64,000 nucleotides of DNA from an uncultured Cohaesibacter sp. (GTDB taxonomy: Bacteria; Pseudomonadota; Alphaproteobacteria; Rhizobiales; Cohaesibacteraceae), in contig NZ_OY781091.1 of NCBI RefSeq assembly GCF_963676275.1, positions 3,078,775 to 3,142,774 of the forward strand, read 5' to 3'. The position numbers and the translations under genes were made by a program. Below, one piece after another: positions 1-64,000 of this stretch. Position 1 is the first letter of the stretch. Every line of letters begins with the position of its first letter. The notes below the pieces were generated by a model, which saw only the letters and a program-made list of their open reading frames with translations, had not been told where the DNA came from and made no database searches.

Positions 1-938
<938 letters not shown>

Positions 939-1046
939 CGTCGCTCCTCGTCTCGCTTATGGGCGGTTGACCAAAAAGCCCGTCACAGGATTGTGCAGGC
1001 TCTTGAGAAAAACGCCCTATTGAAAGGACACCTGATTTTTCAAGCA

Positions 1047-1075
1047 AATTTCGGGGGAATCGCTCCCCCGAAATT
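1047..1075 (-). promoter_or_regulatory. rplL-rpoB intergenic hairpin (attenuator or processing site)
   Basis: A perfect 12-base-pair stem (1047-1058 with 1064-1075, five-base loop) lies 18 bases past the rplL stop and upstream of rpoB. On the minus strand it is not followed by a run of T, so it looks like a partial terminator or RNase processing site rather than a full terminator. An attenuator at this place is well known in the E. coli rplJL-rpoBC operon; the same role here is inferred. Confidence 0.6.
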
Positions 1076-1093
1076 CTACACAAGGTTTTACCC

Positions 1094-1468
1094 TTATTTC
1101 AATTCTACAGAAGCGCCAGCTGCTTCGAGCTTGGCTTTGAGGTCTTCTGCTTCAGCTTTGTCAACACCTTCTTTGACAGCCTTCGGAGCGCCTTCTACGA
1201 GCTCTTTAGCTTCTTTCAGGCCAAGGCCGGTGATGCCACGAACTTCTTTGATGACGTTGATTTTCTTGTCGCCAGCAGCGGTCAGGATCACGTCAAATTC
1301 GGTTTTTTCTTCAGCAGCTTCAGCAGCAGCGCCACCGGCGACAGCAGCAACAGCTACAGGAGCAGCAGCAGAAACGCCCCATTTTTCTTCGAGCATTTTG
1401 GAAAGCTCAGCAGCTTCCATAACGGTCAGGGTAGAAAGTTCTTCTACGAGCTTTTCAAGATCAGCCAT
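1094..1468 (-). CDS. rplL: 50S ribosomal protein L7/L12
   Basis: This 124-residue protein of the ribosomal stalk recruits translational GTPases. It has the usual layout: an N-terminal dimerisation helix ([19 protein letters not shown]), an Ala-rich hinge at about residues 35-53, and the C-terminal factor-binding domain with the conserved [16 protein letters not shown] segment. Length matches the family. It starts at an ATG and lies 54 bases after rplJ. It is expected to be co-transcribed with rplJ and rpoB. Confidence 0.98.
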
Positions 1469-1522
1469 CGTATTGTTTCCTGTTGGTACGAACCTAGATT
1501 TGTATAATTTTCGAGAACGGCC

Positions 1523-2041
1523 TTATGCCGCTTCGTCCTTCTTGGCATAGGCGCCGAATACACGCGCGAGCTGTCCGCCCGGAGCCTGCAGAACCTGAGC
1601 AATTTTCGTAGCTGGTGCCTGAAGCAAGCCAACGATTTTGCCACGAAGTTCGTCAAGCGATGGCATGGTAGCAAGTGCATTCACGCCCGCGGTATCGAGA
1701 ATAGTGGTCCCCATGGCACCGCCCAGAATAACGAGCTTTTCGTTTTTCTTGGCGAATTCAGAGGCCACCTTCGGTGCTGCAACCGGGTCACCAGAAGTGG
1801 CAACCAGGGTCTGACCCTTGAAAAGATCAGCAATCGGCTCAGCGTCCGTGCCTTGAAGAGCGAGCTTGACAAGACGGTTCTTGGCAACCTGCACCGATGC
1901 TCCGGCTTCGCGCATTTGACGACGAAGTTCGGTCATTTCCGCAACGGTGAGGCCAGCATAGTGAGCAACGACCACAACTTCCGCGCTTTTCAGCGTTTCT
2001 TGAAGGGACGCAACAAGCTCTTGCTTTTCCGCTCTATCCAA
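1523..2041 (-). CDS. rplJ: 50S ribosomal protein L10
   Basis: L10 anchors L7/L12 dimers to the 23S rRNA to form the stalk. The 172-residue protein opens [13 protein letters not shown] and carries the [19 protein letters not shown] core typical of alphaproteobacterial L10, with an Ala/Lys-rich C-terminal tail that binds L12. The start codon is TTG (2041-2039), preceded on the minus strand by GGAG eight bases upstream; no ATG fits the conserved N-terminus. A 321-base leader separates it from rplA, fitting autogenous control by the L10-L12 complex, which is known in other bacteria and inferred here. Confidence 0.97.
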
Positions 2042-2362
2042 TGCCTTCTCTCCAGTTACCGGCCCAAACCTTGCGGAATGAACCGGAGGTTACACTTGAC
2101 CAGATCTTCTCACCTATAGAAGCAAGGAGTTCTGGCACGAAGGGACCTGTCCTCCTTGCAGCTCCGCAAAAGCGAAGAACTGGCAAGCATAGGTTCGAAC
2201 CAAACTGACATGTTGGAATGTCAAATTAGCCCACCCCATCTGTGCAGGATATTAAGCGCGATAGCGAACTATCGATCCCCTGCAGTCTTGGACAGGTGTC
2301 TGACCATAGTCAGACATCCCCCCGACAAGAATCGGGAGGAATCTTTTTGACTTCTAATCGGT
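2042..2362 (-). promoter_or_regulatory. rplJ leader region, non-coding
   Basis: No credible gene is present in this 321-base gap between rplA and rplJ. On the minus strand it first shows a CCCGATTCTTGTCGGG hairpin (about 2324-2341), then a 20-base inverted repeat TGTCTGACTATGGTCAGACA (about 2297-2320). The rest could hold the rplJL promoter and the L10 binding leader. The position matches the L10 leader of other bacteria; exact promoter elements were not resolved. Confidence 0.5.
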
Positions 2363-3055
2363 TTATTCGACAGAAGCAAGATCTACAGTCAGTCCCGGGC
2401 CCATCGTTGAGCTCAGGGACATTTTCTGCATGTATGTGCCTTTTGCACCGGCAGGTTTCGCCTTGGAAACGGCAGAAACAAAGGCTTTTACGTTTTCCAC
2501 AAGCGCAGCTTCTTCAAAACTCACCTTGCCAACGCCGCCATGCACGATACCGGCTTTTTCAACACGAAATTCAACCGAACCACCCTTGGAGTCCTTGACC
2601 GCCTGAGCAACGTCAGGGGTAACGGTTCCAACTTTCGGGTTTGGCATCATGCCGCGCGGGCCGAGAACCTTACCAAGACGACCGACCAGCGGCATCATGT
2701 CCGGGGAAGCAATGCAGCGATCGAATTCGATCTTGCCGCTTTGAACGATTTCCACCAGATCTTCGGCACCAACAATGTCAGCACCAGCAGCCTTGGCTTC
2801 TTCAGCCTTGTCGCCACGCGCAAAAACAGCAACGCGAACGGTTTTACCGGTACCAGCAGGAAGCTGGCAAACACCACGGACCATCTGGTCAGCATGGCGC
2901 GGATCAACACCAAGATTAAGCGCAATTTCAACGGTTTCGTCGAATTTGGTCTTGGACAGTTCCTTGAGCAGCTTTACCGCTTCCTCGAGAGAATAGGTAG
3001 CAGCGGCATCAACTTTTTCACGCGCGGCGCGAATACGTTTTCCGACTTTAGCCAT
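2363..3055 (-). CDS. rplA: 50S ribosomal protein L1
   Basis: L1 builds the mobile stalk at the ribosomal E site and in many bacteria represses its own operon. The 230-residue protein has family length and signature segments: [16 protein letters not shown] at the N-terminus, [16 protein letters not shown], and PNPKVGTVT in the second half. The ATG start lies six bases after the rplK stop, so the two genes form an L11-L1 operon. Confidence 0.98.
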
Positions 3056-3061
3056 GTGTCG

Positions 3062-3490
3062 TTACCCCACTACCTCAAAGCCCATAGCACGGGCGGTACC
3101 CTCAATCTGAAGCATTGCTGCTTCGATGTCGTTGGCGTTCAGATCCTTCATTTTCGCTTCAGCGATTTCACGAACCTGATCTTTGGTCACTTTACCACCG
3201 ACGTCACGACCGGGAGCAGAAGAACCCTTCTGAACCTTGGCAGCTTTTTTCAGATAGTAGGAAGCAGGGGAAGTCTTCATGTCGAAGGTGAAAGACTTGT
3301 CCTGGAAAATGGTAATGATAACCGGAATCGGCATACCTTTTTCCATTTCCTGCGTCTTGGCGTTGAACGCCTTGCAGAATTCCATGATATTGAGGCCGCG
3401 CTGACCAAGAGCGGGACCAATCGGAGGAGACGGGTTAGCGGCCCCTGCCGGCACCTGAAGCTTCAGGTAGCCTTGAATTTTCTTTGCCAT
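3062..3490 (-). CDS. rplK: 50S ribosomal protein L11
   Basis: L11 binds the GTPase-associated region of 23S rRNA and is needed for the RelA stringent response. The 142-residue protein carries the expected [23 protein letters not shown]-terminal domain and KTPPA-like [13 protein letters not shown] linker. It is directly upstream of rplA. A short GC-rich hairpin (3505-3516) lies just before its ribosome binding site. Confidence 0.98.
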
Positions 3491-3688
3491 TTTCTTTCCC
3501 TAACGCCCCGAGGGGCTTTGTTAGACACGATGAAAGTCGCGCGGTCGGATCTTCTGTCTACCTGGCGAGCAGACCAATCTCCCGCACGAATGAAGGCACT
3601 CCACAATTGAGCGTAAAGCACCAAACTGCAAAAAAGGTGCCTCAACATCGCGTCCCCTCTCGATCCGCAATGGAAGCACCTTTAAAAA

Positions 3689-4228
3689 TCAGAGTTTGTC
3701 GACCTGATTATATTCCAGCTCGACAGGCGTTGCGCGTCCGAAGATCGACACGGTAACCTTCAGTCGAGCCCTTTCCTCATCCACTTCCTCAACCAGACCG
3801 TTGAAGGAAGCAAACGGACCATCGGACACCCGAACCTGTTCGCCCACTTCAAAGCTGACAGTGGGAAGCGGCTTCTGAACCCCTTCCTCTACCTGCGACA
3901 TCAGCCGCTCGGCCTCGGCATTGGAAATCGGCATCGGCTTGTTGTCTGCGCCAAGAAAGCCGGTAACCTTCGGCGTATTCTTGATGAGATGATAGGCATC
4001 ATCGGTCATTGCCATTTTCACCAGAACATAGCCCGGGAAAAACTTGCGCTCAGATTCCACCTTGCGACCACGCCGCACTTCAACAAACTTCTCGGTCGGC
4101 ACCAAAATCTCATCGAACAGGTCCGAAAGACCGGTTTGATCAGCTTTCTGGCGAATATCCTCAGCAACCTTTTTCTCGAAGTTCGAATAGGCGTGAACGA
4201 TGTACCAGCGTTTTGGCTTCGTCGTCAT
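3689..4228 (-). CDS. nusG: Transcription termination/antitermination protein NusG
   Basis: NusG binds the clamp of RNA polymerase and couples transcription to translation or Rho. The 179-residue protein shows the NGN domain (KRWYIVHAYSNFEKKVAEDI ... FFPGYVLVKM) and a C-terminal KOW domain beginning FEVGEQVRVSDGPFASFNG. It lies six bases downstream of secE on the same strand, the conserved secE-nusG-rplKA order. Confidence 0.98.
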   Translation of the reverse strand: MTTKPKRWYIVHAYSNFEKKVAEDIRQKADQTGLSDLFDEILVPTEKFVEVRRGRKVESERKFFPGYVLVKMAMTDDAYHLIKNTPKVTGFLGADNKPMPISNAEAERLMSQVEEGVQKPLPTVSFEVGEQVRVSDGPFASFNGLVEEVDEERARLKVTVSIFGRATPVELEYNQVDKL

Positions 4229-4234
4229 TGTGCC

Positions 4235-4432
4235 CTATCCTCCCAGGTTGATGATATAGCTCACACCAAGACTCATGATCTGGTCAGCGAGCAGGAAGAA
4301 AGTCGAAGCCAGAACCACCATCACAAACACCATTAGCGTCGTAATTGCCGTTTCCTTGCGAGTCGGCCATGTAATTTTGGCTGCCTCGGACCGGACTTGC
4401 TGCAAAAATGTAAAAGGGTTTGTCTTGGCCAT
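4235..4432 (-). CDS. secE: Preprotein translocase subunit SecE
   Basis: SecE is the small clamp subunit of the SecYEG inner-membrane translocon. The 65-residue product (ATG at 4432) has the amphipathic segment VRSEAAKITWPTRKET and one membrane helix (TTLMVFVMVVLASTFFLLADQI). An in-frame upstream start at 4465 would add eleven residues that do not fit the family, so the internal ATG was chosen. It follows tRNA-Trp, as in many proteobacteria. Confidence 0.95.
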   Translation of the reverse strand: MAKTNPFTFLQQVRSEAAKITWPTRKETAITTLMVFVMVVLASTFFLLADQIMSLGVSYIINLGG

Positions 4433-4528
4433 CAATCCGCTCACATATAATAACGCGCGAAACAAGTTCCGCGCGTTCGAAGATTCTCACCATATATATT
4501 ATCTTTTGCGCAAAGATCAAGCACGAAT

Positions 4529-4604
4529 TGGCAGGGGCGGAGGGACTCGAACCCCCGACCCTCGGTTTTGGAGACCGATGCTCTACCAGCTGAGCTACAC
4601 CCCT
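4529..4604 (-). tRNA. tRNA-Trp (anticodon CCA)
   Basis: The minus-strand sequence folds as a cloverleaf: acceptor AGGGGTG pairs with the 3' side CGCCCCT, the D-arm is GCTC...GAGC, the anticodon loop is CTCCAAA, and the T-arm has GGTTCGAGTCC. The encoded CCA end is included. It sits just upstream of secE. Confidence 0.97.
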
Positions 4605-4944
4605 AAATCCGTGGCACCTAGTGAAAACCAAGTTGGTGTCTACCTATTGACTTTCTTCCCACTCCGCAAGAGGGAAGTTGAAATTTTTGTGACAAATCAA
4701 CAGGCGGGAAACCTCTCGGACAATTCTCGGTGAGATATCAGTATTGTAAGAATGGGAGCACCCCAAACCTCGAAGCTTTTACAGACTATCCGCAAGATCA
4801 TGAACTGAAGAGCAATAGTGTTAAAGCCAATTATACTGTACTATCTAGGGTAGCATTTCATGAACAGAAAGCTCGACAAAATCGCACCGAACAGCTTTCA
4901 ACTTTTCGTTTTACGAACACGCTTCACAAACGAAGGAAACAGTC
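4605..4944. other. Intergenic region between tRNA-Trp and a broken membrane-protein gene
   Basis: No supportable gene was seen in these 340 bases. The only open frames are short and without good start sites. The promoter for the leftward tRNA-Trp-secE-nusG unit should lie in the part next to 4605, but no convincing -35/-10 pair was resolved. Confidence 0.4.
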
Positions 4945-5753
4945 ATGAAGAACTCACCCAACTCTCCTCCAGATGAACACACTCAATATGGATTGATACT
5001 TTCTCCATGGAAAGTAATTGAGAAAGCCCTCGCTGTAGCCCCGAAACTCTCACAGATTATCCTGATCATCTAGCTGCATTTGCCGCACTATCTGTTGTCG
5101 GCAGCTGGTTTTCTGCAGGTTTCAACACCGGATTCGCGCTACAAGTCTTCAGCATCGGTGCCATTTCATATATTGGTCTGACCATCCTTGCCAATATGCC
5201 AGGCCGATTAATGCGGATCCTAGCTTGGTTCGTTGCTGTCGTGTTTATGCTTTTAACGTCAGTTGCCGTCTCCAAGATTGTCTTTGGCCCACAAGTTTTT
5301 CCTCATGTCTCGATTTGGTGCATATACAACTGGTACGATCAGGGTTGTAGCCTGCTTTCACAGGATCGCGCAGAAATTCCAGTAATCGCAGAAAAGAAAT
5401 CAAGCGAGACAACAAGCCACTCAGGCCCAATTAATGACGAGACATGGATATCCATCAATAGATTCGCACCATGGACTATAGAACAAGCAACCTCTCTCGG
5501 CCAACAACTCGAAGAAGCAGGGTGGGACGTCAAATCCAGTCAATTCCCCGCCATTCCTGCTGCCGATGGAAAATTGGAAGTGAGATTTTCCGACAAAAAG
5601 TATCAAGAAGATGCAGTTAGACTTGCAAAAGACCTAAATTCATTAATCAAACCGTCTCAAATGAATGCCATTCGCGTTTTCGACCTCTCAGAAACCAAAT
5701 GGAAAGACACAACCAATCCAATGCATCTCGAAGTATGGATTGGAAAGAAGTGA
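4945..5753 (+). pseudogene. Membrane protein with C-terminal soluble domain, apparently frameshifted
   Basis: An ATG at 4945 opens a frame that reads into a hydrophobic helix (APKLSQIILII) and stops at 5071. Shifting frame at that point continues the same kind of sequence (AAFAALSVVGSWFSAGF...) through two or three more membrane helices into a soluble domain ending at 5753. Inside the second frame the first ATG (5196) is mid-helix, so a single frameshift near 5060-5071 explains the data better than two genes. The C-terminal part (GWDVKSS...LEVRFSDKKYQEDAVRLAKDLN) resembles domains that end envelope proteins in a LytR-C-like fold, a weak guess. It runs opposite to its ribosomal neighbours. Function is unknown. 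Confidence 0.55.
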
Positions 5754-5870
5754 CCAGAAACTTGATTTATGAGCACCGAGGAGCCTCGGCCTCCTGCAAT
5801 CAAAACACACCATCGCTGCCTCATTGCAGATCGAAAAAGCAGTTTCAAGTTCCCCACCCTCCTCAGGCAC

Positions 5871-5904
5871 GAAAAAGCCCCGGCCAAGCAATGACCGGGG
5901 CTTT
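5871..5904 (-). terminator. Rho-independent terminator after tuf
   Basis: An eight-base-pair GC-rich stem (5876-5883 with 5895-5902) is followed on the minus strand by a run of five T. It lies about 30 bases past the tuf stop codon. On the plus strand it is also flanked by T, so it may serve transcripts from both sides. Confidence 0.85.
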
Positions 5905-5932
5905 CTGAAACTGTAACAATCAGGCGAGTGGA

Positions 5933-7123
5933 TTACTCGATGATAGAGCCGACGATACCGGCGCCAACAGTACGACCACCTTCGCGGATAGCGAAGCGCA
6001 GTTTTTCTTCCATGGCGATCGGAACGATCAGCTGCACATTCATGTTGACGTTATCGCCTGGCATCACCATTTCCACGCCTTCGTCAAGGGTGACAACACC
6101 CGTAACGTCGGTCGTACGGAAATAGAACTGAGGACGATAGTTGGTGAAGAACGGGGTATGACGACCACCTTCTTCTTTCGTCAGAATGTAGGCTTCTGCC
6201 TTGAACTTGGTGTGCGGGGTAACGGAACCTGGCTTGCAGAGAACCTGACCACGCTCAACATCTTCACGCTTGGTACCACGCAGAAGAACACCAACGTTGT
6301 CGCCGGCTTCGCCGCTGTCCAGCAGCTTGCGGAACATTTCAACACCGGTGCAGGTGGTTTTCTGGGTGTCTTTGATGCCGACGATTTCGATTTCTTCGCC
6401 AACCTTGATCACACCGCGTTCTACACGACCGGTAACAACCGTACCACGACCGGAGATCGAGAATACGTCTTCGATCGGCAGCAGGAACGGAAGATCCTTC
6501 GGACGATCCGGGGTCGGGATATAGTCGTCAACTGCAGCCATCAGCTCACGGATGGAATCACGACCGATTGCAGCATCGCGGTTCTCAACAGCAGCAAGAG
6601 CAGAACCCTTCACGATAGGAATATCGTCGCCCGGGAAATCGTAGGAAGAAAGAAGTTCACGAACTTCCATTTCAACCAGCTCGAGAAGCTCTTCGTCGTC
6701 AACCTGGTCAACCTTGTTGAGGTAAACAACAAGAGCAGGAACGCCAACCTGACGGGCAAGCAGAATGTGCTCACGGGTCTGAGGCATCGGGCCGTCGGCT
6801 GCAGAGCAAACCAGAATTGCGCCGTCCATCTGAGCCGCACCGGTGATCATGTTCTTCACATAGTCAGCGTGGCCAGGGCAGTCAACGTGGGCATAGTGAC
6901 GGTTCTCGGTCTCATACTCAACGTGAGCCGTCGAAATGGTGATCCCGCGAGCCTTCTCTTCAGGCGCTCCGTCAATCTCGTCGTAAGCCTTCGCCGTTGC
7001 GCCACCAGTTTCCGCAAGGGTCATGGTGATTGCAGCGGTAAGCGTGGTTTTACCATGGTCAACGTGACCAATCGTGCCGATGTTAACATGCGGCTTATTA
7101 CGTTCAAACTTTTCCTTAGCCAT
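5933..7123 (-). CDS. tuf: Elongation factor Tu
   Basis: EF-Tu carries aminoacyl-tRNA to the ribosomal A site in a GTP-dependent way. The 396-residue product has the P-loop GHVDHGKT (about residues 18-25), the switch I ARGITI and switch [10 protein letters not shown] segments, the NKVD guanine-binding motif, and the beta-barrel domains ending [10 protein letters not shown]. Length is exactly that of the family. The gene is downstream of tRNA-Tyr and tRNA-Gly on the same strand, as in the tRNA-tufB clusters of other proteobacteria, and is closed by a strong terminator. Confidence 0.99.
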
Positions 7124-7298
7124 GGAAACAGCTCTCGTCGTCGTTGGGCCAATCGTCGTTGGCTCACTTCAGCGCAAAAAGGCCGCAACTCTTTATCCAA
7201 GAAGCCGCAAACCCGGTTAATACAAAAAGACCGCACTCCCCGCAGACGTCGGGAAAGGCATCGGACCATGTCGCTCTGAGATGTAGGATTTTCAATGA

Positions 7299-7372
7299 TG
7301 GAGCGGGTGAAGGGAATCGAACCCTCGTCATCAGCTTGGAAGGCTGTTGCTCTACCATTGAGCTACACCCGC
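7299..7372 (-). tRNA. tRNA-Gly (anticodon TCC)
   Basis: The minus strand gives a 74-base cloverleaf including CCA: acceptor GCGGGTG, D-loop CAATGGTAG, anticodon loop CTTCCAA, T-arm GGTTCGATTCC. It lies between tRNA-Tyr and tuf and is probably co-transcribed with them. Confidence 0.97.
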
Positions 7373-7392
7373 GCGAGACGTTAAGACGAAGA

Positions 7393-7477
7393 TGGTGGAG
7401 GAGGCTGGATTCGAACCAGCGTACGCTAAGCGAACGGATTTACAGTCCGTCTCCTTTAACCACTCGGACACTCCTCC
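7393..7477 (-). tRNA. tRNA-Tyr (anticodon GTA)
   Basis: The 85-base minus-strand gene has a long variable arm (class II), acceptor GGAGGAG, anticodon loop CTGTAAA and T-arm GGTTCGAATCC, with CCA encoded. It is the first gene of the tRNA-Tyr, tRNA-Gly, tuf cluster. Confidence 0.97.
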
Positions 7478-7917
7478 AAGCTTCGCCTTCCTGTCCCTGC
7501 GAACAGGATGGTCTCGAATTGCCCGCCAAGTCGCGGTCAGTTCGTGAGCGGCTTTATGCAAAACCGCATGCCGTAAGTCAACACCGTATTTTTCATTTTT
7601 GTGGGTATCGCAAAAATCCTGTAACAGACTGGGGATATGTGTCTGGCAAAGACGACAAGGCAGACCGAAAAATGTGCAAATCACAATGTCATCAGTCACT
7701 CCGAACCGATTTCGCATATCTAATGGAAACGCGACGGTCCCGTCTCAGCCCGAAACAAAACGCATTGCTTGCTTTCTTGCGTCTGCTGACGGGTCAGAGA
7801 CACAACATGATCTGGACACCGACCACAACTGGGAACAGAATGGGCAAGACGCCACCCTCGCCAAAGCATGGCTCGACCAACTCGGTTCCTGATCCCAAAA
7901 AGCGAAGCAACAATCCC
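7478..7917. other. Intergenic region upstream of tRNA-Tyr and of the TfoX-domain gene
   Basis: These 440 bases separate divergent units. One plus-strand frame (7599-7892, TTG start) was looked at and judged unconvincing because it lacks a ribosome binding site and any recognisable domain. The leftward tRNA/tuf promoter must lie here but was not resolved. Confidence 0.35.
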
Positions 7918-8238
7918 ATGAGCACCGACCCCAAGACAATTGAACTTCTACTGGACCGGCTTGCAGATGCAGGCGATGTGACAGCCCGCAAGATGTTCGG
8001 CGAATATGGCCTCTATTGCGATGGTGTTTTCATCGGCGTGGTCTGCGACGACAATTTCCACATCAAGCCCACCAAGCAGACAGCGGACATGACCGCAGGT
8101 CTTGAAATGGCTCCCGCCTATGATGGCGCCAGGCCAAGCCTGCTCATTCCGCCCGAAAGCTGGGACGACAGCGATTGGCTTGTCGAGTTGGTCCGCACGA
8201 CCGCCCTTGCTCTGGCCAGAAAAAGCAAAAAGAAATAA
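7918..8238 (+). CDS. TfoX N-terminal-domain protein
   Basis: The 106-residue protein matches the small TfoX_N family (ARKMFGEYGLYCDGVFIGVVCDDNFHIKPT near the N-terminus, then a W-x-x-L-V-x-L segment near the end). Some relatives regulate competence, but most stand-alone TfoX_N proteins have no proven role. The ATG at 7918 is the first start that begins at the domain; an upstream in-frame extension reaches back across the tRNA genes and is not real. The gene precedes rlmB on the same strand with a 92-base gap. Confidence 0.8.
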   Translation: MSTDPKTIELLLDRLADAGDVTARKMFGEYGLYCDGVFIGVVCDDNFHIKPTKQTADMTAGLEMAPAYDGARPSLLIPPESWDDSDWLVELVRTTALALARKSKKK

Positions 8239-8330
8239 ATCCACCTCAACCATCCGACAATCGTCGCGAAACTGTTTCAAATGGCACGATATCGCTTGCT
8301 CTCCCACCCCTTTTGGCTCTAAATCGCGCC

Positions 8331-9167
8331 ATGACAAAAAACAGATCTCAAAAACAGAAGAGAGCCCGTCAGGCCGCAGCGGCAGATCAGGGATCTCGCA
8401 GGGACCGCAAGGGTCAGGACGACCTCGTGCGCATCTTCGGCATTCATGCTGTGGCGAGCGCCGTGGCCAATCCGCGCCGCTCGCTCATCCGGCTGCATGC
8501 CACCCAGAATGCGCAAGCCAGACTGGTTGAGGAAATCCGCAAGGTTGGCGGCGATCCCTCCCGGCTTGACGGCCTGGTTGAAACCGCAACGCCAAAGGAT
8601 ATCGACCTGCTGGCCCGCGATGCCGTGCATCAGGGCGCGCTGCTGGTGGCTCACAATCTGCCAGCCCTCGATATAAGCGATATTTATGACAGCAAACTGG
8701 TCGTGATTCTCGATCAGGTGACCGACCCGCATAATGTCGGTGCCATCATCCGCTCCTCCGTAGCCCTCGGGGCTGAAGCGCTGGTCATGACCGGTCGCCA
8801 CAGCCCGGAAGAAAGCGGCATTCTGGCCAAGACGGCATCCGGTGGCCTCGATCAGATTTCGATGATCTCGGTGCCCAATCTGGCGCGCGCCCTTGATGAT
8901 CTGGCCGATAACGGCTTTGACGTGGTCGGCTTTGATTCCGAGGAAAGCGAACCCTTTGAGAAAATCATTGCCACGCAGGATGCAAGCCGCCCGCTGGCGC
9001 TGGTATTCGGCTCCGAAGGCAAGGGCATCCGCCGCCTGACGCGGGAGAAATGCACCGCCCTCGCCCGCCTCGACATGCCCGGCCCGATCAAGAGCCTCAA
9101 TGTATCCAACGCTGTGGCCATGACCCTTTATGCCGTCAATCTGGCGCGACAAGGCCTGATCAAATAA
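8331..9167 (+). CDS. rlmB: 23S rRNA 2'-O-methyltransferase, TrmH/RlmB family (SPOUT)
   Basis: The 278-residue protein has an N-terminal substrate-binding domain (about residues 30-105) and a SPOUT catalytic domain with the three family motifs: NVGAIIRSSVALGAEA, LVFGSEGKGIRRL and the knot SLNVSNAVAMTLY. This points to SAM-dependent ribose methylation of RNA, most likely G2251 of 23S rRNA as for RlmB; target identity is inferred. The ATG at 8331 was chosen because sequence upstream in frame has no family match. A terminator follows at 9234-9258. Confidence 0.92.
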   Translation: MTKNRSQKQKRARQAAAADQGSRRDRKGQDDLVRIFGIHAVASAVANPRRSLIRLHATQNAQARLVEEIRKVGGDPSRLDGLVETATPKDIDLLARDAVHQGALLVAHNLPALDISDIYDSKLVVILDQVTDPHNVGAIIRSSVALGAEALVMTGRHSPEESGILAKTASGGLDQISMISVPNLARALDDLADNGFDVVGFDSEESEPFEKIIATQDASRPLALVFGSEGKGIRRLTREKCTALARLDMPGPIKSLNVSNAVAMTLYAVNLARQGLIK

Positions 9168-9233
9168 GCCATGGTGCGCTGCTTGCCACCGCTGTTTGAC
9201 GCCATCTAGGGCAGCGAAGGCAAGACGATATGA

Positions 9234-9258
9234 AAAGAGCCCCTTCTCGGGGCTCTTT
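9234..9258 (+). terminator. Rho-independent terminator after rlmB
   Basis: A ten-base-pair stem (AAAGAGCCCC with GGGGCTCTTT, five-base loop) lies 66 bases after the rlmB stop and ends in a short T run. Confidence 0.8.
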
Positions 9259-9371
9259 GCCTTTCAGCCAGTCTCATTGATCCAATCGATCCCTGCCAAC
9301 ACGGCCTGCCCGAAGGCTCACCTGCCCCCCCAGACCAGCATCAGATCAGCAACAAGCCAGTGCTTGCAGTC

Positions 9372-9734
9372 CTAGCGGACCGGAGCGGGAATCACTGGTG
9401 TGTCACCCTCATAATAGATCCGCTTGGCCCGATAGATGACAGGCCCGTGATAGGGATCGACCTGCACACTGATCCGCTCGGGATAGACATAGGCTCCCAG
9501 AGAGGGATCATAAATTGCCTCAAGATAAACCTTGCCGCTGGCATTGGGCACAATCGCCGCACCAGCCGAATAGCTGCGATAGCTCGAATAGGAACTTGAA
9601 TAAGAACGCGAGTAAGAACCTGAATAGGAATAGCTGCCGCCATAAACCGAGCTGGCCTCGGCCAGAGGCACCATCATCATCAGCGCCAAGCCCGCAACGG
9701 CGCATGTTGCCAACAAACCTTCCGATTTCTTCAT
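9372..9734 (-). CDS. Small secreted Ser/Tyr-rich protein
   Basis: The 120-residue protein begins with a clear signal peptide (MKKSEGLLATCAVAGLALMMMVPLAEAS), followed by a low-complexity stretch built of S, Y, G and R (about residues 29-56, repeats of the SYS/SYSS type). A compact C-terminal part (KVYLEAIYDP...VQVDPYHGPVIYRAKRIYYEG) follows. It is probably exported to the periplasm or surface. No family is recognised. It stands alone, convergent with rlmB. Confidence 0.7.
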   Translation of the reverse strand: MKKSEGLLATCAVAGLALMMMVPLAEASSVYGGSYSYSGSYSRSYSSSYSSYRSYSAGAAIVPNASGKVYLEAIYDPSLGAYVYPERISVQVDPYHGPVIYRAKRIYYEGDTPVIPAPVR

Positions 9735-10021
9735 AATGCTCTCCCCTGTTTGCTCCGGTTTCCCGGAGATTTTTGCTTTTCCGCAAACACCATTTTAAGA
9801 TCTTGTTAATATTTTGCACCAATTCAATAGGCATTTACACCTATTTCTTACCATCCCCCGATCACGATCCAATGAAGCCGGCCCTTCCGGCCCCGCCTGA
9901 CACAGCCTCTCCCTTATACCCGACCAGTTTGCTCCCCAAACTGGCGACGATTTGCGCTGCGGCAAACTTCTGCTACCCTTCAGGGAGCGATCAAACCGCC
10001 CAATGAGGAAGGCATCTGTTC

Positions 10022-11767
10022 ATGGCCATGGAAATTGCCCGTCCGCTTTCTCTTGCACAAGTCAATGCTGAGAATGGCTTGCTGAAGGCGCTGGCAAAAG
10101 GGCAACCGGTCGAAGCCAAATTGCAGACCATAACCGCTTTGCCCAAGGGGGAAGCGCAACTGCGCCTTTCGCTCGGCGGACAGGTGATGCAATTGCAGAT
10201 CCCGCAAGAAAGCGCCGCAAAGCTCACCCCCGGCATTTCTGTTACGCTGCAATCCACGCAGACGCCCCAAGGTCCGCAACTGACCATCAGCCCCGCCGCC
10301 TCTTCCGGCACCAATCAGAACGCGGCCCAAAATGTGACCCAATCAGGGATGAAGACGGCGAGCGGAGGCGACATGCCCTCCGGCGCGAAAGCACCACCCG
10401 GCGCACAAACAACCGGCACTCAAGCCGTCAGCACGCAAACAACCAGCTCACAAGCTGCTGGCCAATCGGCTCAGCCATCAGGAGCAAGCTCAGGCTCTGC
10501 GGTCCTCGTCAGCAGCAACGCCATATCAAATGCGGGCAGCGGTCAGCCTTCTTCCGCCCTACCGACATCTTATGGCCCGGCTGCGACAACGTCCACAGCC
10601 CCTTCGCCACAGTCGGCCACCATCATCAGTTCCAGTGGCCTCAATGGTCCCGGCAGCCCTAACATGCCAACCTCAGCCGGAGCCGCGTCGAGCGTCGCCC
10701 CCAGCACCACAAGCAGCACCTCAAGCAACACAGCCATCAGCACGCCGTTGCAAGCGGCGCTGGTCTCATTACAGCGGCAAGCGATGAGCCAGCAGCGCCC
10801 GATGACAGAGCTGTTTGCCAATCTCACCGCCTTCATGGAACAGGTCGACGCAGGCCAGCGCCCAGCCCCGAAACAGGACATTGAAGCAGCCATGCGCTGG
10901 GTGCTCGGTTTTCAGTTCGCCCCCAAAAGCCAACAGCCAACGGGCAAGGCAGCAACGGCCCTGAAAGATATCCTCTCGGCGCTAGGCTTTCTGGCAAAGA
11001 CGCCCACTGACGGAAGCGCCGGTCAACCAACGGCAAATCTCAAAGCCGCGCTCACTCTGCTGCGCGACCTTCTGCCTCAGGCGACAGGCCAGCCGCAAGC
11101 ATCCAGCGCGCAAAATACCGGCAAAGGCGATCAGCCCCCGCTTGCTGGCATGAAACTGCATGGCCAATCCCCCGGCACGGCGAGTATCCTGCCATCGGAT
11201 TCCCAGAATGCCGCCCTTGCCCGCATTCGCAGCGATGTGGAAGCCGCACTCGCCCGCGCCACATTGACGCAAATCGCCAGCCTCCGCTCCGCCCAGAGGG
11301 CCAGAGCAACGATGGGCGGCGCGGCAACTCAGGCCCAACCCCAGACATTTCATCTCGAAATCCCGCTACTGCTGGCAAATGGCACCGCCATCCTGCCCAT
11401 GACCATTGAGCAGGATTGGGAAGAAACGGATGAGGCAGAAGAGCAGGATGACGCGCCAGATGAAGCCCGCAGGAAGAAACGCAAAAGCGCAGGCTGGCGC
11501 GTCAATTTCGCCGTGGATGCAGAGCCGGTCGGGCCGGTGGATATCGCCATCAAACTGAATGACCAGCACCTCCACATCTCACTCGCGCCGGAACGGGACG
11601 AGACAATCGCCCTTTTCAAACAAACCGCCCCGCTTTTGCAAACCATGCTGGAGGCCGAAGGATTGACGCTGGAAGGGCTGACCATCACAAGGCAGAAACA
11701 GCGACAGACCGACCCGATGGGGGATCATGTCCCGCTTTATCAGACTAGATTGGACCGCAAGCTATGA
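10022..11767 (+). CDS. fliK: FliK-like flagellar hook-length control protein
   Basis: This 581-residue protein shows the architecture of FliK-type molecular rulers. After a short folded N-terminal part (residues 1-95) comes a long, poorly ordered Ser/Thr/Gln/Ala/Pro-rich stretch (about 100-240). The C-terminal domain has the hook-length control pattern ending in NDQHLHISLAPERDETIALFKQTAPLLQTMLEAEGL. FliK measures the hook and switches export specificity through FlhB. The next gene, overlapping by four bases, carries an FlhB-C-like domain, which supports the call. An AGGAAGG site lies upstream of the ATG. Confidence 0.8.
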   Translation: MAMEIARPLSLAQVNAENGLLKALAKGQPVEAKLQTITALPKGEAQLRLSLGGQVMQLQIPQESAAKLTPGISVTLQSTQTPQGPQLTISPAASSGTNQNAAQNVTQSGMKTASGGDMPSGAKAPPGAQTTGTQAVSTQTTSSQAAGQSAQPSGASSGSAVLVSSNAISNAGSGQPSSALPTSYGPAATTSTAPSPQSATIISSSGLNGPGSPNMPTSAGAASSVAPSTTSSTSSNTAISTPLQAALVSLQRQAMSQQRPMTELFANLTAFMEQVDAGQRPAPKQDIEAAMRWVLGFQFAPKSQQPTGKAATALKDILSALGFLAKTPTDGSAGQPTANLKAALTLLRDLLPQATGQPQASSAQNTGKGDQPPLAGMKLHGQSPGTASILPSDSQNAALARIRSDVEAALARATLTQIASLRSAQRARATMGGAATQAQPQTFHLEIPLLLANGTAILPMTIEQDWEETDEAEEQDDAPDEARRKKRKSAGWRVNFAVDAEPVGPVDIAIKLNDQHLHISLAPERDETIALFKQTAPLLQTMLEAEGLTLEGLTITRQKQRQTDPMGDHVPLYQTRLDRKL

Positions 11768-12108
11768 AGGACCGCAAAGACCAATCCGCGCCCGAGCCGC
11801 CAGCTCCCAGACTGGCCGTGGCCCTGCAATATGAAGCAGGCAAGGATATGGCCCCACGAGTGACCGCCAAGGGCGAGGGAGAGCTGGCCGAACGGATCAT
11901 CGAGCTGGCCCGCGAGCATGACATTGTCGTGGAAGGCAATCCCGTTCTGGCGCAGGCACTGGCCGAGGTGGAACTGGATACCGCCATTCCAGAGAATCTC
12001 TATGCAGCGGTTGCCACGGTCATCAGCTTCGTGATGCAGGAGGCGGAAAAGAAACGCAAATCACCTTTCTATACGCCTCCCGAGCCAAAAAACGCACCTG
12101 AAAAATAG
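11764..12108 (+). CDS. FlhB C-terminal-domain-like protein (FhlX type)
   Basis: This 114-residue protein corresponds to the cytoplasmic C-terminal domain of FlhB/YscU without the membrane part: AVALQYEAGKDMAPRVTAKGEGELAERIIELAREHDIVVEGNPVLAQALAEVELDTAIPENLYAAVATVI. It lacks the NPTH autocleavage motif, as expected for stand-alone FhlB-like proteins. ATGA overlap with the fliK-like gene indicates translational coupling. A role in switching flagellar export specificity is inferred from family and partner. Confidence 0.85.
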   Translation: MKDRKDQSAPEPPAPRLAVALQYEAGKDMAPRVTAKGEGELAERIIELAREHDIVVEGNPVLAQALAEVELDTAIPENLYAAVATVISFVMQEAEKKRKSPFYTPPEPKNAPEK

Positions 12109-12152
12109 CACCCGCCAAACAGGGCGCTCCTCAACAGGCCTTCCAGCCACAG

Positions 12153-12938
12153 CTATTCCTCAGCCGCAATGTAGGGTATGACCAAAGTCTCCCCGGCATC
12201 GCAAGAATAGTCGGCACGCATATAGGCGCGCGATAGAATGACCGTAATGATGATGAAGGCAAAGCCGACAAGCGCGAAACACAAAAATTCCGTCAAGGCA
12301 AGAACCGCTTCGCCTTGCCACGGCGACGTAGCCGTGATGAATAATGCAGCCAGCAGGGAAACCCCGAATAGAACCACTCCGCTGAGCAGGAAAACCGGCA
12401 ACAAACAAACAACAAGACGCGAGGCAATATACCAACCCTGCGAAGGAGCGCGCGCCAGAGCAAAGCCGAACCCGCTTCTTTGAGCCGCAACCTTGGCTGG
12501 CAGCCATGTGCCCAGCAACAGATAGACAATAAGCGAACAACCAAGAGCAAAGAGTAAAACGATAAAGAAGAGAGATCCTTCAGAGTTCCGAAATCGCTCC
12601 AAATCGAATGAAAATATCCCGATAAAGACAAGCACCACCGAAATCATCGCTAAAAGACAAACAATAGTCAGAAATCCACCAAGCCCCTTGTTCATCTTGA
12701 CGGCCCTTGCTTTCCTCTCGACCTTGCTCATCCCCTTGATATGACCAAAGCCCCTGCCGAACAACACATATTGGAAGGCATAAAACATCAACAGCCCCCA
12801 AATCATAGCCGCGCCCATATTTGCATAAGATTGAAAAATTCTGGGCAAAATCGTCAGGAGTGCAGCAACTATAATGACCGCAGATCCCAGATGGCGCAGC
12901 GTCTGAACGGCATCCGCATAAATGGATTTCTCAAACAT
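12153..12938 (-). CDS. Multi-pass inner-membrane protein of unknown function
   Basis: The product (261 residues from the ATG at 12938) has about six hydrophobic segments, for example SAVIIVAALLTILP, GAAMIWGLLMFYAFQYVLFG, IVCLLAMISVVLVFIGIF, FFIVLLFALGCSLIVYLLLG, LVVCLLPVFLLSGVVLFGVSL and CFALVGFAFIIITVILS. No family is recognised. GGAG lies eight bases upstream of the chosen ATG; an earlier in-frame start at 12983 has no such site. The gene converges on the fliK-fhlX pair. Confidence 0.65.
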   Translation of the reverse strand: MFEKSIYADAVQTLRHLGSAVIIVAALLTILPRIFQSYANMGAAMIWGLLMFYAFQYVLFGRGFGHIKGMSKVERKARAVKMNKGLGGFLTIVCLLAMISVVLVFIGIFSFDLERFRNSEGSLFFIVLLFALGCSLIVYLLLGTWLPAKVAAQRSGFGFALARAPSQGWYIASRLVVCLLPVFLLSGVVLFGVSLLAALFITATSPWQGEAVLALTEFLCFALVGFAFIIITVILSRAYMRADYSCDAGETLVIPYIAAEE

Positions 12939-13075
12939 CAAAAGACTCCAACATAAACCAGAAACAGAAATCAATAGAAACACAACCTATCGTTATTTCC
13001 TTAAAATCTGATCAACCCAATACAAAATCAGCAACTTTAACAATGGTCACACAAAGACAGCAGCAATAGCTAGAA

Positions 13076-13120
13076 ATAAAAACTGCCGAACCATCATCGG
13101 CTTGATGACGATCCGGCAGA
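13076..13120 (-). terminator. Terminator after the RTX gene
   Basis: On the minus strand an imperfect stem with outer arms CTGCCG/CGGCAG and inner arms CATCA/TGATG is followed by TTTTTATTT. It lies about 90 bases past the stop codon at 13209. Confidence 0.65.
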
Positions 13121-13208
13121 TCCTGATAGTGTTGTTATGGTCATGTGCCGAGCGGTGAAAAGCTCAGATCAGCCTCAAGGCTCTCCCCGCTTCATTGCCC
13201 TTTGCTCC

Positions 13209-15314
13209 TTACAGCACCAGATCAACTCCACTCATGACATTGCTCCCAACCAGCTCGATTTCAAAGTCGGCGACAGCATCACCATCAACATCGGCATAAA
13301 CAAAGGTGTTGGTCGTGCCCTCGATAAACCAGACAGAATTGGCCATGGCGCTTGAACCGTGGAAAATGAGACTGTCATTTTCGTCTGTCGCACTGTTGCC
13401 ATCAATCGCAGACAGATCAATCTGGTCTTCCAAGATCTCGAACTGATAGATCCTGTCATGATTGGCACCAATCACGCTTTGATTGATATTGGTGAAAACG
13501 AAGGTATCGGTCGCATTGTCAACACCGGCATACATCTTGTCAGCGCCCAGTCCGCCATTCAGCCTGTCGGCACCAACACCACCAAACAGCGTATCATTGC
13601 CAGCGCCGCCATTGAGCTTGTCATTACCGGCGAGACCGCGAAGCGTGTTGTCTCCCGCATTGCCATTCATGATATTGCCCTGCATGTTGCCGGTCGAATT
13701 GAGATCTTCCTTGCCCGTCAGGGTGATATTCTCGATATGCTGACTGTTGGCCTTCAAATTATAGTTGGATGAACTGAAGACCTTGTCGATGCCCTGCCCG
13801 GCCGCTTCATTGATCTTGTCGCCGTAAGCATCCACATAATAGGTGTCATTGCCAAGATTGCCCGACATGGTGTCAAGGCCAGCCCCGCCATAGAGCTTGT
13901 CATTGCCCTGATTGCCAATCAACGTGTCGTTGCCATTATCGCCGCGAAGGATATCATTGCCAATATCGCCGCGCAGCGTGTCATCGCTCGCCTTGCCGAT
14001 GAGCGTGTCATTGCCAACCAGCCCCCTGAGAACATTTTCGCCCGCATTGCCGACCATGCGGTTATCCTGCATGTTGCCGGTGCTGTTGAGATTGGCGCTG
14101 CCCGTAAGCGTGATATTCTCGATATATTGGCTGTTGGCTTTGAGATTATAATTTGACGAGGAAAAGACAATATCGATCCCCTGCCCGGCAGATTCCGTGA
14201 TCTTGTCACCATAGGCATTGACATAATAGCTGTCATTGCCCTGTCCGCCCAACATGATGTCAAGGCCTGCGCCGCCATAGAGCTTGTCGTTGCCATTGCC
14301 CCCCTCAAGCCGGTCGCTACCGCCATTGCCCCTCAGAATGTCTGCGCCTCCTTCACCGCGCAGCCTTTCATCCGCCGCAGATCCAATCAGCGTATCGCTA
14401 TAATCGGAACCACGGACCTCCTCAATGCTGGAAAGGGTATCCCTGTCGCCATAGCCGTCGATTGCCGTGCCGGAAATCAGATTGACCGTCACCCCCGACC
14501 TGCCATAGTTGCCAGCGCTATTCACGGTGATTGCGTCCTTGCGATAATCGATGGCATCATAGCCCGAGCCGCCAATAAAGACATCATTGCCAGCCACGCC
14601 CTGATATCGGGCATAGGACTGGTCTGAACCAATGAAGGTATCGTTATGCATGGTGCCACGGAAGGATTCAATTCCCACCACAGTGTCCGTATCTCCGAAA
14701 CCGTCAATCACGGTTCCTGATCGCATATCGACGGTAATTGCGCCTGTGCCGCCCTCATTATGGTCATTCTGATAGTAGAGATTATCGTGCCCGGCGCCGC
14801 CATTGATATAGTCATCACCACGCCCGCCATAGAGCATGTCATCGCCAGCGCCTGCATTGATGGTGTCGTCCCCGTTGTCACCCCAGATTTGATCAACGCC
14901 AGCACCTCCGGTCAGGTTATCATCACCATCATAGCCACCAAGCAGCATTTCATCGTCTTCTGTCCCGCTCGCCAGAATGCTCATGGTGTCATTGCCAGAC
15001 AGGATGATCGCAAACAGATCCTCCAGATATGTGACATGCGACCACTGGACATGGGGCAGCGAGAAACCGTCGATTTCGGCGTAAATGACAGTCTCGCTGG
15101 CATTGGTATATTCAATTGAGGTCAGTGTTCCCCCTGTCACTTGATCAGAGGCGTTGTAACTGAAGCCCGCGCCCTTGAGGATGGTCAGAGACCCATCATA
15201 ATTCTCCAGAACAATTTTGCTGCTCGTTGCAACGAGCGCAACTAAACTTGGATCGAACACATCGAGCCATTGAGAAACACCGGTATTGGCAGAATAGATT
15301 GAACCCTGAGCCAT
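13209..15314 (-). CDS. RTX (hemolysin-type) calcium-binding repeat protein
   Basis: The 701-residue protein is built largely of RTX nonapeptides (GGxGxDxxx), in runs at about residues 128-180, 320-360, 420-500 and 585-625, which form calcium-bound parallel beta-rolls. There is no classical signal peptide; the C-terminus (DAVADFEIELVGSNVMSGVDLVL) looks like a type I secretion signal, so export by an ABC/TolC-type system is inferred. No toxin or enzyme domain is visible, so an adhesin or matrix-protein role is as likely as lysis. Two copies of a unit of about 130 residues lie in tandem (see findings). Confidence 0.88.
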   Translation of the reverse strand: MAQGSIYSANTGVSQWLDVFDPSLVALVATSSKIVLENYDGSLTILKGAGFSYNASDQVTGGTLTSIEYTNASETVIYAEIDGFSLPHVQWSHVTYLEDLFAIILSGNDTMSILASGTEDDEMLLGGYDGDDNLTGGAGVDQIWGDNGDDTINAGAGDDMLYGGRGDDYINGGAGHDNLYYQNDHNEGGTGAITVDMRSGTVIDGFGDTDTVVGIESFRGTMHNDTFIGSDQSYARYQGVAGNDVFIGGSGYDAIDYRKDAITVNSAGNYGRSGVTVNLISGTAIDGYGDRDTLSSIEEVRGSDYSDTLIGSAADERLRGEGGADILRGNGGSDRLEGGNGNDKLYGGAGLDIMLGGQGNDSYYVNAYGDKITESAGQGIDIVFSSSNYNLKANSQYIENITLTGSANLNSTGNMQDNRMVGNAGENVLRGLVGNDTLIGKASDDTLRGDIGNDILRGDNGNDTLIGNQGNDKLYGGAGLDTMSGNLGNDTYYVDAYGDKINEAAGQGIDKVFSSSNYNLKANSQHIENITLTGKEDLNSTGNMQGNIMNGNAGDNTLRGLAGNDKLNGGAGNDTLFGGVGADRLNGGLGADKMYAGVDNATDTFVFTNINQSVIGANHDRIYQFEILEDQIDLSAIDGNSATDENDSLIFHGSSAMANSVWFIEGTTNTFVYADVDGDAVADFEIELVGSNVMSGVDLVL

Positions 15315-15801
15315 GGAGTAATCCTTGAATATCAGTTTTATAACAATTTGGATTTGTAAATTTGCAGTAGAAGCGATGATGTCGAATGCTTATTGTCTTC
15401 AATTAGAAAAACACCATAACATCCAGAAATATATATTGAGAATAGACACAACCAAATTAAGGCAAACAGCCCAGCTCAAAGTCATAATGGAAACTGCAAT
15501 TTCTCAAATAAATTAATATCTTGCGGAGACATCTTTAAGTATGTATTTCTGTGTATATGTTTGTACAAAAACAGGCTCATCCGGTTCCGCAATAGCGGAT
15601 ATTCGCGCATTTGGCCCATCATCGAAAAGAAGGACACTTCAACCGGAAAGCCTCTTAGCTGCCTGGCAGCCACACGGGCCACATGCGCAGGATCCGTCCG
15701 TTCATTGTTTCAAATAGACCAATGGCAATGACAAAGGTGCGCCTTGCCTGAAGAGGGTTATCAGGGGAGAAATGTCGCACCAGCAGGATGCAGTCAGGTT
15801 G
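15315..15801. other. Mostly non-coding stretch between the RTX gene and the prophage boundary
   Basis: No intact gene is supported. On the minus strand a frame ending at 15655 (... RTFVIAIGLFETMNGRILRMWPVWLPGS) reads like the end of a truncated gene and is open back to about 15850, but has no start. The RTX promoter should lie next to 15314. The stretch has the look of debris at an integration site. Confidence 0.35.
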
Positions 15802-15885
15802 GGAAAAGCCGATGTGGAAAAGCAGATTGGGCTTTACATGACTGACGCTGCCGTGTTAGCAGCCATCATCCAGAAAGTTGAAGAG
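15802..15885 (+). pseudogene. Remnant of a tyrosine integrase C-terminus
   Basis: The translated segment KADVEKQIGLYMTDAAVLAAIIQKVE matches the last part of the intact prophage integrase, KADVEKIIKLYINKEAVLAAIIQKVE, including the catalytic Tyr. It lies just upstream of the 5' tRNA-Thr fragment, the same order as int and tRNA at the right end. It is best read as the leftover of an earlier element that used the same tRNA. Confidence 0.8.
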
Positions 15886-15998
15886 TTTGTCGCTTTGCCA
15901 AAATCTGTGAACTGGTTGAAGATCAGTCCCCTGGCTGCGCCAAAGCCGACAAATAAGATTTGCAATAAACTATTGAATATCTTATTTCTTTCCAACAC

Positions 15999-16042
15999 AG
16001 CGCCGGTATAGCTCAGCTGGTAGAGCACCTGATTTGTAATCA
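15999..16042 (+). repeat. attL: 44-bp direct repeat with 5' fragment of tRNA-Thr
   Basis: These 44 bases are identical to 60295-60338. From 16002 they form the first 41 bases of a tRNA-Thr gene, up to the 3' side of the anticodon stem, after which the sequence diverges. The fragment lacks the T-arm and 3' acceptor strand and cannot give a tRNA. It marks the left end of the prophage. Confidence 0.92.
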
Positions 16043-16607
16043 CAATTAAACTATTTAAAATCAATCAGTTAGCTGGCAACTCACCAAAAAAACGCCCCAA
16101 TCATTTCAATCACTTATAAATCTTACTGTTAACCGATTTTGCGAACAAGTGCGCAAAGGCGACAGTGGTCTGTTTAACCAACATCTGATTAATGCATCTG
16201 TTGGTGCATCCTCGGCTTCTCAATATCCAAGCTTCAATGATGCCCTAAAAGACATCAAGCATGTCAATCTGTACACAATCAACTAGTAGGCAGTAGATCT
16301 GACAGGATCGATAACTATTAATAATAGGAGGATCACCAAGGCTCGGACCAATAAGCTATGGACAAAGAACAAGACTGCGCGAAGCTGCTGGCGGAATTGC
16401 TTGAATATTTGCAAATATTCCGATCAATTGACGGAATTACAATATATGGTGAAATACCAATAGACTTATGGGGAAGGATATCTGAGTTTCGGCAAGGAAT
16501 GGTTTCAACAAAAAACAATTCATCCACTTAAAATTGCATAGACATTGGACTTTACTGTTAAGAATTTATAACATCTTTATAACGTGCATCCACTTAGAGC
16601 CTCAACA
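16043..16607. other. Left prophage end, largely non-coding
   Basis: This AT-rich stretch follows attL. A 57-residue plus-strand frame at 16358-16531 (MDKEQDCAKLLAELLEYLQ...) is open and reads like protein, but the AGGAGG at 16326 is too far from its ATG, so it is only a candidate. Nothing else was recognised. Integrase arm sites would be expected here. Confidence 0.35.
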
Positions 16608-16853
16608 ATGCCTATCAGCATTAAAGACGTTATTATGTCTCAACATAAAGGCCTAAACGCTATACTCGACAACGCAAAAGTCACGGTCTCAGAGGACGGC
16701 AAATCAGTGGCTTTATTCTCAATTCTGGATGCCGAAGCGGCAGAAACTTTATTCAGAGCATGTGCGCAGCTGGATGACTGTGAGCTTGAGGAAGATGAGC
16801 AAGATCTTTCGCACTCACATGCGGTCTGCGCATTACCGCCCGACCAGCGCTGA
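16608..16853 (+). CDS. Small acidic prophage protein, unknown
   Basis: This 81-residue product is acidic near its C-terminus (CAQLDDCELEEDEQDLSHSH). It is the only reasonable frame at the left end of the prophage. A GTG at 16584 or an ATG at 16635 are alternative starts; none has a strong ribosome binding site. No family is recognised. It faces the lysis genes and could be a lysogen-expressed accessory gene, which is a guess from position. Confidence 0.4.
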   Translation: MPISIKDVIMSQHKGLNAILDNAKVTVSEDGKSVALFSILDAEAAETLFRACAQLDDCELEEDEQDLSHSHAVCALPPDQR

Positions 16854-16875
16854 TAGCCTCTCTCTTGGTTTTGAT

Positions 16876-16909
16876 ATAAAAAAAGGCCCGCCAGATTACT
16901 CCAGCGGGC
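16876..16909 (-). terminator. Late-operon terminator (minus strand)
   Basis: The stem GCCCGC/GCGGGC (16886-16891 with 16904-16909) is followed on the minus strand by seven T. It closes the leftward lysis transcript. Confidence 0.75.
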
Positions 16910-17142
16910 AACGGTTTTGCATGTGAAGTCTTGCACTGCTCATTCAGCAGAGCGCCAGCATAACAGCGCAAAGCGCACAAAAAATCAGCCAGTTCCTCAT
17001 TGATTGCAGATCCGTAAAATGCCATCCTCGAACCGCTGTGCACAACAGTGGCAGGGATCGGCTTTGAGCGATCTTCGGTCGAGGTGGGAAGTTTGACGCA
17101 GACCACCGTTGGAATGCTGCCGCATTCCAGCTCCCTGCCTCC

Positions 17143-17490
17143 TCAATCCTTTTCGCAATTTTTCTTTGGCGGAAATCTAGGCAGGCTCGGATTGTCTTTC
17201 CAGCGTCTGGCCAGAGTAACAATTCCTTCTGCGATCGCCAGCCCACAAAGCCCCATCAGAAAGCCCACAGCGCCCTCGACGCCGACCGCACTGGCACCAA
17301 AATAGCGGACAACAAGCGGCACAGCGATTGGCGTCAGATAGCCTGCCGTGAGTGTCCCGCAAATTGTTGCCCCCACCGTATAGGCCTTGGAACCATGAGG
17401 GTTGATAATGGCCCGCACGAGGCCACCAAAAAAGCCCGCGACCAGATGGGCGAGCTTGACACCTAGGATAGTCTGTACGGGCTCGGTCAT
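17143..17490 (-). CDS. Holin-like small membrane protein
   Basis: The 115-residue protein has three or four hydrophobic, glycine-rich helices (LAHLVAGFFGGLVRAII, TVGATICGTLTAGYL, VGVEGAVGFLMGLCGLAIAEGIV) and a basic C-terminal tail (RRWKDNPSLPRFPPKKNCEKD), the usual shape of a holin. It is last in a leftward lysis operon and overlaps the upstream nuclease gene at its ATG. Holin function is inferred from topology and place; no exact family was identified. Confidence 0.6.
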   Translation of the reverse strand: MTEPVQTILGVKLAHLVAGFFGGLVRAIINPHGSKAYTVGATICGTLTAGYLTPIAVPLVVRYFGASAVGVEGAVGFLMGLCGLAIAEGIVTLARRWKDNPSLPRFPPKKNCEKD

Positions 17491-18239
17491 CAGCCATCCT
17501 CCCGCAGCGTGCAGCCTTCTACAGGATGAGGCATCCAGCTGTTTACCCGTCGCCCCTCATCAAGGCTAGGAGCCAGACGCACGCCGATAAGGGCCTCGAG
17601 CTGCGCGACGGAAATCAGCCGGCAGGTAATGGGCAAGCTATTGGTGGCCACATAAGCCCAAGCCCCTATAGGCGTGATCACTATTTTGAAAACAGATTCC
17701 GGGATCGGGATGCGCTCGGATAGATAATTTGGCACAGCCGAATAGTTGGGTCCGGTGATCACAAAAGCCCCACCTTGCTCCCCCGCCAGCTCACGCGCCT
17801 GCGCCTCGATCATGCGCCAGACGCGCCGGTTTAATTCCGGGATCTGTGGCACCATATTGGCGAGGCCGCAAGTCAGCTGCTGGTCAGCGCCGAAATCGCC
17901 AGCCGGTGTCATGTGACCCCGGTCATATCCGCTGCGCAGATAGTCTGCATTTGTTGCGCCGTCCTCTACCGCACGCGACGGCCCTATCGAGCAGTTTCTC
18001 GCATGAGCTTTAGCATCACTCAACTGCTCGATAGTTATCTTTTGCGCAGACCAAAGCGGTGAACGCATGCGAGCCGAATAACCGATAGTGAAGCCAGGAT
18101 GACAAATCTTCTGATCCACTTCCAGTCTTGGTGGCTCACCATCCAGAACCACATCAAGGCAATCGGCCCGAGCGAAAGCAACAGATGCCAAAATTGAACA
18201 TAACAAGCCCACTAAAATGAGCCCGAATTTCCGCATCAT
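17490..18239 (-). CDS. Secreted DNA/RNA non-specific endonuclease (NUC1 family)
   Basis: The 249-residue protein has a signal peptide (MMRKFGLILVGLLCSILASVAFARA) followed by a beta-beta-alpha-metal nuclease domain. The catalytic motif DRGHM is at residues 106-110, and the metal-binding Asn is in the NMVPQ segment about 25 residues later. Family members degrade DNA and RNA and are exported. An AGGCAGGAAAAA site lies before the ATG at 18239. It overlaps the spanin-like lipoprotein gene by four bases, so it is translated with the lysis genes; degrading host nucleic acid at lysis, or competitor phage DNA in the periplasm, is inferred. Confidence 0.88.
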   Translation of the reverse strand: MMRKFGLILVGLLCSILASVAFARADCLDVVLDGEPPRLEVDQKICHPGFTIGYSARMRSPLWSAQKITIEQLSDAKAHARNCSIGPSRAVEDGATNADYLRSGYDRGHMTPAGDFGADQQLTCGLANMVPQIPELNRRVWRMIEAQARELAGEQGGAFVITGPNYSAVPNYLSERIPIPESVFKIVITPIGAWAYVATNSLPITCRLISVAQLEALIGVRLAPSLDEGRRVNSWMPHPVEGCTLREDG

Positions 18240-18544
18240 TTTTCCTGCCTCATTTCTTGGCAAACCGACTGCCTATCATTGATAGCACAGACCTGCCGCC
18301 TGAGTGTCATCAAGTCCGCCACACAGACACGCAGTGCGCTGTCTGGCGAGGTGGCTTGCAGTTCGTCGATCAACCCGTCGACAAACTGCTTGTTGTAGGT
18401 TTTGAGGGTCGGCACCGGCCAGTCATCCCAATCGGTGACTGCGCTGCTGGCCGAGCCGCTGCCTGAGCTGACGAACCTAGAGCCCGTGCTTGCGCAGCCG
18501 CTCAAGCAGGCCATCAGCACCAACATCATTAATGGCGATCTCAT
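18236..18544 (-). CDS. Outer-membrane lipoprotein, o-spanin (Rz1)-like
   Basis: The 102-residue protein has a lipoprotein signal (MRSPLMMLVLMACLSGCAS) with lipobox LSGC. A short domain with several Cys and a C-terminal half (LKTYNKQFVDGLIDELQATS) that could be helical follows. Its 5' part lies inside the 3' end of the i-spanin-like gene in another frame, the hallmark of Rz/Rz1 pairs. An upstream ATG at 18562 is possible; GGAGGGCAGGCGG before 18544 favours the latter. The size is larger than a minimal Rz1. Confidence 0.7.
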   Translation of the reverse strand: MRSPLMMLVLMACLSGCASTGSRFVSSGSGSASSAVTDWDDWPVPTLKTYNKQFVDGLIDELQATSPDSALRVCVADLMTLRRQVCAINDRQSVCQEMRQEK

Positions 18545-18728
18545 CCGCCCTGCCCTCCGCATCGCGAGCGCGAGATTCCAGCCCGCGCTCTGTCTCTGCC
18601 CTGTCTGCTTCAGCCGCCCGCTTGCGCAGTCGTCGACCGTCTCGCCACTCCTGAAGAGAGGTCAACAGGAGCGGCAGCATAACCTTCAGGGATTGCTGCA
18701 GCAGTATTTTGAGTAGTGTCATCGTCAT
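18477..18728 (-). CDS. Inner-membrane i-spanin (Rz)-like protein
   Basis: The 83-residue product has one N-terminal membrane helix (LLKILLQQSLKVMLPLLLTSL) and a charged region likely to form a coiled coil (WRDGRRLRKRAAEADRAETERGLESRARDAEGRADE), the topology of Rz spanins. It overlaps the lipoprotein gene (68 bases) and the upstream holin-like gene (119 bases). The function is inferred from topology and overlap. Confidence 0.6.
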   Translation of the reverse strand: MTMTLLKILLQQSLKVMLPLLLTSLQEWRDGRRLRKRAAEADRAETERGLESRARDAEGRADEIAINDVGADGLLERLRKHGL

Positions 18729-19218
18729 CACCCGTCAGTTTGTTGATCTGATTGCCGAGCCGCCCCAAGACCATGGCCCTGATCGTTTCTTCGTCGAGGC
18801 CGAAATGTCGGACAGCATCCGGCGCTTTCTCGATCACGTAGTTGGAGACAGTCGCCAGCACTGCACTGCGAACGTAAAAGGACGGAGCCCGCGAGCTGGA
18901 CAGAGCCAGCAGCTGATTGAGCCGCGACTGGATCACCTGATTGAGCGTATCGCGGTGTTTTGCATCGAGCTGAACACCGAAATACTGATGCGCTTTGCGA
19001 GAGAGCCATGTAGTCGCGGCTGTCACCACCGCAACAAGTGCCGCCTCAAAATACGGCAGCATGGCCGAGATCAGCGGGCCGGTATCGATCTGGTAAGTCT
19101 GGGCCTCGGCAGCCAGAGCCAGAGATGGACCAAACGCCACCACTGCAAGAGCCGTGGCAAACAGAACTGCATGAGCGGGCAGGCACAAGCCCGCCGCAAC
19201 GAAAAATGCTTTTCGCAT
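18610..19218 (-). CDS. LL-H-type holin-like membrane protein
   Basis: The 202-residue protein begins with a signal-like hydrophobic segment (about residues 8-36), then a second membrane segment (AMLPYFEAALVAVVTAATTWLS). A helical region with regularly spaced aromatic and Ala residues (QYFGVQLDAKHRDTLNQVIQSRLNQLLAL) and the repeat-like ATVSNYVIEKAPDAVRHFGLDEETI follows. This resembles phage holins of the LL-H type. It is first in the leftward lysis operon, with AGGAG before the ATG. Confidence 0.6.
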   Translation of the reverse strand: MRKAFFVAAGLCLPAHAVLFATALAVVAFGPSLALAAEAQTYQIDTGPLISAMLPYFEAALVAVVTAATTWLSRKAHQYFGVQLDAKHRDTLNQVIQSRLNQLLALSSSRAPSFYVRSAVLATVSNYVIEKAPDAVRHFGLDEETIRAMVLGRLGNQINKLTGDDDDTTQNTAAAIPEGYAAAPVDLSSGVARRSTTAQAGG

Positions 19219-19254
19219 TGGGTAACTCCTTTTTTTTGAGAAAAATTTGAATTA

Positions 19255-19344
19255 GGGGTTGCGATTTAGTGCCATTGGCACTATATTATATTCATAAGCC
19301 AAGGGCAATGAGGCCCACAAATCTCGATCAGACAGGAGATAATC
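19255..19344 (+). promoter_or_regulatory. Palindromic operator-promoter and leader, copy 1
   Basis: A perfect 17-bp palindrome TAGTGCCATTGGCACTA (19267-19283) overlaps the -10 side of a promoter with a weak -35 (TTGCGA) and -10 TATATT. The following leader, with a GGGC/GCCC mini-hairpin and a GACAGGAG ribosome binding site, is nearly identical over about 78 bases to 20943-21020. It drives the anti-CRISPR-like operon. Symmetry placed over a promoter indicates repressor control, probably by the HTH protein at 20692. Confidence 0.8.
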
Positions 19345-19698
19345 ATGGCACTCTCGATCAACAGCAAAAACGATCTCTTCAAGATGAGCTGGCAGGTTGC
19401 CCGCATGGCAGCCGAGAAGTTTGGTGGCAATGCTCGCCAGTATTTCGCCGAATGCCTCAAAGAGGGCTGGAAGCTCTTTAAAAAATCCGAAGAATCCAAA
19501 ACCCCTGAATTGACCGTATTTGACAAGCTCAACACGCTGGCAATCATCGTCATGGGTTGGCCTCGCAAATATCGCGGCTTTGCATACAGCTTTATCCTTG
19601 ACAACGCCGAGCGCGCCTCCCGCTTTGGCTCAAAAACCAAATTCAGCGAAAAACAGCTTGCCATCATCGACGACATGTATGTCAAATATGCTCACTAA
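19345..19698 (+). CDS. Small unknown protein, first gene of the anti-CRISPR-like operon
   Basis: The 117-residue protein is basic and mostly helical in appearance (SINSKNDLFKMSWQVARMAAEKFGGNARQYFAECLKEGWKLFKK). No family is recognised. It has a strong ribosome binding site and sits eleven bases before the AcrVA2-like gene, in one operon under a palindromic promoter. By association it is a candidate anti-defence protein; this is inference only. Confidence 0.75.
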   Translation: MALSINSKNDLFKMSWQVARMAAEKFGGNARQYFAECLKEGWKLFKKSEESKTPELTVFDKLNTLAIIVMGWPRKYRGFAYSFILDNAERASRFGSKTKFSEKQLAIIDDMYVKYAH

Positions 19699-19708
19699 GG
19701 ACATCACC

Positions 19709-20692
19709 ATGCATCCAGCAACCGCAACGCTTAATCAATTCTCCCCCGACTATAAAGACCACTGGCACCAAGTCGATAATCTGCGACAGGCGCGCGGAAA
19801 GCCCGGTGTTGGCGACTGGCCTGCCCGCTGTTTTTTACCTATCGCAGGCTGGCGCGCCATTACCGAGATGGTCAATGCCGACCCTATAATGGCCTCCTTT
19901 GATGCGACCTATCTCGCGGCCCTCGGAGCTTGGCGCTACTCGATGGGCATATACAGCTTTGATCCAGATCTCGCAGCAGCGCTCGCCGAAAGCGAAATCA
20001 ACGGCCAACTACCCGCCGAGGTGCTTTGCCGCCTGCCGGAATGGTGCATTTATGTCGAGGCCCCCGGCCTCACATGGCAAGGCTTTCCGGTGATCGGGTT
20101 TTGGGCCCATCTTGAGTGGGATAACTCACGACTGGGCGACGAGGAGGAACTGCGACTCCTCATTCTGACCAACCAGCAGCCCAAACATGATTTTGATCAT
20201 ACAGCCCCTTTGCCCCTCGCTCTACATCTTGGTGCCAACAATCTCTCCGAGGCTGTCGAGCAATCCATGCAGCTCAGCCTCAAAAATGCCGCCCAGTTTT
20301 TTGGTCAAACCATGGCCTACAGCAAATCACAAATCGCAAGTGACACAGACGAGGCTATGGCCATGCTGTCACTGCTGCTCTATCTCTGCTCCGATGAGCC
20401 CGAGATCGACGATCTGCGCCAGCCCGGCAGCCATCCGGAGCGACCACGCCCCAAAAAGACCAAGCGCGGCTGGAAACTGTTTCCGGCAAAAGGCGCGCGG
20501 CTCTGGTCGGTAGGTGCCGAAACTGGCGAGGCACTGCGCAAGGTTAAGACCGGACAGAGCCACCCGCATAAAGGCCCAGCGCCCCACCTGCGCCGCGCCC
20601 ACTGGCACGGCTACTGGACCGGCCCGAAGGCCACAGGCCAGCGCTTTTCCTACCGCTGGATCAACCCGATATTAGTTAGTGGAGACGACTAA
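19709..20692 (+). CDS. AcrVA2-like anti-CRISPR family protein
   Basis: This 327-residue protein resembles AcrVA2 of Moraxella bovoculi, as I recall that sequence, over its whole length (AcrVA2 is about 322 residues). Shared landmarks are GAWRYSMGIY (73-82), LPEWCIYVE (109-117), IGFW (129-132), a helix ending LCSDEPEI (226-233) and the C-terminal HLRRAHWHGYW (293-303) followed by F-x-Y-R-W (313-317). AcrVA2 blocks production of Cas12a by acting on its nascent N-terminus and message; relatives occur widely, also where no Cas12a is known, so the target here is open. The ATG at 19709 starts at the conserved N-terminus. It overlaps the downstream HTH gene by one base (TAATG). Confidence 0.85.
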   Translation: MHPATATLNQFSPDYKDHWHQVDNLRQARGKPGVGDWPARCFLPIAGWRAITEMVNADPIMASFDATYLAALGAWRYSMGIYSFDPDLAAALAESEINGQLPAEVLCRLPEWCIYVEAPGLTWQGFPVIGFWAHLEWDNSRLGDEEELRLLILTNQQPKHDFDHTAPLPLALHLGANNLSEAVEQSMQLSLKNAAQFFGQTMAYSKSQIASDTDEAMAMLSLLLYLCSDEPEIDDLRQPGSHPERPRPKKTKRGWKLFPAKGARLWSVGAETGEALRKVKTGQSHPHKGPAPHLRRAHWHGYWTGPKATGQRFSYRWINPILVSGDD

Positions 20693-20910
20693 TGCCCCTT
20701 TTGCCGCCCCCAACCGCAGACCAGATCAAGGCCGCGCTCAAAGCCGCTGGCGACAGCCAGTTAGGCGCTGCCCGCCGCCTTGAGATCGACGGCTCCACCA
20801 TGCGGCGATGGATATCCGGAGCCCGTCAGATGGACAGCCGGACATGGAGCCTCTACATGCTGCTCACCGGGCAAGTGAGCCTGTCAGACCTTCACCCGAT
20901 AGAAAAATAA
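20692..20910 (+). CDS. HTH regulator, Aca-like (anti-CRISPR-associated position)
   Basis: The 72-residue protein is a single helix-turn-helix domain (IKAALKAAGDSQLGAARRLEIDGSTMRRWISGARQM) of the type that follows many anti-CRISPR genes. Its start overlaps the stop of the AcrVA2-like gene. Aca proteins repress their own acr promoter by binding inverted repeats; two identical palindromic cores at 19267 and 20943 are fitting targets. Function is inferred; it belongs to no Aca family I can name with certainty. Confidence 0.75.
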   Translation: MPLLPPPTADQIKAALKAAGDSQLGAARRLEIDGSTMRRWISGARQMDSRTWSLYMLLTGQVSLSDLHPIEK

Positions 20911-20933
20911 TCGCAAAAATTTGCATTCATTTC

Positions 20934-21020
20934 TTGACAATATAGTGCCATTGGCACTATATTATAACCATAAGCCAAGGGCAATGAGGCCCGCATCACT
21001 CGATCAGACAGGAGTTTAAA
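20934..21020 (+). promoter_or_regulatory. Palindromic operator-promoter and leader, copy 2
   Basis: TTGACA (-35, 20934-20939) and TATATT (-10, 20958-20963) with an 18-base spacer form a strong sigma-70-type promoter. A perfect 25-bp palindrome (20939-20963, core TAGTGCCATTGGCACTA) fills the spacer and the -10. The leader copies that at 19284-19344, including GGGC/GCCC and the GACAGGAG site. It serves the 85-residue gene at 21021. Confidence 0.85.
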
Positions 21021-21278
21021 ATGGCTAACCACACTATCAAAATCAACCGCGCTCAGGCTCAGAGCAAATGGGGCAATAATGCCGAAACATTTAGCGCCAT
21101 GCTCGGCCACATCCCCGCCAGCGCAGTCGAAAAACTCACCAGTGCCGAGCTTGCCGAACTGGTCGACGCTATGATGGATTGCGCACAGGCTTCCAAAGCC
21201 ATAGCCGAGCGCGACGTTATCGAAAACGGCTTTGTCTGGGATAGCCAAAACAACCGCTCAATCGAGCTGACAAATTGA
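21021..21278 (+). CDS. Small unknown protein under the second copy of the palindromic promoter
   Basis: The 85-residue protein (MANHTIKINRAQAQSKWGNNAETFSAMLGHIPA...) has no recognised family. Its C-terminus ends in a Trp/Asn-rich stretch (GFVWDSQNNRSIELTN). It has its own strong promoter and leader, nearly identical to those of the AcrVA2-like operon. It is a second candidate anti-defence gene by co-regulation, which is inference. Confidence 0.75.
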   Translation: MANHTIKINRAQAQSKWGNNAETFSAMLGHIPASAVEKLTSAELAELVDAMMDCAQASKAIAERDVIENGFVWDSQNNRSIELTN

Positions 21279-21287
21279 TAATTGACA

Positions 21288-21364
21288 GGAGCAGGCCCGG
21301 CAACTAGCCTGCTCCCCGTCGACGCGGGACGGCTCCCGCGTGGCGATGGCTCGGCATCGGAGCC
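21288..21364 (+). other. Three consecutive hairpins, terminator region of the accessory island
   Basis: Three perfect stems follow one another: GGAGCAGGC/GCCTGCTCC (21288-21315), ACGCGGGA/TCCCGCGT (21322-21341) and GGCTC/GAGCC (21348-21364). None has a good T run on the plus strand. The place, just after the last accessory gene, suggests transcript end or 3' protection, but a structured RNA cannot be excluded. Confidence 0.5.
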
Positions 21365-21445
21365 ACCATGGATAGAAACAAGTGGGTTAAATTTATTGTC
21401 GAAAGACAAACAGGGGTCGCCACCAAGCGGCCCCTTGCTTTTACC

Positions 21446-21886
21446 TCACCAGTCCGCATTCACGCCGCGCGTGTCCACATGGACACCCCATGGATAAAGG
21501 CCGATGCCGCCGCGAAAGGCCCCGGTCGAGCGATACCATTTGAGCCGATGATAAAGGATGTCATGCGGTGTGTTGGCTGCATGGATATCGCAAGCGCAAA
21601 AGCGCTTATGCTGACTGTCGGGCGCGCCACCCACCGCAGCATTGTAAGCAGGGCAGCGATAGGCATTGGTTATAAAAATGGCCTCGCCGATATCTCTGCG
21701 AAGCCATTCAAGCACCTTGACGGTCGGGATGATAAGCGGCCAGAGTTCTGGCGGCGGGTCTGTATTCAGGCCATACCCCTTGTGATCGGGATCAGAATGG
21801 CTCGCCCCCTTCACCAGCAGCTCGGCTGCTGAAAAGTGCGTGAATTCATGGCTTTTGAAAAAGCCCTCGAAATCCATGTCGCTCAT
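21446..21886 (-). CDS. Endolysin, peptidase M15 family
   Basis: The 146-residue protein matches the M15 zinc carboxypeptidase-like phage endolysins. It has a zinc-binding SQHKRFCACDIH segment (SxHxxGxAxD type) and GIGLYPWGVHVDTR, where the His binds the metal. It would cut peptide bonds in peptidoglycan. There is no signal peptide, so release through a holin is expected. GGAGATAATC precedes the ATG at 21886. It lies next to the tail-fibre gene, separated from the other lysis genes by the accessory island. Confidence 0.85.
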   Translation of the reverse strand: MSDMDFEGFFKSHEFTHFSAAELLVKGASHSDPDHKGYGLNTDPPPELWPLIIPTVKVLEWLRRDIGEAIFITNAYRCPAYNAAVGGAPDSQHKRFCACDIHAANTPHDILYHRLKWYRSTGAFRGGIGLYPWGVHVDTRGVNADW

Positions 21887-21950
21887 GATTATCTCCAATA
21901 AAAAAGCCGCCTTGTGGCAGCTCGGTCAGTTCAGATTGTCAGAACGGTGG

Positions 21951-24900
21951 CTATTTAACCGAAGCCGAAAAGCTCGTGTTTGACGTCCCGCCCAGAACGT
22001 TAACGACCCCCGGAGCCCTTACATACACTTCGTAATAGTCCGTTCCGTTAGCTCGGTCCTCTACGCCGAAATCAACTGTTTGCGACCCGGCAGCAGCAGC
22101 TCTTTCTGTTTTGCTATCGCATATCACACCGTTTTTATACAAATGCAATTCGAGAGCATCACCGACCGCAATAGTCCCACTCAACATAACGCGAAGCTTA
22201 AAGTCATATTCAGCCGGAGGCGGAGTAAAGCGGCTCGTCGCTGCGTTGTAGCATCCGCCTCTATCGTAAAGCTCATTTGCAAACGTTACTTTTGTGTATG
22301 TGTTTGCAGGCGTTATTTCTTGCAATACCCCATTCTTGTTTGCCTTGAATGTCACCGGGAAATGCCCGCCTTGACTGCTTGGCAAGTAGAGCGGAGAAGT
22401 CCCGAAGGTGGCCGTCATTGTGACGACTTCCATATTATTTTTTCCGTAGCCAACCCGTATACCGGTTTGATATTTTCCGGGCAGATGCGTTGCATCATAG
22501 TTGATTGTGATCCCTGCGTGCGCCTGCTGACTGAGAGCCGCCAGATAGAAACGCTTTGCCCGGACGCCGACAATCGTAAGTGTCACAGAATTTGAGCCAG
22601 AGACAAAATACAACACATCTTCGCAAGGCTCGAAGGCAGAGGCATCAATGTCACCGTCAGCAATCGCCGTGGTCAGGTTGATTTGCTCGACCAGCTTTCC
22701 GTCAGACACCGAGCCCCGCAACATGCGGGCTTCAGAAATCCAGCGCTCGACCAACTCGCGCTTTTTGGAACCGCGCAGGTTGATCAACCCACCGTGCCGT
22801 ATCATGTATGGACATTTGACAATCTCAGGCGTTGTCCATGTGACAAAATCCGGGCTGTCCGCATACATGTATGCTCCGTCTCCATATGCATCAACAAACA
22901 TGCGCCATACAGGCTGGTTGCCTGCGTTGTGCACTTTGATGATGCATGGTGCCTCAACATCCAGTCCCCATCCGGTCACAGTTGTTTCAAGCGTAAACGT
23001 GCCGTCCAGCGCCGATGCCGTCCAAATCTCGATATCTTTGGAATACTGGTCCTTTGTGACCAGCTTCACAGCGCCGCCCACCTCATGAATGCGAGCGTCA
23101 ATTTTGCCAACCGTGATAGGGACACCGCCATCCTGCAAATCGAATGCAACAGGCGCGTCAAACGTCAGCTTTTCCCGATCATTGCATTTGGCGTAATAGA
23201 GCCGGAATTGTGGGATTGTCGCCCCGTACTTGTCCAATGCATCGGCGAAATATTCAACCGATGTGGTGATATACAAATCACCGCCATATTCCACCAGCTT
23301 GGATGACCAGATCATTTCTGCCGGGACGTCGCCACCGTCGAACGGCACGGTCGGGCTGTTGATCGCAGTCGGGCCGATTGTGCGCTTGAGCTTGGCAGGT
23401 GGCGACATGAGGTCTTCCATGACCAAAATCTGCGCGTCCCACAAACCATTAGTGGAATCATAGCCGGTGATGACGGACAGCAGTCGGTCGTATTGCTCGT
23501 CCAAGAACAAACCCTGATCCCGACCACCAAACAGAGTGGCCCCTCCGCGCCCCTCGATGTCATGATGATTGAGGCGATTAAGATGTACACCGCCGTCATC
23601 TGAGACATACCAATCTGCCGCGTTATCAGAGTTTGCGCGAAAGAACAAACCTAAAACACTATCGTAGGCTTTGCCTTTGTCTTCGCGTTGCTCTGCTTTG
23701 ATGTTGGTCACATACCAGCTTCCAGTCGCCGAGGCGTTCGCGGCAACCTTGATATAGGCTTTAGCAGAGCGAACGGGCCGCAAGTCTGAACCGATTGTAT
23801 CAGGGATTACGACGCTCGACCCGATCACATCCAGATTGGTTTTGTCCGCATACGCTGTGACCACTGGCAAATCGGTAACACTGCCACCCGCGCCATCGTA
23901 CAACCGCAGACCGATGGTCAAATCAGCGTTTGTCGTGGGTACAGTGACCGCATTCCAGTATCTTTCATAACCCAAGTCGATCAGGCCTTGAGCGCTGAAG
24001 TGGATGTAGACCCCGGAACCCTTCGCGCCGATCAGACCAAAAGATGACGCGACATAGACATTGGAATTTGCCGCAGCGAATGTCGCAATCGAATTGACGA
24101 GCCGTTCGCGGTTAACCCCGTTCCAGTCCGGGCAGGGTTCGCCCACGATGAAGATTGTGCTTGCAGTCCACCAGCTTTCTGCCTCAAGCTGAGTGAGGAG
24201 CGTTCCAAAATCTGTCGCAGCCGTCGAGCTATAAGCAGAGTTTTCAGCGCCCTGATAAACAAAGTAGTCAATGGTTGTTTGACCCAAGTCAGCAAGGGCA
24301 TTCTCAATGTCAGCCTTCATGGCCGCATACAGACGGCTGGACGTGCCGGACCCGACCCATTCGTCAAGGCCCTGCCCTTCCTGCCCGGTTACGACAACAG
24401 CCTGATCCCTGCCGGTTTCATCATAGAGACGTTGCCCAAACGCCACGCCAGCATTTTGCCGACCGCCGCCGATGCCAGTTGAGTTATAAACAGGGCCGGT
24501 CGTGTTGTTCGTCTGGTAAAAAATATCATTTTCAAGGTCAGCCGTTCTGAACTCACCAGCAGAGGCATCCCAGAGGGTCACATTGGAAACCGTGCGAAAT
24601 GGCCCGCCATAGCTATCAGAGTGACCGGTATTGTTGCTCTGTCCGCTCGTAACGACAACCATCTTATCAGTGTTGGCAGTCCCAGCCTCGCCAAGCACTG
24701 TGCGAGAGTTGGCCGCGAAGGCCTTAAGGTCAATCGTCTCGCCACCCGAAACCGAGAAGGCTTTGCCAAGCGCCACCTTCTCAGTCGCCGCAACGGACAG
24801 CACGCCGACATTGTCCGCGCCCGGAAGGCCTGCAAGAGGCGCAACGGTCGAGGACAAAACAACACTATCAAGACCGGTCCAGCCCTTACTGTCGCCAGAC

Positions 24901-25646
24901 AAGAAGGTTCCATTTGTAATAAGCCCGGAGCTGTTATCAACGGAACTTGCCGCCGCTGTTTCCGCAGCTTCTTTCGCGGCTACAGTGGCAACTTTCAGAT
25001 CATTGATTTCATCCCGCAAAGCCTCCACCTGACCGACGACATCCGCAGGAAACATGATCCGCAAGTTGGTTCCATCAGAGAGAATAACTGTCGGCACATT
25101 TGCAGCAAGAGCCCCTTCAGTGAGTGGCGCTCCACCCGGCGAAAGAAGCGGCGCAGGATCAGCATCATCAAGCTCAAGCGTAACGGCATCATCATTGTCA
25201 TAAAGAGGCACCAACAGCAGGCCGCGAATGTCGGATGGTTCCGGACCGGTAAGTGTGCTGGCAGTGATTGCATTCGCTGTGCCGCCAACCCCGGTGAGCA
25301 GCGACATAGAGATTGGCAGATCGGCGATCCACACCCAGTCAGAAACCGCATCAGAATATGCATATATGCCCTTTTTGCCCGCAGCCGTAGTGGTGACGAC
25401 CCATGCGCCCTGACCATCGACCGGATCAGCAATGTCAGCGAGGCCAGCTCGGGAAACCTTATAGATAGCCCCATAGCCCCCCATGGTTTCAGCGCGAGAC
25501 AATCTGGTCGCCAGAGCCCCAGATCCAGCCAACTGCGTAGCCAGATTGGCAACGCTTTGACGAGCGGCAGAATCTTCGCGCAATACAAGTAAGTCATCAG
25601 CAACAGATACAGGATCGACCGTAGTGATTTTTACGCCACTTGCCAT
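21951..25646 (-). CDS. Tail fibre/spike with SGNH (SASA) esterase and beta-propeller glycosidase-like domains
   Basis: This 1231-residue protein has an N-terminal adaptor (1-210), a short helical linker (about 210-240) and a carbohydrate esterase domain of the sialate O-acetylesterase type. The nucleophile motif is GQSN (about 335), followed by GQEGQGLDEW, YQGAEN and an IHFSAQG segment carrying the catalytic His. After a beta-sandwich comes a five-bladed-propeller-like part reminiscent of GH43/62 enzymes (VSDDGGVH, PFDGGDVPAEMIWSSKLVEY, VEAPCIIKV, GHADSPDF-type repeats). Surface polysaccharide deacetylation plus binding or cleavage is inferred. It is the distal tail gene next to the tip protein. 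Confidence 0.78.
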   Translation of the reverse strand: MASGVKITTVDPVSVADDLLVLREDSAARQSVANLATQLAGSGALATRLSRAETMGGYGAIYKVSRAGLADIADPVDGQGAWVVTTTAAGKKGIYAYSDAVSDWVWIADLPISMSLLTGVGGTANAITASTLTGPEPSDIRGLLLVPLYDNDDAVTLELDDADPAPLLSPGGAPLTEGALAANVPTVILSDGTNLRIMFPADVVGQVEALRDEINDLKVATVAAKEAAETAAASSVDNSSGLITNGTFLSGDSKGWTGLDSVVLSSTVAPLAGLPGADNVGVLSVAATEKVALGKAFSVSGGETIDLKAFAANSRTVLGEAGTANTDKMVVVTSGQSNNTGHSDSYGGPFRTVSNVTLWDASAGEFRTADLENDIFYQTNNTTGPVYNSTGIGGGRQNAGVAFGQRLYDETGRDQAVVVTGQEGQGLDEWVGSGTSSRLYAAMKADIENALADLGQTTIDYFVYQGAENSAYSSTAATDFGTLLTQLEAESWWTASTIFIVGEPCPDWNGVNRERLVNSIATFAAANSNVYVASSFGLIGAKGSGVYIHFSAQGLIDLGYERYWNAVTVPTTNADLTIGLRLYDGAGGSVTDLPVVTAYADKTNLDVIGSSVVIPDTIGSDLRPVRSAKAYIKVAANASATGSWYVTNIKAEQREDKGKAYDSVLGLFFRANSDNAADWYVSDDGGVHLNRLNHHDIEGRGGATLFGGRDQGLFLDEQYDRLLSVITGYDSTNGLWDAQILVMEDLMSPPAKLKRTIGPTAINSPTVPFDGGDVPAEMIWSSKLVEYGGDLYITTSVEYFADALDKYGATIPQFRLYYAKCNDREKLTFDAPVAFDLQDGGVPITVGKIDARIHEVGGAVKLVTKDQYSKDIEIWTASALDGTFTLETTVTGWGLDVEAPCIIKVHNAGNQPVWRMFVDAYGDGAYMYADSPDFVTWTTPEIVKCPYMIRHGGLINLRGSKKRELVERWISEARMLRGSVSDGKLVEQINLTTAIADGDIDASAFEPCEDVLYFVSGSNSVTLTIVGVRAKRFYLAALSQQAHAGITINYDATHLPGKYQTGIRVGYGKNNMEVVTMTATFGTSPLYLPSSQGGHFPVTFKANKNGVLQEITPANTYTKVTFANELYDRGGCYNAATSRFTPPPAEYDFKLRVMLSGTIAVGDALELHLYKNGVICDSKTERAAAAGSQTVDFGVEDRANGTDYYEVYVRAPGVVNVLGGTSNTSFSASVK

Positions 25647-25658
25647 GGTGTTTACCTC

Positions 25659-28600
25659 TTATGTGATTGATGCAGTGAAAGGCCCGCTCACAGGCCCCGG
25701 ATTGCCATCGGCATTTTGTGGCTCGATGTAATAGTCATAGATGCCTTGATCGACACATGCGCCAGTCTCCTCAAACAGCACAACATCATCGACAGAGCCG
25801 TCGAAGTCAGCATCAGCTACCAGAGAGAAAAGACTGTTTCCGGTCACCGCCCCAATGCGATCCAGATGAGAGCCGTCGGCGCTGACAGATGCGCCAGCCT
25901 GATCGGAGCCACCAGAAAGCAGAGGATTGAGTGCACCGGCAGTCATCCCGGAAACCACATATCCAAGCCGATAATATTTGCCTGCAGTGAAGCTGATTGT
26001 CTGCTCAAGATCCCCAGCAGCACCGGAAGCATGCGAAGCCTTGCCACCGGTAATTGACCAGCCCGTGCCAAGCGTCCAAGATGAGACACTACCGAAGGCA
26101 CCATTGCTCAACAGAGTGGCGCGCGTACTGTCTCCATCGGTCATATTGACAGAGCTGGATGGCGCAACCGCAACAGCCGCCCCGACAGCATGAATAGACC
26201 GATCAAGAGCTGAACCAGTGGGTACGCGATACAATTGAAGCTGCGAGGTCTCGACATCAGATGTTGTTGTCAGTGCAATGGTGGCATGCCCCAAAGAACC
26301 GATAACAGTGATGAGCCCATCATCCAGCGCCGTGGGCAAAGCAGGATCTTCAGAGCCGATTGTGATGGTAATCGTGGCGGTGTATTCACTCACAACACCA
26401 TAAAGCGTTGCAGCCCTGATCCGGATGTCAACTTCTTCACCGGATGAATATCCGTCTATATCATCTCCACCATTGGCGACAGGGATGGTCTTGGTTGTCC
26501 ATACTGTTGATGATGACAATTTGTGGTCAATCTCATAGAAGGACGTCACCGCCGCCGAGCCGGTTCCCGCGCTCAGAAGAATGGTCAAGCCATCAATGTC
26601 GCCAGTACCGGCATAGCCATGTGCAACCGATGTAACAACAGGGATCGCCGGAGCGACAGTGCCGCCATCCACTTCCTCGCCGACATAACCATCCCATGCG
26701 GGAGGAATTTCAGCATCGGTCAGATCGTCGATCTCCGGAGCCGCATCAATCATGTGTACGACTCCAGAAAAATTCTCAGCAGGCTCTATGCCTTTGACCC
26801 TGTATGCGCGAGAAACATTTGCCAGCGGGCCAAAGTGAATGAGATCACCAACAGTGGGAACGTTGGACTTGTCCTTGATGTTGATTGATGTCCACTCGCC
26901 CTCATAAGAATGAACCTCTGATGTAACGAAACTCACATACTCGGTGCCATCATCATCATAAGAATAGGTCTTGAAGCGAATGCCATAGCTCTGACCAGCA
27001 TCCATGCGGACCCGATCATCCAACTCAACCAGATGATCAGATACGGAAATCACGCGAGCTGAAACCTGAGTGCGCGCGATAACATCATAAGAGCCCATGA
27101 CCAGATCGCCCCGCGTAGCCACGCGAGCCGCACCGCTCTGTATCGCGCTATAGCTATCTGGGCGATAGAGCAGCTCATAGGCACGACGACGCCCCTCAAT
27201 CCAGATTTCGTCAGGGTCGGTCTTGCCGGGCAGCGAGATCTCCTCGGTAACATCCGGAGTGCCCACAAATCCGGGCCATGGCACAATGCGGGTGGCTGGC
27301 TCATAGTTGTTCGTGGCATCTTTGAAATCGATCCGGAATGCGTCCGGTGGATCGAAATAGATACGCTGCCAGGAAAAGTCAGAACTGTTACGCGGCGACA
27401 TATGGTCAATGACCAGATCTGTCGGTCGATCCACAACAACAGTCCATTTAGTTCCATCGTGACGAGGCGTGGCGCGCCCCGCCGAACAAATAGTCGCCAG
27501 CATGTCACCAAGACTGACAGGCTCATCGAATACATAATCAAACTTGAGCCCCTTGGTTGCGCAAAACTGATACCATTCGGCGATCTCGCCAAGATTGATC
27601 TGATCATCGGAAACCGGGAATGGATTATGTTTCCCCTTGAGAGCCCGCACATAGGCACTGGCCGGGTTACTGCCATTACCGTCAACCCAGTTGGTGCCAG
27701 TGAAAACCGGCATTTCGCGCTGAGCCAAAGCGTTAAAATTATCAAGCGCTCCATTGAGCTGATAGGTTGCCTTGATGCGCAGAGCAACAAGAGCAATCGG
27801 CTTGTCGAAGTTGATCGGGTATTCCGGACGAATTGATTGCAATCCTGCAAACACACATCGATCTGACAGTTGGGTCGATGTGCGCTCGTCCGTTATGCGC
27901 GTCACTTCAATCTCGTAACGACCACGGCTCGGCAGCTCCCATGTATGCTGCCGAAAGAAGGTCTCGCTCTTTTTGGCAGAAATGGTAAGCGTGGTAACTA
28001 CTGTCCAATTCGTCTCGCCATAAAGCCGCTGCCGGATCCGTATCTTGACCGACAGAGACTTGTAATTTCCATTATCGTCAACCAAGAACAAGCCACTCTG
28101 GAAAGCAATAATCACAGAGGCAGAACTGGCATTGGCGGCAGTCTGACGAACTATCGGCGTTTCTTCTGTAGCCTCCGATTTCAGGATCTCGCCATCATCA
28201 TCGCGCGGATATGGACGCACCAATTCAACAGACACGCTCTCCTCAATCACCTGACGTGGATAAAGCGTAATAGGATCATCCCCCGCGCGCCCTTCTCTCA
28301 CCTCGATCTCAACCTCGTCATAGTCGTCGAGGCTGGTATCACCGATGCGAAGATCGCTGAGCAGCACAGGCCCATACCCAAACGTAAACAATGCGCGGAT
28401 ATACTGATAGTCTCCGACAATTTCGGTATAGCTGGTTGCAGCAAAAGGCGGCGCATAGCGATGCTTGCCAGCAATCCATGGCACCACATCCAATGCTGTA
28501 GGAACGCGATTGCGCCAGCCAGACAACTGATAGCTATTCTTCTGATCCTGATTGCTAAATGTCGGCTTTGCGGGTGGAATGAGCGCATTGACCAGCAAAG

Positions 28601-29015
28601 CGCCAAGAGCGGTCAAACCGGCAGCAGCCAAGCCACCAAGCAACCCAGCAGCTGTGGCGCTCATGCCAGCGCCAACCAGCAAGGGCGCAACCCAATATTG
28701 GCCTACAGCCATCGCAGCCACTGACACAACAACCATCAGCACAGTGCGCAACGTATCTTTTGCAGGCACAATACGAATAACAACGCGCACGCCAGCGCGC
28801 GGCTTTGTGACTGACCAGTATTTTTGACTGACCAACACCACCCCGTTGTTATTGACCAGACTGACACGCAATAGACCAAAGTCACTTTCGGACAGTCCGG
28901 GTAATGACAAACCGATCATATCCCGGATGCTCGAGCCAAGCGGCGCGGTAACATCAAGGCGTTGCGTCCCAACGTCAACAACAGGCGCGCGCGTGATTGT
29001 AATCAGCTCTGTCAT
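25659..29015 (-). CDS. Tail tip / host-specificity protein J-like
   Basis: The 1118-residue protein follows the lambda gpJ layout: an N-terminal domain (1-95), a hydrophobic double helix (about 98-150: TVLMVVVSVAAMAVG ... GLLGGLAAAGLTALGALLVNALI), phage tail-hub domains (150-700, including YGPVLLSDLRIGDTSLDDYDEVEIE), then fibronectin-like repeats and a carbohydrate-binding-like domain near the C-terminus. It forms the tail hub and central fibre. Overlap ATGA with the NlpC/P60 gene and order K-J support the call. Confidence 0.85.
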   Translation of the reverse strand: MTELITITRAPVVDVGTQRLDVTAPLGSSIRDMIGLSLPGLSESDFGLLRVSLVNNNGVVLVSQKYWSVTKPRAGVRVVIRIVPAKDTLRTVLMVVVSVAAMAVGQYWVAPLLVGAGMSATAAGLLGGLAAAGLTALGALLVNALIPPAKPTFSNQDQKNSYQLSGWRNRVPTALDVVPWIAGKHRYAPPFAATSYTEIVGDYQYIRALFTFGYGPVLLSDLRIGDTSLDDYDEVEIEVREGRAGDDPITLYPRQVIEESVSVELVRPYPRDDDGEILKSEATEETPIVRQTAANASSASVIIAFQSGLFLVDDNGNYKSLSVKIRIRQRLYGETNWTVVTTLTISAKKSETFFRQHTWELPSRGRYEIEVTRITDERTSTQLSDRCVFAGLQSIRPEYPINFDKPIALVALRIKATYQLNGALDNFNALAQREMPVFTGTNWVDGNGSNPASAYVRALKGKHNPFPVSDDQINLGEIAEWYQFCATKGLKFDYVFDEPVSLGDMLATICSAGRATPRHDGTKWTVVVDRPTDLVIDHMSPRNSSDFSWQRIYFDPPDAFRIDFKDATNNYEPATRIVPWPGFVGTPDVTEEISLPGKTDPDEIWIEGRRRAYELLYRPDSYSAIQSGAARVATRGDLVMGSYDVIARTQVSARVISVSDHLVELDDRVRMDAGQSYGIRFKTYSYDDDGTEYVSFVTSEVHSYEGEWTSINIKDKSNVPTVGDLIHFGPLANVSRAYRVKGIEPAENFSGVVHMIDAAPEIDDLTDAEIPPAWDGYVGEEVDGGTVAPAIPVVTSVAHGYAGTGDIDGLTILLSAGTGSAAVTSFYEIDHKLSSSTVWTTKTIPVANGGDDIDGYSSGEEVDIRIRAATLYGVVSEYTATITITIGSEDPALPTALDDGLITVIGSLGHATIALTTTSDVETSQLQLYRVPTGSALDRSIHAVGAAVAVAPSSSVNMTDGDSTRATLLSNGAFGSVSSWTLGTGWSITGGKASHASGAAGDLEQTISFTAGKYYRLGYVVSGMTAGALNPLLSGGSDQAGASVSADGSHLDRIGAVTGNSLFSLVADADFDGSVDDVVLFEETGACVDQGIYDYYIEPQNADGNPGPVSGPFTASIT

Positions 29016-29416
29016 AGATGCCTCTCGCAGTGCCTATAAACGCCAATCAGACGCTGGCTCCAACTTGGTAAAAGATAATTCTCAACGCGGGCACCGACTT
29101 CCGACATATGCAGCATCCAGCCAGGTCGCAGGATGATACCGACATGAGAGGTCAATCGACCGCGACGAAAGGTCACCACATCAAAGACCTGCGGATCATC
29201 AACCTTGGTCCAGACACTGGATGCCTCCGCCTCGCCAATGAGCCGGGCGACTTCAGCCCGCTCATCTGCCGTCTGGTAGTCTCCAGAATATGACGGCAGA
29301 TCAATCGCGCATTCCTGCTGATAGACCAGATAGACCAGCCCCCAGCAATCAGCCCCTGCCATTTCCCGCCCAAGATCCTTGAACGGAATGCCAACAAATT
29401 TGTCAGACCAGCTCAT
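29012..29416 (-). CDS. NlpC/P60-family tail peptidase (gpK-like)
   Basis: The 134-residue protein has the Cys-His peptidase signature: nucleophile in MAGADCWGLVYLVY (about residues 20-33) and His in RLTSHVGIILRPGW (about 95). Such tail-tip proteins cut peptidoglycan during DNA entry. The ATG at 29416, with AGGTG six bases before it, was preferred to an upstream start that lacks homology. It overlaps the tip-protein gene by four bases. Confidence 0.85.
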   Translation of the reverse strand: MSWSDKFVGIPFKDLGREMAGADCWGLVYLVYQQECAIDLPSYSGDYQTADERAEVARLIGEAEASSVWTKVDDPQVFDVVTFRRGRLTSHVGIILRPGWMLHMSEVGARVENYLLPSWSQRLIGVYRHCERHL

Positions 29417-29420
29417 GCAA

Positions 29421-29948
29421 TCACCTGAACATTCCGGGAAACCGGTCCTTGGTAAACCGATCCATCGGCACGGTTTCATCTTCAACTGGCCTGCGGCTGA
29501 TAGAGAGGCGAACCTCTTGTGCGTTGCCATCTGCAGACAGCAGCTTCATGTCGCGATATTCGACCTCAACAAAATTAGGGCTTGTTGCAAGGACAACCGC
29601 CATATGAACGGTGGCCAGATCGGTAAAGGATCGCAACAAAGCCGCGATGTCATTATCGACATTCTCAAGCACAATCACCGGAGCTGCCTGCGTATCCTCC
29701 TGATCTCCCGGCAGCTCTGCCGACATAAGGACAAACAGATATGGATCAGTTGCAGGGTCTGCTCCATCCCACGTCGACCGCGTGCCATAGGTTGGAGGAT
29801 CGGCGCTGATCCGCTCGGTCGGATCAGTCGAAAGACGCAATGGTGTCTCAAGCATTGGATGCTCAAAAACAAAAAGCGCAACCTCACCCTCAGAAGTGGT
29901 CGCATCATCAAAGGATTGACGCGCAGCCTTGCTTACAGTTCGACTCAT
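29421..29948 (-). CDS. Minor tail protein, DUF1833-like (gpL position)
   Basis: The 175-residue protein opens with SRTVSKAARQSFDDATTSEGEVALFVFEHP and ends DRFTKDRFPGMFR, the pattern of DUF1833 phage proteins found before the NlpC/P60 gene. It occupies the place of lambda gpL at the tail tip. Its start overlaps the previous gene's stop by four bases. The exact biochemical role is unknown. Confidence 0.75.
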   Translation of the reverse strand: MSRTVSKAARQSFDDATTSEGEVALFVFEHPMLETPLRLSTDPTERISADPPTYGTRSTWDGADPATDPYLFVLMSAELPGDQEDTQAAPVIVLENVDNDIAALLRSFTDLATVHMAVVLATSPNFVEVEYRDMKLLSADGNAQEVRLSISRRPVEDETVPMDRFTKDRFPGMFR

Positions 29949-30367
29949 GGCATCACCACAACCTGAAATGAAATTTCGAAGCGCAAACCAACAAAGCGCT
30001 CACTTGGTGCAGACTGCCCCCACAGGCATAGCAGTTGAGCCGCCATAAGCAGTGGCGTCCCGTCATCCAGCAGCAGAGGAACACCAGCCCCATCAAGCAA
30101 AGGCCAATTATCGCTAACAGGATCCGGCATCCAAAAAGGCAGTGAGCCGAATGCACATGTGTCACGATAGAACCGGTCGAAAAGACCCTTTTCAGCCCGA
30201 TCCGCGTGCAGTGTCAGGGGCATGGAGCGCGTGACCGACGACCAGCGCCGACGCCAACCAATCGGCCCGGTCTCCACATTTTTTGCTATGCGTGGATCAT
30301 TGATCTGTTGGCCATAGCCATCACGTCTTGGCTTTGGCAATTCTGCAGGCCAGCTTGCCACTGTCAT
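29945..30367 (-). CDS. Minor tail protein (gpM position)
   Basis: The 140-residue protein (WPAELPKPRRDGYGQ...) is rich in Trp and Pro and sits between tape measure and DUF1833-like gene, with four-base overlaps on both sides. This is the position of the distal tail protein or gpM in lambda-like phages. No motif beyond general similarity to such proteins was recognised. Confidence 0.65.
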   Translation of the reverse strand: MTVASWPAELPKPRRDGYGQQINDPRIAKNVETGPIGWRRRWSSVTRSMPLTLHADRAEKGLFDRFYRDTCAFGSLPFWMPDPVSDNWPLLDGAGVPLLLDDGTPLLMAAQLLCLWGQSAPSERFVGLRFEISFQVVVMP

Positions 30368-32721
30368 CGCAAAACCCCCCTTCGACCGACACCTGCGCGC
30401 TTAAGATAGCGCTTGGCTTTGCCGCCCGGCTGCTCCAAGGCATCACCGACAGCATCAGCCAGTGTTAGTCTGGTCAGTCGGCGACCACTGCTGTCTGTCG
30501 TCTCTTCAACACTTCCCGATACCGGCGTTGATGACTGATTGACAATCTGGATGGTGGTGGAGTTGTTGCCCGAATTGCCACCTGCCAGCGAACTGCCAAC
30601 AGATCGCTCTTTCGGCCAAACCTCACCCCCGGATGCATAACCACGCATGCCAAGCCGCATGGCCTCAACAGCGGCAACACCGCCCGCTCTGGCAACATCG
30701 CCTTGCGACCAGACCACCTCACCTTTATGCACGACACCGGCTGGCTGATGTTTTCCGCCAGATCCGGTATAACCACCAGAGTCGAAGCTGAAGGCCGACA
30801 GATCAAATGCAGATCCGCCACCAAACATGCCGCTCAACGAACTGCTCAGCAGTGAGGCCAGAGGCCCCGTAATGGTTTGTCGCACCATGATGCGAAGAAA
30901 GTCAGCCGCAATGGATTGCAGCATGTCCTCGACTTTCAGCTCGCCCGTTGTCGCGAAATCGACGATCACATCCTCAAGGTTTTTAAATGTCCCGCCAACC
31001 GCGCTTTCCAGCTGGTCGCCGAGCTTTCCCGCCTCTTCTGCATAGCCGTCAAGACCACGCTTGATGCCCGCCCCTGCGCTCTGGCTCGCCGCCAGCTTTT
31101 CCTGCTCGGCAGCGGCAAAGGTTTTTGCAGCGTCCGCAACCGCGCGCTCATAGGTCTTTTGATCGATTGCGCCAGCCTGTAACAGCTTGTTTAGCCGCTC
31201 AAGTGTATTGGCGTAGCTTTCCGCAGCGGTTTGCATCTGCTCGGTAACCCGCTGACCCTCCTGCATCAGGCTGTTACCAGAGCCAGCACTCTTGTTGATC
31301 TTCTCCTGCGCTGTAGCGATTTTTGCAGCAGCAGTAGCCTCGATCTGCTCACGCGCCCTCGCCTTTTCCTCAGCGCTCATCTGCATCGCGTCGAGCGCCG
31401 ACAACTGCTCATCGCGCTCCCACTCGATCAACTTGACCCGCTGGTTGGTTGCGGAAAGATATGAACGATTGAGCCCATCAAGATATTGCTTGCGCTGCCT
31501 TTGTACATCAGAGGTATCAGCAGGCCTCGTGCCGGGCAGATTGACAGCCGCTGTTTCTCTGCTGGTTTGACGGTTTTTGAACTCGGTAATGATGTCGTCA
31601 TTTTCTTTCGCTAACGCATCACGCTCAGCCCGCAGCCTACCCAATGCTCCACGAGCTCTATTCTTTGCCTGCCCACTTGGCGCAGAGTCCATTTTTTGCT
31701 CTGTTTCATCGATCATTCTAGACAGTTCTGCGAGGCGCGAACTGTTACGATTTATCCTGCCCTGCAAGTGGAAATTGCTCTGCTCATCAAGCGCCCTGAA
31801 AGATTCCGTCAACATTCTGACGGTCAAGGTGAAGTCAGCAAACTTCTCTTTCATCGACACCAACAAAGGCGCAAAGCTGACAAAGGACGCATTAAGATTG
31901 CGATCAATGACAACCTGTAGAGCCTTCAGTTCCTTTGACGCATCTGCGCCCTTAGCCACAATGGCATCATCAATGACCAATCCGAGGCTGCGCCCCTCGG
32001 CCCCCATCCGCGTCAGCGCGCCAGTGCCAGCATTCACCAGCTTGATAAAATGCTCGCCTGCCTGACCGCCAAAGATCTCATCCAGAGAAAAGAGCTGAGC
32101 AGACTTATCCAGTTCCCCTACCTTGTCGATGATTTCCGCAAAAAGACGAGGCGCATTGCTGAGCTTCTGCTTGATGTCGTCTTGCGTGTAACCAAGCTCC
32201 TCGAACGCCTCTTTTGCCGTGCCTGCCCCACGTTGCGCAAATTCCTGCGCACGCATTTGCATTTCCTTGAAGCCGTCGACCAGTGCATCCTGACTGACAC
32301 CAAAGCGGGTGGCTGCATATTCCCACTCCTGATAGGTCTCCACGCCCAGACCTGCCATTTGTGCTGCAGAGCCAAGCTCCGCCATACTGTCGGCAGCGCG
32401 AACCGCCGCCCTTGATATTGCCGTCATGGTCAGAACAACAGCACCAAGCGCCGCACCTGCAGCCACACCGGCAGGGCCAATTGCAGAGAGCGTCGACGAA
32501 ATGCCACCAAGTTGAGCATTAAGACCAGCGGCGCGCCCCTTAAGTTCAGAGCTTGCAGCGCTGACAGCCTTCAATGATCGGCTGGCTGGTTCTCCGGATT
32601 TCTGGATTTTCCGAAGCGCCTGCTCACCTTCTTTGCCGATGGACTTCAGCGCCTTCTCGACCGCAGCCCGATCCTTGACTGCAAGTCGGATGGAGACGGT
32701 ACCAGCATTGCGATCAGCCAT
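30364..32721 (-). CDS. Tail tape measure protein
   Basis: The 785-residue protein has the expected mix: an N-terminal helical part (AVKDRAAVEKALKSIGKEGEQALRK), a hydrophobic Ala/Gly-rich helix (GPAGVAAGAALGAVVLTMTAISRAAV, about 82-107), long coiled-coil stretches (about 300-600) and a C-terminal domain with GGYTGSGGKHQPAGVVHKGEVVW, typical of lambda-type tape measures. It sets tail length and helps DNA passage. The ATG at 32721 overlaps the preceding chaperone gene. Confidence 0.92.
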   Translation of the reverse strand: MADRNAGTVSIRLAVKDRAAVEKALKSIGKEGEQALRKIQKSGEPASRSLKAVSAASSELKGRAAGLNAQLGGISSTLSAIGPAGVAAGAALGAVVLTMTAISRAAVRAADSMAELGSAAQMAGLGVETYQEWEYAATRFGVSQDALVDGFKEMQMRAQEFAQRGAGTAKEAFEELGYTQDDIKQKLSNAPRLFAEIIDKVGELDKSAQLFSLDEIFGGQAGEHFIKLVNAGTGALTRMGAEGRSLGLVIDDAIVAKGADASKELKALQVVIDRNLNASFVSFAPLLVSMKEKFADFTLTVRMLTESFRALDEQSNFHLQGRINRNSSRLAELSRMIDETEQKMDSAPSGQAKNRARGALGRLRAERDALAKENDDIITEFKNRQTSRETAAVNLPGTRPADTSDVQRQRKQYLDGLNRSYLSATNQRVKLIEWERDEQLSALDAMQMSAEEKARAREQIEATAAAKIATAQEKINKSAGSGNSLMQEGQRVTEQMQTAAESYANTLERLNKLLQAGAIDQKTYERAVADAAKTFAAAEQEKLAASQSAGAGIKRGLDGYAEEAGKLGDQLESAVGGTFKNLEDVIVDFATTGELKVEDMLQSIAADFLRIMVRQTITGPLASLLSSSLSGMFGGGSAFDLSAFSFDSGGYTGSGGKHQPAGVVHKGEVVWSQGDVARAGGVAAVEAMRLGMRGYASGGEVWPKERSVGSSLAGGNSGNNSTTIQIVNQSSTPVSGSVEETTDSSGRRLTRLTLADAVGDALEQPGGKAKRYLKRAGVGRRGVLR

Positions 32722-32723
32722 GG

Positions 32724-33050
32724 TCAATCCTCGTCAACATGTCCCTTGGCCTTTCCAAGACCAATCATGTAGCCAGCCTCGGCCCGGAGCATCAGAGCCT
32801 TGAATAAGTCAAGATCAAGCACAGACGGACAGCGCGTCACCATTTCGACGCTATCTAGCCCAATCACCTCATTGGTGAATGGATTACGCCGCCAGACGGA
32901 CGGCATCTTGATCAGATCCGCCACCGCCTGCCCTGCCGGGCTTTTGGGTCTGAGTTTGAGAAATGGGCAATCCGGGCATGGGCTCGGATTGCAATGGGTA
33001 CAGTAAGAAAGCCCGCCCTCGCCAATGCGCTCAGCGATGCGGGCAATCAC
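32724..33050 (-). CDS. Tail assembly chaperone, downstream part (GT-like)
   Basis: This 108-residue frame starts at a GTG overlapping the stop of the upstream gene (GTGA) and ends at the tape measure start. It has a CTHCNPSPCPDCPFLKL cluster of Cys, possibly metal-binding. The position matches the T part of lambda gpG/gpGT. It may be made as a -1 frameshift extension of the upstream gene (see findings), independently, or both. Confidence 0.65.
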   Translation of the reverse strand: MIARIAERIGEGGLSYCTHCNPSPCPDCPFLKLRPKSPAGQAVADLIKMPSVWRRNPFTNEVIGLDSVEMVTRCPSVLDLDLFKALMLRAEAGYMIGLGKAKGHVDED

Positions 33051-33481
33051 TCCCCCTCTGAAGCTTCCAGAAAGATCAGCCGATAGGCATGATGTTCAAA
33101 CCGGCTCAAAAACTCGCCATCCTGAAACAGCATCCCCAGAGCACCACGTGATAACGACAGCGGGTTTCCATGCTCATCACCAATGCCGCTCCATGCAGTC
33201 ACCACCATTTCAGCGGCAAAGACAGCAGTCAGCACCTGCGTTAACCCCGTCAACTGATAGGAGCGGTCATCATCGCCAACCGCAGCCAGCGCATATGGTG
33301 GAATGCCAAACGGCTCCAATACCTCGGTCCCTGCAAAAAACTTGTCCAGGATCTCGCCCGCCTTGGCCTGCGCCGCTCGATACTCAAAAGAGACGAGCGG
33401 GCGCATCACCATACTCCCACCGCGCCCGATATCGCACCGCTCGGCCTTCAATGCAGTTTTGATGCCACCAAGCCGGATCAT
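33047..33481 (-). CDS. Tail assembly chaperone / GTA-TIM-like protein (gpG position)
   Basis: The 144-residue protein (MIRLGGIKTALKAERCD...LSLSRGALGMLFQDGEFLSRFEHHAYRLIFLEASEGE) lies between tail tube and tape measure. It is in the place of the gpG tail chaperone. Its last codons contain five G in a row just before the stop, where slippage could join it to the next frame. No precise family was assigned. Confidence 0.6.
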   Translation of the reverse strand: MIRLGGIKTALKAERCDIGRGGSMVMRPLVSFEYRAAQAKAGEILDKFFAGTEVLEPFGIPPYALAAVGDDDRSYQLTGLTQVLTAVFAAEMVVTAWSGIGDEHGNPLSLSRGALGMLFQDGEFLSRFEHHAYRLIFLEASEGE

Positions 33482-34452
33482 GCAAAGTAATCCTCAATCG
33501 AGTTGACCAGCGTTGCGGTCAGCATCGCCTCGGTTGCAGATTGCTCAGCCGACCAGTCGAGCTGCGCCTGCAGACCGCCCGGACCAGAGATCGGCGCAAT
33601 CGGCCCGCGTGCAAAACGCACAGCTGGCATAGACAGGGTCAGTGAGGCGCTGGCCCCGATCTGATAGACCAGATCCACCGCATGGGCACTATCCGCGACC
33701 GCACGATCATAAAAGGTTTCATCCTTGTAACGCAGCGTTACGCTGCCATTACAGGTCGCGGTTTCATCCAGATCATAGCCGCTATTATAGTCCGTGCCAT
33801 TGATGGACTCGTCAGCGGTCGGATTGTTTGCGTAGTTGAAATCCAACCCGACCAACTCGGCCACATCAACCCCATCCACACGCATCAGGCCTTTGGCCGA
33901 GGGCACAGCCTGCCGCGCCATTTGAGCAGCCGGAGTGCCACCGGCACTGGCTGCAAGCTTGTTTTCATTGCGCCCCACAAACTGCAACTCTACCTGCCGA
34001 TAGCCGCTATCACGCGACATGGACAAAGCCATGGATGACGCAACCAACCCGACATTCTGGAAAAACGCCGCCCCCTTGCGCTTTTCAAACTCGATAGTCA
34101 GATAGGGCAATGACGCCGCACCAGACTCAAAAACATGGGTGTATGGCCCCGTCCCTGTTGTTTCGGGAGCGCCAAACAGACCATAAAGCCACAATCCAAT
34201 ATGATTGACATCGAGGGGCACAGTAAGTCCACCAGACAAGCTGCGCAGCCCCGGAGCCATTTGTGTTTGATCGCGGTCATTAACACGCGCAAGGCCGAGG
34301 ACAGCATCATCTTGCTTGTCCTCTGTTTCCGCGATGGTCTCGGCATAAAAAAGTGTCGAGACATAATCGCCCGCCGCTGGCGTTGCATAATCTGCCTGCA
34401 AATTGACAAGCAGGTTCGTCGCACGCCCTTTCGGGTTGCTATTGGTAGGCAT
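33478..34452 (-). CDS. Major tail tube protein
   Basis: The 324-residue protein has tail-tube features: a beta-rich fold with GLRSLSGGLTVPLDVNHIGLWLYGLFG and the later VDVAELVGLDFNYANNPTADESING segment that is typical of siphophage tube proteins. It packs into hexameric rings around the tape measure. It overlaps the chaperone start by four bases and is preceded by the tail-terminator gene. Confidence 0.85.
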   Translation of the reverse strand: MPTNSNPKGRATNLLVNLQADYATPAAGDYVSTLFYAETIAETEDKQDDAVLGLARVNDRDQTQMAPGLRSLSGGLTVPLDVNHIGLWLYGLFGAPETTGTGPYTHVFESGAASLPYLTIEFEKRKGAAFFQNVGLVASSMALSMSRDSGYRQVELQFVGRNENKLAASAGGTPAAQMARQAVPSAKGLMRVDGVDVAELVGLDFNYANNPTADESINGTDYNSGYDLDETATCNGSVTLRYKDETFYDRAVADSAHAVDLVYQIGASASLTLSMPAVRFARGPIAPISGPGGLQAQLDWSAEQSATEAMLTATLVNSIEDYFA

Positions 34453-34487
34453 GACAAGCCCCTTTCAAAAAGTTGGTTGGAGTTGGC

Positions 34488-34958
34488 CTAGAATGGCCTG
34501 TCAGAGATAAATGTCAGGGTGACCACGATCTCAGCCCCCTTGATGCCGGGAATGCCTTCTGTGGCCAGATTTTCGCGCTTGAGTGCAGACACAGCAGCCC
34601 AGCAGCCAAGCTGCTCCAACGCACCACCATCAGCCCCGGAAACCGCAATCTCATCATGCAGAGCATTGGCGATGCCAGCTATTGCAGAGCGCGCCGCTGG
34701 CTCGCTCTGAGCCTTAACGATCAGTTCAAATTTGGCGTCCTGCTCCAACTCATAACCATCATCGGTACCAAGCGCCTCGCCAACACTGCGCACATCCCCA
34801 TCCACCATATTCAGATAGGACAGCGCGCCATTGTCCAGCGCAGTCAAAGCATCATCAAGCACCGCATTGCGATTGAGCGACGGAAAGTCACTTGCCGCGC
34901 GAGCAGAGACAACAGCCTCCAGCGCATCAAGTACATCATCTGATCGTAAACTAGTCAC
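34488..34958 (-). CDS. Tail terminator-like protein (gpU position)
   Basis: The 156-residue protein starts at GTG 34958 and overlaps the neighbour upstream by eight bases. Segments such as EQDAKFELIVKAQSEPAARSAIAGIANALHDEI and EIVVTLTFISDRPF fit the minor tail U/terminator group that caps the tail tube. The call rests mainly on order: completion protein, terminator, tube. Confidence 0.65.
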   Translation of the reverse strand: MTSLRSDDVLDALEAVVSARAASDFPSLNRNAVLDDALTALDNGALSYLNMVDGDVRSVGEALGTDDGYELEQDAKFELIVKAQSEPAARSAIAGIANALHDEIAVSGADGGALEQLGCWAAVSALKRENLATEGIPGIKGAEIVVTLTFISDRPF

Positions 34959-35640
34959 GCTCTATCCTCCGCGCCACATGCGCCGCCACCAACTCAGGAA
35001 AGCGCCGCTCTGCAAGATTGATGGTTGCTTGCAAATCCAGCCGCTTGCCCAGCCGAACCTGCTTGGCAAGCGTAAACATCAGGATCGGCTCTGCCTTTGT
35101 TCTGCTGTTTTTTCGCAGCTTGCGCGCGCGCCTCGCCGCTTTTGTCTCTTTCGTCGAGCGCGAGCGCCGGAACCCTTCTTTGGCCACCAGATAGAGCACA
35201 TCATTGCGCCCGTCTGCCTTGATCGATGAGAGGGAATTTTCGCCATAAGTATCAAGAAACTCCTCCACCGTCATGCGCCGACCGCGCCGCCTCCGGCTCA
35301 GCGGAGCCTGCTCTGAGGGGATGGCCAGCCACGCGCCACCAGAAGAGGATCGGATAGGATCTCCTTCAGAGAATCCGCGAATGATATGTGGCGCTTTGGT
35401 CCAGACCATCCCGGCTGGAGCAAAGCTTCTGTCTGATCGCTTTGGCCAGACCTTGGAGCGCCACGTCAGGGACAACCTCTTGCCAAGCCCCGCCGCAACA
35501 ACCTGTTGCCGGAGACGACGCTTGACCAGATCAGTCGCATCTTTGGTGCCGTCATAAATCCCGAAAGCGACCTCGTCGGCTCGCTCCTTGAGATATGTCT
35601 CATAGTTGCCACTGATGGCGATCTGCAGCTCGGTGCTCAT
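34951..35640 (-). CDS. Neck/tail completion protein, DUF6441-like
   Basis: The 229-residue basic protein has the pattern YLKERADEVAFGIYDGTKDATDLVKRRLRQQVVAAGLGKRL near the N-terminus and PILMFTLAKQVRLGKRLDL near the C-terminus, seen in phage proteins of the DUF6441 type. These occupy the lambda gpZ position between head and tail. A Ser/Arg-rich middle is probably flexible. It overlaps the next gene upstream by ATGA. Confidence 0.65.
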   Translation of the reverse strand: MSTELQIAISGNYETYLKERADEVAFGIYDGTKDATDLVKRRLRQQVVAAGLGKRLSLTWRSKVWPKRSDRSFAPAGMVWTKAPHIIRGFSEGDPIRSSSGGAWLAIPSEQAPLSRRRRGRRMTVEEFLDTYGENSLSSIKADGRNDVLYLVAKEGFRRSRSTKETKAARRARKLRKNSRTKAEPILMFTLAKQVRLGKRLDLQATINLAERRFPELVAAHVARRIERD

Positions 35641-35936
35641 ATCTGATCCACCACCATGCGCCAGATATCTTTTTCAATGCCGGTATGGCGCGGCTTGCTC
35701 ATCACCTTGTAGCTGACTGGATCAGTCTCAGGCATAAGCGTAAAGACACCACCCGTGGCCGGGTTGCACTCCGAAGCCAGCACCTCAAGCTCGATGCCAT
35801 CAAGATCCGGCTTGCTTTCGAACTTACCAAATTCGGCAGGCTTGGAATAAAGGATTACACTGCAATCAACAGCATCGCCATTTACCGGCTGATAGGAGGC
35901 ATCGATGCCAGCAACAAGAAAATGTTCGTAAGACAT
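35637..35936 (-). CDS. Head-tail joining protein (gpFII position)
   Basis: The 99-residue protein (MSYEHFLVAGIDASYQPVNGDAVDCSVILYSK...) lies between decoration protein and tail completion protein. It is the size and place of the lambda head-tail connector FII. GGGAGGTGTCC before the ATG at 35936 decided the start over the in-frame ATG at 36011. No motif proves the role. Confidence 0.6.
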   Translation of the reverse strand: MSYEHFLVAGIDASYQPVNGDAVDCSVILYSKPAEFGKFESKPDLDGIELEVLASECNPATGGVFTLMPETDPVSYKVMSKPRHTGIEKDIWRMVVDQI

Positions 35937-36000
35937 GGACACCTCCCAAGACAAGGCAGCTAAACTGCTGACGCCGCTTTCCAGCGCCAACGCATAGCTA

Positions 36001-36339
36001 TCAGGCCGCAAGACCAGGAATGATCACCGCCACAACAGTTGTCACCGCAGCAGCACTGGCTTCAGTTGCAATTGCCACCTTGGTGTTGTCGGTTGCCGTC
36101 AGTGTCAAACGATTGTTCACCGCGTCCCAATAGAGCACGTCACCAACGTCGATCTCGTCAGTACCGAGACACGGCAACTCCCAAGCACCCTCGGTGTGCA
36201 GGACATAGTCTTCACCGATTGCAGCATTGCCACCAGCAACACCGAAAAGAGCGCCGACCAGCTGAGCCACGCCGGAAACAACCGCGACTGTCGCGGTCAA
36301 TGTCAGGCTTTTGCCATCATATTTGTGATTTTTTGCCAT
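36001..36339 (-). CDS. Capsid decoration protein, DUF2190-like
   Basis: The 112-residue protein is rich in Ala, Val and Gly with short beta repeats (GKSLTLTATVAVVSGVAQLVGALFGVA...IDVGDVLYWDAVNNRLTLTATDNTKVAIATEAS). It matches DUF2190, phage capsid cement proteins that follow the major capsid gene. It sits just downstream of the capsid fusion, after a terminator, so it may have separate control. Confidence 0.8.
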   Translation of the reverse strand: MAKNHKYDGKSLTLTATVAVVSGVAQLVGALFGVAGGNAAIGEDYVLHTEGAWELPCLGTDEIDVGDVLYWDAVNNRLTLTATDNTKVAIATEASAAAVTTVVAVIIPGLAA

Positions 36340-36373
36340 GAGTTAAACCCTCTCAAATTGGCTTGAAACTCTC

Positions 36374-36403
36374 AAAAAAGAGGGCGACCCGAAAGCCGCC
36401 CTC
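36374..36403 (-). terminator. Terminator between capsid fusion gene and decoration gene
   Basis: A stem GAGGGCG/CGCCCTC (36380-36386 with 36397-36403) is followed on the minus strand by six T. It lies inside the late operon, so it should be read through partly or by antitermination; it may lower tail-gene expression relative to capsid genes. Confidence 0.75.
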
Positions 36404-36428
36404 AGTTGTTCACCATCACCCCAGACGA

Positions 36429-38477
36429 TTATTCGCCAGCGTTATGATAGGCCCCCTTGTAGTCGGACGGAGCCGTTGCAAAGTCATCGCGCACGCGATA
36501 GGTCACATTGTCTTCAGACCAATTCTGATGCACGAATGTTTCCGGCCCTTCCTGCCCTTCAAGCCAACCATAGGCCATCACCGGCATCGCATTCGGATCG
36601 GCAAACAGAGACCAGCCATTTGCCGACAGATCGTCATACATCGGCTCGTAAACAGCCTCCAGTTTGCGCATATCGGGCGTCACAGCATCCGACTTGTATT
36701 CGGTCGGATTGACCGGCATCAGCAGCCGCTGAATCGGTGTAGCCAGAGCAGAGCCATGTACGATAAATTTCGGACTGACCCCGATGGATTCCTTGTCGCT
36801 ATTCTGCTGCGTGCGCATCGCCTTGATGCCAGTATCAAGACCATCTGATGTCGGTGCCGCACCAATCGCGGCGAGGTTGTTGTGACCAGCAGCAAACAAC
36901 AGCTTGTTGTCAGACATCTTTGCTTCGAAAGCAGCTTTCCAGAACAGCTTGTTTTCAGACCGCGCCGAGCGTTCTGCCATGACATTCTCGAAGGCGACAA
37001 AGGCTCCAAGATCATCATTGATGAGCATCTGACGGGTCAATCTGAACTGACGACCATAGGTATCGAGCTTGATGGTTTCCTTGCCCTCGGTCAGTGTGAA
37101 GTCCTTGTATTCACCATCTTCCTTGAGAGGTTCCAGCCCCGGCACATCGCCAAAACTGATCAGGCTCGTCGAGCGGAAATCTTTCAGATTGCGCTTGTAG
37201 CCAATGGTGCGGAAAGACCCCTCATGTGCCTTGTAACGCTCCATCAGGACACGGTTGCCCGCCTCGCCGAGCAGATAGGGGAAATCAGAGGTCGAGTGGA
37301 AAGCTGCACGCAGAACAGCCGCCTGTCCTGCACTTGACATCAGATGACGCGCATTGAGCGTTGCCGGATTGAGATCAACGACCATGCCCAACATGCTCCA
37401 GCCGCGATATTTCTCCCAAGCCTTGCCATCCGGGTCGATCTCGCTTGGCGCATCAGCAATGGTAACGTGGCGGGATGCAATCGCCTTTGCCATGCGCTCG
37501 CGCTTGACGGCAGGATCATCGTTGGAAAATCCGGTCTCGGCGCGCTGGCCATTGATCTGCGTCTCAGCGGAGCGCTCGGCCAGAATATCCAGAATTTTGG
37601 CAGAGGCATCCGTCACGCTCACGCCTGTATTGATCAGATCGTCAGCCCGCTTTGCATCAATGCTATGCTGACTGCAAAGCTTGCGGATCTCGGTCTGGCG
37701 TGTCCGCTCGGCCTGCACTGCCCGCTCGGTAATAGCAGCCGCATCGACAGGAGCCGAAGCCCCGCCACCATCCGCTACAGGAGCCGGTGGCGTCTGTGTC
37801 TGAGCGTTACGCTTTGCACTTTCGTTCGGAGCAACATCCTGCCCCTGAATTTCTTTGGCTTTGTCAGGCATGTCTGCCCCTTTCTCTTGGTTGGAAACAA
37901 TGTCACAGGGGCTCAATCGCTCCTGCTCGCTTCTTGTTTGGGATTGATTGTCAGCCGCGATCATCACAAAGCTGAGTTCCATAGGCATCCAGCTGGTGGC
38001 CCGGAACACCGGCAGCTTGCCTTCCTCACGAACCACACTGTAGGACTTGACGTTGTAGCCGACCGAGATCTTGCGCAGGATACCAGCCTTGATATCGCGC
38101 CAGTGCGGCTCCACATCCTCGCGATCAGAGATCAGCAAAGTGGCAAGCCCCTTGCCACCCTCAATGCGGACAGACCCCGGCACAACAGCACCGACCTGAT
38201 CGGTCAGCTCATAGTTCCAATGGTTCTTAAGGACCGGCGCACCATCATCGAGCCGCGTCAGATCGAGCGCTGTATCGCTGACTTCCAACTCCTCGATCCA
38301 GTCACCATATTCCTTGTCCGGCATATAGCCGCGTCTCTGCACCGCAGCTCCCGTAGTCCACACGACATCGACCGTGCGCGCCGCCTCGTCGACACTATTG
38401 ACCACCAGCACAAGACGCGCGTCATCCTCTGCCCCGCGCAGTTGCATGGGCAGGTCAACCCTGTTTTTCTTTGGCAT
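36429..38477 (-). CDS. Prohead protease-major capsid fusion protein
   Basis: The 682-residue protein joins an HK97/S78-type prohead protease (about residues 1-185; catalytic-looking His in KNHWNYE and Ser in LRKISVGYNV), a linker and scaffold-like helical region (about 200-320) and an HK97-fold major capsid protein (about 335-682; SFRTIGYKRNLKDFRSTSLI...FVHQNWSEDNVTYRVRDDFATAPSDYKGAYH). It would self-cleave during head maturation. An internal ATG at residue 203 with GGGG six bases upstream may start a separate scaffold-capsid product. It is between portal and decoration genes, as expected. Confidence 0.88.
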   Translation of the reverse strand: MPKKNRVDLPMQLRGAEDDARLVLVVNSVDEAARTVDVVWTTGAAVQRRGYMPDKEYGDWIEELEVSDTALDLTRLDDGAPVLKNHWNYELTDQVGAVVPGSVRIEGGKGLATLLISDREDVEPHWRDIKAGILRKISVGYNVKSYSVVREEGKLPVFRATSWMPMELSFVMIAADNQSQTRSEQERLSPCDIVSNQEKGADMPDKAKEIQGQDVAPNESAKRNAQTQTPPAPVADGGGASAPVDAAAITERAVQAERTRQTEIRKLCSQHSIDAKRADDLINTGVSVTDASAKILDILAERSAETQINGQRAETGFSNDDPAVKRERMAKAIASRHVTIADAPSEIDPDGKAWEKYRGWSMLGMVVDLNPATLNARHLMSSAGQAAVLRAAFHSTSDFPYLLGEAGNRVLMERYKAHEGSFRTIGYKRNLKDFRSTSLISFGDVPGLEPLKEDGEYKDFTLTEGKETIKLDTYGRQFRLTRQMLINDDLGAFVAFENVMAERSARSENKLFWKAAFEAKMSDNKLLFAAGHNNLAAIGAAPTSDGLDTGIKAMRTQQNSDKESIGVSPKFIVHGSALATPIQRLLMPVNPTEYKSDAVTPDMRKLEAVYEPMYDDLSANGWSLFADPNAMPVMAYGWLEGQEGPETFVHQNWSEDNVTYRVRDDFATAPSDYKGAYHNAGE

Positions 38478-38479
38478 GA

Positions 38480-40012
38480 TTAATCCTCGTTGTTTGCCGA
38501 ATTTTCCGGCTCGTCCAGCGAGCCGAAATTATTGGCAACACCGGTTTTCGCAACCTTGCGTGGATCGCTGTCAAAAATCAGACCAGCGTTATCGACAGCG
38601 TCAACAAACGCTTTGACCTCTTGAACAAAGCGCTTGAAGTCATTGCCGCGCTCGGCCATCTTTTGTTGCGGTGTAGCAAACCCGGCTCGCACCTCGATCA
38701 GATCCGCCTGAACATCCTTCAGTGGATCAACGCTTTCAAATACCGGCCAGATCATCTCCGGCCGGAAACCGTCCTTGACATCGCCAAAGCGGCCCGCAAG
38801 CTTGCCAATCATGACCACATGATTGAAAACAGGCCTGACCAACTGATGCGAAAGCACCTGCTTCTGAAACTTGCGGAAGCCGAGCCGCGCCTCGATCAGT
38901 CCTCCGCGCATGCTTGAATAGTTCGCCTTGCTCATGTCGCCGGTCAACTGCATTTCCGTTATGCCGGAACCAGCAGCAAGACCGCGATATTTGTGATTGA
39001 GAAATTCTGTATCGTTGCTGGCTTGCGGCGCAAAACTGTCAACCTTCAGATCACCACCAGGCAGGGCAACAATCGCCCCCGGCTCAAGCATCCCCACAAG
39101 ATCTTTACCGAGCAGCTTTTCCAACACACTGTAGGAATCCGGTTTTGTGCCAAGAGCCCCGGCAACCTCGCGCACAAGGTCGCCATCACCACCAGAAACA
39201 AAGGCAGTCATGCAGGCCTCAATCTTTTTACGGACCTCAACCGCATTCTCATAACTGGCAACGTTGCGCCAGCTGATCAACGAGCTGGCCATGGCTGGCA
39301 CGCCATGCACCTGCCCCGGCCTGCGCCGGTTGAAAATATGCAGGATCTCTCTGGCTGAAACACGCACCGACTGATGGCCAAAACGCGACAGCAAACCGAT
39401 ATTGCCCGGATGATCACGAAACAGCCAATAGGCCACTCGCAACCCATCCCGGTCATATTCGACACCATTGACCACCCGACCACCATTGGCCATATCGCCA
39501 TTCTTGGAATGATCGATATAGTCAGGCTCAATCACCTGCAATTGTAGTGGCACATGCAGACCAGCACTGGACTTGCGCACCACAGGCCGCACCAGCGCCT
39601 CACCGCTTTCCCAAATCGCTCCAGCAATAAGTCCTTCAAGACCGGCAAAATCAGAGATCCGTTCCGGGTCGCAATCGTCAGACCAGCGCATAAAATCGTC
39701 ATAAGCACCACCTGACAAATGAGGCAACAAACCATCCGGCGATGCAGTATTGTTGACAAACACTTCTTGCGCTCGCTGCGCAAAAGGATTGTTGCGCACC
39801 AACTCGCGAGACCGCGCCCGCAAGGTCACCAGATCCCGCGCGATTTCAGCGTTGGCACTGGTTTGCTGCGCATTCCAATCAGCGGTGTCGCGCGTGTGCG
39901 CGCCACCATCATAGCGCCGCACCCCATCCAGCAACATTCGCGCACGCGCCCGCTTTAGGCCGGTCTCTGGCGAAAAATAGCCGATGGTGCGATCAATCAG
40001 ATTTGCTTTCAT
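38480..40012 (-). CDS. Portal protein, lambda gpB family
   Basis: The 510-residue protein has lambda-portal landmarks: NDARELVRNN-like ARSRELVRNNPFAQRAQEVFVNN, LQLQVIEPDYIDHSKNG, REILHIFNRRRPGQVHGVPAMASSL and GLAAGSGITEMQLTGDMSKANYSSMRGGLIE. Twelve copies form the DNA-passage vertex. It lies between gpW and the protease-capsid fusion in the standard packaging order. Confidence 0.93.
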   Translation of the reverse strand: MKANLIDRTIGYFSPETGLKRARARMLLDGVRRYDGGAHTRDTADWNAQQTSANAEIARDLVTLRARSRELVRNNPFAQRAQEVFVNNTASPDGLLPHLSGGAYDDFMRWSDDCDPERISDFAGLEGLIAGAIWESGEALVRPVVRKSSAGLHVPLQLQVIEPDYIDHSKNGDMANGGRVVNGVEYDRDGLRVAYWLFRDHPGNIGLLSRFGHQSVRVSAREILHIFNRRRPGQVHGVPAMASSLISWRNVASYENAVEVRKKIEACMTAFVSGGDGDLVREVAGALGTKPDSYSVLEKLLGKDLVGMLEPGAIVALPGGDLKVDSFAPQASNDTEFLNHKYRGLAAGSGITEMQLTGDMSKANYSSMRGGLIEARLGFRKFQKQVLSHQLVRPVFNHVVMIGKLAGRFGDVKDGFRPEMIWPVFESVDPLKDVQADLIEVRAGFATPQQKMAERGNDFKRFVQEVKAFVDAVDNAGLIFDSDPRKVAKTGVANNFGSLDEPENSANNED

Positions 40013-40054
40013 GGATCTGGCCTTGGTTGTTGCGCCATGCTAAACAGGAACGTT

Positions 40055-40330
40055 ATGAGAACAGATGCCCTCGATTGCTCGACACTTGGCTATATGCTGA
40101 AAAACAATGACCGGCTTTTCGTGATTTGCATGAATGGTCCATGCAGTCATGGAGCCGAGTTGAATGTGCAATGGCTGGCCGATCTACTCGGGCCAGACCA
40201 TTCATCTCTTGCCCGCGACATAATCGCCAGCCTCAAACGAAAGAGAAAGCGACTTCGCTGCACCACTTGCGGCAGCACCAATATCAGCTTCAGGATCATC
40301 CCCGGTTGCTTTACTGGCTATCGCGGATAG
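40055..40330 (+). CDS. Small Cys-rich protein encoded against the late genes
   Basis: The 91-residue product on the opposite strand has two Cys pairs (ICMNGPCSHG and RCTTCGSTN), a possible zinc ribbon, with basic helices between (ASLKRKRKRLRCTTCG). AGGAA lies five bases before the ATG at 40055. It fills the gap between portal and gpW genes without overlap, which supports a real gene, possibly expressed in the lysogen. No family recognised. Confidence 0.65.
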   Translation: MRTDALDCSTLGYMLKNNDRLFVICMNGPCSHGAELNVQWLADLLGPDHSSLARDIIASLKRKRKRLRCTTCGSTNISFRIIPGCFTGYRG

Positions 40331-40537
40331 CTAACGCCTCCGCATGCCGGAAATAAAAACAAAGTCCTTTTTGGTGCCGGACTGCGTGGCGAGCTGATCC
40401 TTGATATATTTCTCAGCCGCCAGCATTGCGTCCATATTTTGATAGGTCGTCACGCGCCCATCACTAAAGGTCACCGATTTGACGCCGCTGGCAATGGCCC
40501 TTTGCAGCCGCGTCAAATCGTCTGTTGTAAAGGCCAT
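40331..40537 (-). CDS. Head-tail connector protein, gpW family
   Basis: The 68-residue protein (MAFTTDDLTRLQRAIASGVKSVTFSDGRVTTYQNMDAMLAAEKYIKDQL) matches lambda gpW in length and pattern. gpW adds to the portal after DNA packaging and is required for tail joining. GAGGTGATTGTA precedes the ATG. It lies between terminase and portal genes. Confidence 0.9.
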   Translation of the reverse strand: MAFTTDDLTRLQRAIASGVKSVTFSDGRVTTYQNMDAMLAAEKYIKDQLATQSGTKKDFVFISGMRRR

Positions 40538-40596
40538 TACAATCACCTCGAATTTTCAAAATGTTTCACGGGAACTGAACGTGAAACAGGGACAGA

Positions 40597-42741
40597 TCAT
40601 CGCCGCAAAAAGTCTCGCTGCCTTTGCAGCCTGAAGCCGGTTCTGTTGCCTGCCTGCCGTTCCGGCTTTGATGGCTCTTTCACCGCATCAGGTTCCGGTT
40701 CATCAGACACGATCTGCACCGCGTTGATATTGGCAGGTCCGTCGATTGCCCAGACTTGCGGATTGCTCCAGTCCATCTTTTCGACACCCAAAACGATAGT
40801 GCTGGCTCGACCATAACAGGCCAGATCAAGCGCCTCGTTTGGCTGCGTGCCGGACTTCTTTTCCCAACCCTTCTTTGCTGTCTTGCGCTCTGCCGACAGC
40901 TCAGCAAAGACAGCATCAGGCAGATGTTTGGACAAGTGATACTTGTTCGGCCCCGGCTCCTTGCGAAGCAGGGAAGCGGCAACAGCGTCTTTCAGCTCAC
41001 CCCGCGAAATGAACATCAGCGGAATATCACTGGCCACCTTGCGGCCCTTGCTGGCGCTTTCCGGATAAGCCACCTCAGCCCGCCGCGCACGGTCATGGGA
41101 GGCACCCTTGACCAGCTGAAACCGCTTGTGCAGGCCGGTCCTGTTTGGCGCTTTGGCATCCCGCAATTTGCGCCAGAATTTGTAGGCGTTATCCGTAACA
41201 CCCGGCTCACCACCGGAATCGCAATCAAGCACCAAAGGCACGAGGCCATAGTCGGCACCCTCGACCGGATAGACCCGATCAAACAATGGCAACAGAGCTT
41301 CCCAATCCTCAAGATAGAGCGGCGGTTTAATAGAGCGCTCATCCGCATCAGGTGCACCTTCTGGCGGCACAACAATTTCAAACCGATCAATCAGCCAGCG
41401 CTCAAGATCCACCCCCCAGGCATCAGCCTGACAGACGAATGAATTTTTCTGTACGTCGATTTGCAGCGTCACAAACCGCGTGCCAGCTGGCGCAATCTTG
41501 AGCGGATAATCTTCACTCAGATCCTTCAGCTTCTGTGCAGTGAGTTCATCCTCTTCCTTTAGGCCACCCGGTAAGTAGGCATTGCCCTGATCGACCGTCA
41601 CTGTGGTTTTGAGTGGCCCCTCATCGCCAGTTCTTTTCAATTCTTCCAGCGCCGACAGATAACGGAAAACCAATTCACCCCAAGGCTGGAATGTTGCGCA
41701 AGGCCCCTTTAACCAATAACTCGCGGTGTCGGTATCGATCAAATCAGGCTCATCCAACAAACAAATCGAAGCGCCTCCGGTCTCGTGATACCATCGACCA
41801 TCAAGGTTTAGTTCGTACTTCTGTTTTGGCTCCAACCGGCCACCACAGCAAGGACAACGCATGTAAGCCTCATGCCGCGCCTCGCCCGGTGTCGCGCCTT
41901 CAGGCCACACCAAATCCATAAAATCAGGCTCAAAATCCTGCTCGCATTCACTGTGCGTACAGCGCCAATAATATCGCGCCCGTGTGCCGCCCTGATACTC
42001 AGCCAAACCACCAATACAAGGTGGCGCTTCATGTGGCGTCTTGGGCTCCCATGTTTCATCCAGAATGGGGAAGCCGGGCGAACATTCCAACATCGCCATG
42101 CCTTGCGAGCCATAAGTCTGCGTGCGCTTGCGCATCATGCCAAATGGCGTGCCCTCGCCACCAATGTCCATTGGCCAGCGGTCATAGTCGCAGCCACAAA
42201 TGAAAGGCCAATCGGTGCCAGACAGTTGCCCAATTGCAGGCCACCCCATCGAGACAGAAGCCCCGTTGGTGAAGCGCTTGTTCTTCAGTGTCGAGTCTCT
42301 GTAGCCGGTACCAAGTTTTGCTTTCAGCTCTGGCGAAGCCTCAATCATCACATCGAGTTTCTTTTCCGAAAAAGTGTCCGCATCCTTTTCGGTGATGTGG
42401 ATGATCTTCATCGGTCGCGGGTTACACATGATCCCATGCGCCACACCATTCAGGATGAGCCCCTCTGTCTTGATGGTTCGGGCTGGTCCGATGAACACCA
42501 TCGCGGTAAAGCGGCGCGATCCCATGACCTGCATTGGCTCGACCAGATAAGGCGCATCTTCATGTCGCCACGGCCCGCGATAAGAAGCGCTATCTACACG
42601 CCGAAACTCCACCGCCGCATCCGGGATGCTCATTCGCATCGGAGGGCGAGCGCTGTCGATGGTGGCCGCAATGATCTCGTGCGGTTGAACGTAAGGAGGC
42701 AACCTGCCCTTGCTACGATGATAGTTTGGTATCGGTCGCAT
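40597..42741 (-). CDS. Terminase large subunit, lambda gpA family
   Basis: This protein of about 714 residues is the packaging motor. The ATPase domain has the modified Walker A IGPARTIKTEG seen in gpA proteins instead of GKS/T. A central zinc-binding pair (CTHSECE ... CPCCGG) and a C-terminal nuclease domain with VLDCDSGGEP and DLACYGRAS follow. A TTG start at 42771 would add ten residues; the ATG at 42741 with GGGAAAG upstream was preferred. It overlaps the small subunit gene. Confidence 0.92.
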   Translation of the reverse strand: MRPIPNYHRSKGRLPPYVQPHEIIAATIDSARPPMRMSIPDAAVEFRRVDSASYRGPWRHEDAPYLVEPMQVMGSRRFTAMVFIGPARTIKTEGLILNGVAHGIMCNPRPMKIIHITEKDADTFSEKKLDVMIEASPELKAKLGTGYRDSTLKNKRFTNGASVSMGWPAIGQLSGTDWPFICGCDYDRWPMDIGGEGTPFGMMRKRTQTYGSQGMAMLECSPGFPILDETWEPKTPHEAPPCIGGLAEYQGGTRARYYWRCTHSECEQDFEPDFMDLVWPEGATPGEARHEAYMRCPCCGGRLEPKQKYELNLDGRWYHETGGASICLLDEPDLIDTDTASYWLKGPCATFQPWGELVFRYLSALEELKRTGDEGPLKTTVTVDQGNAYLPGGLKEEDELTAQKLKDLSEDYPLKIAPAGTRFVTLQIDVQKNSFVCQADAWGVDLERWLIDRFEIVVPPEGAPDADERSIKPPLYLEDWEALLPLFDRVYPVEGADYGLVPLVLDCDSGGEPGVTDNAYKFWRKLRDAKAPNRTGLHKRFQLVKGASHDRARRAEVAYPESASKGRKVASDIPLMFISRGELKDAVAASLLRKEPGPNKYHLSKHLPDAVFAELSAERKTAKKGWEKKSGTQPNEALDLACYGRASTIVLGVEKMDWSNPQVWAIDGPANINAVQIVSDEPEPDAVKEPSKPERQAGNRTGFRLQRQRDFLRR

Positions 42742-43321
42742 GGTTGCCGGGCTTTCCCAAATCTCGCTCAATTCTCTTTGCTGTTTCGGTCAGCATTCCG
42801 TCACAGATCCGGGCCACGCGCTCGACCTGCTCATGCGTCAAACCGCATTCACGCGCAAGCCGATCAGGCAACACCCCCAACCCCTCGCGATAGATCTGAA
42901 AAATATCGGTAACCAGCCCGGTGACACGCGACCGCATCATGAATTCGCCACGCGCCAACGCCGCCTCGCGGTAAAGGCCCTCTGTCTTGTAGGCCTCCTG
43001 CGCCTGCTTCATGGTCAGCTCGGAATAAGGATCATCCCCGTCAGCGCCAATCAGCTCAAACTGCATCTGCTTGATGGCGTTCTGTTTCCGCTCATCTTCA
43101 GTGCGCTCGATCTCCTTGCGTTCGGATACCCACGCAAAACAGTCCGAAAGCAGAAACTCATAGGACCGCCCATTGCTGCCCTCAGTGATGACCGGCATCC
43201 CGGCCTTGCGGTAAGTGTCAATCGTTGGAGCCGAAACGCGCAAAGCATCAGCCAGCTGCTCCCGGTTCAAGACAACATCTTCAACACCATCAGGCAGCGG
43301 ATATTTAGTAACATCAACCAT
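42713..43321 (-). CDS. Terminase small subunit, Nu1-like
   Basis: The 202-residue protein starts with a winged HTH of the Nu1 type (VVLNREQLADALRVSAPTIDTYRKAGMPVITEGSNGRSYEFLLSDCFAWV), followed by a helical oligomerisation region (AYKTEGLYREAALARGEFMMRSRV). It would recognise cos or pac and deliver DNA to gpA. An in-frame GTG at 43330 is an alternative start. Confidence 0.85.
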   Translation of the reverse strand: MVDVTKYPLPDGVEDVVLNREQLADALRVSAPTIDTYRKAGMPVITEGSNGRSYEFLLSDCFAWVSERKEIERTEDERKQNAIKQMQFELIGADGDDPYSELTMKQAQEAYKTEGLYREAALARGEFMMRSRVTGLVTDIFQIYREGLGVLPDRLARECGLTHEQVERVARICDGMLTETAKRIERDLGKPGNHATDTKLSS

Positions 43322-43661
43322 ATCAACCACCCTCTAGACCGCACCGCCTTTCATTCCCGATAGGCCCAAACCTAAAATCATAAACAAAAACAAAATCCTA
43401 AGACATGTTTCACACAATAACGTGGAACACAACGCGCTACGCCGCCCCGTATTGGTCTAGGGATGCCCGGAAGGACCCAATTTTTCACAGCGACTGTGAA
43501 ACATCAGCCCCGCCGAGCCTATCCGTAGTCCGATTGGTTACATCGCTTTGCCTCATCAATGACTGTGCCAAACAAAAACCCGGTCGCATTCCTATGCGCC
43601 GGGCTTCCTGATTCATGACCTTTTCCAGTGTCCATAGTGTTGTCAAACATTTTCTCTATAG
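43322..43661. other. Non-coding region upstream of the terminase genes
   Basis: No gene is supported. It contains two GTTTCA/TGAAAC-type repeats (around 43405 and 43495) and, at its right end, a terminator for the gene at 43662. In lambda-like phages the cos site and the late promoter lie next to the small terminase gene, so this is the first place to look for them here; no cos site could be proven. Confidence 0.4.
43575..43604 (-). terminator. Terminator after the 220-residue late-control candidate
   Basis: A stem CCCGG...GCAT/ATGC...CCGGG (43579-43603) is followed on the minus strand by TTTTTGTTTG. It separates the replication-side gene from the packaging genes. Confidence 0.7.
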
Positions 43662-44324
43662 TCAATAGCTGGCGTGAGAATGCCGGGTTTCTGCGGCTTC
43701 CCACATCTGTGGATTATTGACTCCTCCTCTTTCGATTCCATTCCATGGATCTAATGGCAGGCTGGATGACAGCGGCCTATACAGCTCAAGCTGGCAATCA
43801 GCGAGCCGCTCCTGCACCATATCAATGGCCACGCGCCATGCGGCATAGTCTGCCCGTGCCATTGCGATCATGTCCAGATCGCCACCCCGCCACGGCACCT
43901 TGCAGGCGATTGGATCTCTGCTCTTTGCGGCATCTCGATAGAGCATCCTGATGCGCATCTCACCGGAGGCCGCGCGAGGATCAATATAGACAGTCTCATC
44001 AGCCAGCGGATCTGGAATTGTCCGCTTGATGCCGTGCATGATGATCAGCTCGCGCGTGCGCTGGTCTGGAATATCCATGACCTCGTGATGCACAGCCACG
44101 GCATCGGTGTGTGCGCTGTAGCCAGACAGCTGATGGCTATAGTCAAGCATTTTTCCGCTCGTCGATACAATGCAGCCAAGAATACCCATATTCTCAATCG
44201 CGGCCCAGCTGCTGCCACTCACAGCCGATTGCAGCTCGGTCTTGCCAACTTCCCCATTCCGGTGAGCGCATTCAATCGCATAGGTCCATTCAATCAGCTT
44301 CTCAATCGCGATGGCTTTGGTCAT
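43662..44324 (-). CDS. Unknown phage protein between replication and packaging modules
   Basis: The 220-residue protein (MTKAIAIEKLIEWTYAIECAHRNGEVGKTELQ...) has no motif I can name. Its start lies just beside an array of GGTTAC repeats and a terminator follows it. Genes in this place often code for a late activator or an endonuclease, but nothing in the sequence proves either. The ATG at 44324 was preferred to an upstream one at 44393 that would run into the repeats. Confidence 0.65.
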   Translation of the reverse strand: MTKAIAIEKLIEWTYAIECAHRNGEVGKTELQSAVSGSSWAAIENMGILGCIVSTSGKMLDYSHQLSGYSAHTDAVAVHHEVMDIPDQRTRELIIMHGIKRTIPDPLADETVYIDPRAASGEMRIRMLYRDAAKSRDPIACKVPWRGGDLDMIAMARADYAAWRVAIDMVQERLADCQLELYRPLSSSLPLDPWNGIERGGVNNPQMWEAAETRHSHASY

Positions 44325-44344
44325 TTGTCTAGCCTTTGTTGCAA

Positions 44345-44582
44345 GGTTACAGGGCATTTTTTGTGTAACCTTCCTGCGTAACCATTTAACCAACTGAATT
44401 ATTTTATTTTATTTGAATTGGTTACAGAGGTTACAGGGTTACGGTGAGTTTGATAACAGGCGCGCCCGCCTGTCTAAAGGATCAGATTTCGGTGTAACCA
44501 CCGTAACCGCGCCAATTATTGCAAACATTTCAACTGCTTGACGGGTTACACAACTGGGTTACACATAGGTTACGCTGTAACC
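44345..44582. repeat. GGTTAC iteron-like array with AT-rich core, candidate phage replication origin
   Basis: Twelve copies of GGTTAC or its complement occur in 238 bases (plus strand at 44345, 44420, 44429, 44437, 44544, 44557, 44568; complement at 44365, 44378, 44494, 44503, 44577). Chance would give about 0.1. Most extend to GGTTACA or GGTTACG. An AT-rich run (44384-44420) separates two clusters. The array fills the gap between helicase and the next gene. Iterons plus an AT-rich stretch beside replication genes suggest an origin; this is inference. Confidence 0.7.
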
Positions 44583-46358
44583 CTAATATTGATTGGAATC
44601 GTCTGGTTTCTGCGGTTCCGGCAAGTGATCGAGCGGCACATAGGTGCAGCGCGACAATGTCCCGGCAAACTTTTTCGGATTGCTTTCAGCGTGCGCGCCA
44701 TCGAGATAGCGCAGGGCCTGTTGCCATTGCTTTTTGGCCCACTTGGTGCCGGTGAAAATGTCCTCAAGCCTTGGATGGGCATTGGCGACCAGAAGGCCAG
44801 GAGGGTTATCTTTTGATGCCTTGTGCAGTAGCACCACACGCAGCCCCATGCGCGACAAGGTCTTTGCATCAGCCTCATCTCCACCGAGCGCCCGCGATAT
44901 CATTTCGCCGATGGTCAGTGTATTGTTGATGCGCAGCATGGACAGCGGCATCATGAGGATCTGGGAAAGGCACTGCGCCCCCTCACCGTCAGAGCCATCG
45001 GAAAGGCTCTGATCGATCAGCGGCCTGTATAATGCCGCCTCCCTGTCGTAATAATCGCCGCTCTGCATTTCGTCATGCAGCGCCACGTCGCGCCCTGCCA
45101 GCACTGTTGCAAAGCGCTTGGCATCACGAGCCCTTATTTCCAGCTTTGAGAAAGCCGCACGATAGGCCTCAATGGAATCATTGAACCGGCCCCAATTTTC
45201 GAATGCCCTGCGTCGTAAGCGCGGCGAAAGCTTTTCCGTCCGCGCAAGCATCTGGTTGACTTTCTCTTCATTCTTCATGCCGTCCGCGCCCTTGGCCAGA
45301 GCGCCTAAATGGATCTCAACAAAGCGGGATCGGTCCTGCGGTTCCAGCATTGGCGGTAGAATGGCGGTCAGATAGGCTACGCCAAGCACCACGAAAGTGG
45401 ATGATTTACCGCCCGCAGAGCCGCGCAATGTGACCGCGCCTGCACCACCAGACATGCGCCGGATCAGCTCGATGATCCGCCCGACCGAGCCGCCCTCTTC
45501 CTTGCCTTCCACCTCGTCATAGATGATTGCACCGGATCGCCCCGTTGCAGACTGGCGAATGCCCGCCTCGGTCGCCTCGTTGATGAATTGCCCAAGTCCG
45601 CCGAGCAGGCCTTCCAGCAATTCCGCAAGGGTTGACTTGCCAGATCCGTTTTCGGCCCCGGCCATCATGTGTACGCGCCATTCCGGTGCGCCGCCATATT
45701 GCGCAGCCATCATCCAGCCAAGCCAAAGATTAGGCCCTCGCTCGGTATCCTTGAAGGTCCATGTCTTGACCACGTCAAGGATCTCTTGACAGTCCTTGAC
45801 GCTCGCAGCATCCTTTGGCTTTGCCATGCGCGGTATAGCGTTGGAAATCAGATAGAAGGCCCCCTCTTTCTGAAATCCGGGCTCGCGTTCTGTGCCATCA
45901 AAATAGATATGATCGCCCAGATGGGCCAGCAGCCGCGACTCCTCGCCAGATCCGATCCGCCAAATACCGGTCTTGCGCAGCTTGTGCCGCGTCGGGTCGA
46001 AATAACCCTGCACGGCACAGGCCATCATCATCCAGTTGAGCGCCTCCAGCCGATCAAAATCAGCGCGAGAATCTCGAGGAGGAAAGCGTTTTTTGAACCA
46101 TTCGATATCGCCATGCACCAACGCCGCCTGAATGGATTGCTTTTCCAGTTGCGTCGGTGTCAGGCTGACCAGCTCACCGGCTGCATCGAGGAGATGATAA
46201 TGCTGGCCGGAAAAACCAAGCGGAAGAAATGGGCATTGCTCATCCAGCCCCGCCACATAGTCCTCGCGCGTATCCCCCGTTGAGGCCATTGGCGGCCCAT
46301 CCAGCGGACTCGCCACATTGTGCGACTTGGCACCATGTGCAATAGAGCCTTCAGTCAT
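44583..46358 (-). CDS. Phage replicative helicase/primase-type ATPase (D5/VirE-like)
   Basis: The 591-residue protein has a Walker A GAENGSGKS (residues 234-242) and Walker B AIIYDEVEG (about 40 residues later), followed by an arginine-finger-like DRSRFVEI, the pattern of phage DNA helicases of the D5 or virulence-associated-E type. It would unwind DNA at the phage origin. The GGTTAC array begins directly at its stop codon. It overlaps the upstream small gene by four bases. Confidence 0.82.
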   Translation of the reverse strand: MTEGSIAHGAKSHNVASPLDGPPMASTGDTREDYVAGLDEQCPFLPLGFSGQHYHLLDAAGELVSLTPTQLEKQSIQAALVHGDIEWFKKRFPPRDSRADFDRLEALNWMMMACAVQGYFDPTRHKLRKTGIWRIGSGEESRLLAHLGDHIYFDGTEREPGFQKEGAFYLISNAIPRMAKPKDAASVKDCQEILDVVKTWTFKDTERGPNLWLGWMMAAQYGGAPEWRVHMMAGAENGSGKSTLAELLEGLLGGLGQFINEATEAGIRQSATGRSGAIIYDEVEGKEEGGSVGRIIELIRRMSGGAGAVTLRGSAGGKSSTFVVLGVAYLTAILPPMLEPQDRSRFVEIHLGALAKGADGMKNEEKVNQMLARTEKLSPRLRRRAFENWGRFNDSIEAYRAAFSKLEIRARDAKRFATVLAGRDVALHDEMQSGDYYDREAALYRPLIDQSLSDGSDGEGAQCLSQILMMPLSMLRINNTLTIGEMISRALGGDEADAKTLSRMGLRVVLLHKASKDNPPGLLVANAHPRLEDIFTGTKWAKKQWQQALRYLDGAHAESNPKKFAGTLSRCTYVPLDHLPEPQKPDDSNQY

Positions 46359-46579
46359 GTTGCAGCTCCATTCAGGATCTTTTCCATTTCCACTTTCAGC
46401 TTTGGAAAAGTCTTGTTCAGATAGTCCACGAATTGGCCCTGATCGATATCGACAGCCACAGCCGAAGCCATTGCGGCACCGGTCAGAATGATGAATGTCT
46501 TTTCGGGATCTCTGCCAAATTCATCATGTGTCTGCATGAGCTTTTCATAAATGGCCCTGTCATTGAATTGAGCGCTCAT
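46355..46579 (-). CDS. Small unknown phage protein
   Basis: The 74-residue protein (MSAQFNDRAIYEKLMQTHDEFGRDPEKTFIILTGAAMASAVAVDIDQG...) is helical in pattern and has no recognised family. It is coupled by overlap to the helicase gene downstream and an HTH gene upstream, with GGGGAGG before its ATG, so it is probably a replication-associated accessory protein. Confidence 0.65.
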   Translation of the reverse strand: MSAQFNDRAIYEKLMQTHDEFGRDPEKTFIILTGAAMASAVAVDIDQGQFVDYLNKTFPKLKVEMEKILNGAAT

Positions 46580-46932
46580 GACACCAGCCTCCCCTTTTCG
46601 TGGCGTTCAAGAAGGCCATCCAGCAGCATCGGCTGCTTGGGTCGCAGCAGCAGGCGACGATAAGTGGAAATCGGAATATCAAGCGCTGCAGCCGCCTCGC
46701 TTTCAGAGCCGAACAGCTCGCGCGCCAACAGCGCCCCGTGAATGCGATCCTGTTGCGTCATGGTCTTAAGGCCGCTTGCCCCCACAGCCTCACCACCATA
46801 GCAGCGATGTGTTGATGGCCTAGACTGTGGCTGATGACCAAACATGCAGGAGCGATAACCGTCATTGGTGGTTGCAAGGCAGGCCGCATGCTTGAGGGGC
46901 TTTTGCTTTCTGCGCTGTCTGATCGTTGTCAT
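46576..46932 (-). CDS. Small HTH-containing phage protein
   Basis: The 118-residue protein has a basic N-terminal part (MTTIRQRRKQKPLK) and a C-terminal helix-turn-helix-like region (ARELFGSESEAAAALDIPISTYRRLLLRPKQP). The start may instead be the ATG at 46761, leaving only the HTH; AAGGAA supports 46932. It lies in the replication operon, overlapping genes on both sides. A regulatory or origin-binding role is possible. Confidence 0.6.
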   Translation of the reverse strand: MTTIRQRRKQKPLKHAACLATTNDGYRSCMFGHQPQSRPSTHRCYGGEAVGASGLKTMTQQDRIHGALLARELFGSESEAAAALDIPISTYRRLLLRPKQPMLLDGLLERHEKGRLVS

Positions 46933-47368
46933 GGCAAGATTCCTTGTCTGGTTGGATGGAAAAGAACAAAAGTGGATTGAGAGAAATGGCGCTACAGATC
47001 GCCAGCAGAATGACGCTTTCAAGGTTGCGTCCAGCCTCGGCGTTGCGCAGTGCTGTGCGACTGATGCCAATGCGCGCCGCAGCCGCATTCTCACTCAGGC
47101 TCAAACGCTCGCGCCAGCGCCGCACATGCCAGCTGAAGTCCGACCAGTCGACCACCGGCCCGCAAGGTCTGGCAGCGCGCAAGTCATCCAGCCGCGCCAC
47201 TCTCATGCCGCGCCGCCGAGCGTGCGCCATGATGCCGTTATAAATCGTGGTGTGATTTTTAAGCCCCCAGGCAGCAGCAATCGCATGGGTCGATTTGCCC
47301 TCATCGACATAGGCCGCGAACCAAGCCTTATGCCGAGCCTGCGTGGCAGTTTTGGAGCGATCAGTCAT
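46862..47368 (-). CDS. Regulator with two HTH regions (XRE-type C-terminal)
   Basis: The 168-residue protein has an N-terminal HTH-like region (KSTHAIAAAWGLKNHTTIYNGIMAHARRRG, about residues 25-55) reminiscent of DnaA-type or recombinase HTHs. A second XRE-type HTH (LSLSENAAAARIGISRTALRNAEAG, about 90-115) follows. AGGGGTGGCC precedes the ATG at 47368. It may bind the phage origin or an early promoter; no direct evidence exists. Confidence 0.7.
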   Translation of the reverse strand: MTDRSKTATQARHKAWFAAYVDEGKSTHAIAAAWGLKNHTTIYNGIMAHARRRGMRVARLDDLRAARPCGPVVDWSDFSWHVRRWRERLSLSENAAAARIGISRTALRNAEAGRNLESVILLAICSAISLNPLLFFSIQPDKESCHDNDQTAQKAKAPQACGLPCNHQ

Positions 47369-48119
47369 GGCCACCCCTACCTTGAGGCATAGCTTTGCCA
47401 AGCGCACCTATTTCATGCACCACACCAGCGCAAGCCTGCATTAGGCGCGATACATTCCCAAATTCAATACTTTCGGCTACGCGCAATCGTTCTGCGACAG
47501 CCTCAGGCTTTTGCCAGTTTTTGAATTGCATCCCAAGGGCGTCCTCAAACGCCTTGATCCACTCAGCATTTGCTTTGGCTGTATCTACCGTGCGAGAATT
47601 CTTGAGTTCAAATTGACGTTGCATTGCCTTGTGCATTGCCTCGCGCTCAGATTCAATTTGGCCTGCGATATATGCGTTGTCAGCATCGCGACTCTTGCGT
47701 AGCAATGAAGCAAGAAAAGGCCTTGTGAAGTCTGTTACGTCTTCCCGCTTCGGAGCTTGCTTCTTGATTTTCAGCCCGTTTGCATGCAGTTCCATAAGCC
47801 CCCAAGACGCAGGAAGCTCGTCAACTGTAGCGATCCCCTTTGGCGCAGCCAGCCACCAGAAATCACAAAACTTCCCTACTGCATCAGCCTTGGTAATGTC
47901 TTGCATCTCGTGGAGGAAATCCGCGCGGGAAACCTTGATCTCGAACCCATGAATGGCGTATCCCTTTGAGGGCCAGATATTGAGACAAACAGCATCAGCC
48001 CTCCGCCCCATAGCTCCGCCAGTGCCTTCATTCACTTCAGCGAACCGACACCAGTCCGGCCCGTTGTGACGTGCAAAGATGGATCGGAGAACATCCTGTG
48101 CATCAACCTTGCCCTGCAT
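47361..48119 (-). CDS. MmcB-like PD-(D/E)XK nuclease-family protein
   Basis: The 252-residue protein carries a PD-(D/E)XK core near the N-terminus: GRRADAVCLNIWPSKGYAIHGFEIKVSRADFL, with D and E-x-K in the expected spacing, like MmcB proteins of alphaproteobacteria. The remaining part (about 130-252) is helical and unknown. GAGGAGGG precedes the ATG at 48119. It could process replication intermediates. Confidence 0.78.
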   Translation of the reverse strand: MQGKVDAQDVLRSIFARHNGPDWCRFAEVNEGTGGAMGRRADAVCLNIWPSKGYAIHGFEIKVSRADFLHEMQDITKADAVGKFCDFWWLAAPKGIATVDELPASWGLMELHANGLKIKKQAPKREDVTDFTRPFLASLLRKSRDADNAYIAGQIESEREAMHKAMQRQFELKNSRTVDTAKANAEWIKAFEDALGMQFKNWQKPEAVAERLRVAESIEFGNVSRLMQACAGVVHEIGALGKAMPQGRGGHD

Positions 48120-48385
48120 CACGCCGCCCTCCTCATTTCTTGGCTCTGGCTCTGCCAGCAGATCACACTCACAGGCTCTTTGGTCCATGCCATAACCTTG
48201 CCCAAGGTATAGGCGCTGCAAGGCTGCTGGCTTTCCAGCCGCCGCACGGTCGATGTGCTGATGCCAAGCTCACTGGCCAGCAAATCTACCGACCAACCCA
48301 TCTGCACCCGCCGCGCATTGACGATCAGGCCAACCACGCGCCAATTGACAGCGCGCATCTGATTGGCGTCGAATGTCTTTGTCAT
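48119..48385 (-). CDS. XRE-type HTH regulator
   Basis: The 88-residue protein has a standard HTH (VQMGWSVDLLASELGISTSTVRRLESQ) and a short tail with Trp. TGGAGGAAATCACC precedes the ATG. It overlaps the MmcB-like gene at the start codon. It is probably a DNA-binding regulator of the phage replication operon. Confidence 0.75.
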   Translation of the reverse strand: MTKTFDANQMRAVNWRVVGLIVNARRVQMGWSVDLLASELGISTSTVRRLESQQPCSAYTLGKVMAWTKEPVSVICWQSQSQEMRRAA

Positions 48386-48459
48386 GGTGATTTCCTCCAT
48401 CCCCAAAATTCGAGCCACGCCATTGCTTGGGCTCATGAAAAGGTGATTTCCTTTGCGCC

Positions 48460-49584
48460 CTACTGATTGGTTGCAAGGGCATGTCTTAAAAGCTGCTTGA
48501 TGTGCCAGCCATTCAGGTCATCGCCCGGAGGCGCTGGCATCAGGTCGACCTGACAGCCATGCCTGACCGCCTGACTTTGCATCATCTTGGAAAGCTGATT
48601 TTGATGAGCCTTGGCTGTGCGCTCACTCTTGCTGTCGCTATCAGCGATCATCGCCAGTCTTTTGGTAATCGGCAGCAGAGGCATCGAGCCCAGAGCATTC
48701 ATCGACACCGCCACCCAAACATGTTTGAATGGCCCCAGCTCCAGCGCCGTCAGTCCATTTTCGATGCCCTCGGTCTGCGCAAGCGTTTCGCCCGCTGGCG
48801 TCAGCATGATCGCCCCTTGCCCGAAATAGTCACCATCGATCTTTTTGCGCTTGACCTCGCGCTCTTTGCCACTCGGAGCCTTGTAGATGATCCTGACTTT
48901 GCCTTGCGGGTTTTTCGGATTGCCCAGCTCAAACCATGTGCGATGCAGGGCCAGAAAGTGATGCTTGCCATCGGCATTCGGTTGCACTTCCTGAATGGCA
49001 GTCAAAAGACAGGGCCAGCGACCGACCATGACCGGCTTTTTCAGCTCGTCGCAATAAATCCAGCGCTCATGATTATCGATGAAACGAAACGGCATGCCGG
49101 TAAAGTCGACCGTGCGAATGCCGCGACAATCGCGTAAATAGGTCTCGGCCTTGCTGCCCGCAAAAGCGCTGCCGCGCCGCCACAATTTCAGAGCCTTGAG
49201 TCGTCGATCCGCCGAATCCTCTTTTTGCCTTTGCGCGCGCTCATTCGGGTCATATTGCGGCAGGCTGGTTGCGACCGAGTGATCGCCAGCAATATCCTGC
49301 GCACGCTTGAATATGGCCAGAAAATCCTGCTCGACATCAAGCCTGTCTGTGTATGCAATCCAGTCGAAGATATCGCCATGCTCACCACAGCTCGAACTGA
49401 AACAGCGATAGGTGCCGCGCACATCATTGACCGCAAAACTTGGCTCACGCTCCTTGTGGAACGGACAAAGACCAACCATCCATGTGCCAGACCGGTGCAG
49501 CTTGACCGACTTTCCAATCACATCTGACAAGGTGATTTTCGCCTTCAGGGCGTCGATATCATGGCGGGAGATCGTGAGGCTCAT
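48460..49584 (-). CDS. Phage DNA primase (CHC2 zinc finger + Toprim)
   Basis: The 374-residue protein has a CHC2-type zinc finger (LCPFHKE at about 39-45, YRCFSSSCGEHGD at about 59-71) and a Toprim domain in the C-terminal half (TEGIENGLTAL, then MIADSDSK). It makes RNA primers for phage replication. It overlaps the C5-methylase-like gene by four bases and precedes the HTH gene in the operon. Confidence 0.9.
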   Translation of the reverse strand: MSLTISRHDIDALKAKITLSDVIGKSVKLHRSGTWMVGLCPFHKEREPSFAVNDVRGTYRCFSSSCGEHGDIFDWIAYTDRLDVEQDFLAIFKRAQDIAGDHSVATSLPQYDPNERAQRQKEDSADRRLKALKLWRRGSAFAGSKAETYLRDCRGIRTVDFTGMPFRFIDNHERWIYCDELKKPVMVGRWPCLLTAIQEVQPNADGKHHFLALHRTWFELGNPKNPQGKVRIIYKAPSGKEREVKRKKIDGDYFGQGAIMLTPAGETLAQTEGIENGLTALELGPFKHVWVAVSMNALGSMPLLPITKRLAMIADSDSKSERTAKAHQNQLSKMMQSQAVRHGCQVDLMPAPPGDDLNGWHIKQLLRHALATNQ

Positions 49585-50210
49585 GCAGCTCTCCTCACCG
49601 TTTCATCGATCACAGGCCCCCATTGATCAGCCATCGCGTCGGCAATACCGGTGAAAAATCTGGAACGCTCGATGCCTCTTTCAGGCCCCGGTGGCATGCG
49701 ATGCACGCGCGCCTCACGACCCTCCACAATATCCGTAGGTTCGAGATTGGGCAGGCCCTTAAGCCAAAGGCAGGTGCGCTTTACCTCACCATGGCCAAAC
49801 TGCCATGGCTGGATTGACTGGCTAAATTCCCGATAGTTGCGAATAAGCTTTTTCGCGTGCTTGTGCATGACGGGATTTTCGACAGCGATATGCGGAATTT
49901 CGGCATTCCAGAAGTCTGAAAACAGTGCAGCGCCCTCTTCAAGCTCCAGCCACATCTGCTCCAGTGTCTTGCCCTTTGGTGGCTTGCTCAGCCAGCGCAC
50001 CCCACTGTTGCAAAGCCGCGTGCATGGTGGATGCGCCACGATCAGCGCGTCCCAGCCATCGCCCAGAATGTCGCGCGCATCGCCCTGAATATGCCGGTTT
50101 GATCCATCAGCAGCCGGAGCCAGATCGCAAGACCAGGCATCATGACCGCGCGCTAGGAAGGCATTGCGAACCGTGCCAAAGCGCTCGCAAACAATGATGA
50201 CTTTAGCCAT
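49581..50210 (-). CDS. C5-cytosine methyltransferase-like phage protein
   Basis: The 209-residue protein has a Rossmann start ([30 protein letters not shown]), motif IV with the catalytic-type Pro-Cys (AHPPCTRLCNSG) and a motif VI-like HIAVENPV. These match the catalytic half of C5 methylases; the target-recognition domain is short or absent. It could modify phage DNA against restriction or make a modified base; substrate unknown. GGGAGGTG precedes the ATG. Confidence 0.78.
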   Translation of the reverse strand: MAKVIIVCERFGTVRNAFLARGHDAWSCDLAPAADGSNRHIQGDARDILGDGWDALIVAHPPCTRLCNSGVRWLSKPPKGKTLEQMWLELEEGAALFSDFWNAEIPHIAVENPVMHKHAKKLIRNYREFSQSIQPWQFGHGEVKRTCLWLKGLPNLEPTDIVEGREARVHRMPPGPERGIERSRFFTGIADAMADQWGPVIDETVRRAA

Positions 50211-50341
50211 CACAACACCTCCCATATCTTGACACCCAAACAGACAGCGCCGACAAACATGCAAACCAAAATGAGGGCTGCGAAAAACAGGGCGAAAAAG
50301 ACCTGAAGATCATTCAAAAAACAGCGCCAGCGAGAAATCAT
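50210..50341 (-). CDS. 43-residue single-pass membrane protein
   Basis: This frame ([11 protein letters not shown]...[30 protein letters not shown]) has one strong membrane helix and a basic start. It overlaps its neighbours by one to four bases at both ends (start inside the stop region of the gene at 50338, stop TGATG over the next start), which marks it as a real translated unit. Function unknown. Confidence 0.6.
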
Positions 50342-50550
50342 GACGAAGCCTCCGCATTCATGGCGATCCTGCCTCGCACCTCGGCAATGGCCTGCTCAAG
50401 CTTCCTTTGCAGATCCTCTGCTTCATGCAGCTGCAGCCCGCGATCCCTGAAATCTGGCGACTGGTTCGGCGCGGTGATGTTGATTAACGGCACCGTCATG
50501 TAGCCGGGCTTGAAAACAGCAACCCGAATGGTGTCAATCCTGCCACTCAT
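50338..50550 (-). CDS. Small unknown phage protein
   Basis: The 70-residue protein ([58 protein letters not shown]...) has a beta-like N-terminal half and a helical C-terminal half. It overlaps both neighbours by four bases. No family recognised. Confidence 0.65.
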
Positions 50551-51218
50551 CGCACAGCCTCCTTTGCCTTGTTCAGAATGCGGACAACGCGCTCTGCGCT
50601 GAAGCCTGTCGCCTTGGCCATCCTTGCTGGAGTAAGCCCCTTCGACTGCGCCATGTATTGAAAAAAGGACAGCTTGGCACGCTGATGAATTTGCGCGCTA
50701 CCATTCAGGACAGCATGAGGTGTCACGCCGTGCCGCTCGGCAACGCGACGTAGCGCCGTCAAATAGTCTCGCGGAAGATCCGGATCAGGAGGCGAGCACG
50801 GTGGCTCCTGCCTGTCGTCGCAGGCCTTGAGCAACAAGGTGCAGCCCATTTGCTGATAGCCGACAATGCTGGATATGGAGTGCCAGTCGAGCCCCCACCG
50901 GATGCGCAGATTGTAGGCCAGCATGCGGCGCGCATTCAGCGCCTCCTCGCTCTGGCGCGATAATAGCTGCTTTTCGGAAATGCCATTAAACTTGCAAATC
51001 CAAGCCTTGAGCGCTGCCACGCTATCCTCAAAGCAGCCCCCCTTTGCCATCGGTTCCCTCGGCCTTCCGTCTTTTTCAGGCAAGGGCGGATGGCTTAGGA
51101 TCAGCTTGATCTCATCGATCGAGATGTCATAGAACCGCGCCAGCGTCTTTGGGCTGTTTCCATGCTGCGTGTGGCGAAAGCGGATCTCGCTGTCGCGGGC
51201 TGTGTAATCAATCGCCAT
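50547..51218 (-). CDS. Phage replication-region protein with HTH ends
   Basis: The 223-residue protein contains an N-terminal HTH-like part ([25 protein letters not shown]) and a C-terminal one ([31 protein letters not shown]). The middle has [15 protein letters not shown]. It could be the origin-recognition or regulatory protein of the leftward operon. GAGGCGCAAA precedes the ATG at 51218; it overlaps the upstream gene by eleven bases. Confidence 0.65.
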
Positions 51219-51702
51219 TTTGCGCCTCATCCACTTCCCGCTCGACCATGACTTTGACGCGCAACAATGCGATGATTGCCTCATCCAGCTCGCCATCGAT
51301 ATGCCAGCGCTTTATTTCGTCAGCGTCGATTTTGCTGCCTGTTGCAAAAGCCTGCAGAACCACATTCAGCGCCTCACCCGTCTCCTTGCTCAGTGAGCCA
51401 ACCGCGCGCGACCAGTCGGCAGGTCTGCTCGCTTCAGGGACTTTCACCAGCTCATAACCAAGATGACGCGCCAGCTCGCGTGTGATGACCGGGCTCTTTC
51501 TCTTTGCCTCGATCAGCGCAATATCCTTGAGGTTCGGCCATTTATCCATGTGATCGACCGAGCGAAACTCCTGAAATGCCTGATGCCTTTGCCGCTCAGT
51601 AATCTCGGCGCAGCGACGATTGCCACCGCCCTTGGTCACAAGATCGTCAACCGCACCTTTCAGCGCACAAAGCTTTTCCAAAACACTCTCGAACCGGTTC
51701 AT
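51208..51702 (-). CDS. Unknown phage protein, first long gene of the leftward early operon
   Basis: The 164-residue protein (MNRFESVLEKLCALKGAVDDLVTKGGGNRRCAEIT...) is helical and rich in charged residues, without a recognised family. It ends overlapping the HTH gene downstream. A 21-bp palindrome lies about 50 bases upstream of its start. Confidence 0.65.
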   Translation of the reverse strand: MNRFESVLEKLCALKGAVDDLVTKGGGNRRCAEITERQRHQAFQEFRSVDHMDKWPNLKDIALIEAKRKSPVITRELARHLGYELVKVPEASRPADWSRAVGSLSKETGEALNVVLQAFATGSKIDADEIKRWHIDGELDEAIIALLRVKVMVEREVDEAQNGD

Positions 51703-51751
51703 GACAATTGCCCCCCGGCCCAAAAGCGCACGCTGCCCGCCTGACAAGCAG

Positions 51752-51772
51752 CTGATCGTCTGAGACGATCAG
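51752..51772. promoter_or_regulatory. 21-bp perfect palindrome between divergent genes
   Basis: CTGATCGTC TGA GACGATCAG (51752-51772) is a perfect inverted repeat in the gap between the leftward gene starting at 51702 and the rightward small gene at 51807. No T run follows, so an operator is more likely than a terminator. It differs from the TTCTGC-type repressor sites. Confidence 0.6.
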
Positions 51773-51806
51773 AGCCCAACAAGCCACCAGAGAAGGAATG
51801 CAGGCA

Positions 51807-52010
51807 ATGCAACAGCCAACACTTGGACAGCAGCTGGCCAAAGCCATCAGTCAGCGCATTGTCATCATGTGGAATAAAAGGTCGGGCGCTGCCAAGGGAG
51901 GCGCTGGCAGGCCCGACGCAAGGCCGGACGTGTTTGGGGTGCGCACAATGGAGGAACGCGCCACGACCGGCAGGGAGACAAGAGGAAAGAAGATGGCGAA
52001 GGGAAGTTGA
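51807..52010 (+). CDS. Small basic unknown protein
   Basis: This 67-residue plus-strand frame (MQQPTLGQQLAKAISQRIVIMWNKRSGAAKGG...) is basic and rich in Gly, Arg and Lys in its second half. GGAATGCAGGCA lies before the ATG at 51807; an earlier ATG at 51798 is possible. It runs against the surrounding leftward genes. Its reality is uncertain; a nucleic-acid-binding role is only a guess from charge. Confidence 0.45.
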   Translation: MQQPTLGQQLAKAISQRIVIMWNKRSGAAKGGAGRPDARPDVFGVRTMEERATTGRETRGKKMAKGS

Positions 52011-52020
52011 CATGATGACC

Positions 52021-52254
52021 TCAGGCTGCAGTCGGGTTTGGCGAGGTCGGGAGCGTGTAGAAGTCATTCGGCAACAGCTCGCCCTTGCTCACGTCAATCA
52101 TGCGCTGCATAAGATCTTTATTCGGCGGCCTGTTTCCCCGGATTATCCGCGCGATAGTAGTATCTGCGCAGCCAAATTTCAGGCCAGCTTCAGTGTAGTT
52201 CCAATCGTTCTTGTCGATATATGCCTGAAGTGGGTGTTTTGGTGAGCCGGTCAT
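52021..52254 (-). CDS. Cro-like HTH regulator
   Basis: The 77-residue protein has one HTH (YTEAGLKFGCADTTIARIIRGNRPP) and lies divergent from the S24 repressor gene, the cro position. Its promoter carries a copy of the repressor operator directly after the -10. GGAG is eight bases upstream of the ATG at 52254. It would start the leftward early operon. Confidence 0.82.
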   Translation of the reverse strand: MTGSPKHPLQAYIDKNDWNYTEAGLKFGCADTTIARIIRGNRPPNKDLMQRMIDVSKGELLPNDFYTLPTSPNPTAA

Positions 52255-52266
52255 CAGCAAATCTCC

Positions 52267-52315
52267 ATTCTGCTTTAATGCAGAATATTTAACCGGCTTA
52301 AATGCAGAATGTCAA
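52267..52315 (-). promoter_or_regulatory. Leftward early promoter with repressor operators
   Basis: On the minus strand TTGACA (52315-52310) and TTAAAT (52292-52287), 17 bases apart, are interleaved with a TTCTGC-type half-site (52304-52310) and followed by the full operator ATTCTGC TTTAAT GCAGAAT (52267-52286). The arrangement is almost the same as the rightward promoter at 54184-54230. A related inverted repeat CCTGCA-TACT-TGCAGG (52349-52364) precedes the repressor gene. Confidence 0.8.
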
Positions 52316-52377
52316 GTCAATATACAGAATGCATGCAGATTTAATTTCCTGCATACTTGCAGGCAGGAGAAAGACGA

Positions 52378-53238
52378 ATGAATGCAGCAACAAAAATTGC
52401 CAAAAAGAAGCTGGCGCTGGCGCTTGAAATTACCGGCATGAGCATGAATGCCTTGTCCAAACTAATTGGCATTGCCGACACCACCCTGTCTCGCCTCAAA
52501 AAGATGGACAATCCACCAGAGCCCAGATCTTCCACTATTGAGCGTATAGACGCCGCAGTGGTGGATCACATTACTAGTGGTCATGCAACGGAAGAACAGA
52601 TCCGCCTGTTTAACCTAGAATACACACCACTCATCAACGCGGCGGAAGAGTCACTCAACGAGCCATCGAGCGGCAACAGGCGCAGCCCGCTCACTACAGC
52701 TGCAGGCGAACCGCTCATTCACAAACCGAATAATGCCCGAAAGATCATCGCCGATTTTGTGGGAAACAATGCTAGACTGACCGCCACACATATCTCAACA
52801 CTGCCTGACATTCCAGTCTATGGCACAGCAGCGGGCTCCATTGTAGGGTCGATGCAAGTAGAGGAAGGGCCGCAAGTTAGCTATGTCTCGCGCCCGTTTG
52901 GCCTCAGAAACAGCAAAGGCGCTTATGCGCTCATTGTGACTGGCGCGAGTATGTCGCCCAAATATGAAGAAGGAGACCTGGTCTTTGTCGATCCTGACCG
53001 CAAGCCAAATATAGGCGACACAATCATCATTCAAACTCAGAACTTCAATAAGAATTTTGACGAACCAACCCGCGCTTACATCAAGATTTTTCGTGGGATC
53101 TTGGACAACATCCTCTACACCGAGCAACTCAATCCGCTTGCCAAACTAGAATTTCCTATGAAAGGCAGAAAAGAAGGTGCAGAACTAGTTTATTCCTATG
53201 ACCGCGTTCTAACTACGCGAGAACTGTTTGACATTTAG
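52378..53238 (+). CDS. Prophage repressor, XRE HTH + S24 LexA-like peptidase
   Basis: The 286-residue protein has an N-terminal HTH (ITGMSMNALSKLIGIADTTLSRLKK, about 18-42) and a C-terminal S24 domain. The self-cleavage dipeptide Ala-Gly is at 152-153 (YGTAAGS), the catalytic Ser is S191 (GASMSPKYEEGD) and the catalytic Lys is about K236 (AYIKIFRG). RecA-stimulated autocleavage and SOS induction are therefore expected. It lies between two outward promoters bearing matching operators. GGAG precedes the ATG at 52378. Confidence 0.93.
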   Translation: MNAATKIAKKKLALALEITGMSMNALSKLIGIADTTLSRLKKMDNPPEPRSSTIERIDAAVVDHITSGHATEEQIRLFNLEYTPLINAAEESLNEPSSGNRRSPLTTAAGEPLIHKPNNARKIIADFVGNNARLTATHISTLPDIPVYGTAAGSIVGSMQVEEGPQVSYVSRPFGLRNSKGAYALIVTGASMSPKYEEGDLVFVDPDRKPNIGDTIIIQTQNFNKNFDEPTRAYIKIFRGILDNILYTEQLNPLAKLEFPMKGRKEGAELVYSYDRVLTTRELFDI

Positions 53239-53242
53239 AACT

Positions 53243-54067
53243 TTATGCCAAAACCCCTATCGCAACTGACAAAACAACACACAGACAAACCATTCCAAAA
53301 CACCCAGTTGCAGCGCCATCTTTCAGCTTTTTCACCTCCATCCATTGTTTCTTATTGAGCGATATTGGCGCTGCGCTATCTGGCTTAGGGCTAGTTAAAA
53401 GCCCAGCGTCAATGAGCGCCGCTGTCACAAAGCTGTATGTTGATGTTTTGGTGCTAGCACCCTCAAGTACATCTCCTTCAGGAGTGGTGTAATTTCCAAA
53501 CCAGCGTAAAGAGACCTTTGGGCCAACAAACCTATTTCGCCTCAAAGATCTCGCCAAATCAGCATCAGCAAGCAGTCTGAGCGCTATCGCCTTAAACTGC
53601 TCATGCGAAGGATCATCCAGAACGCCGGGTGCACTTCGATCCGCCAGAGACCGGTAGACGCGATATACATACCACTGAGCAAACTCAGACAAATCCGTCC
53701 TATCAGCCAGCTTTATGTAGATATCGTCATATATTCGTTTTTTGTTTGCAAAACGCCCAGCATAGACGCCAAAAAACCTAGCATGCTCCCTGTCGCGCTG
53801 ATGGGCTGGAGGGCGCTTATCAATAGCGTTATTAATCAAATCGTTGGCGTCATTAAAAGCCAGTCCGTCCGAATATGGTAATCCAAGTTTTTTCATTTCA
53901 TTTTTTTGCTTTTCGCTTGCTGGAAAAACAATTTCTTCTATCGATATAATTTCATCTCCGCTTTGCATAAATCTTTGTTTCAGAGAATCCAAATCAAGAG
54001 CCATAAAGGTTCTTCGGTTCTTCCTCTTGGTTTTTGAATTTTTGTATTCAACTTTAAATCGCAACAT
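53243..54067 (-). CDS. Unknown C-terminally membrane-anchored protein beside the repressor
   Basis: The 274-residue protein begins with a small beta-rich, basic domain (LRFKVEYKNSKTKRKNRRTFMALDLDSLKQRF). A helical middle (FAQWYVYRVYRSLADRSAP) and a single C-terminal hydrophobic helix (CFGMVCLCVVLSVAIGVL) follow, so it is probably tail-anchored in the inner membrane. It converges on the repressor gene (four-base gap) inside the immunity region, a usual home for superinfection exclusion or defence genes expressed by the lysogen. GGGAGGGG precedes the ATG. No family recognised. Confidence 0.7.
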   Translation of the reverse strand: MLRFKVEYKNSKTKRKNRRTFMALDLDSLKQRFMQSGDEIISIEEIVFPASEKQKNEMKKLGLPYSDGLAFNDANDLINNAIDKRPPAHQRDREHARFFGVYAGRFANKKRIYDDIYIKLADRTDLSEFAQWYVYRVYRSLADRSAPGVLDDPSHEQFKAIALRLLADADLARSLRRNRFVGPKVSLRWFGNYTTPEGDVLEGASTKTSTYSFVTAALIDAGLLTSPKPDSAAPISLNKKQWMEVKKLKDGAATGCFGMVCLCVVLSVAIGVLA

Positions 54068-54157
54068 CGCTACCCCTCCCACCAATCAAAGAAAGAGTGC
54101 GCCTCAAAGCACAACCGATCAAGTAAAAAAGTGAGTCGGAACAATCGCTTATAGATG

Positions 54158-54235
54158 TTCTGCATTTATGCTGATATTTGATCTTGACAATTCTGCATTT
54201 TGAGTTGTTAAATATCTGCATTATTGCAGAAATGG
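54158..54235 (+). promoter_or_regulatory. Rightward early promoter with repressor operators
   Basis: TTGACA (54184-54189) and TTAAAT (54208-54213) overlap operator half-sites TTCTGC (54158-54163) and ATTCTGC (54190-54196). A full site TCTGCA TTAT TGCAGA (54215-54230) follows the -10, then TGGAG before the ATG at 54246. The whole block mirrors the leftward promoter at 52267-52315, so one repressor probably silences both. Confidence 0.82.
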
Positions 54236-54245
54236 AGCGCTCGCC

Positions 54246-54398
54246 ATGACCACCATCTACATCCCCGAGGCCCAGCGCCCGCCGCTATCGGCCCACGCGC
54301 GCAAACTTGCCGATCTGGCCTTTCACGCTGGCGGATCAGCTGTAGGCACAGCCATGATTGTTTCCACCATGATTGCATTCTTCGGAGCGGTTCTATGA
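54246..54398 (+). CDS. 50-residue membrane protein, first gene of the rightward early operon
   Basis: The frame [21 protein letters not shown]... ends in a hydrophobic helix ([21 protein letters not shown]). It starts just after the operator-promoter with TGGAG upstream and overlaps the gapR-like start by four bases (ATGA). Function unknown. Confidence 0.65.
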
Positions 54399-54655
54399 GC
54401 GTTTCAGGAGGCGTCGCAGCCGATCAATTGCGGGCATTCGTCGAGCGCATCGAGCGTCTCGAAGAGGAAAAGAAGAACATCTCTGACGACATCAAGGAAG
54501 TCTATGCCGAAGCCAAGGGCAATGGCTATGACGTCAAAGTCATGCGCGAGTTGATTAAAGTCCGCGCCAAAGATCCGAACGCCTACCGCGAAATGGAAAG
54601 CCTCCTCGACCTCTACATGCATGCCATGGGCATGGTGCCAAAGGCAGGGGAATAG
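54395..54655 (+). CDS. gapR: GapR-like nucleoid-associated protein (DUF2312)
   Basis: The 86-residue protein matches GapR/DUF2312: [49 protein letters not shown]. In Caulobacter GapR encircles overtwisted DNA ahead of replication and transcription and stimulates topoisomerases. Here it is a prophage copy in the early operon, overlapping its neighbour by ATGA. It might aid phage replication or compete with host GapR, which is inference. Confidence 0.92.
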
Positions 54656-54657
54656 AC

Positions 54658-54987
54658 ATGAGCAAGACACCGCGCCGCCAAAGGATCATGAACAAGGTCA
54701 TGAATAACGTCGAGATCGACGCCAATGACTGTTGGGTCTGGACTGGCGGCACGTCTGGCGATGGTCGCGGCGGTGGCTATCCGCGCATGAAGCTGGACGG
54801 ACAGACTGTCGCGGTGCATCGCGTGGTCTACACGCATCATTTCGGTTTTGTGCCGGGCAAAAAGCAGATCGACCACAAATGTCGCAATCGCCTTTGCTGC
54901 AATCCTGACCACCTCGAAATGGTCACCCACAAGGAAAATCAACGCCGTCGCGCCAAAGCAAAGCGCGAGGAGAATGAATTGGCCTGA
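54658..54987 (+). CDS. HNH endonuclease
   Basis: The 109-residue protein carries an HNH_3 domain: CWVWTGGTSGDGRGGGYPRMKLDGQTVAVHRVVY, then IDHKCRNRLCCNPDHLEMVTHKEN. It has the His pair and paired Cys for zinc. Phage HNH genes of this kind may act as homing or packaging-associated nucleases. It follows gapR by two bases in the early operon. Confidence 0.87.
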   Translation: MSKTPRRQRIMNKVMNNVEIDANDCWVWTGGTSGDGRGGGYPRMKLDGQTVAVHRVVYTHHFGFVPGKKQIDHKCRNRLCCNPDHLEMVTHKENQRRRAKAKREENELA

Positions 54988-55169
54988 TGGCCTCCGATAC
55001 GACTGGATGACGGGCTGCTCAAGACGGTCGTTTTAAATGTCCACGAGCAGGGTTTCTGGTTAACCGCAAACCAGACAGATACCCGGAGCGCGCTCACCGA
55101 CAGGCGCGATATGAAACTGACCGGCTATAGCGGTGAGGTGGCCGGTCATCCAACAGTAAGGACATTGAT
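54988..55169 (+). promoter_or_regulatory. Leader between HNH and small gene, with hairpin
   Basis: These 182 bases have no gene. A seven-base-pair stem GACCGGC/GCCGGTC (55119-55125 with 55141-55147) precedes a GGACATTGAT-ATG start context. A very similar start context (GGACATTGCATC-ATG) follows the next structured leader at 55393. Confidence 0.5.
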
Positions 55170-55355
55170 ATGACACCAACATTTGCATTCGATCTTGACC
55201 AGAAAGTGAAAATGAAACTCAGCGATGAGCAGGGCTTGATCATTGGCCGTGCCGAATTTGTCATGGACACCCCAAACTATCTTGTGCGGTACCTCGCCGC
55301 AGATGGCAGACAGGTTGAATCATGGTGGAACGAGAGCGCCATCGAAAAGATCTGA
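55170..55355 (+). CDS. Small conserved-type phage protein
   Basis: The 61-residue protein (MTPTFAFDLDQKVKMKLSDEQGLIIGRAEFVMDTPNYLVRYLAADGRQVESWWNESAIEKI) folds plausibly as a small SH3-like barrel. It has a good start site (AAGGACATTGAT). Such proteins recur in phage early regions, but their role is unknown. Confidence 0.7.
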   Translation: MTPTFAFDLDQKVKMKLSDEQGLIIGRAEFVMDTPNYLVRYLAADGRQVESWWNESAIEKI

Positions 55356-55392
55356 TCCTATTTCGAAATGTCCGCGCAACTGCGGATTAGCT

Positions 55393-55437
55393 GTGGCGTC
55401 TGGTCATTGGCCTGCCCAAGAGGGCACCGGACGCCAC
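55393..55437 (+). promoter_or_regulatory. Structured leader hairpin upstream of the HD gene
   Basis: GTGGCGTCTGG and CCGGACGCCAC form an 11-bp RNA stem (one G-U pair) across 55393-55437, with an inner GCCC/GGGC stem. It lies 55 bases before the HD gene start. There is no T run, so control of translation or RNA stability is more likely than termination. Confidence 0.5.
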
Positions 55438-55491
55438 ACGGCTCAAGCTCAGCCCGCAAGGGCGCAAACCCTTCATAATGGACATTGCATC

Positions 55492-56211
55492 ATGACCCAT
55501 CATGCAGCCCTATTGCAGCCACGCCCTGCCCCCGACTGCCCGCTTTTCGATCTGGCAGCGTATTTTGGCCCCTTTAAATATCTCAAGCGGGGCGGTTACT
55601 GGCTCTTTGAAGCGCCACAGCACAGCAAGTGGGAATGGCGCGGCATGGCTGAAAGCCTCGCCATGATCAATCGCTACGATGGCGCAACCCACTTTCCCTA
55701 TTCGGTCGCACAGCATAGCTGCATCGGGCATGACATGGCCCCGCCAGAAGTGCGCCTCCATTTCCTGCTGCATGACATGCCCGAGGTCATCATCGGCGAC
55801 AAGACACGGCCGGTAAAGGACAATGAAGCCAGCAGGGCAGCGCTGATCCGTAGCCGCTCCCTCTCGGCCCTGCGCTATTCAGCCGTACCCGAAGACCTGT
55901 GTGCCCTCACAAAAACCGCGATGCTGCAAATCGAGGACCTGCACAAAAGTGAGGATGGCCGAGTAATGGAGGCCATCTATCAGAAAGCCAACATTCCGCT
56001 GCCAACCAGCGAAGAGCACAAGCAGGTTAAACTGGTCGACATGCGCATGCTCAAAACCGAGACGCGCGACCTGCTGGAAGAGCCACCGCACAGCCTGCCT
56101 CTAAGGCTTCCCAAGTCAATCGAGCCCTACCCTTGCGTCATCAAGCCTTGGACGTGGGACAGGGCGGCAGACGAGTTCCTGAAGCGCCTGAGCAATTACG
56201 TAAAGGTGTGA
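55492..56211 (+). CDS. HD-domain hydrolase, YfbR-like (nucleotidase)
   Basis: The 239-residue protein has HD-superfamily metal sites: THFPYSVAQHSCIGHDM (first His), LHFLLHDMPEVIIGD (HD pair) and a later Asp in LVDMRML. Related YfbR-type enzymes hydrolyse deoxynucleoside monophosphates; a role in adjusting nucleotide pools for phage replication is inferred. The ATG at 55492 follows a structured leader. The stop overlaps the next start (TGATG). Confidence 0.8.
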   Translation: MTHHAALLQPRPAPDCPLFDLAAYFGPFKYLKRGGYWLFEAPQHSKWEWRGMAESLAMINRYDGATHFPYSVAQHSCIGHDMAPPEVRLHFLLHDMPEVIIGDKTRPVKDNEASRAALIRSRSLSALRYSAVPEDLCALTKTAMLQIEDLHKSEDGRVMEAIYQKANIPLPTSEEHKQVKLVDMRMLKTETRDLLEEPPHSLPLRLPKSIEPYPCVIKPWTWDRAADEFLKRLSNYVKV

Positions 56212-56492
56212 TGATGCAAACCAAGATCCCGCATTACGTAAAAAAGGCAGCGATTGGCTTGCAAGGACGTTTTCTTTGCCGCCAGTCCGGAAAGACCGCT
56301 GAAGCCAGAAAGGGTGGAGGATACCTCTATTTTGTGGAGCCAAGCGGAAAGAAATTTCCCACTGTCTCTGGCTTGTTTCTGGTTCAGAATGGATTGGTCG
56401 AAGCCTCCGAAGATGGCCTCCTTGACCATATGTCACAATCGTTCCGCCTCACCAAAGAGGCACAGAAGTTGCTCGAGGCAAGCCATGCCTGA
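56211..56492 (+). CDS. Unknown small phage protein
   Basis: The 93-residue protein (MMQTKIPHYVKKAAIGLQGRFLCRQSGKTAEARKGGGYLYFVEPSGKKF...) is basic and ends in helices. It is joined to neighbours by overlaps (one base upstream, eight bases with the methylase gene). No family recognised. Confidence 0.7.
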   Translation: MMQTKIPHYVKKAAIGLQGRFLCRQSGKTAEARKGGGYLYFVEPSGKKFPTVSGLFLVQNGLVEASEDGLLDHMSQSFRLTKEAQKLLEASHA

Positions 56493-57738
56493 AATCGCCT
56501 CCACCCCGTTCCATGATGGCAAGGTGATGCTCTATGGTGGCGACTGCATGGCCGTGCTGGATCAGCTGCCAGCCGAAAGCCTTGACGCCGTGGTCAGCGA
56601 CCCGCCCTATCATCTGACAAGCATCGTTGCCCGCTTTGGCGGCAAGCATGCCGCCCCCGCCATTTCCAATGGCCCAAGCGGTGTCTATGCGCGCGCATCC
56701 AAAGGCTTTATGGGGCAACAGTGGGATGGAGGTGATATCGCCTTTCAGGTCGAGCTATGGCGCAAGATCTTTCGCGCCCTCAAGCCGGGTGGATGGATAA
56801 TCGCCTTCAGCGCCACCCGCACCTACCACCGCATGGTGACAGCTGCCGAGGATGCCGGTTTTGATATTCGCGATATGGTCCCTTGGCTTTATGGTTCAGG
56901 CTTCCCAAAGAACCTTGATATCGGCAAGGCGATTGACAAAAGGCAGGGCGCTGAACGCGAGGTGATTGGTGTTGTTGAAAGAGCGGGTAAAAAGGCAGGC
57001 ACCTATGGGGAGATGTCTGGTCATTGTCTGGTCACAGCCCCCACCACCAATGAGGCCATCCAGTGGGATGGATGGGGCACAGCCCTCAAGCCAGCGCTGG
57101 AGCCTGCCATGCTCGCGCGCAAGCCGAGCCCTCTTTCCTATGCCGACAACGTCCTGCAATTTGGTGTTGGTGGCCTGAACATCAATGGCTGCAGGATCGG
57201 CACCGAGACATTGCCAGCCCAAAAGGCAGGTCAGGCAAGGCTTGGCGCATTTGAGCGCAGCAACATGCTGATGCCCGAACGACAGGGCCGCTGGCCCGCC
57301 AACGTTATCTGGGATGGATCAGAAGCCATCAGAGGCGCGTTTGTTGAGCAGCAGGTTTCCGATGCCCTGCATTTCTTCTATTCGGCCAAGGCAGACGCAG
57401 CCGACCGCATGGGCAGCAAACACCCGACCGTCAAGCCGCTCGATCTCATGCGCTATCTTGTCCGCCTAGTCACGCCGAAGGGTGGCACTGTGCTCGACAT
57501 GTTTGCCGGAACAGGCACCACTGGCGAGGCCGCTCTGCTTGAAGGCATGCGCGCCATCCTCATCGAGCGCGAACCACAATATCAAATCGACATCGCCAAC
57601 CGGATGGCCTTTGCGGGCTGCAACCGCGCCCTGCGCCAGTCGGTTCACCAAAGCAAAAGAGACCACCAGCCGACCGCAGCCGAACTGGCAGGTCAGCAAT
57701 CCTTTCTTGATCAAATCTCGCTTGAGGAGGCAATCTGA
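56485..57738 (+). CDS. DNA N4/N6 amino-methyltransferase (beta-type order)
   Basis: The 417-residue protein has catalytic motif DPPY (SDPPYHL, about residue 38) before the SAM-binding motif FxGxG (DMFAGTGTTGEAAL, about 335), the order of beta-class adenine-N6 or cytosine-N4 methylases. The middle, about 150 residues, may recognise DNA. No restriction enzyme lies nearby, so it is an orphan methylase that may protect phage DNA. It is followed by the clamp gene with one-base overlap. Confidence 0.9.
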   Translation: MPEIASTPFHDGKVMLYGGDCMAVLDQLPAESLDAVVSDPPYHLTSIVARFGGKHAAPAISNGPSGVYARASKGFMGQQWDGGDIAFQVELWRKIFRALKPGGWIIAFSATRTYHRMVTAAEDAGFDIRDMVPWLYGSGFPKNLDIGKAIDKRQGAEREVIGVVERAGKKAGTYGEMSGHCLVTAPTTNEAIQWDGWGTALKPALEPAMLARKPSPLSYADNVLQFGVGGLNINGCRIGTETLPAQKAGQARLGAFERSNMLMPERQGRWPANVIWDGSEAIRGAFVEQQVSDALHFFYSAKADAADRMGSKHPTVKPLDLMRYLVRLVTPKGGTVLDMFAGTGTTGEAALLEGMRAILIEREPQYQIDIANRMAFAGCNRALRQSVHQSKRDHQPTAAELAGQQSFLDQISLEEAI

Positions 57739-58877
57739 TGCACATCATCATGGAAGCCAATCAGTTGAAACCCGCAGTCGCCCGCCTGCAGGCAGTCACC
57801 GGCAAAGCCACCACCATTCCGATTCTGGCTTGCATCTCCATTCGCACAGACGGCAAAGACCGTGTGCAACTCAGGGCGACCGATCAGGAGGCTGAGTTGA
57901 CCGTCTCCGTACCGGCAAGTGTGCAAGAGCCCGGATATTGGGCGATTGAGGGAGATCGCTTGCAGAAGGCAATCGACACCGCACCTGATGGCGGGCAGAT
58001 CAAGCTCAAGCTGATTGCAGCAGGCCAGAGGCTTGAGATCCGTCATGGCCGCAGTGCCTACCGCCTGCCCTGCTTTAATGGCGAAGATATGCCTCATCTG
58101 CAGTTTGATGATCATAACTGGCAAATCAACCTGTCAGGGTCCGAGCTTGACAACCTTCTCAATATCACGGCTTTTGCCGAACAAAAGGGACCCCGCTACT
58201 ATCTGCATGGAGTGTCTGTTACCACAAGAGATGACAAGCTGTGCGCCTATGCAAGCGACGGACACAGGGCAATCCGTGCGCAATCTGATATCGATGTGCC
58301 AAAAAATTTTTCGCCCTTTATCGTTGGCTCAGGCAATTGCAATCGCATCCTGCATTTATTCAAGGATAGCGCCAGCGTCCTGCTAAAGGCACACAGCCGT
58401 GGTATTGTCATTGTTGCCGGAGACTATTGCTACACGTCAAAGCTGATTGACGCCGAACCGATTGACATCGAGAGGGTGATCCCCAAGCCTACCGGCGTAA
58501 AACCTGTAACTGTCAACCGCAAACGAATGATTGCCACCATCGACTCGTTGATCGGCTTGACAGACAAAGAGGTCCGTGCCTTGCGTTTTGTTGTCCTTGA
58601 GGACAACCTCTATGTGTGCCTCAGCGAAAAATCAGACGCCGAAGGTGAGTGCTTCATTGATGCCAAATGTGCTGGAACCGGCGAGACAATCGGCCTGAAC
58701 GGTGTCTATGCAAAAGACATGTGTCGCGTCTGGGACAATGACGAAATCTATATAACCTTTCAGGATGAAGGCGTCCCCATCCTATTTGAAGCCAAAGATA
58801 GCCACCGCACCGGCTGCATCATGGCGATCAGAAGTCAGTCTATTGATGTCAGCAAAATCGAAAAGCAGGAGGGGTGA
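57738..58877 (+). CDS. Phage DNA polymerase III beta sliding-clamp-like protein
   Basis: The 379-residue protein matches DnaN in length and in domain pattern: ANQLKPAVARLQAVTGKATTIPILACISI at the start, a middle domain with YYLHGVSV...YASDGHRAIRAQ (a typical clamp motif near the hydrophobic pocket), and a C-terminal third repeat. It probably replaces or supports the host clamp during phage replication. It overlaps the methylase stop by one base. Confidence 0.9.
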   Translation: MHIIMEANQLKPAVARLQAVTGKATTIPILACISIRTDGKDRVQLRATDQEAELTVSVPASVQEPGYWAIEGDRLQKAIDTAPDGGQIKLKLIAAGQRLEIRHGRSAYRLPCFNGEDMPHLQFDDHNWQINLSGSELDNLLNITAFAEQKGPRYYLHGVSVTTRDDKLCAYASDGHRAIRAQSDIDVPKNFSPFIVGSGNCNRILHLFKDSASVLLKAHSRGIVIVAGDYCYTSKLIDAEPIDIERVIPKPTGVKPVTVNRKRMIATIDSLIGLTDKEVRALRFVVLEDNLYVCLSEKSDAEGECFIDAKCAGTGETIGLNGVYAKDMCRVWDNDEIYITFQDEGVPILFEAKDSHRTGCIMAIRSQSIDVSKIEKQEG

Positions 58878-58880
58878 GAC

Positions 58881-59129
58881 ATGACCCCTCGCCTCATCTC
58901 AAAGCAGGCTGCGGCTGACTATCTCAGTGTTTGCGTTGCTACGCTGGACAGCTACATCCAGCAAGGGCTTTTACCCGGACCTGTCGCCAATACGCGCCGT
59001 TTTGATCGCCTCGCAATCGACAGGGCACTAGACAAACTCAGCAATCTGCACTCTAGTGATGGCCAGACATCAAGCGCTTATGCGCGTAGGCAGGCAAGGA
59101 AACGGGCAGAGGCCAATGGTCAACGGTGA
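58881..59129 (+). CDS. xis: Excisionase-like MerR/AlpA-type HTH protein
   Basis: The 82-residue protein has a winged HTH (LISKQAAADYLSVCVATLDSYIQQGLLPGPVANTRRFDRLAIDRAL) of the excisionase type and a basic tail. It overlaps the integrase start by 14 bases, the usual xis-int arrangement. It would bend attachment-site DNA and favour excision. Confidence 0.85.
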   Translation: MTPRLISKQAAADYLSVCVATLDSYIQQGLLPGPVANTRRFDRLAIDRALDKLSNLHSSDGQTSSAYARRQARKRAEANGQR

Positions 59130-60252
59130 TATCAAGGGTATCCATCGCTATTCTAAGAAGCTGTCTGACGGTACCGTAAGATATTATTACAAGGTATCGC
59201 GCGAAAAGGGTGCGCCTGTCTTTTGGACCAGAGACCACCTACCAGAGCGCGAGCCGCTCAGGCAAGACTTTGTTGCTGCCTATATGGAGGCGCGCGCCGC
59301 ATGGTTTAAGGGACCGGTTGCCGAATGTGACACCATCAGCCATCTCATCCTGCGGCTGCAACAAACGCCAGACTTCAAGAAACTGGCCAAAGCAACCAAG
59401 ACCTACTACCAGGAAGCCTTTCCTGCCATCCTTGAAGAATTCGGCGAGGATGAGATCGCCGCCTTTGAAGACCGCTCAATGCGCAAAGATGTCAAGATGT
59501 GGCGTAATCAGTGGCGCGAGACGCCTCGTCAGGCCGACAAGATGCTAGGCACCCTTGTGTACCTGCTGAATTTTGCTGTCGATGAGGGCGAGATCACCGG
59601 CCACGTCCTCAACAAAATCAAACGCCTGCATAAATCTGATCGATCCTATATCATTTGGGAACAAGAAGACATCGAGGCCTTTAGGTCCGATGCACCGGAA
59701 CATCTCAAATGGGTGATCGATATCGCCACCATGACTGGCCTGCGTCGTGAGGATCTGGTCACCATCCCTGCCAACGCCGACAAGGGCAGTCACCTTGAAT
59801 GGCGCACAAGCAAAAGCGGACGCCGCACAACGATCATGGTGCCCATCGTTGGAGAGTTGCGCGCCGCGATTGATGCTATCAAGTCCCATAAAGCCCAGTA
59901 TGAAATCCGCAGCACCACCCTGCTATGCAACTCGCGCGGTAAACCATGGACCGGCATGGGCCTGTCTGCCAGCTTTAGAAAGCAGGCCGCAAAACATGGC
60001 ATCGATAAAACCATGCACGACATGCGTGGAACAGCTGTGACGCACTACAAAATGGCAGGGCTGGAAGACAACGAAATCGCAGATATCGTCGGCTGGAAAA
60101 AAGCTGATGTGGAAAAGATAATTAAGCTTTACATCAATAAGGAAGCTGTGTTAGCAGCCATCATCCAGAAAGTTGAAAAAGAACGTCTTCAGAACAAAAA
60201 CTGTAAACCGGCTGTAAACCGGTGGAAAAAGTCAAAAAACTCTGATGACTAA
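59116..60252 (+). CDS. int: Tyrosine recombinase integrase
   Basis: The 378-residue protein has the catalytic set of phage integrases: R210 (TMTGLRREDL), a Lys near 233 (WRTSKSGR), H301-x-x-R304 (HDMRGTAVTH), W327 in the His/Trp position and Y339 (IIKLYINK). It integrates the phage at tRNA-Thr(TGT). Its gene ends 45 bases before the rebuilt tRNA. A fragment of a related integrase lies left of attL. Confidence 0.95.
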   Translation: MVNGDIKGIHRYSKKLSDGTVRYYYKVSREKGAPVFWTRDHLPEREPLRQDFVAAYMEARAAWFKGPVAECDTISHLILRLQQTPDFKKLAKATKTYYQEAFPAILEEFGEDEIAAFEDRSMRKDVKMWRNQWRETPRQADKMLGTLVYLLNFAVDEGEITGHVLNKIKRLHKSDRSYIIWEQEDIEAFRSDAPEHLKWVIDIATMTGLRREDLVTIPANADKGSHLEWRTSKSGRRTTIMVPIVGELRAAIDAIKSHKAQYEIRSTTLLCNSRGKPWTGMGLSASFRKQAAKHGIDKTMHDMRGTAVTHYKMAGLEDNEIADIVGWKKADVEKIIKLYINKEAVLAAIIQKVEKERLQNKNCKPAVNRWKKSKNSDD

Positions 60253-60294
60253 TAGCATAAACAACACATTGATGTTAAACGGCTATTTCAACAA

Positions 60295-60338
60295 AGCGCC
60301 GGTATAGCTCAGCTGGTAGAGCACCTGATTTGTAATCA
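60295..60338 (+). repeat. attR: 44-bp direct repeat within tRNA-Thr
   Basis: Identical to 15999-16042. It covers three bases before and the first 41 bases of the tRNA-Thr gene, up to the anticodon stem. Crossover therefore took place in the 5' half of the tRNA. Confidence 0.92.
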
Positions 60339-60373
60339 GGGGGTCGCGGGTTCGAATCCTGCTGCCGGCACCA
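60298..60373 (+). tRNA. tRNA-Thr (anticodon TGT), rebuilt at attR
   Basis: A complete 76-base cloverleaf with acceptor GCCGGTA, D-arm GCTC...GAGC, anticodon loop TTTGTAA, T-arm GGTTCGAATCC and encoded CCA. Its 5' 41 bases come from the phage side and its 3' part is original chromosome. Its promoter must now lie in prophage DNA or in readthrough from int. Confidence 0.96.
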
Positions 60374-60810
60374 CTTCTCCTTATTATTTTATCCCTACCA
60401 GATCCAAGACGCACATTCAGGTGCGATTTAATCGCGGCATATGTGGTGCGCCTTTTCACTTTGCACAAGTCGACTCTTGTCTTTGCACGATTTCGCGGAT
60501 CAACAAGATACTACGTTGCTTTAGTTACTTGTATGTAGAAAAGTAAAACTCGCCTAAAGAAATATTTTTCTAACCTCTTTGTGGCGTTTCACACGGTTTT
60601 GCCACTTTTAAAAATCAGCAACAAATCATGAAATCGATTTGAAGGGGTCTCAAAGGTCATTTGAGGGCCTTTTGAGTTTCCCGCGTCCTGCCCCTTCTCC
60701 CTGATGCTCAAAACGTAAGGCCATGAGGGCGGATAACTGACTTTTGTTGCAGGATCCACGAACTCACACGCAGCGGGCAAAGCGGGCATTCGCGCAAAGT
60801 CCGCTTTCCT
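60374..60810. other. Intergenic region right of the tRNA
   Basis: No gene is supported in 437 bases. A 66-residue minus-strand frame (60589-60789) has no clear start site. The stretch is AT-rich around 60480-60600. Confidence 0.35.
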
Positions 60811-61701
60811 TCACTTTGCATGAGATCGCTTATCGATTCCAACAAGCCATCGAATAAAAGACATACCTTCGGAGATTAGTGCAATGGCCAGATCTTCATC
60901 TGGTTGGCTTGGTTCTTCTGAGCCTTCCTCATGGCGGTAATGATGGGCGGCATCAATCCAACTGCCGAAAGACTTCAATATTTGGGCGCTCGACCTTTGC
61001 ATTGTTGGATGGTCTACGTAAATCGCTTGGAGTTTCCGCATGAGTTTGTCACTCGCGCTCCGCGCATCTAGGCGGGCAGCGCCACACATCAGTTTAAAAA
61101 GGTTTTCATTCGCGCCAAAGACGGCACGTATAGCCTTAATATAGTCCGGAGGCGACGACATAAGCGCTGCGTCCACCTCATTAATCCTCGCCAAAGAAAG
61201 GGCATATCGCGCTTCATTCATTCCACGAATAGCTGCTTGTTTCGCTCCCGCGTATGCACCATCAATGGAAGGATGGACACCACCTTCTTGATCGACTTCG
61301 TAGGCGGTGTTTTCTTCTCGAAAAATGCGGTTCACTTGATCAATGAAATCACCTTGCCGCCCAGCCTCAGCCATTCTGTTGTATGCAATGGTAATAGTGT
61401 CTAGAACCTTCTCGATGGGTATCCTTTCCAAGAACTTCACCCAACTGGGATGCGGACTTCCATCTACCACTGTGCAAAACTGGCACCCTAACTCTTCTTC
61501 AACACGATCTTGTATTTGGCTGTAATCCGCAACATACACGTAATCTCGTCTACCGAGGGAAGCCTTGTGTCTTTGAGGTTGATACTTGTCTTTCCCGATA
61601 AGCTTTGCGAGCCGATAACGCATCGTTTTACTGTCATTCGCAGGATCGCCTTGCGGTAAATAGATTAGACTAAATCGTTGCCCCGCTGCTCTGTCGCTCA
61701 T
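60811..61701 (-). CDS. Unknown 296-residue protein next to the tRNA (possible defence gene)
   Basis: The protein (MSDRAAGQRFSLIYLPQGDPANDSKTMRYRLAKLIG...) has an alpha/beta N-terminal part and a helical C-terminal part ending HPTMQRSSAQILKSFGSWIDAAHHYRHEEGSEEP...ALISEGMSFIRWLVGID. The RHE-type motif followed by a hydrophobic helix reminds me of the C-terminal helical domains of abortive-infection proteins, a weak resemblance. It lies between an occupied tRNA and Mu-like debris, a usual site for defence islands. Function unassigned. Confidence 0.65.
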   Translation of the reverse strand: MSDRAAGQRFSLIYLPQGDPANDSKTMRYRLAKLIGKDKYQPQRHKASLGRRDYVYVADYSQIQDRVEEELGCQFCTVVDGSPHPSWVKFLERIPIEKVLDTITIAYNRMAEAGRQGDFIDQVNRIFREENTAYEVDQEGGVHPSIDGAYAGAKQAAIRGMNEARYALSLARINEVDAALMSSPPDYIKAIRAVFGANENLFKLMCGAARLDARSASDKLMRKLQAIYVDHPTMQRSSAQILKSFGSWIDAAHHYRHEEGSEEPSQPDEDLAIALISEGMSFIRWLVGIDKRSHAK

Positions 61702-61909
61702 TCAAAATTTTCTTTCTTCGGTGATTTAGGTGCATGGTGTCTCATCAAGGCTAAGCGTTGATGTAAAAAAGGCATTCTGCCATCATGACAAAATTGCCTG
61801 TTTGAGCAAGTTAGTTTTCCGTAGGAGACACACGTGGTCACTGCAATTTTAGGCTTGTAAACTGGACGTTCGCTTCGAGCCGACGAATTGACTAATTGGG
61901 CTCAGAGTC

Positions 61910-62112
61910 GTCATTTGTTGCGCAAAGCCAGCAGAGCATCCAATTCGTGCGATCCGAACCGGTTGCCACACAAGTGAATTTTGCCGAAACCCTTCTGAGC
62001 GCCGATACGCTCATCAGCCATCAGCCAGAGCTTGCGCTGGGCGTTCGTTGTCCACTTGATCAAAGTGGCCGGCTCGGTATGGTTCTCGCTGAATGCGTGG
62101 ACAGAGCTCCGA
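61910..62112 (-). pseudogene. Possible Mu-type transposase C-terminal fragment
   Basis: On the minus strand the frame ... TEPATLIKWTTNAQRKLWLMADERIGAQKGFGKIHLCGNRFGSHELDALLALRNK then stops. The GNR(F/Y)-x-S-x-E-L pattern resembles the C-terminal beta-barrel of Mu-type transposases. The fragment has no start and is cut short. It follows a Mu gp27-like gene. The call is tentative. Confidence 0.4.
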
Positions 62113-62115
62113 CCT

Positions 62116-62613
62116 TTACACTCTTTCTACCTTCTCAGACATAGCCACGCCGAATGGTTCGAGAATGTTCAAATAGGTTGGGGCAACATCTGGGTGATGC
62201 TGAATGAGATATGCCGCGAACTCCTCAAGCACATAGCCCACTGCGCTCAATCGCAGTTGTTTTTCTTCCTGCTTCCTCGCGATACTCATGCACTTTGTGA
62301 ATGCGTCGGAAAGACTGGTAATTGCCCGAGCCTTTTCTATTGGATCCTTCTCAGTTTTTTCAAGATCTTTTAGAGTGGTATTTTGCACAGAAATCATAGT
62401 CGCCAAAATTTCATCAATTGTGGTTTGGGGCAAGCCTTGCGAAATACTACCCTGCTTTTGGTCCCAATCCTGAAGAGTTCCTTTGTCCTTTTTCCGCCAC
62501 CTGCGAATGGTTCCTTCCGAAAGGCCCGTGTTCCTCGCAATGGCAGCTATAGATTGACCTTTATTTACATAAGCGTCTTTTACTGCCTTCAGACGCGCCA
62601 GATCATAAGCCAT
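62116..62613 (-). CDS. Mu gp27-like protein (DUF1804)
   Basis: The 165-residue protein starts with an HTH (LKAVKDAYVNKGQSIAAIARNTGLSEGTIRRWRKKDKG) followed by a helical region and YVLEEFAAYLIQHHPDVAPTYLNILEPFG. This matches DUF1804, the Mu gp27 family next to the Mu terminase, thought to act as small terminase. AGGAGAAACC precedes the ATG at 62613. No terminase gene follows, so the element is probably incomplete. Confidence 0.82.
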   Translation of the reverse strand: MAYDLARLKAVKDAYVNKGQSIAAIARNTGLSEGTIRRWRKKDKGTLQDWDQKQGSISQGLPQTTIDEILATMISVQNTTLKDLEKTEKDPIEKARAITSLSDAFTKCMSIARKQEEKQLRLSAVGYVLEEFAAYLIQHHPDVAPTYLNILEPFGVAMSEKVERV

Positions 62614-62668
62614 TGGTTTCTCCTGAAGGGGCATAGCAGGCCAACCGATGCCTGCTACGGGAGTTGAA

Positions 62669-63004
62669 TTATTTTAAAAGGATCTCAACGGAGTTGCCCG
62701 CATTGGCAGCACTATTGAGGGCGGTGCCAAAGATGTTGACCGCCCCCTCTGGTGCAACAATTGGTTTCCCAGAGGCGTTAGAAATTACATCATCACCGGC
62801 GTTAATTGCGCCTCCAGAGAGGAATTCGCGGGTGCCTTTAACGCCGATGGTGATTTCGTTGCCAGCAGAGCCTTTTGACTTTGCATAGCCAAGTACCTTG
62901 CCATCTTCTCCGGCTGGAGCTCCGTCAAAACCAACAAGTTGGTTTTGGGTAACGTCAGCGGTGAGCTTCTTGGGTAGGCAAAGAATGTCGCGAAATAGAT
63001 ACAT
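62669..63004 (-). CDS. Capsid decoration-like phage protein
   Basis: The 111-residue protein (MYLFRDILCLPKKLTADVTQNQLVGFDGAPAGEDGKVLGYAKSKGSAGNEITIGVKGTREFLSGGAINAGDDVISNASGKPIVAPEG) has the short Gly-rich beta repeats of DUF2190-like cement proteins. AGGAGG precedes the ATG. It follows the protease gene by twelve bases. Confidence 0.72.
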   Translation of the reverse strand: MYLFRDILCLPKKLTADVTQNQLVGFDGAPAGEDGKVLGYAKSKGSAGNEITIGVKGTREFLSGGAINAGDDVISNASGKPIVAPEGAVNIFGTALNSAANAGNSVEILLK

Positions 63005-63016
63005 TGGAACCTCCTA

Positions 63017-63976
63017 TTAGTTTTGGGCTGTGTAGCGAGAAAAGGCTTCTGTGAAAGACAAGTTGTCTCGTTTTGCGATTGCTTCGATTTCCCGCAAAGT
63101 TTGCTCTCCCTCGATATCGATCTTGTAACCGGATGGAGCATCAAAGCTGGAAGGTGCCTCATCAAGATCCGGACCAAGGTCCAGTTCGCCGAACATGACC
63201 ATTGGCGGTAGATGGCTTATGAAGTTCTGGAACCACTCCCGAGAGCCCTTGTGCTCCACGGTGTCGCTGCCATGCTCCGAGAAAGAAATAACCTCTTCGT
63301 TGTCCAGTCCATTCATGAAAGCAAGCATGCCTTGCTTGAAGCCGGTCGGAAATCTCGCCTGATCAAGAGCTTTCTCAATGCATTCTTCGTTTTCCTTGGC
63401 GATAAGTGCCTGACGAACTTTTGGTGGCATACAGAGATAGTCATCGTCCCCAAAGAGGAGATAGTCATCGTCATCAGAAAAGCTGCACAGGCGTGAGCCG
63501 TGATGGTCGGCAGATTGAATACCTGCCTGATTGAGTGCACGCTGAATGAGTGACGGCTTCTTCTCTTCGCTATCTGCAAATTCTAAAGGCCTCATGCCCT
63601 TCACTGCCGGAGCCATGGCCCCAAGGACACCGATATGGCGCAAGTAGGGTTTGCCGGGAACTGGGCTTGATTTCGACCCAGCGGTGAAGAATGCGGCGGA
63701 AACTTTTCGATATCGGCCAGCATTGACCGCTTCTGCAAATTGAGGCTCCAAATCCCGGACTGTTGCAAACAGCTGATCACCTTTGCGGAATAGTTCCTTA
63801 ACCCAGCCAAAGGCAGGTTCATCATTCTTGGGGTGACCTTTAACAACAGGAGCATCAAAGACTTCCGGGTCATAGTTCTTGATGACTTCGTCTAGGAAGT
63901 CTGTGGTAAAGGTCATGGCGCTGCCGCCCATCGGGGTATGGGTGCCTGCACGAAAAATCTCAATCGGGTCTGACAT
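63017..63976 (-). CDS. Mu protease I-like phage head protease
   Basis: The 319-residue protein has the start and core of Mu-type protease I proteins: IFRAGTHTPMGGSAMTFTTDFLDEVIKNYDP, APVVKGHPKNDEPAFGWVKEL, RYRKVSAAFFTAGSKSS...YLRHIGVLGAMAPAVKGM. It would mature the prohead and its C-terminal part may act as scaffold. AGGAGG precedes the ATG. The expected major capsid gene is not found downstream. Confidence 0.83.
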   Translation of the reverse strand: MSDPIEIFRAGTHTPMGGSAMTFTTDFLDEVIKNYDPEVFDAPVVKGHPKNDEPAFGWVKELFRKGDQLFATVRDLEPQFAEAVNAGRYRKVSAAFFTAGSKSSPVPGKPYLRHIGVLGAMAPAVKGMRPLEFADSEEKKPSLIQRALNQAGIQSADHHGSRLCSFSDDDDYLLFGDDDYLCMPPKVRQALIAKENEECIEKALDQARFPTGFKQGMLAFMNGLDNEEVISFSEHGSDTVEHKGSREWFQNFISHLPPMVMFGELDLGPDLDEAPSSFDAPSGYKIDIEGEQTLREIEAIAKRDNLSFTEAFSRYTAQN

Positions 63977-64000
63977 GGTTGCCTCCTAATCTTCTGCGAT

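Follow-up and report, generated by a model that had tools for sequence, protein, structure and literature searches.

P0001, a prophage protein of an uncultured Cohaesibacter species, belongs by sequence to one protein family with AcrVA2, the anti-CRISPR protein that acts on Cas12a, and FinQ, the fertility inhibitor of IncI plasmids. The gene for P0001 lies in a 64,000-nucleotide stretch of the chromosome (hereafter the window), where it shares a small cassette with a gene for an Aca10-like regulator, P0002, and with two operator-like palindromes; sequence comparison established the family, the neighbors, and the palindromes and their places. P0001 is in itself one more member of the AcrVA2 family, and the interest lies in AcrVA2 and FinQ being one family. 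By analogy with these two relatives, P0001 is probably a counter-defence or anti-competitor protein of a mobile element that lowers the level of a target mRNA during translation. The original prediction for this locus, an AcrVA2-like anti-CRISPR protein, was right about family and gene layout and too narrow about function: the homology and the layout stood, whereas P0001 is not an orthologue of AcrVA2 and the family, which contains FinQ, is not specifically one of anti-CRISPR proteins.

Of 177,635 distinct PDB sequences, only AcrVA2 (7CI1/7CI2) was matched by P0001 with E up to 1 (E 1.5e-20), and the profile phrog_6160 matched residues 9-326 at E 3.4e-56. AcrVA2 homology had been proposed from shared motifs, with an HMM comparison among the suggested checks, and the profile and sequence matches were both significant. 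The motifs GAWR...GIY, LPEWCIYV, LCSDEPEI, and RRAHWHGYW of P0001 align in order, in two stretches, to the 323-residue chain of 7CI1, and GFW, which lies between those stretches, is aligned with the AcrVA2 of Moraxella phage in a multiple alignment. Thus, the ordered landmarks and the closely similar length (327 versus 323 residues) that had been pointed out beforehand were both recovered, and their order together with the alignment to 7CI1 means that the likeness is not due to chance. On the evidence of its sequence, P0001 is a real, if distant, homologue of AcrVA2. The same profile is matched by a protein of Moraxella phage Mcat4 (E 2.3e-106), which, as judged by its match to 7CI1 (E 3.4e-125), is beyond doubt AcrVA2-like. 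Searches with Pfam, NCBIfam, and PADLOC models returned no match to P0001, and no Pfam model matched FinQ or the Mcat4 protein.

The family is widespread on mobile elements. Searches with P0001 (tblastn, E up to 1e-3) found relatives in 776 plasmid records out of 72,556, with 614 of the 776 typed as conjugative, and in 91 of 50,697 phage records. Among 60 plasmid rows distributed along the ranking, many were annotated as finQ (E 2e-17, about 26% identity), and one Erwinia phage record carries a family member already annotated as "putative protein FinQ". FinQ matches phrog_6160 at E 1.1e-47 and, when used as a query, finds 7CI1 at E 3.6e-17, its only other match (E 0.04) being a hydrogenase subunit. 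In the multiple alignment P0001 is 23% identical to Moraxella AcrVA2 and about 23% identical to FinQ. A tree of 32 rows, in which long branches leave the deep placements unsure, places P0001 among 14 proteins from plasmids, prophages, and genomes (identity 38-44%); the support for this set of 15 rows is 94/89, just below the program's mark. The Mcat4 AcrVA2 and a Shewanella phage protein form a pair (100/100) away from P0001, and the branch that bears FinQ is long and has weak neighbors. Judged by the 23% identity and the separate branch, P0001 is a member of the family and not an AcrVA2 orthologue. In the literature searched we found no paper that treats FinQ together with AcrVA2 and none that treats FinQ together with anti-CRISPR; the original papers of 1989 and 2018 and the preprint may state the link.

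Two possible marks of the family in its gene neighborhood were considered and rejected. Conserved neighbors were not apparent among 21 loci, which showed only small clusters of ORFs, the largest of five ORFs and none of them linked to P0003 or P0004. Nor is a small downstream gene for a DNA-binding protein the rule, as only three of ten candidate ORFs, which were picked by eye from 35 loci, reach the cut-off of a Pfam helix-turn-helix model. One locus, from Pseudomonas mendocina (L008), holds two AcrVA2-family genes (6001-6897 and 11200-11682) about 4.3 kb apart, the second of which matches only residues 159-325.

Conservation within the family is concentrated near the C-terminus, where P0001 carries the RRxHWHGYW block of the family. 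The mean column entropy over the 32 rows is 0.90 bits for residues 290-306, as compared with 1.94-1.95 bits for residues 263-327 (which contain the block) and 67-160, and 2.35-2.55 bits for residues 1-66, 160-240, and 241-262; the HWHGYW region had been singled out beforehand as the most conserved part, and so it proved. Residues W75, G269, H293, R295, H298, and G305 are invariant in all 32 rows. An AF2 model of P0001 built from 26 rows (mean pLDDT 87.8, pTM 0.88) has helices at residues 3-27, 45-53, and 59-78, followed by a middle part of mixed structure and, at the C-terminus, by four short strands, an order of helices and strands that agrees with the description of AcrVA2 as a three-part protein in PMC10846135. 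The block may also be a module that is shared beyond the AcrVA2/FinQ family. In a search of the genus, the second match, in another genome (G005; locus L046, minus strand, match at 1501-1596), was to a protein of about 377-429 residues that has only the AcrVA2/FinQ-like C-terminal block in common with P0001 and is otherwise unlike it in sequence searches. This protein ends in HWRRGHWRRQPYG...VWIKPVLV and matches phrog_15934 at E 9.9e-6 and phrog_6160 at E 0.0012.

The placement of the locus in a prophage, also part of the original prediction, was borne out by genes for integrase, portal, terminase, capsid, tape measure, and endolysin proteins in the window and by a 50-bp att-like repeat, the right copy of which lies in a tRNA-Thr gene beside the integrase gene (Table 1). 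P0003, P0001, and P0002 lie head to tail on the plus strand (19345-20910), with P0004 next, and are flanked by two groups on the minus strand, holin/nuclease genes (17143-19218) on one side and endolysin and tail genes (21446-29015) on the other. The layout is that of a moron cassette. The start codon of P0002 overlaps the stop codon of P0001 as TAATG. An alternative start for P0001 at 19520 (TTG, 390 codons) is in the same frame, and the start at 19709 is favored because of the homology and of an AAGGA just before it. A full-length member of the family was found in one of 18 Cohaesibacter genomes, the carrier itself being counted, and thus the gene is a recent arrival together with its prophage.

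Table 1. Features of the prophage and of the P0003-P0001-P0002 cassette in the window
Feature	Position	Strand	Basis
Left att-like repeat	15993..16042	.	50-bp direct repeat, 98% identical to 60289-60338
Promoter-like site TTGCGA-17-TATATT (9/12), before the operon	19259..19287	+	consensus scan
Operator-like palindrome TTAGTGCCATTGGCACTAT, one arm mismatch, inside the operon promoter	19266..19284	.	
P0003, 117 aa, opening gene of the operon, with a Phage_Gp111 domain at its N-terminus	19345..19698	+	Pfam PF07410
P0001, 327 aa, AcrVA2/FinQ-family protein	19709..20692	+	phrog_6160
Most conserved block of P0001, codons 290-306 (PAPHLRRAHWHGYWTGP)	20578..20626	+	32-row alignment, entropy
P0002, 72 aa, Aca10-like helix-turn-helix protein	20692..20910	+	best PDB match 7XI5, E 3e-4
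Promoter-like site TTGACA-18-TATATT (11/12), before P0004	20934..20963	+	consensus scan
Operator-like palindrome ATAGTGCCATTGGCACTAT, perfect arms, inside the P0004 promoter	20942..20960	.	
P0004, 85 aa, orphan small gene, same operator as the P0003-P0001-P0002 operon	21021..21278	+	
Prophage integrase	59056..60252	+	phrog_1, E 5e-22
Right att-like repeat, inside tRNA-Thr	60289..60338	.	partner of 15993-16042

The match of P0003 to PF07410 (E 4.4e-8, 34.1 bits) exceeds the cut-off of 27.1 bits, and 15 phage records were matched by P0003, none of them over 80% of its length. For P0004, we found no match among Pfam, NCBIfam, or phrog models and nothing among phages at E up to 1, and neither P0003 nor P0004 has a confirmed relative in the viral contigs. 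P0003, with its Phage_Gp111 N-terminus and orphan C-terminus, and the orphan P0004 share operators and are candidate counter-defence genes. Two further genes in the window deserve mention: one among the lysis genes (17490-18263) encodes a nuclease-family protein (phrog_14168, E 1.1e-27) with a secretion signal apparent by eye, and one just outside the left att-like repeat (13209-15314) encodes a 701-residue protein in which GGxGxDxL-type repeats were seen by eye.

What might P0002 control? Its best PDB match, which is modest, is to 7XI5, and the next match is at E 0.072; Pfam helix-turn-helix models match it only below their cut-offs. 7XI5 is Aca10, described as the repressor of the acrIC7-acrIC6-aca10 operon, which reads DNA with Q22, Q37, and R44 at the minimal site ATACGCTCATTGAGCGTAT (PMC9410881). 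At the aligned places P0002 has Q23, R38, and R45, so that two of the three readers are kept (Q22 and R44) and Q37 is replaced by arginine. Both palindromes of the cassette lie in the spacers of promoter-like sites, seven of which occur in the region as compared with a mean of 1.5 in shuffled sequence. The two palindromes differ by one end base, and the leaders downstream of them look alike by eye. ATAGTGCCATTGGCACTAT and the Aca10 site have the same length (19 bp), the same ATA/TAT ends, and the same C-ATT-G center, and differ in their inner bases. Within three mismatches the palindrome occurs at these two places only in the 5.03-Mb genome, and a reversed control pattern has one match. The window holds one perfect ATT/AAT-centered palindrome of this size, compared with an average of 0 over 20 shuffles. 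With one mismatch allowed the count is three (shuffle mean 1.15), and of these the palindrome at 27400 is unrelated. As judged from these sequences, P0002 very likely represses both the operon and the P0004 unit through the two palindromes, so that P0003, P0001, and P0004 would be made in a burst when the repressor is missing; of the steps proposed here, this one has the firmest backing. An acr-aca arrangement, with a helix-turn-helix gene overlapping the stop codon of its neighbor, had been recognized at the outset; the TAATG overlap, the likeness to Aca10, and the operator-like palindrome in two promoters all agree with it.

A second, independent case of this arrangement is a prophage on viral contig L022. 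There an AcrVA2-family gene (5959-6909), whose product is 43% identical to P0001, is preceded by two small genes and followed by genes for a 109-residue protein and a 60-residue helix-turn-helix protein (7391-7570). The latter protein shares 36% identity with P0002 (E 9e-7) and is a clearer homologue of Aca10 than is P0002 (E 7.6e-10). Ahead of the second unit, at 6935, is the perfect palindrome ATATATCCATTGGATATAT, where shuffled sequence would yield 0.02, and the first unit is preceded at about 5259 by a near copy that was read by eye, ATACATCCATTGGATATAA. The combination of an AcrVA2-family gene with an Aca10-type protein and a pair of such operator-like sites thus occurs twice. Among eight loci scanned for ATT/AAT-centered palindromes, perfect arms were present in L022 only; L008, L011, and L021 have imperfect palindromes only, and in L023, L031, L002, and L024 no such palindrome was detected even with one mismatch allowed. 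An Aca10-like operator is not a general mark of the P0002 family, as none was found in four viral contigs with a relative of P0002.

How might P0001 act? AcrVA2 is reported to lower Cas12a mRNA in a translation-dependent manner by reading the nascent, LSKT-bearing N-terminus (PMC13131331; also PMC10403363). For FinQ, a review states that it terminates transcription of tra at several sites independently of Rho (PMC8744291), and the mechanism was thus published as termination and not as decay. Thus, with mRNA decay in the one case and a cut in tra transcription in the other, both relatives are reported to act at the level of target RNA. We propose that P0001, encoded second in a small cassette that runs opposite to the neighboring lysis and tail genes, would be held in check by binding of P0002 to the palindrome between the -35 and -10 boxes, which would repress the operon and the P0004 unit. 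Upon infection or induction, when repressor would not yet have built up, P0001 would be produced in a burst. Its variable N-terminal and middle part would then read, on the ribosome, the nascent chain of a particular protein of the host or of a rival element, and its conserved C-terminal block (H293, R295, H298, W303, and G305) would engage machinery common to bacteria, with the result that the target mRNA is lost. The uniform block would provide the common step and the variable remainder the choice of target, a division of labor that we infer from the pattern of conservation. Here the target would not be Cas12a; candidates are Cas9 of this host, a function of a plasmid or phage, and another defence.

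P0001 is likely directed against either a rival element or a defence of the host. That it does so through loss of target mRNA during translation, as the papers on AcrVA2 and FinQ lead us to infer for so distant a relative of both, has in our view an even chance of being correct, and the entire explanation, comprising the family, repression by P0002, reading of the nascent chain, and mRNA loss, seems to us equally balanced. Counting against it are the roughly 23% identity to the relatives, the crystal structure of AcrVA2 with a Cas12a peptide, the publication of FinQ action as termination, the modest match of P0002 to Aca10, its sub-cut-off matches to Pfam helix-turn-helix models, the loss of Q37, the finding of perfect palindrome arms in L022 alone among the eight loci scanned, and the absence of LSKT from 33 tra proteins of F. 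This last result led us to reject LSKT as a shared target motif; a relaxed pattern gave a single loose N-terminal match, LTKS at residues 3-6 of TrbB, which proves nothing, and the N-terminus of the host Cas9 has no LSKT.

An alternative is that P0001 resembles FinQ in its role and silences a rival plasmid, conjugative element, or phage, thereby guarding the host niche of the prophage. FinQ is itself a family member, the family is common on plasmids, as described above, and genes for VirB4-type ATPases are present in five of 14 genomes of the genus. But the element that carries it is a phage, VirB4 had no match in its own genome, and the Aca-like control points to counter-defence; we consider this alternative unlikely.

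Somewhat less probable still is that P0001 is an anti-CRISPR protein against the type II system of the host or its kin, acting on Cas9 or on its mRNA, with P0003 and P0004 as fellow anti-CRISPRs. Control of the Aca type is typical of acr operons, and about 125 kb beyond the window the host encodes a Cas9 of 1103 residues and a type II Cas1 and has a CRISPR array with 14 repeats and 13 spacers, a system that we take to be II-C from its size and gene set. The Cas1 gene beside cas9 is the only one in the genome (the search was positive in nine of 14 controls). A survey of Cas systems in related genomes, which had been suggested along with the original prediction, found Cas9 in five of 18 examined genomes of the genus; the Cas12a model, TIGR04330, gave no match and matched no control genome either. 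Among 19 other genomes that carry the family, however, Cas9 was above cut-off in none, and Cas1 was found in ten and not seen in nine. Thus, no single CRISPR effector tracks the family, and the idea of an effector common to all carriers was dropped. The likeness of P0003 to AcrIIA3 is also slight, being a weak N-terminal match of 13.9 bits, far below the cut-off of 70.

The spacers of the array bear on the same question. Spacer 8 has its best match in the window at 54465, in a phrog_4212 gene (7 mismatches), and spacer 4 at 56560, in a DNA methyltransferase gene (8 mismatches; 9 for spacer 1, a near copy), both genes being part of the prophage, as if relatives of the phage had once been targeted. 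Of 100 shuffled spacers, two reached 8 mismatches and two reached 9. But with no spacer nearer than 7 mismatches to the window, self-targeting, which would have served as proof of an anti-CRISPR function, is not proven; the matches point to earlier encounters with relatives of the phage rather than to present self-targeting. The best matches of spacers 1, 4, and 8, and the weaker ones of spacers 7 and 12, all fall within 54224-57738, among early prophage genes.

About as improbable as an action on Cas9 is that P0001 is a steric inhibitor that binds its target protein directly, with loss of mRNA as a side effect. AcrVA2 was crystallized with an internal peptide of Cas12a, residues 618-634 (7CI2; PMC13131331), and direct binding of protein is therefore possible; its activity is nevertheless described as depending on the encoded N-terminal residues and as lowering mRNA (PMC13131331). 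Finally, that P0001 is a genuine inhibitor of Cas12a, retained for use in other hosts, as its homology with AcrVA2 (7CI1) might be taken to imply, is very improbable, since P0001 is on a distant branch and Cas12a had no match (with a model that matched no control) in the host, the 19 other carriers, or 397 genomes of the phylum, whereas phrog_6160 was matched in 14 of a same-sized sample of 397, the window's genome included and several matches being fragments or weak. In one of these 14 (G434), tblastn with P0001 found nothing at E up to 1. An AcrVA2 orthologue aimed at Cas12a was thus rejected as the leading reading on the basis of the Cas12a and Cas1 searches and the tree, and the suspicion voiced in the original prediction that the target is other than Cas12a was a reasonable one, with a lone Cas1 beside Cas9 and no Cas12a match to that control-less model.

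Returning to loss of target mRNA as the preferred mode of action, we note its consequences for the family. How FinQ acts has been a question since 1989. AcrVA2, whose mode of action, loss of mRNA triggered by a nascent chain, has been called unique in prokaryotes, now has a fertility inhibitor as a homologue, which suggests that AcrVA2, FinQ, and P0001 may silence the mRNAs of different rivals in like manner. Each of the two known proteins thereby offers a way to test ideas about the other: whether FinQ works at translation and, if so, the nascent chain of which tra protein it would read. In its boldest form, to which we incline only tentatively and at somewhat less than even confidence, AcrVA2 and FinQ would be specialized members of a mobile-element family of translation-coupled mRNA silencers, a bacterial counterpart of tubulin autoregulation, in which the variable part reads the nascent chain and the near-invariant C-terminal block triggers mRNA loss. 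The Rho-independent termination of F tra transcription reported for FinQ would then be nascent-chain-triggered mRNA loss, and P0001, under control of an Aca10-type repressor, would silence a third target, perhaps the host Cas9 or a rival element. The label "AcrVA2 homologue" is in any event no evidence for inhibition of Cas12a, and Aca10-like operators offer a handle for finding further cassette genes, here P0003 and P0004.

Three known proteins of the family invite comparison with P0001, and one with P0002. ORF43 of Shewanella phage vB_SbaS_Y11 is, like P0001, an AcrVA2-like phage protein from a host for which no Cas12a is stated, its publication naming a type I-E system in a Shewanella genome (PMC10846135); unlike P0001, it groups with Moraxella AcrVA2 at 100/100. 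FinQ of IncI plasmids shares with P0001 its PHROG (phrog_6160), the C-terminal block, and carriage on a mobile element, and differs in its identity of about 23% and in that the annotation of its locus (L036) shows no small regulator directly downstream, trbA-C following instead. Moraxella AcrVA2 (7CI1/7CI2) resembles P0001 over its full length (327 versus 323 residues), in motif order, in the RRxHWHGYW block, and in its prophage setting with a small regulator downstream; it differs by an identity of about 23%, by its separate branch, by the lack of a Cas12a found in the present host, and by a regulator of another family, the 66-residue gene after the Mcat4 homologue having no Pfam match. Meanwhile, Aca10 of Pseudomonas citronellolis (7XI5) resembles P0002 in length, in its helix-turn-helix, in Q22 and R44, in being encoded by the last gene of its operon, and in a 19-bp palindrome of ATA...C-ATT-G...TAT layout within a promoter. 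In P0002, by contrast, Q37 is replaced by arginine, the inner half-site is GTGC rather than CGCT, the acr gene is a different one, and the operators of the window also cover a second unit, that of P0004.
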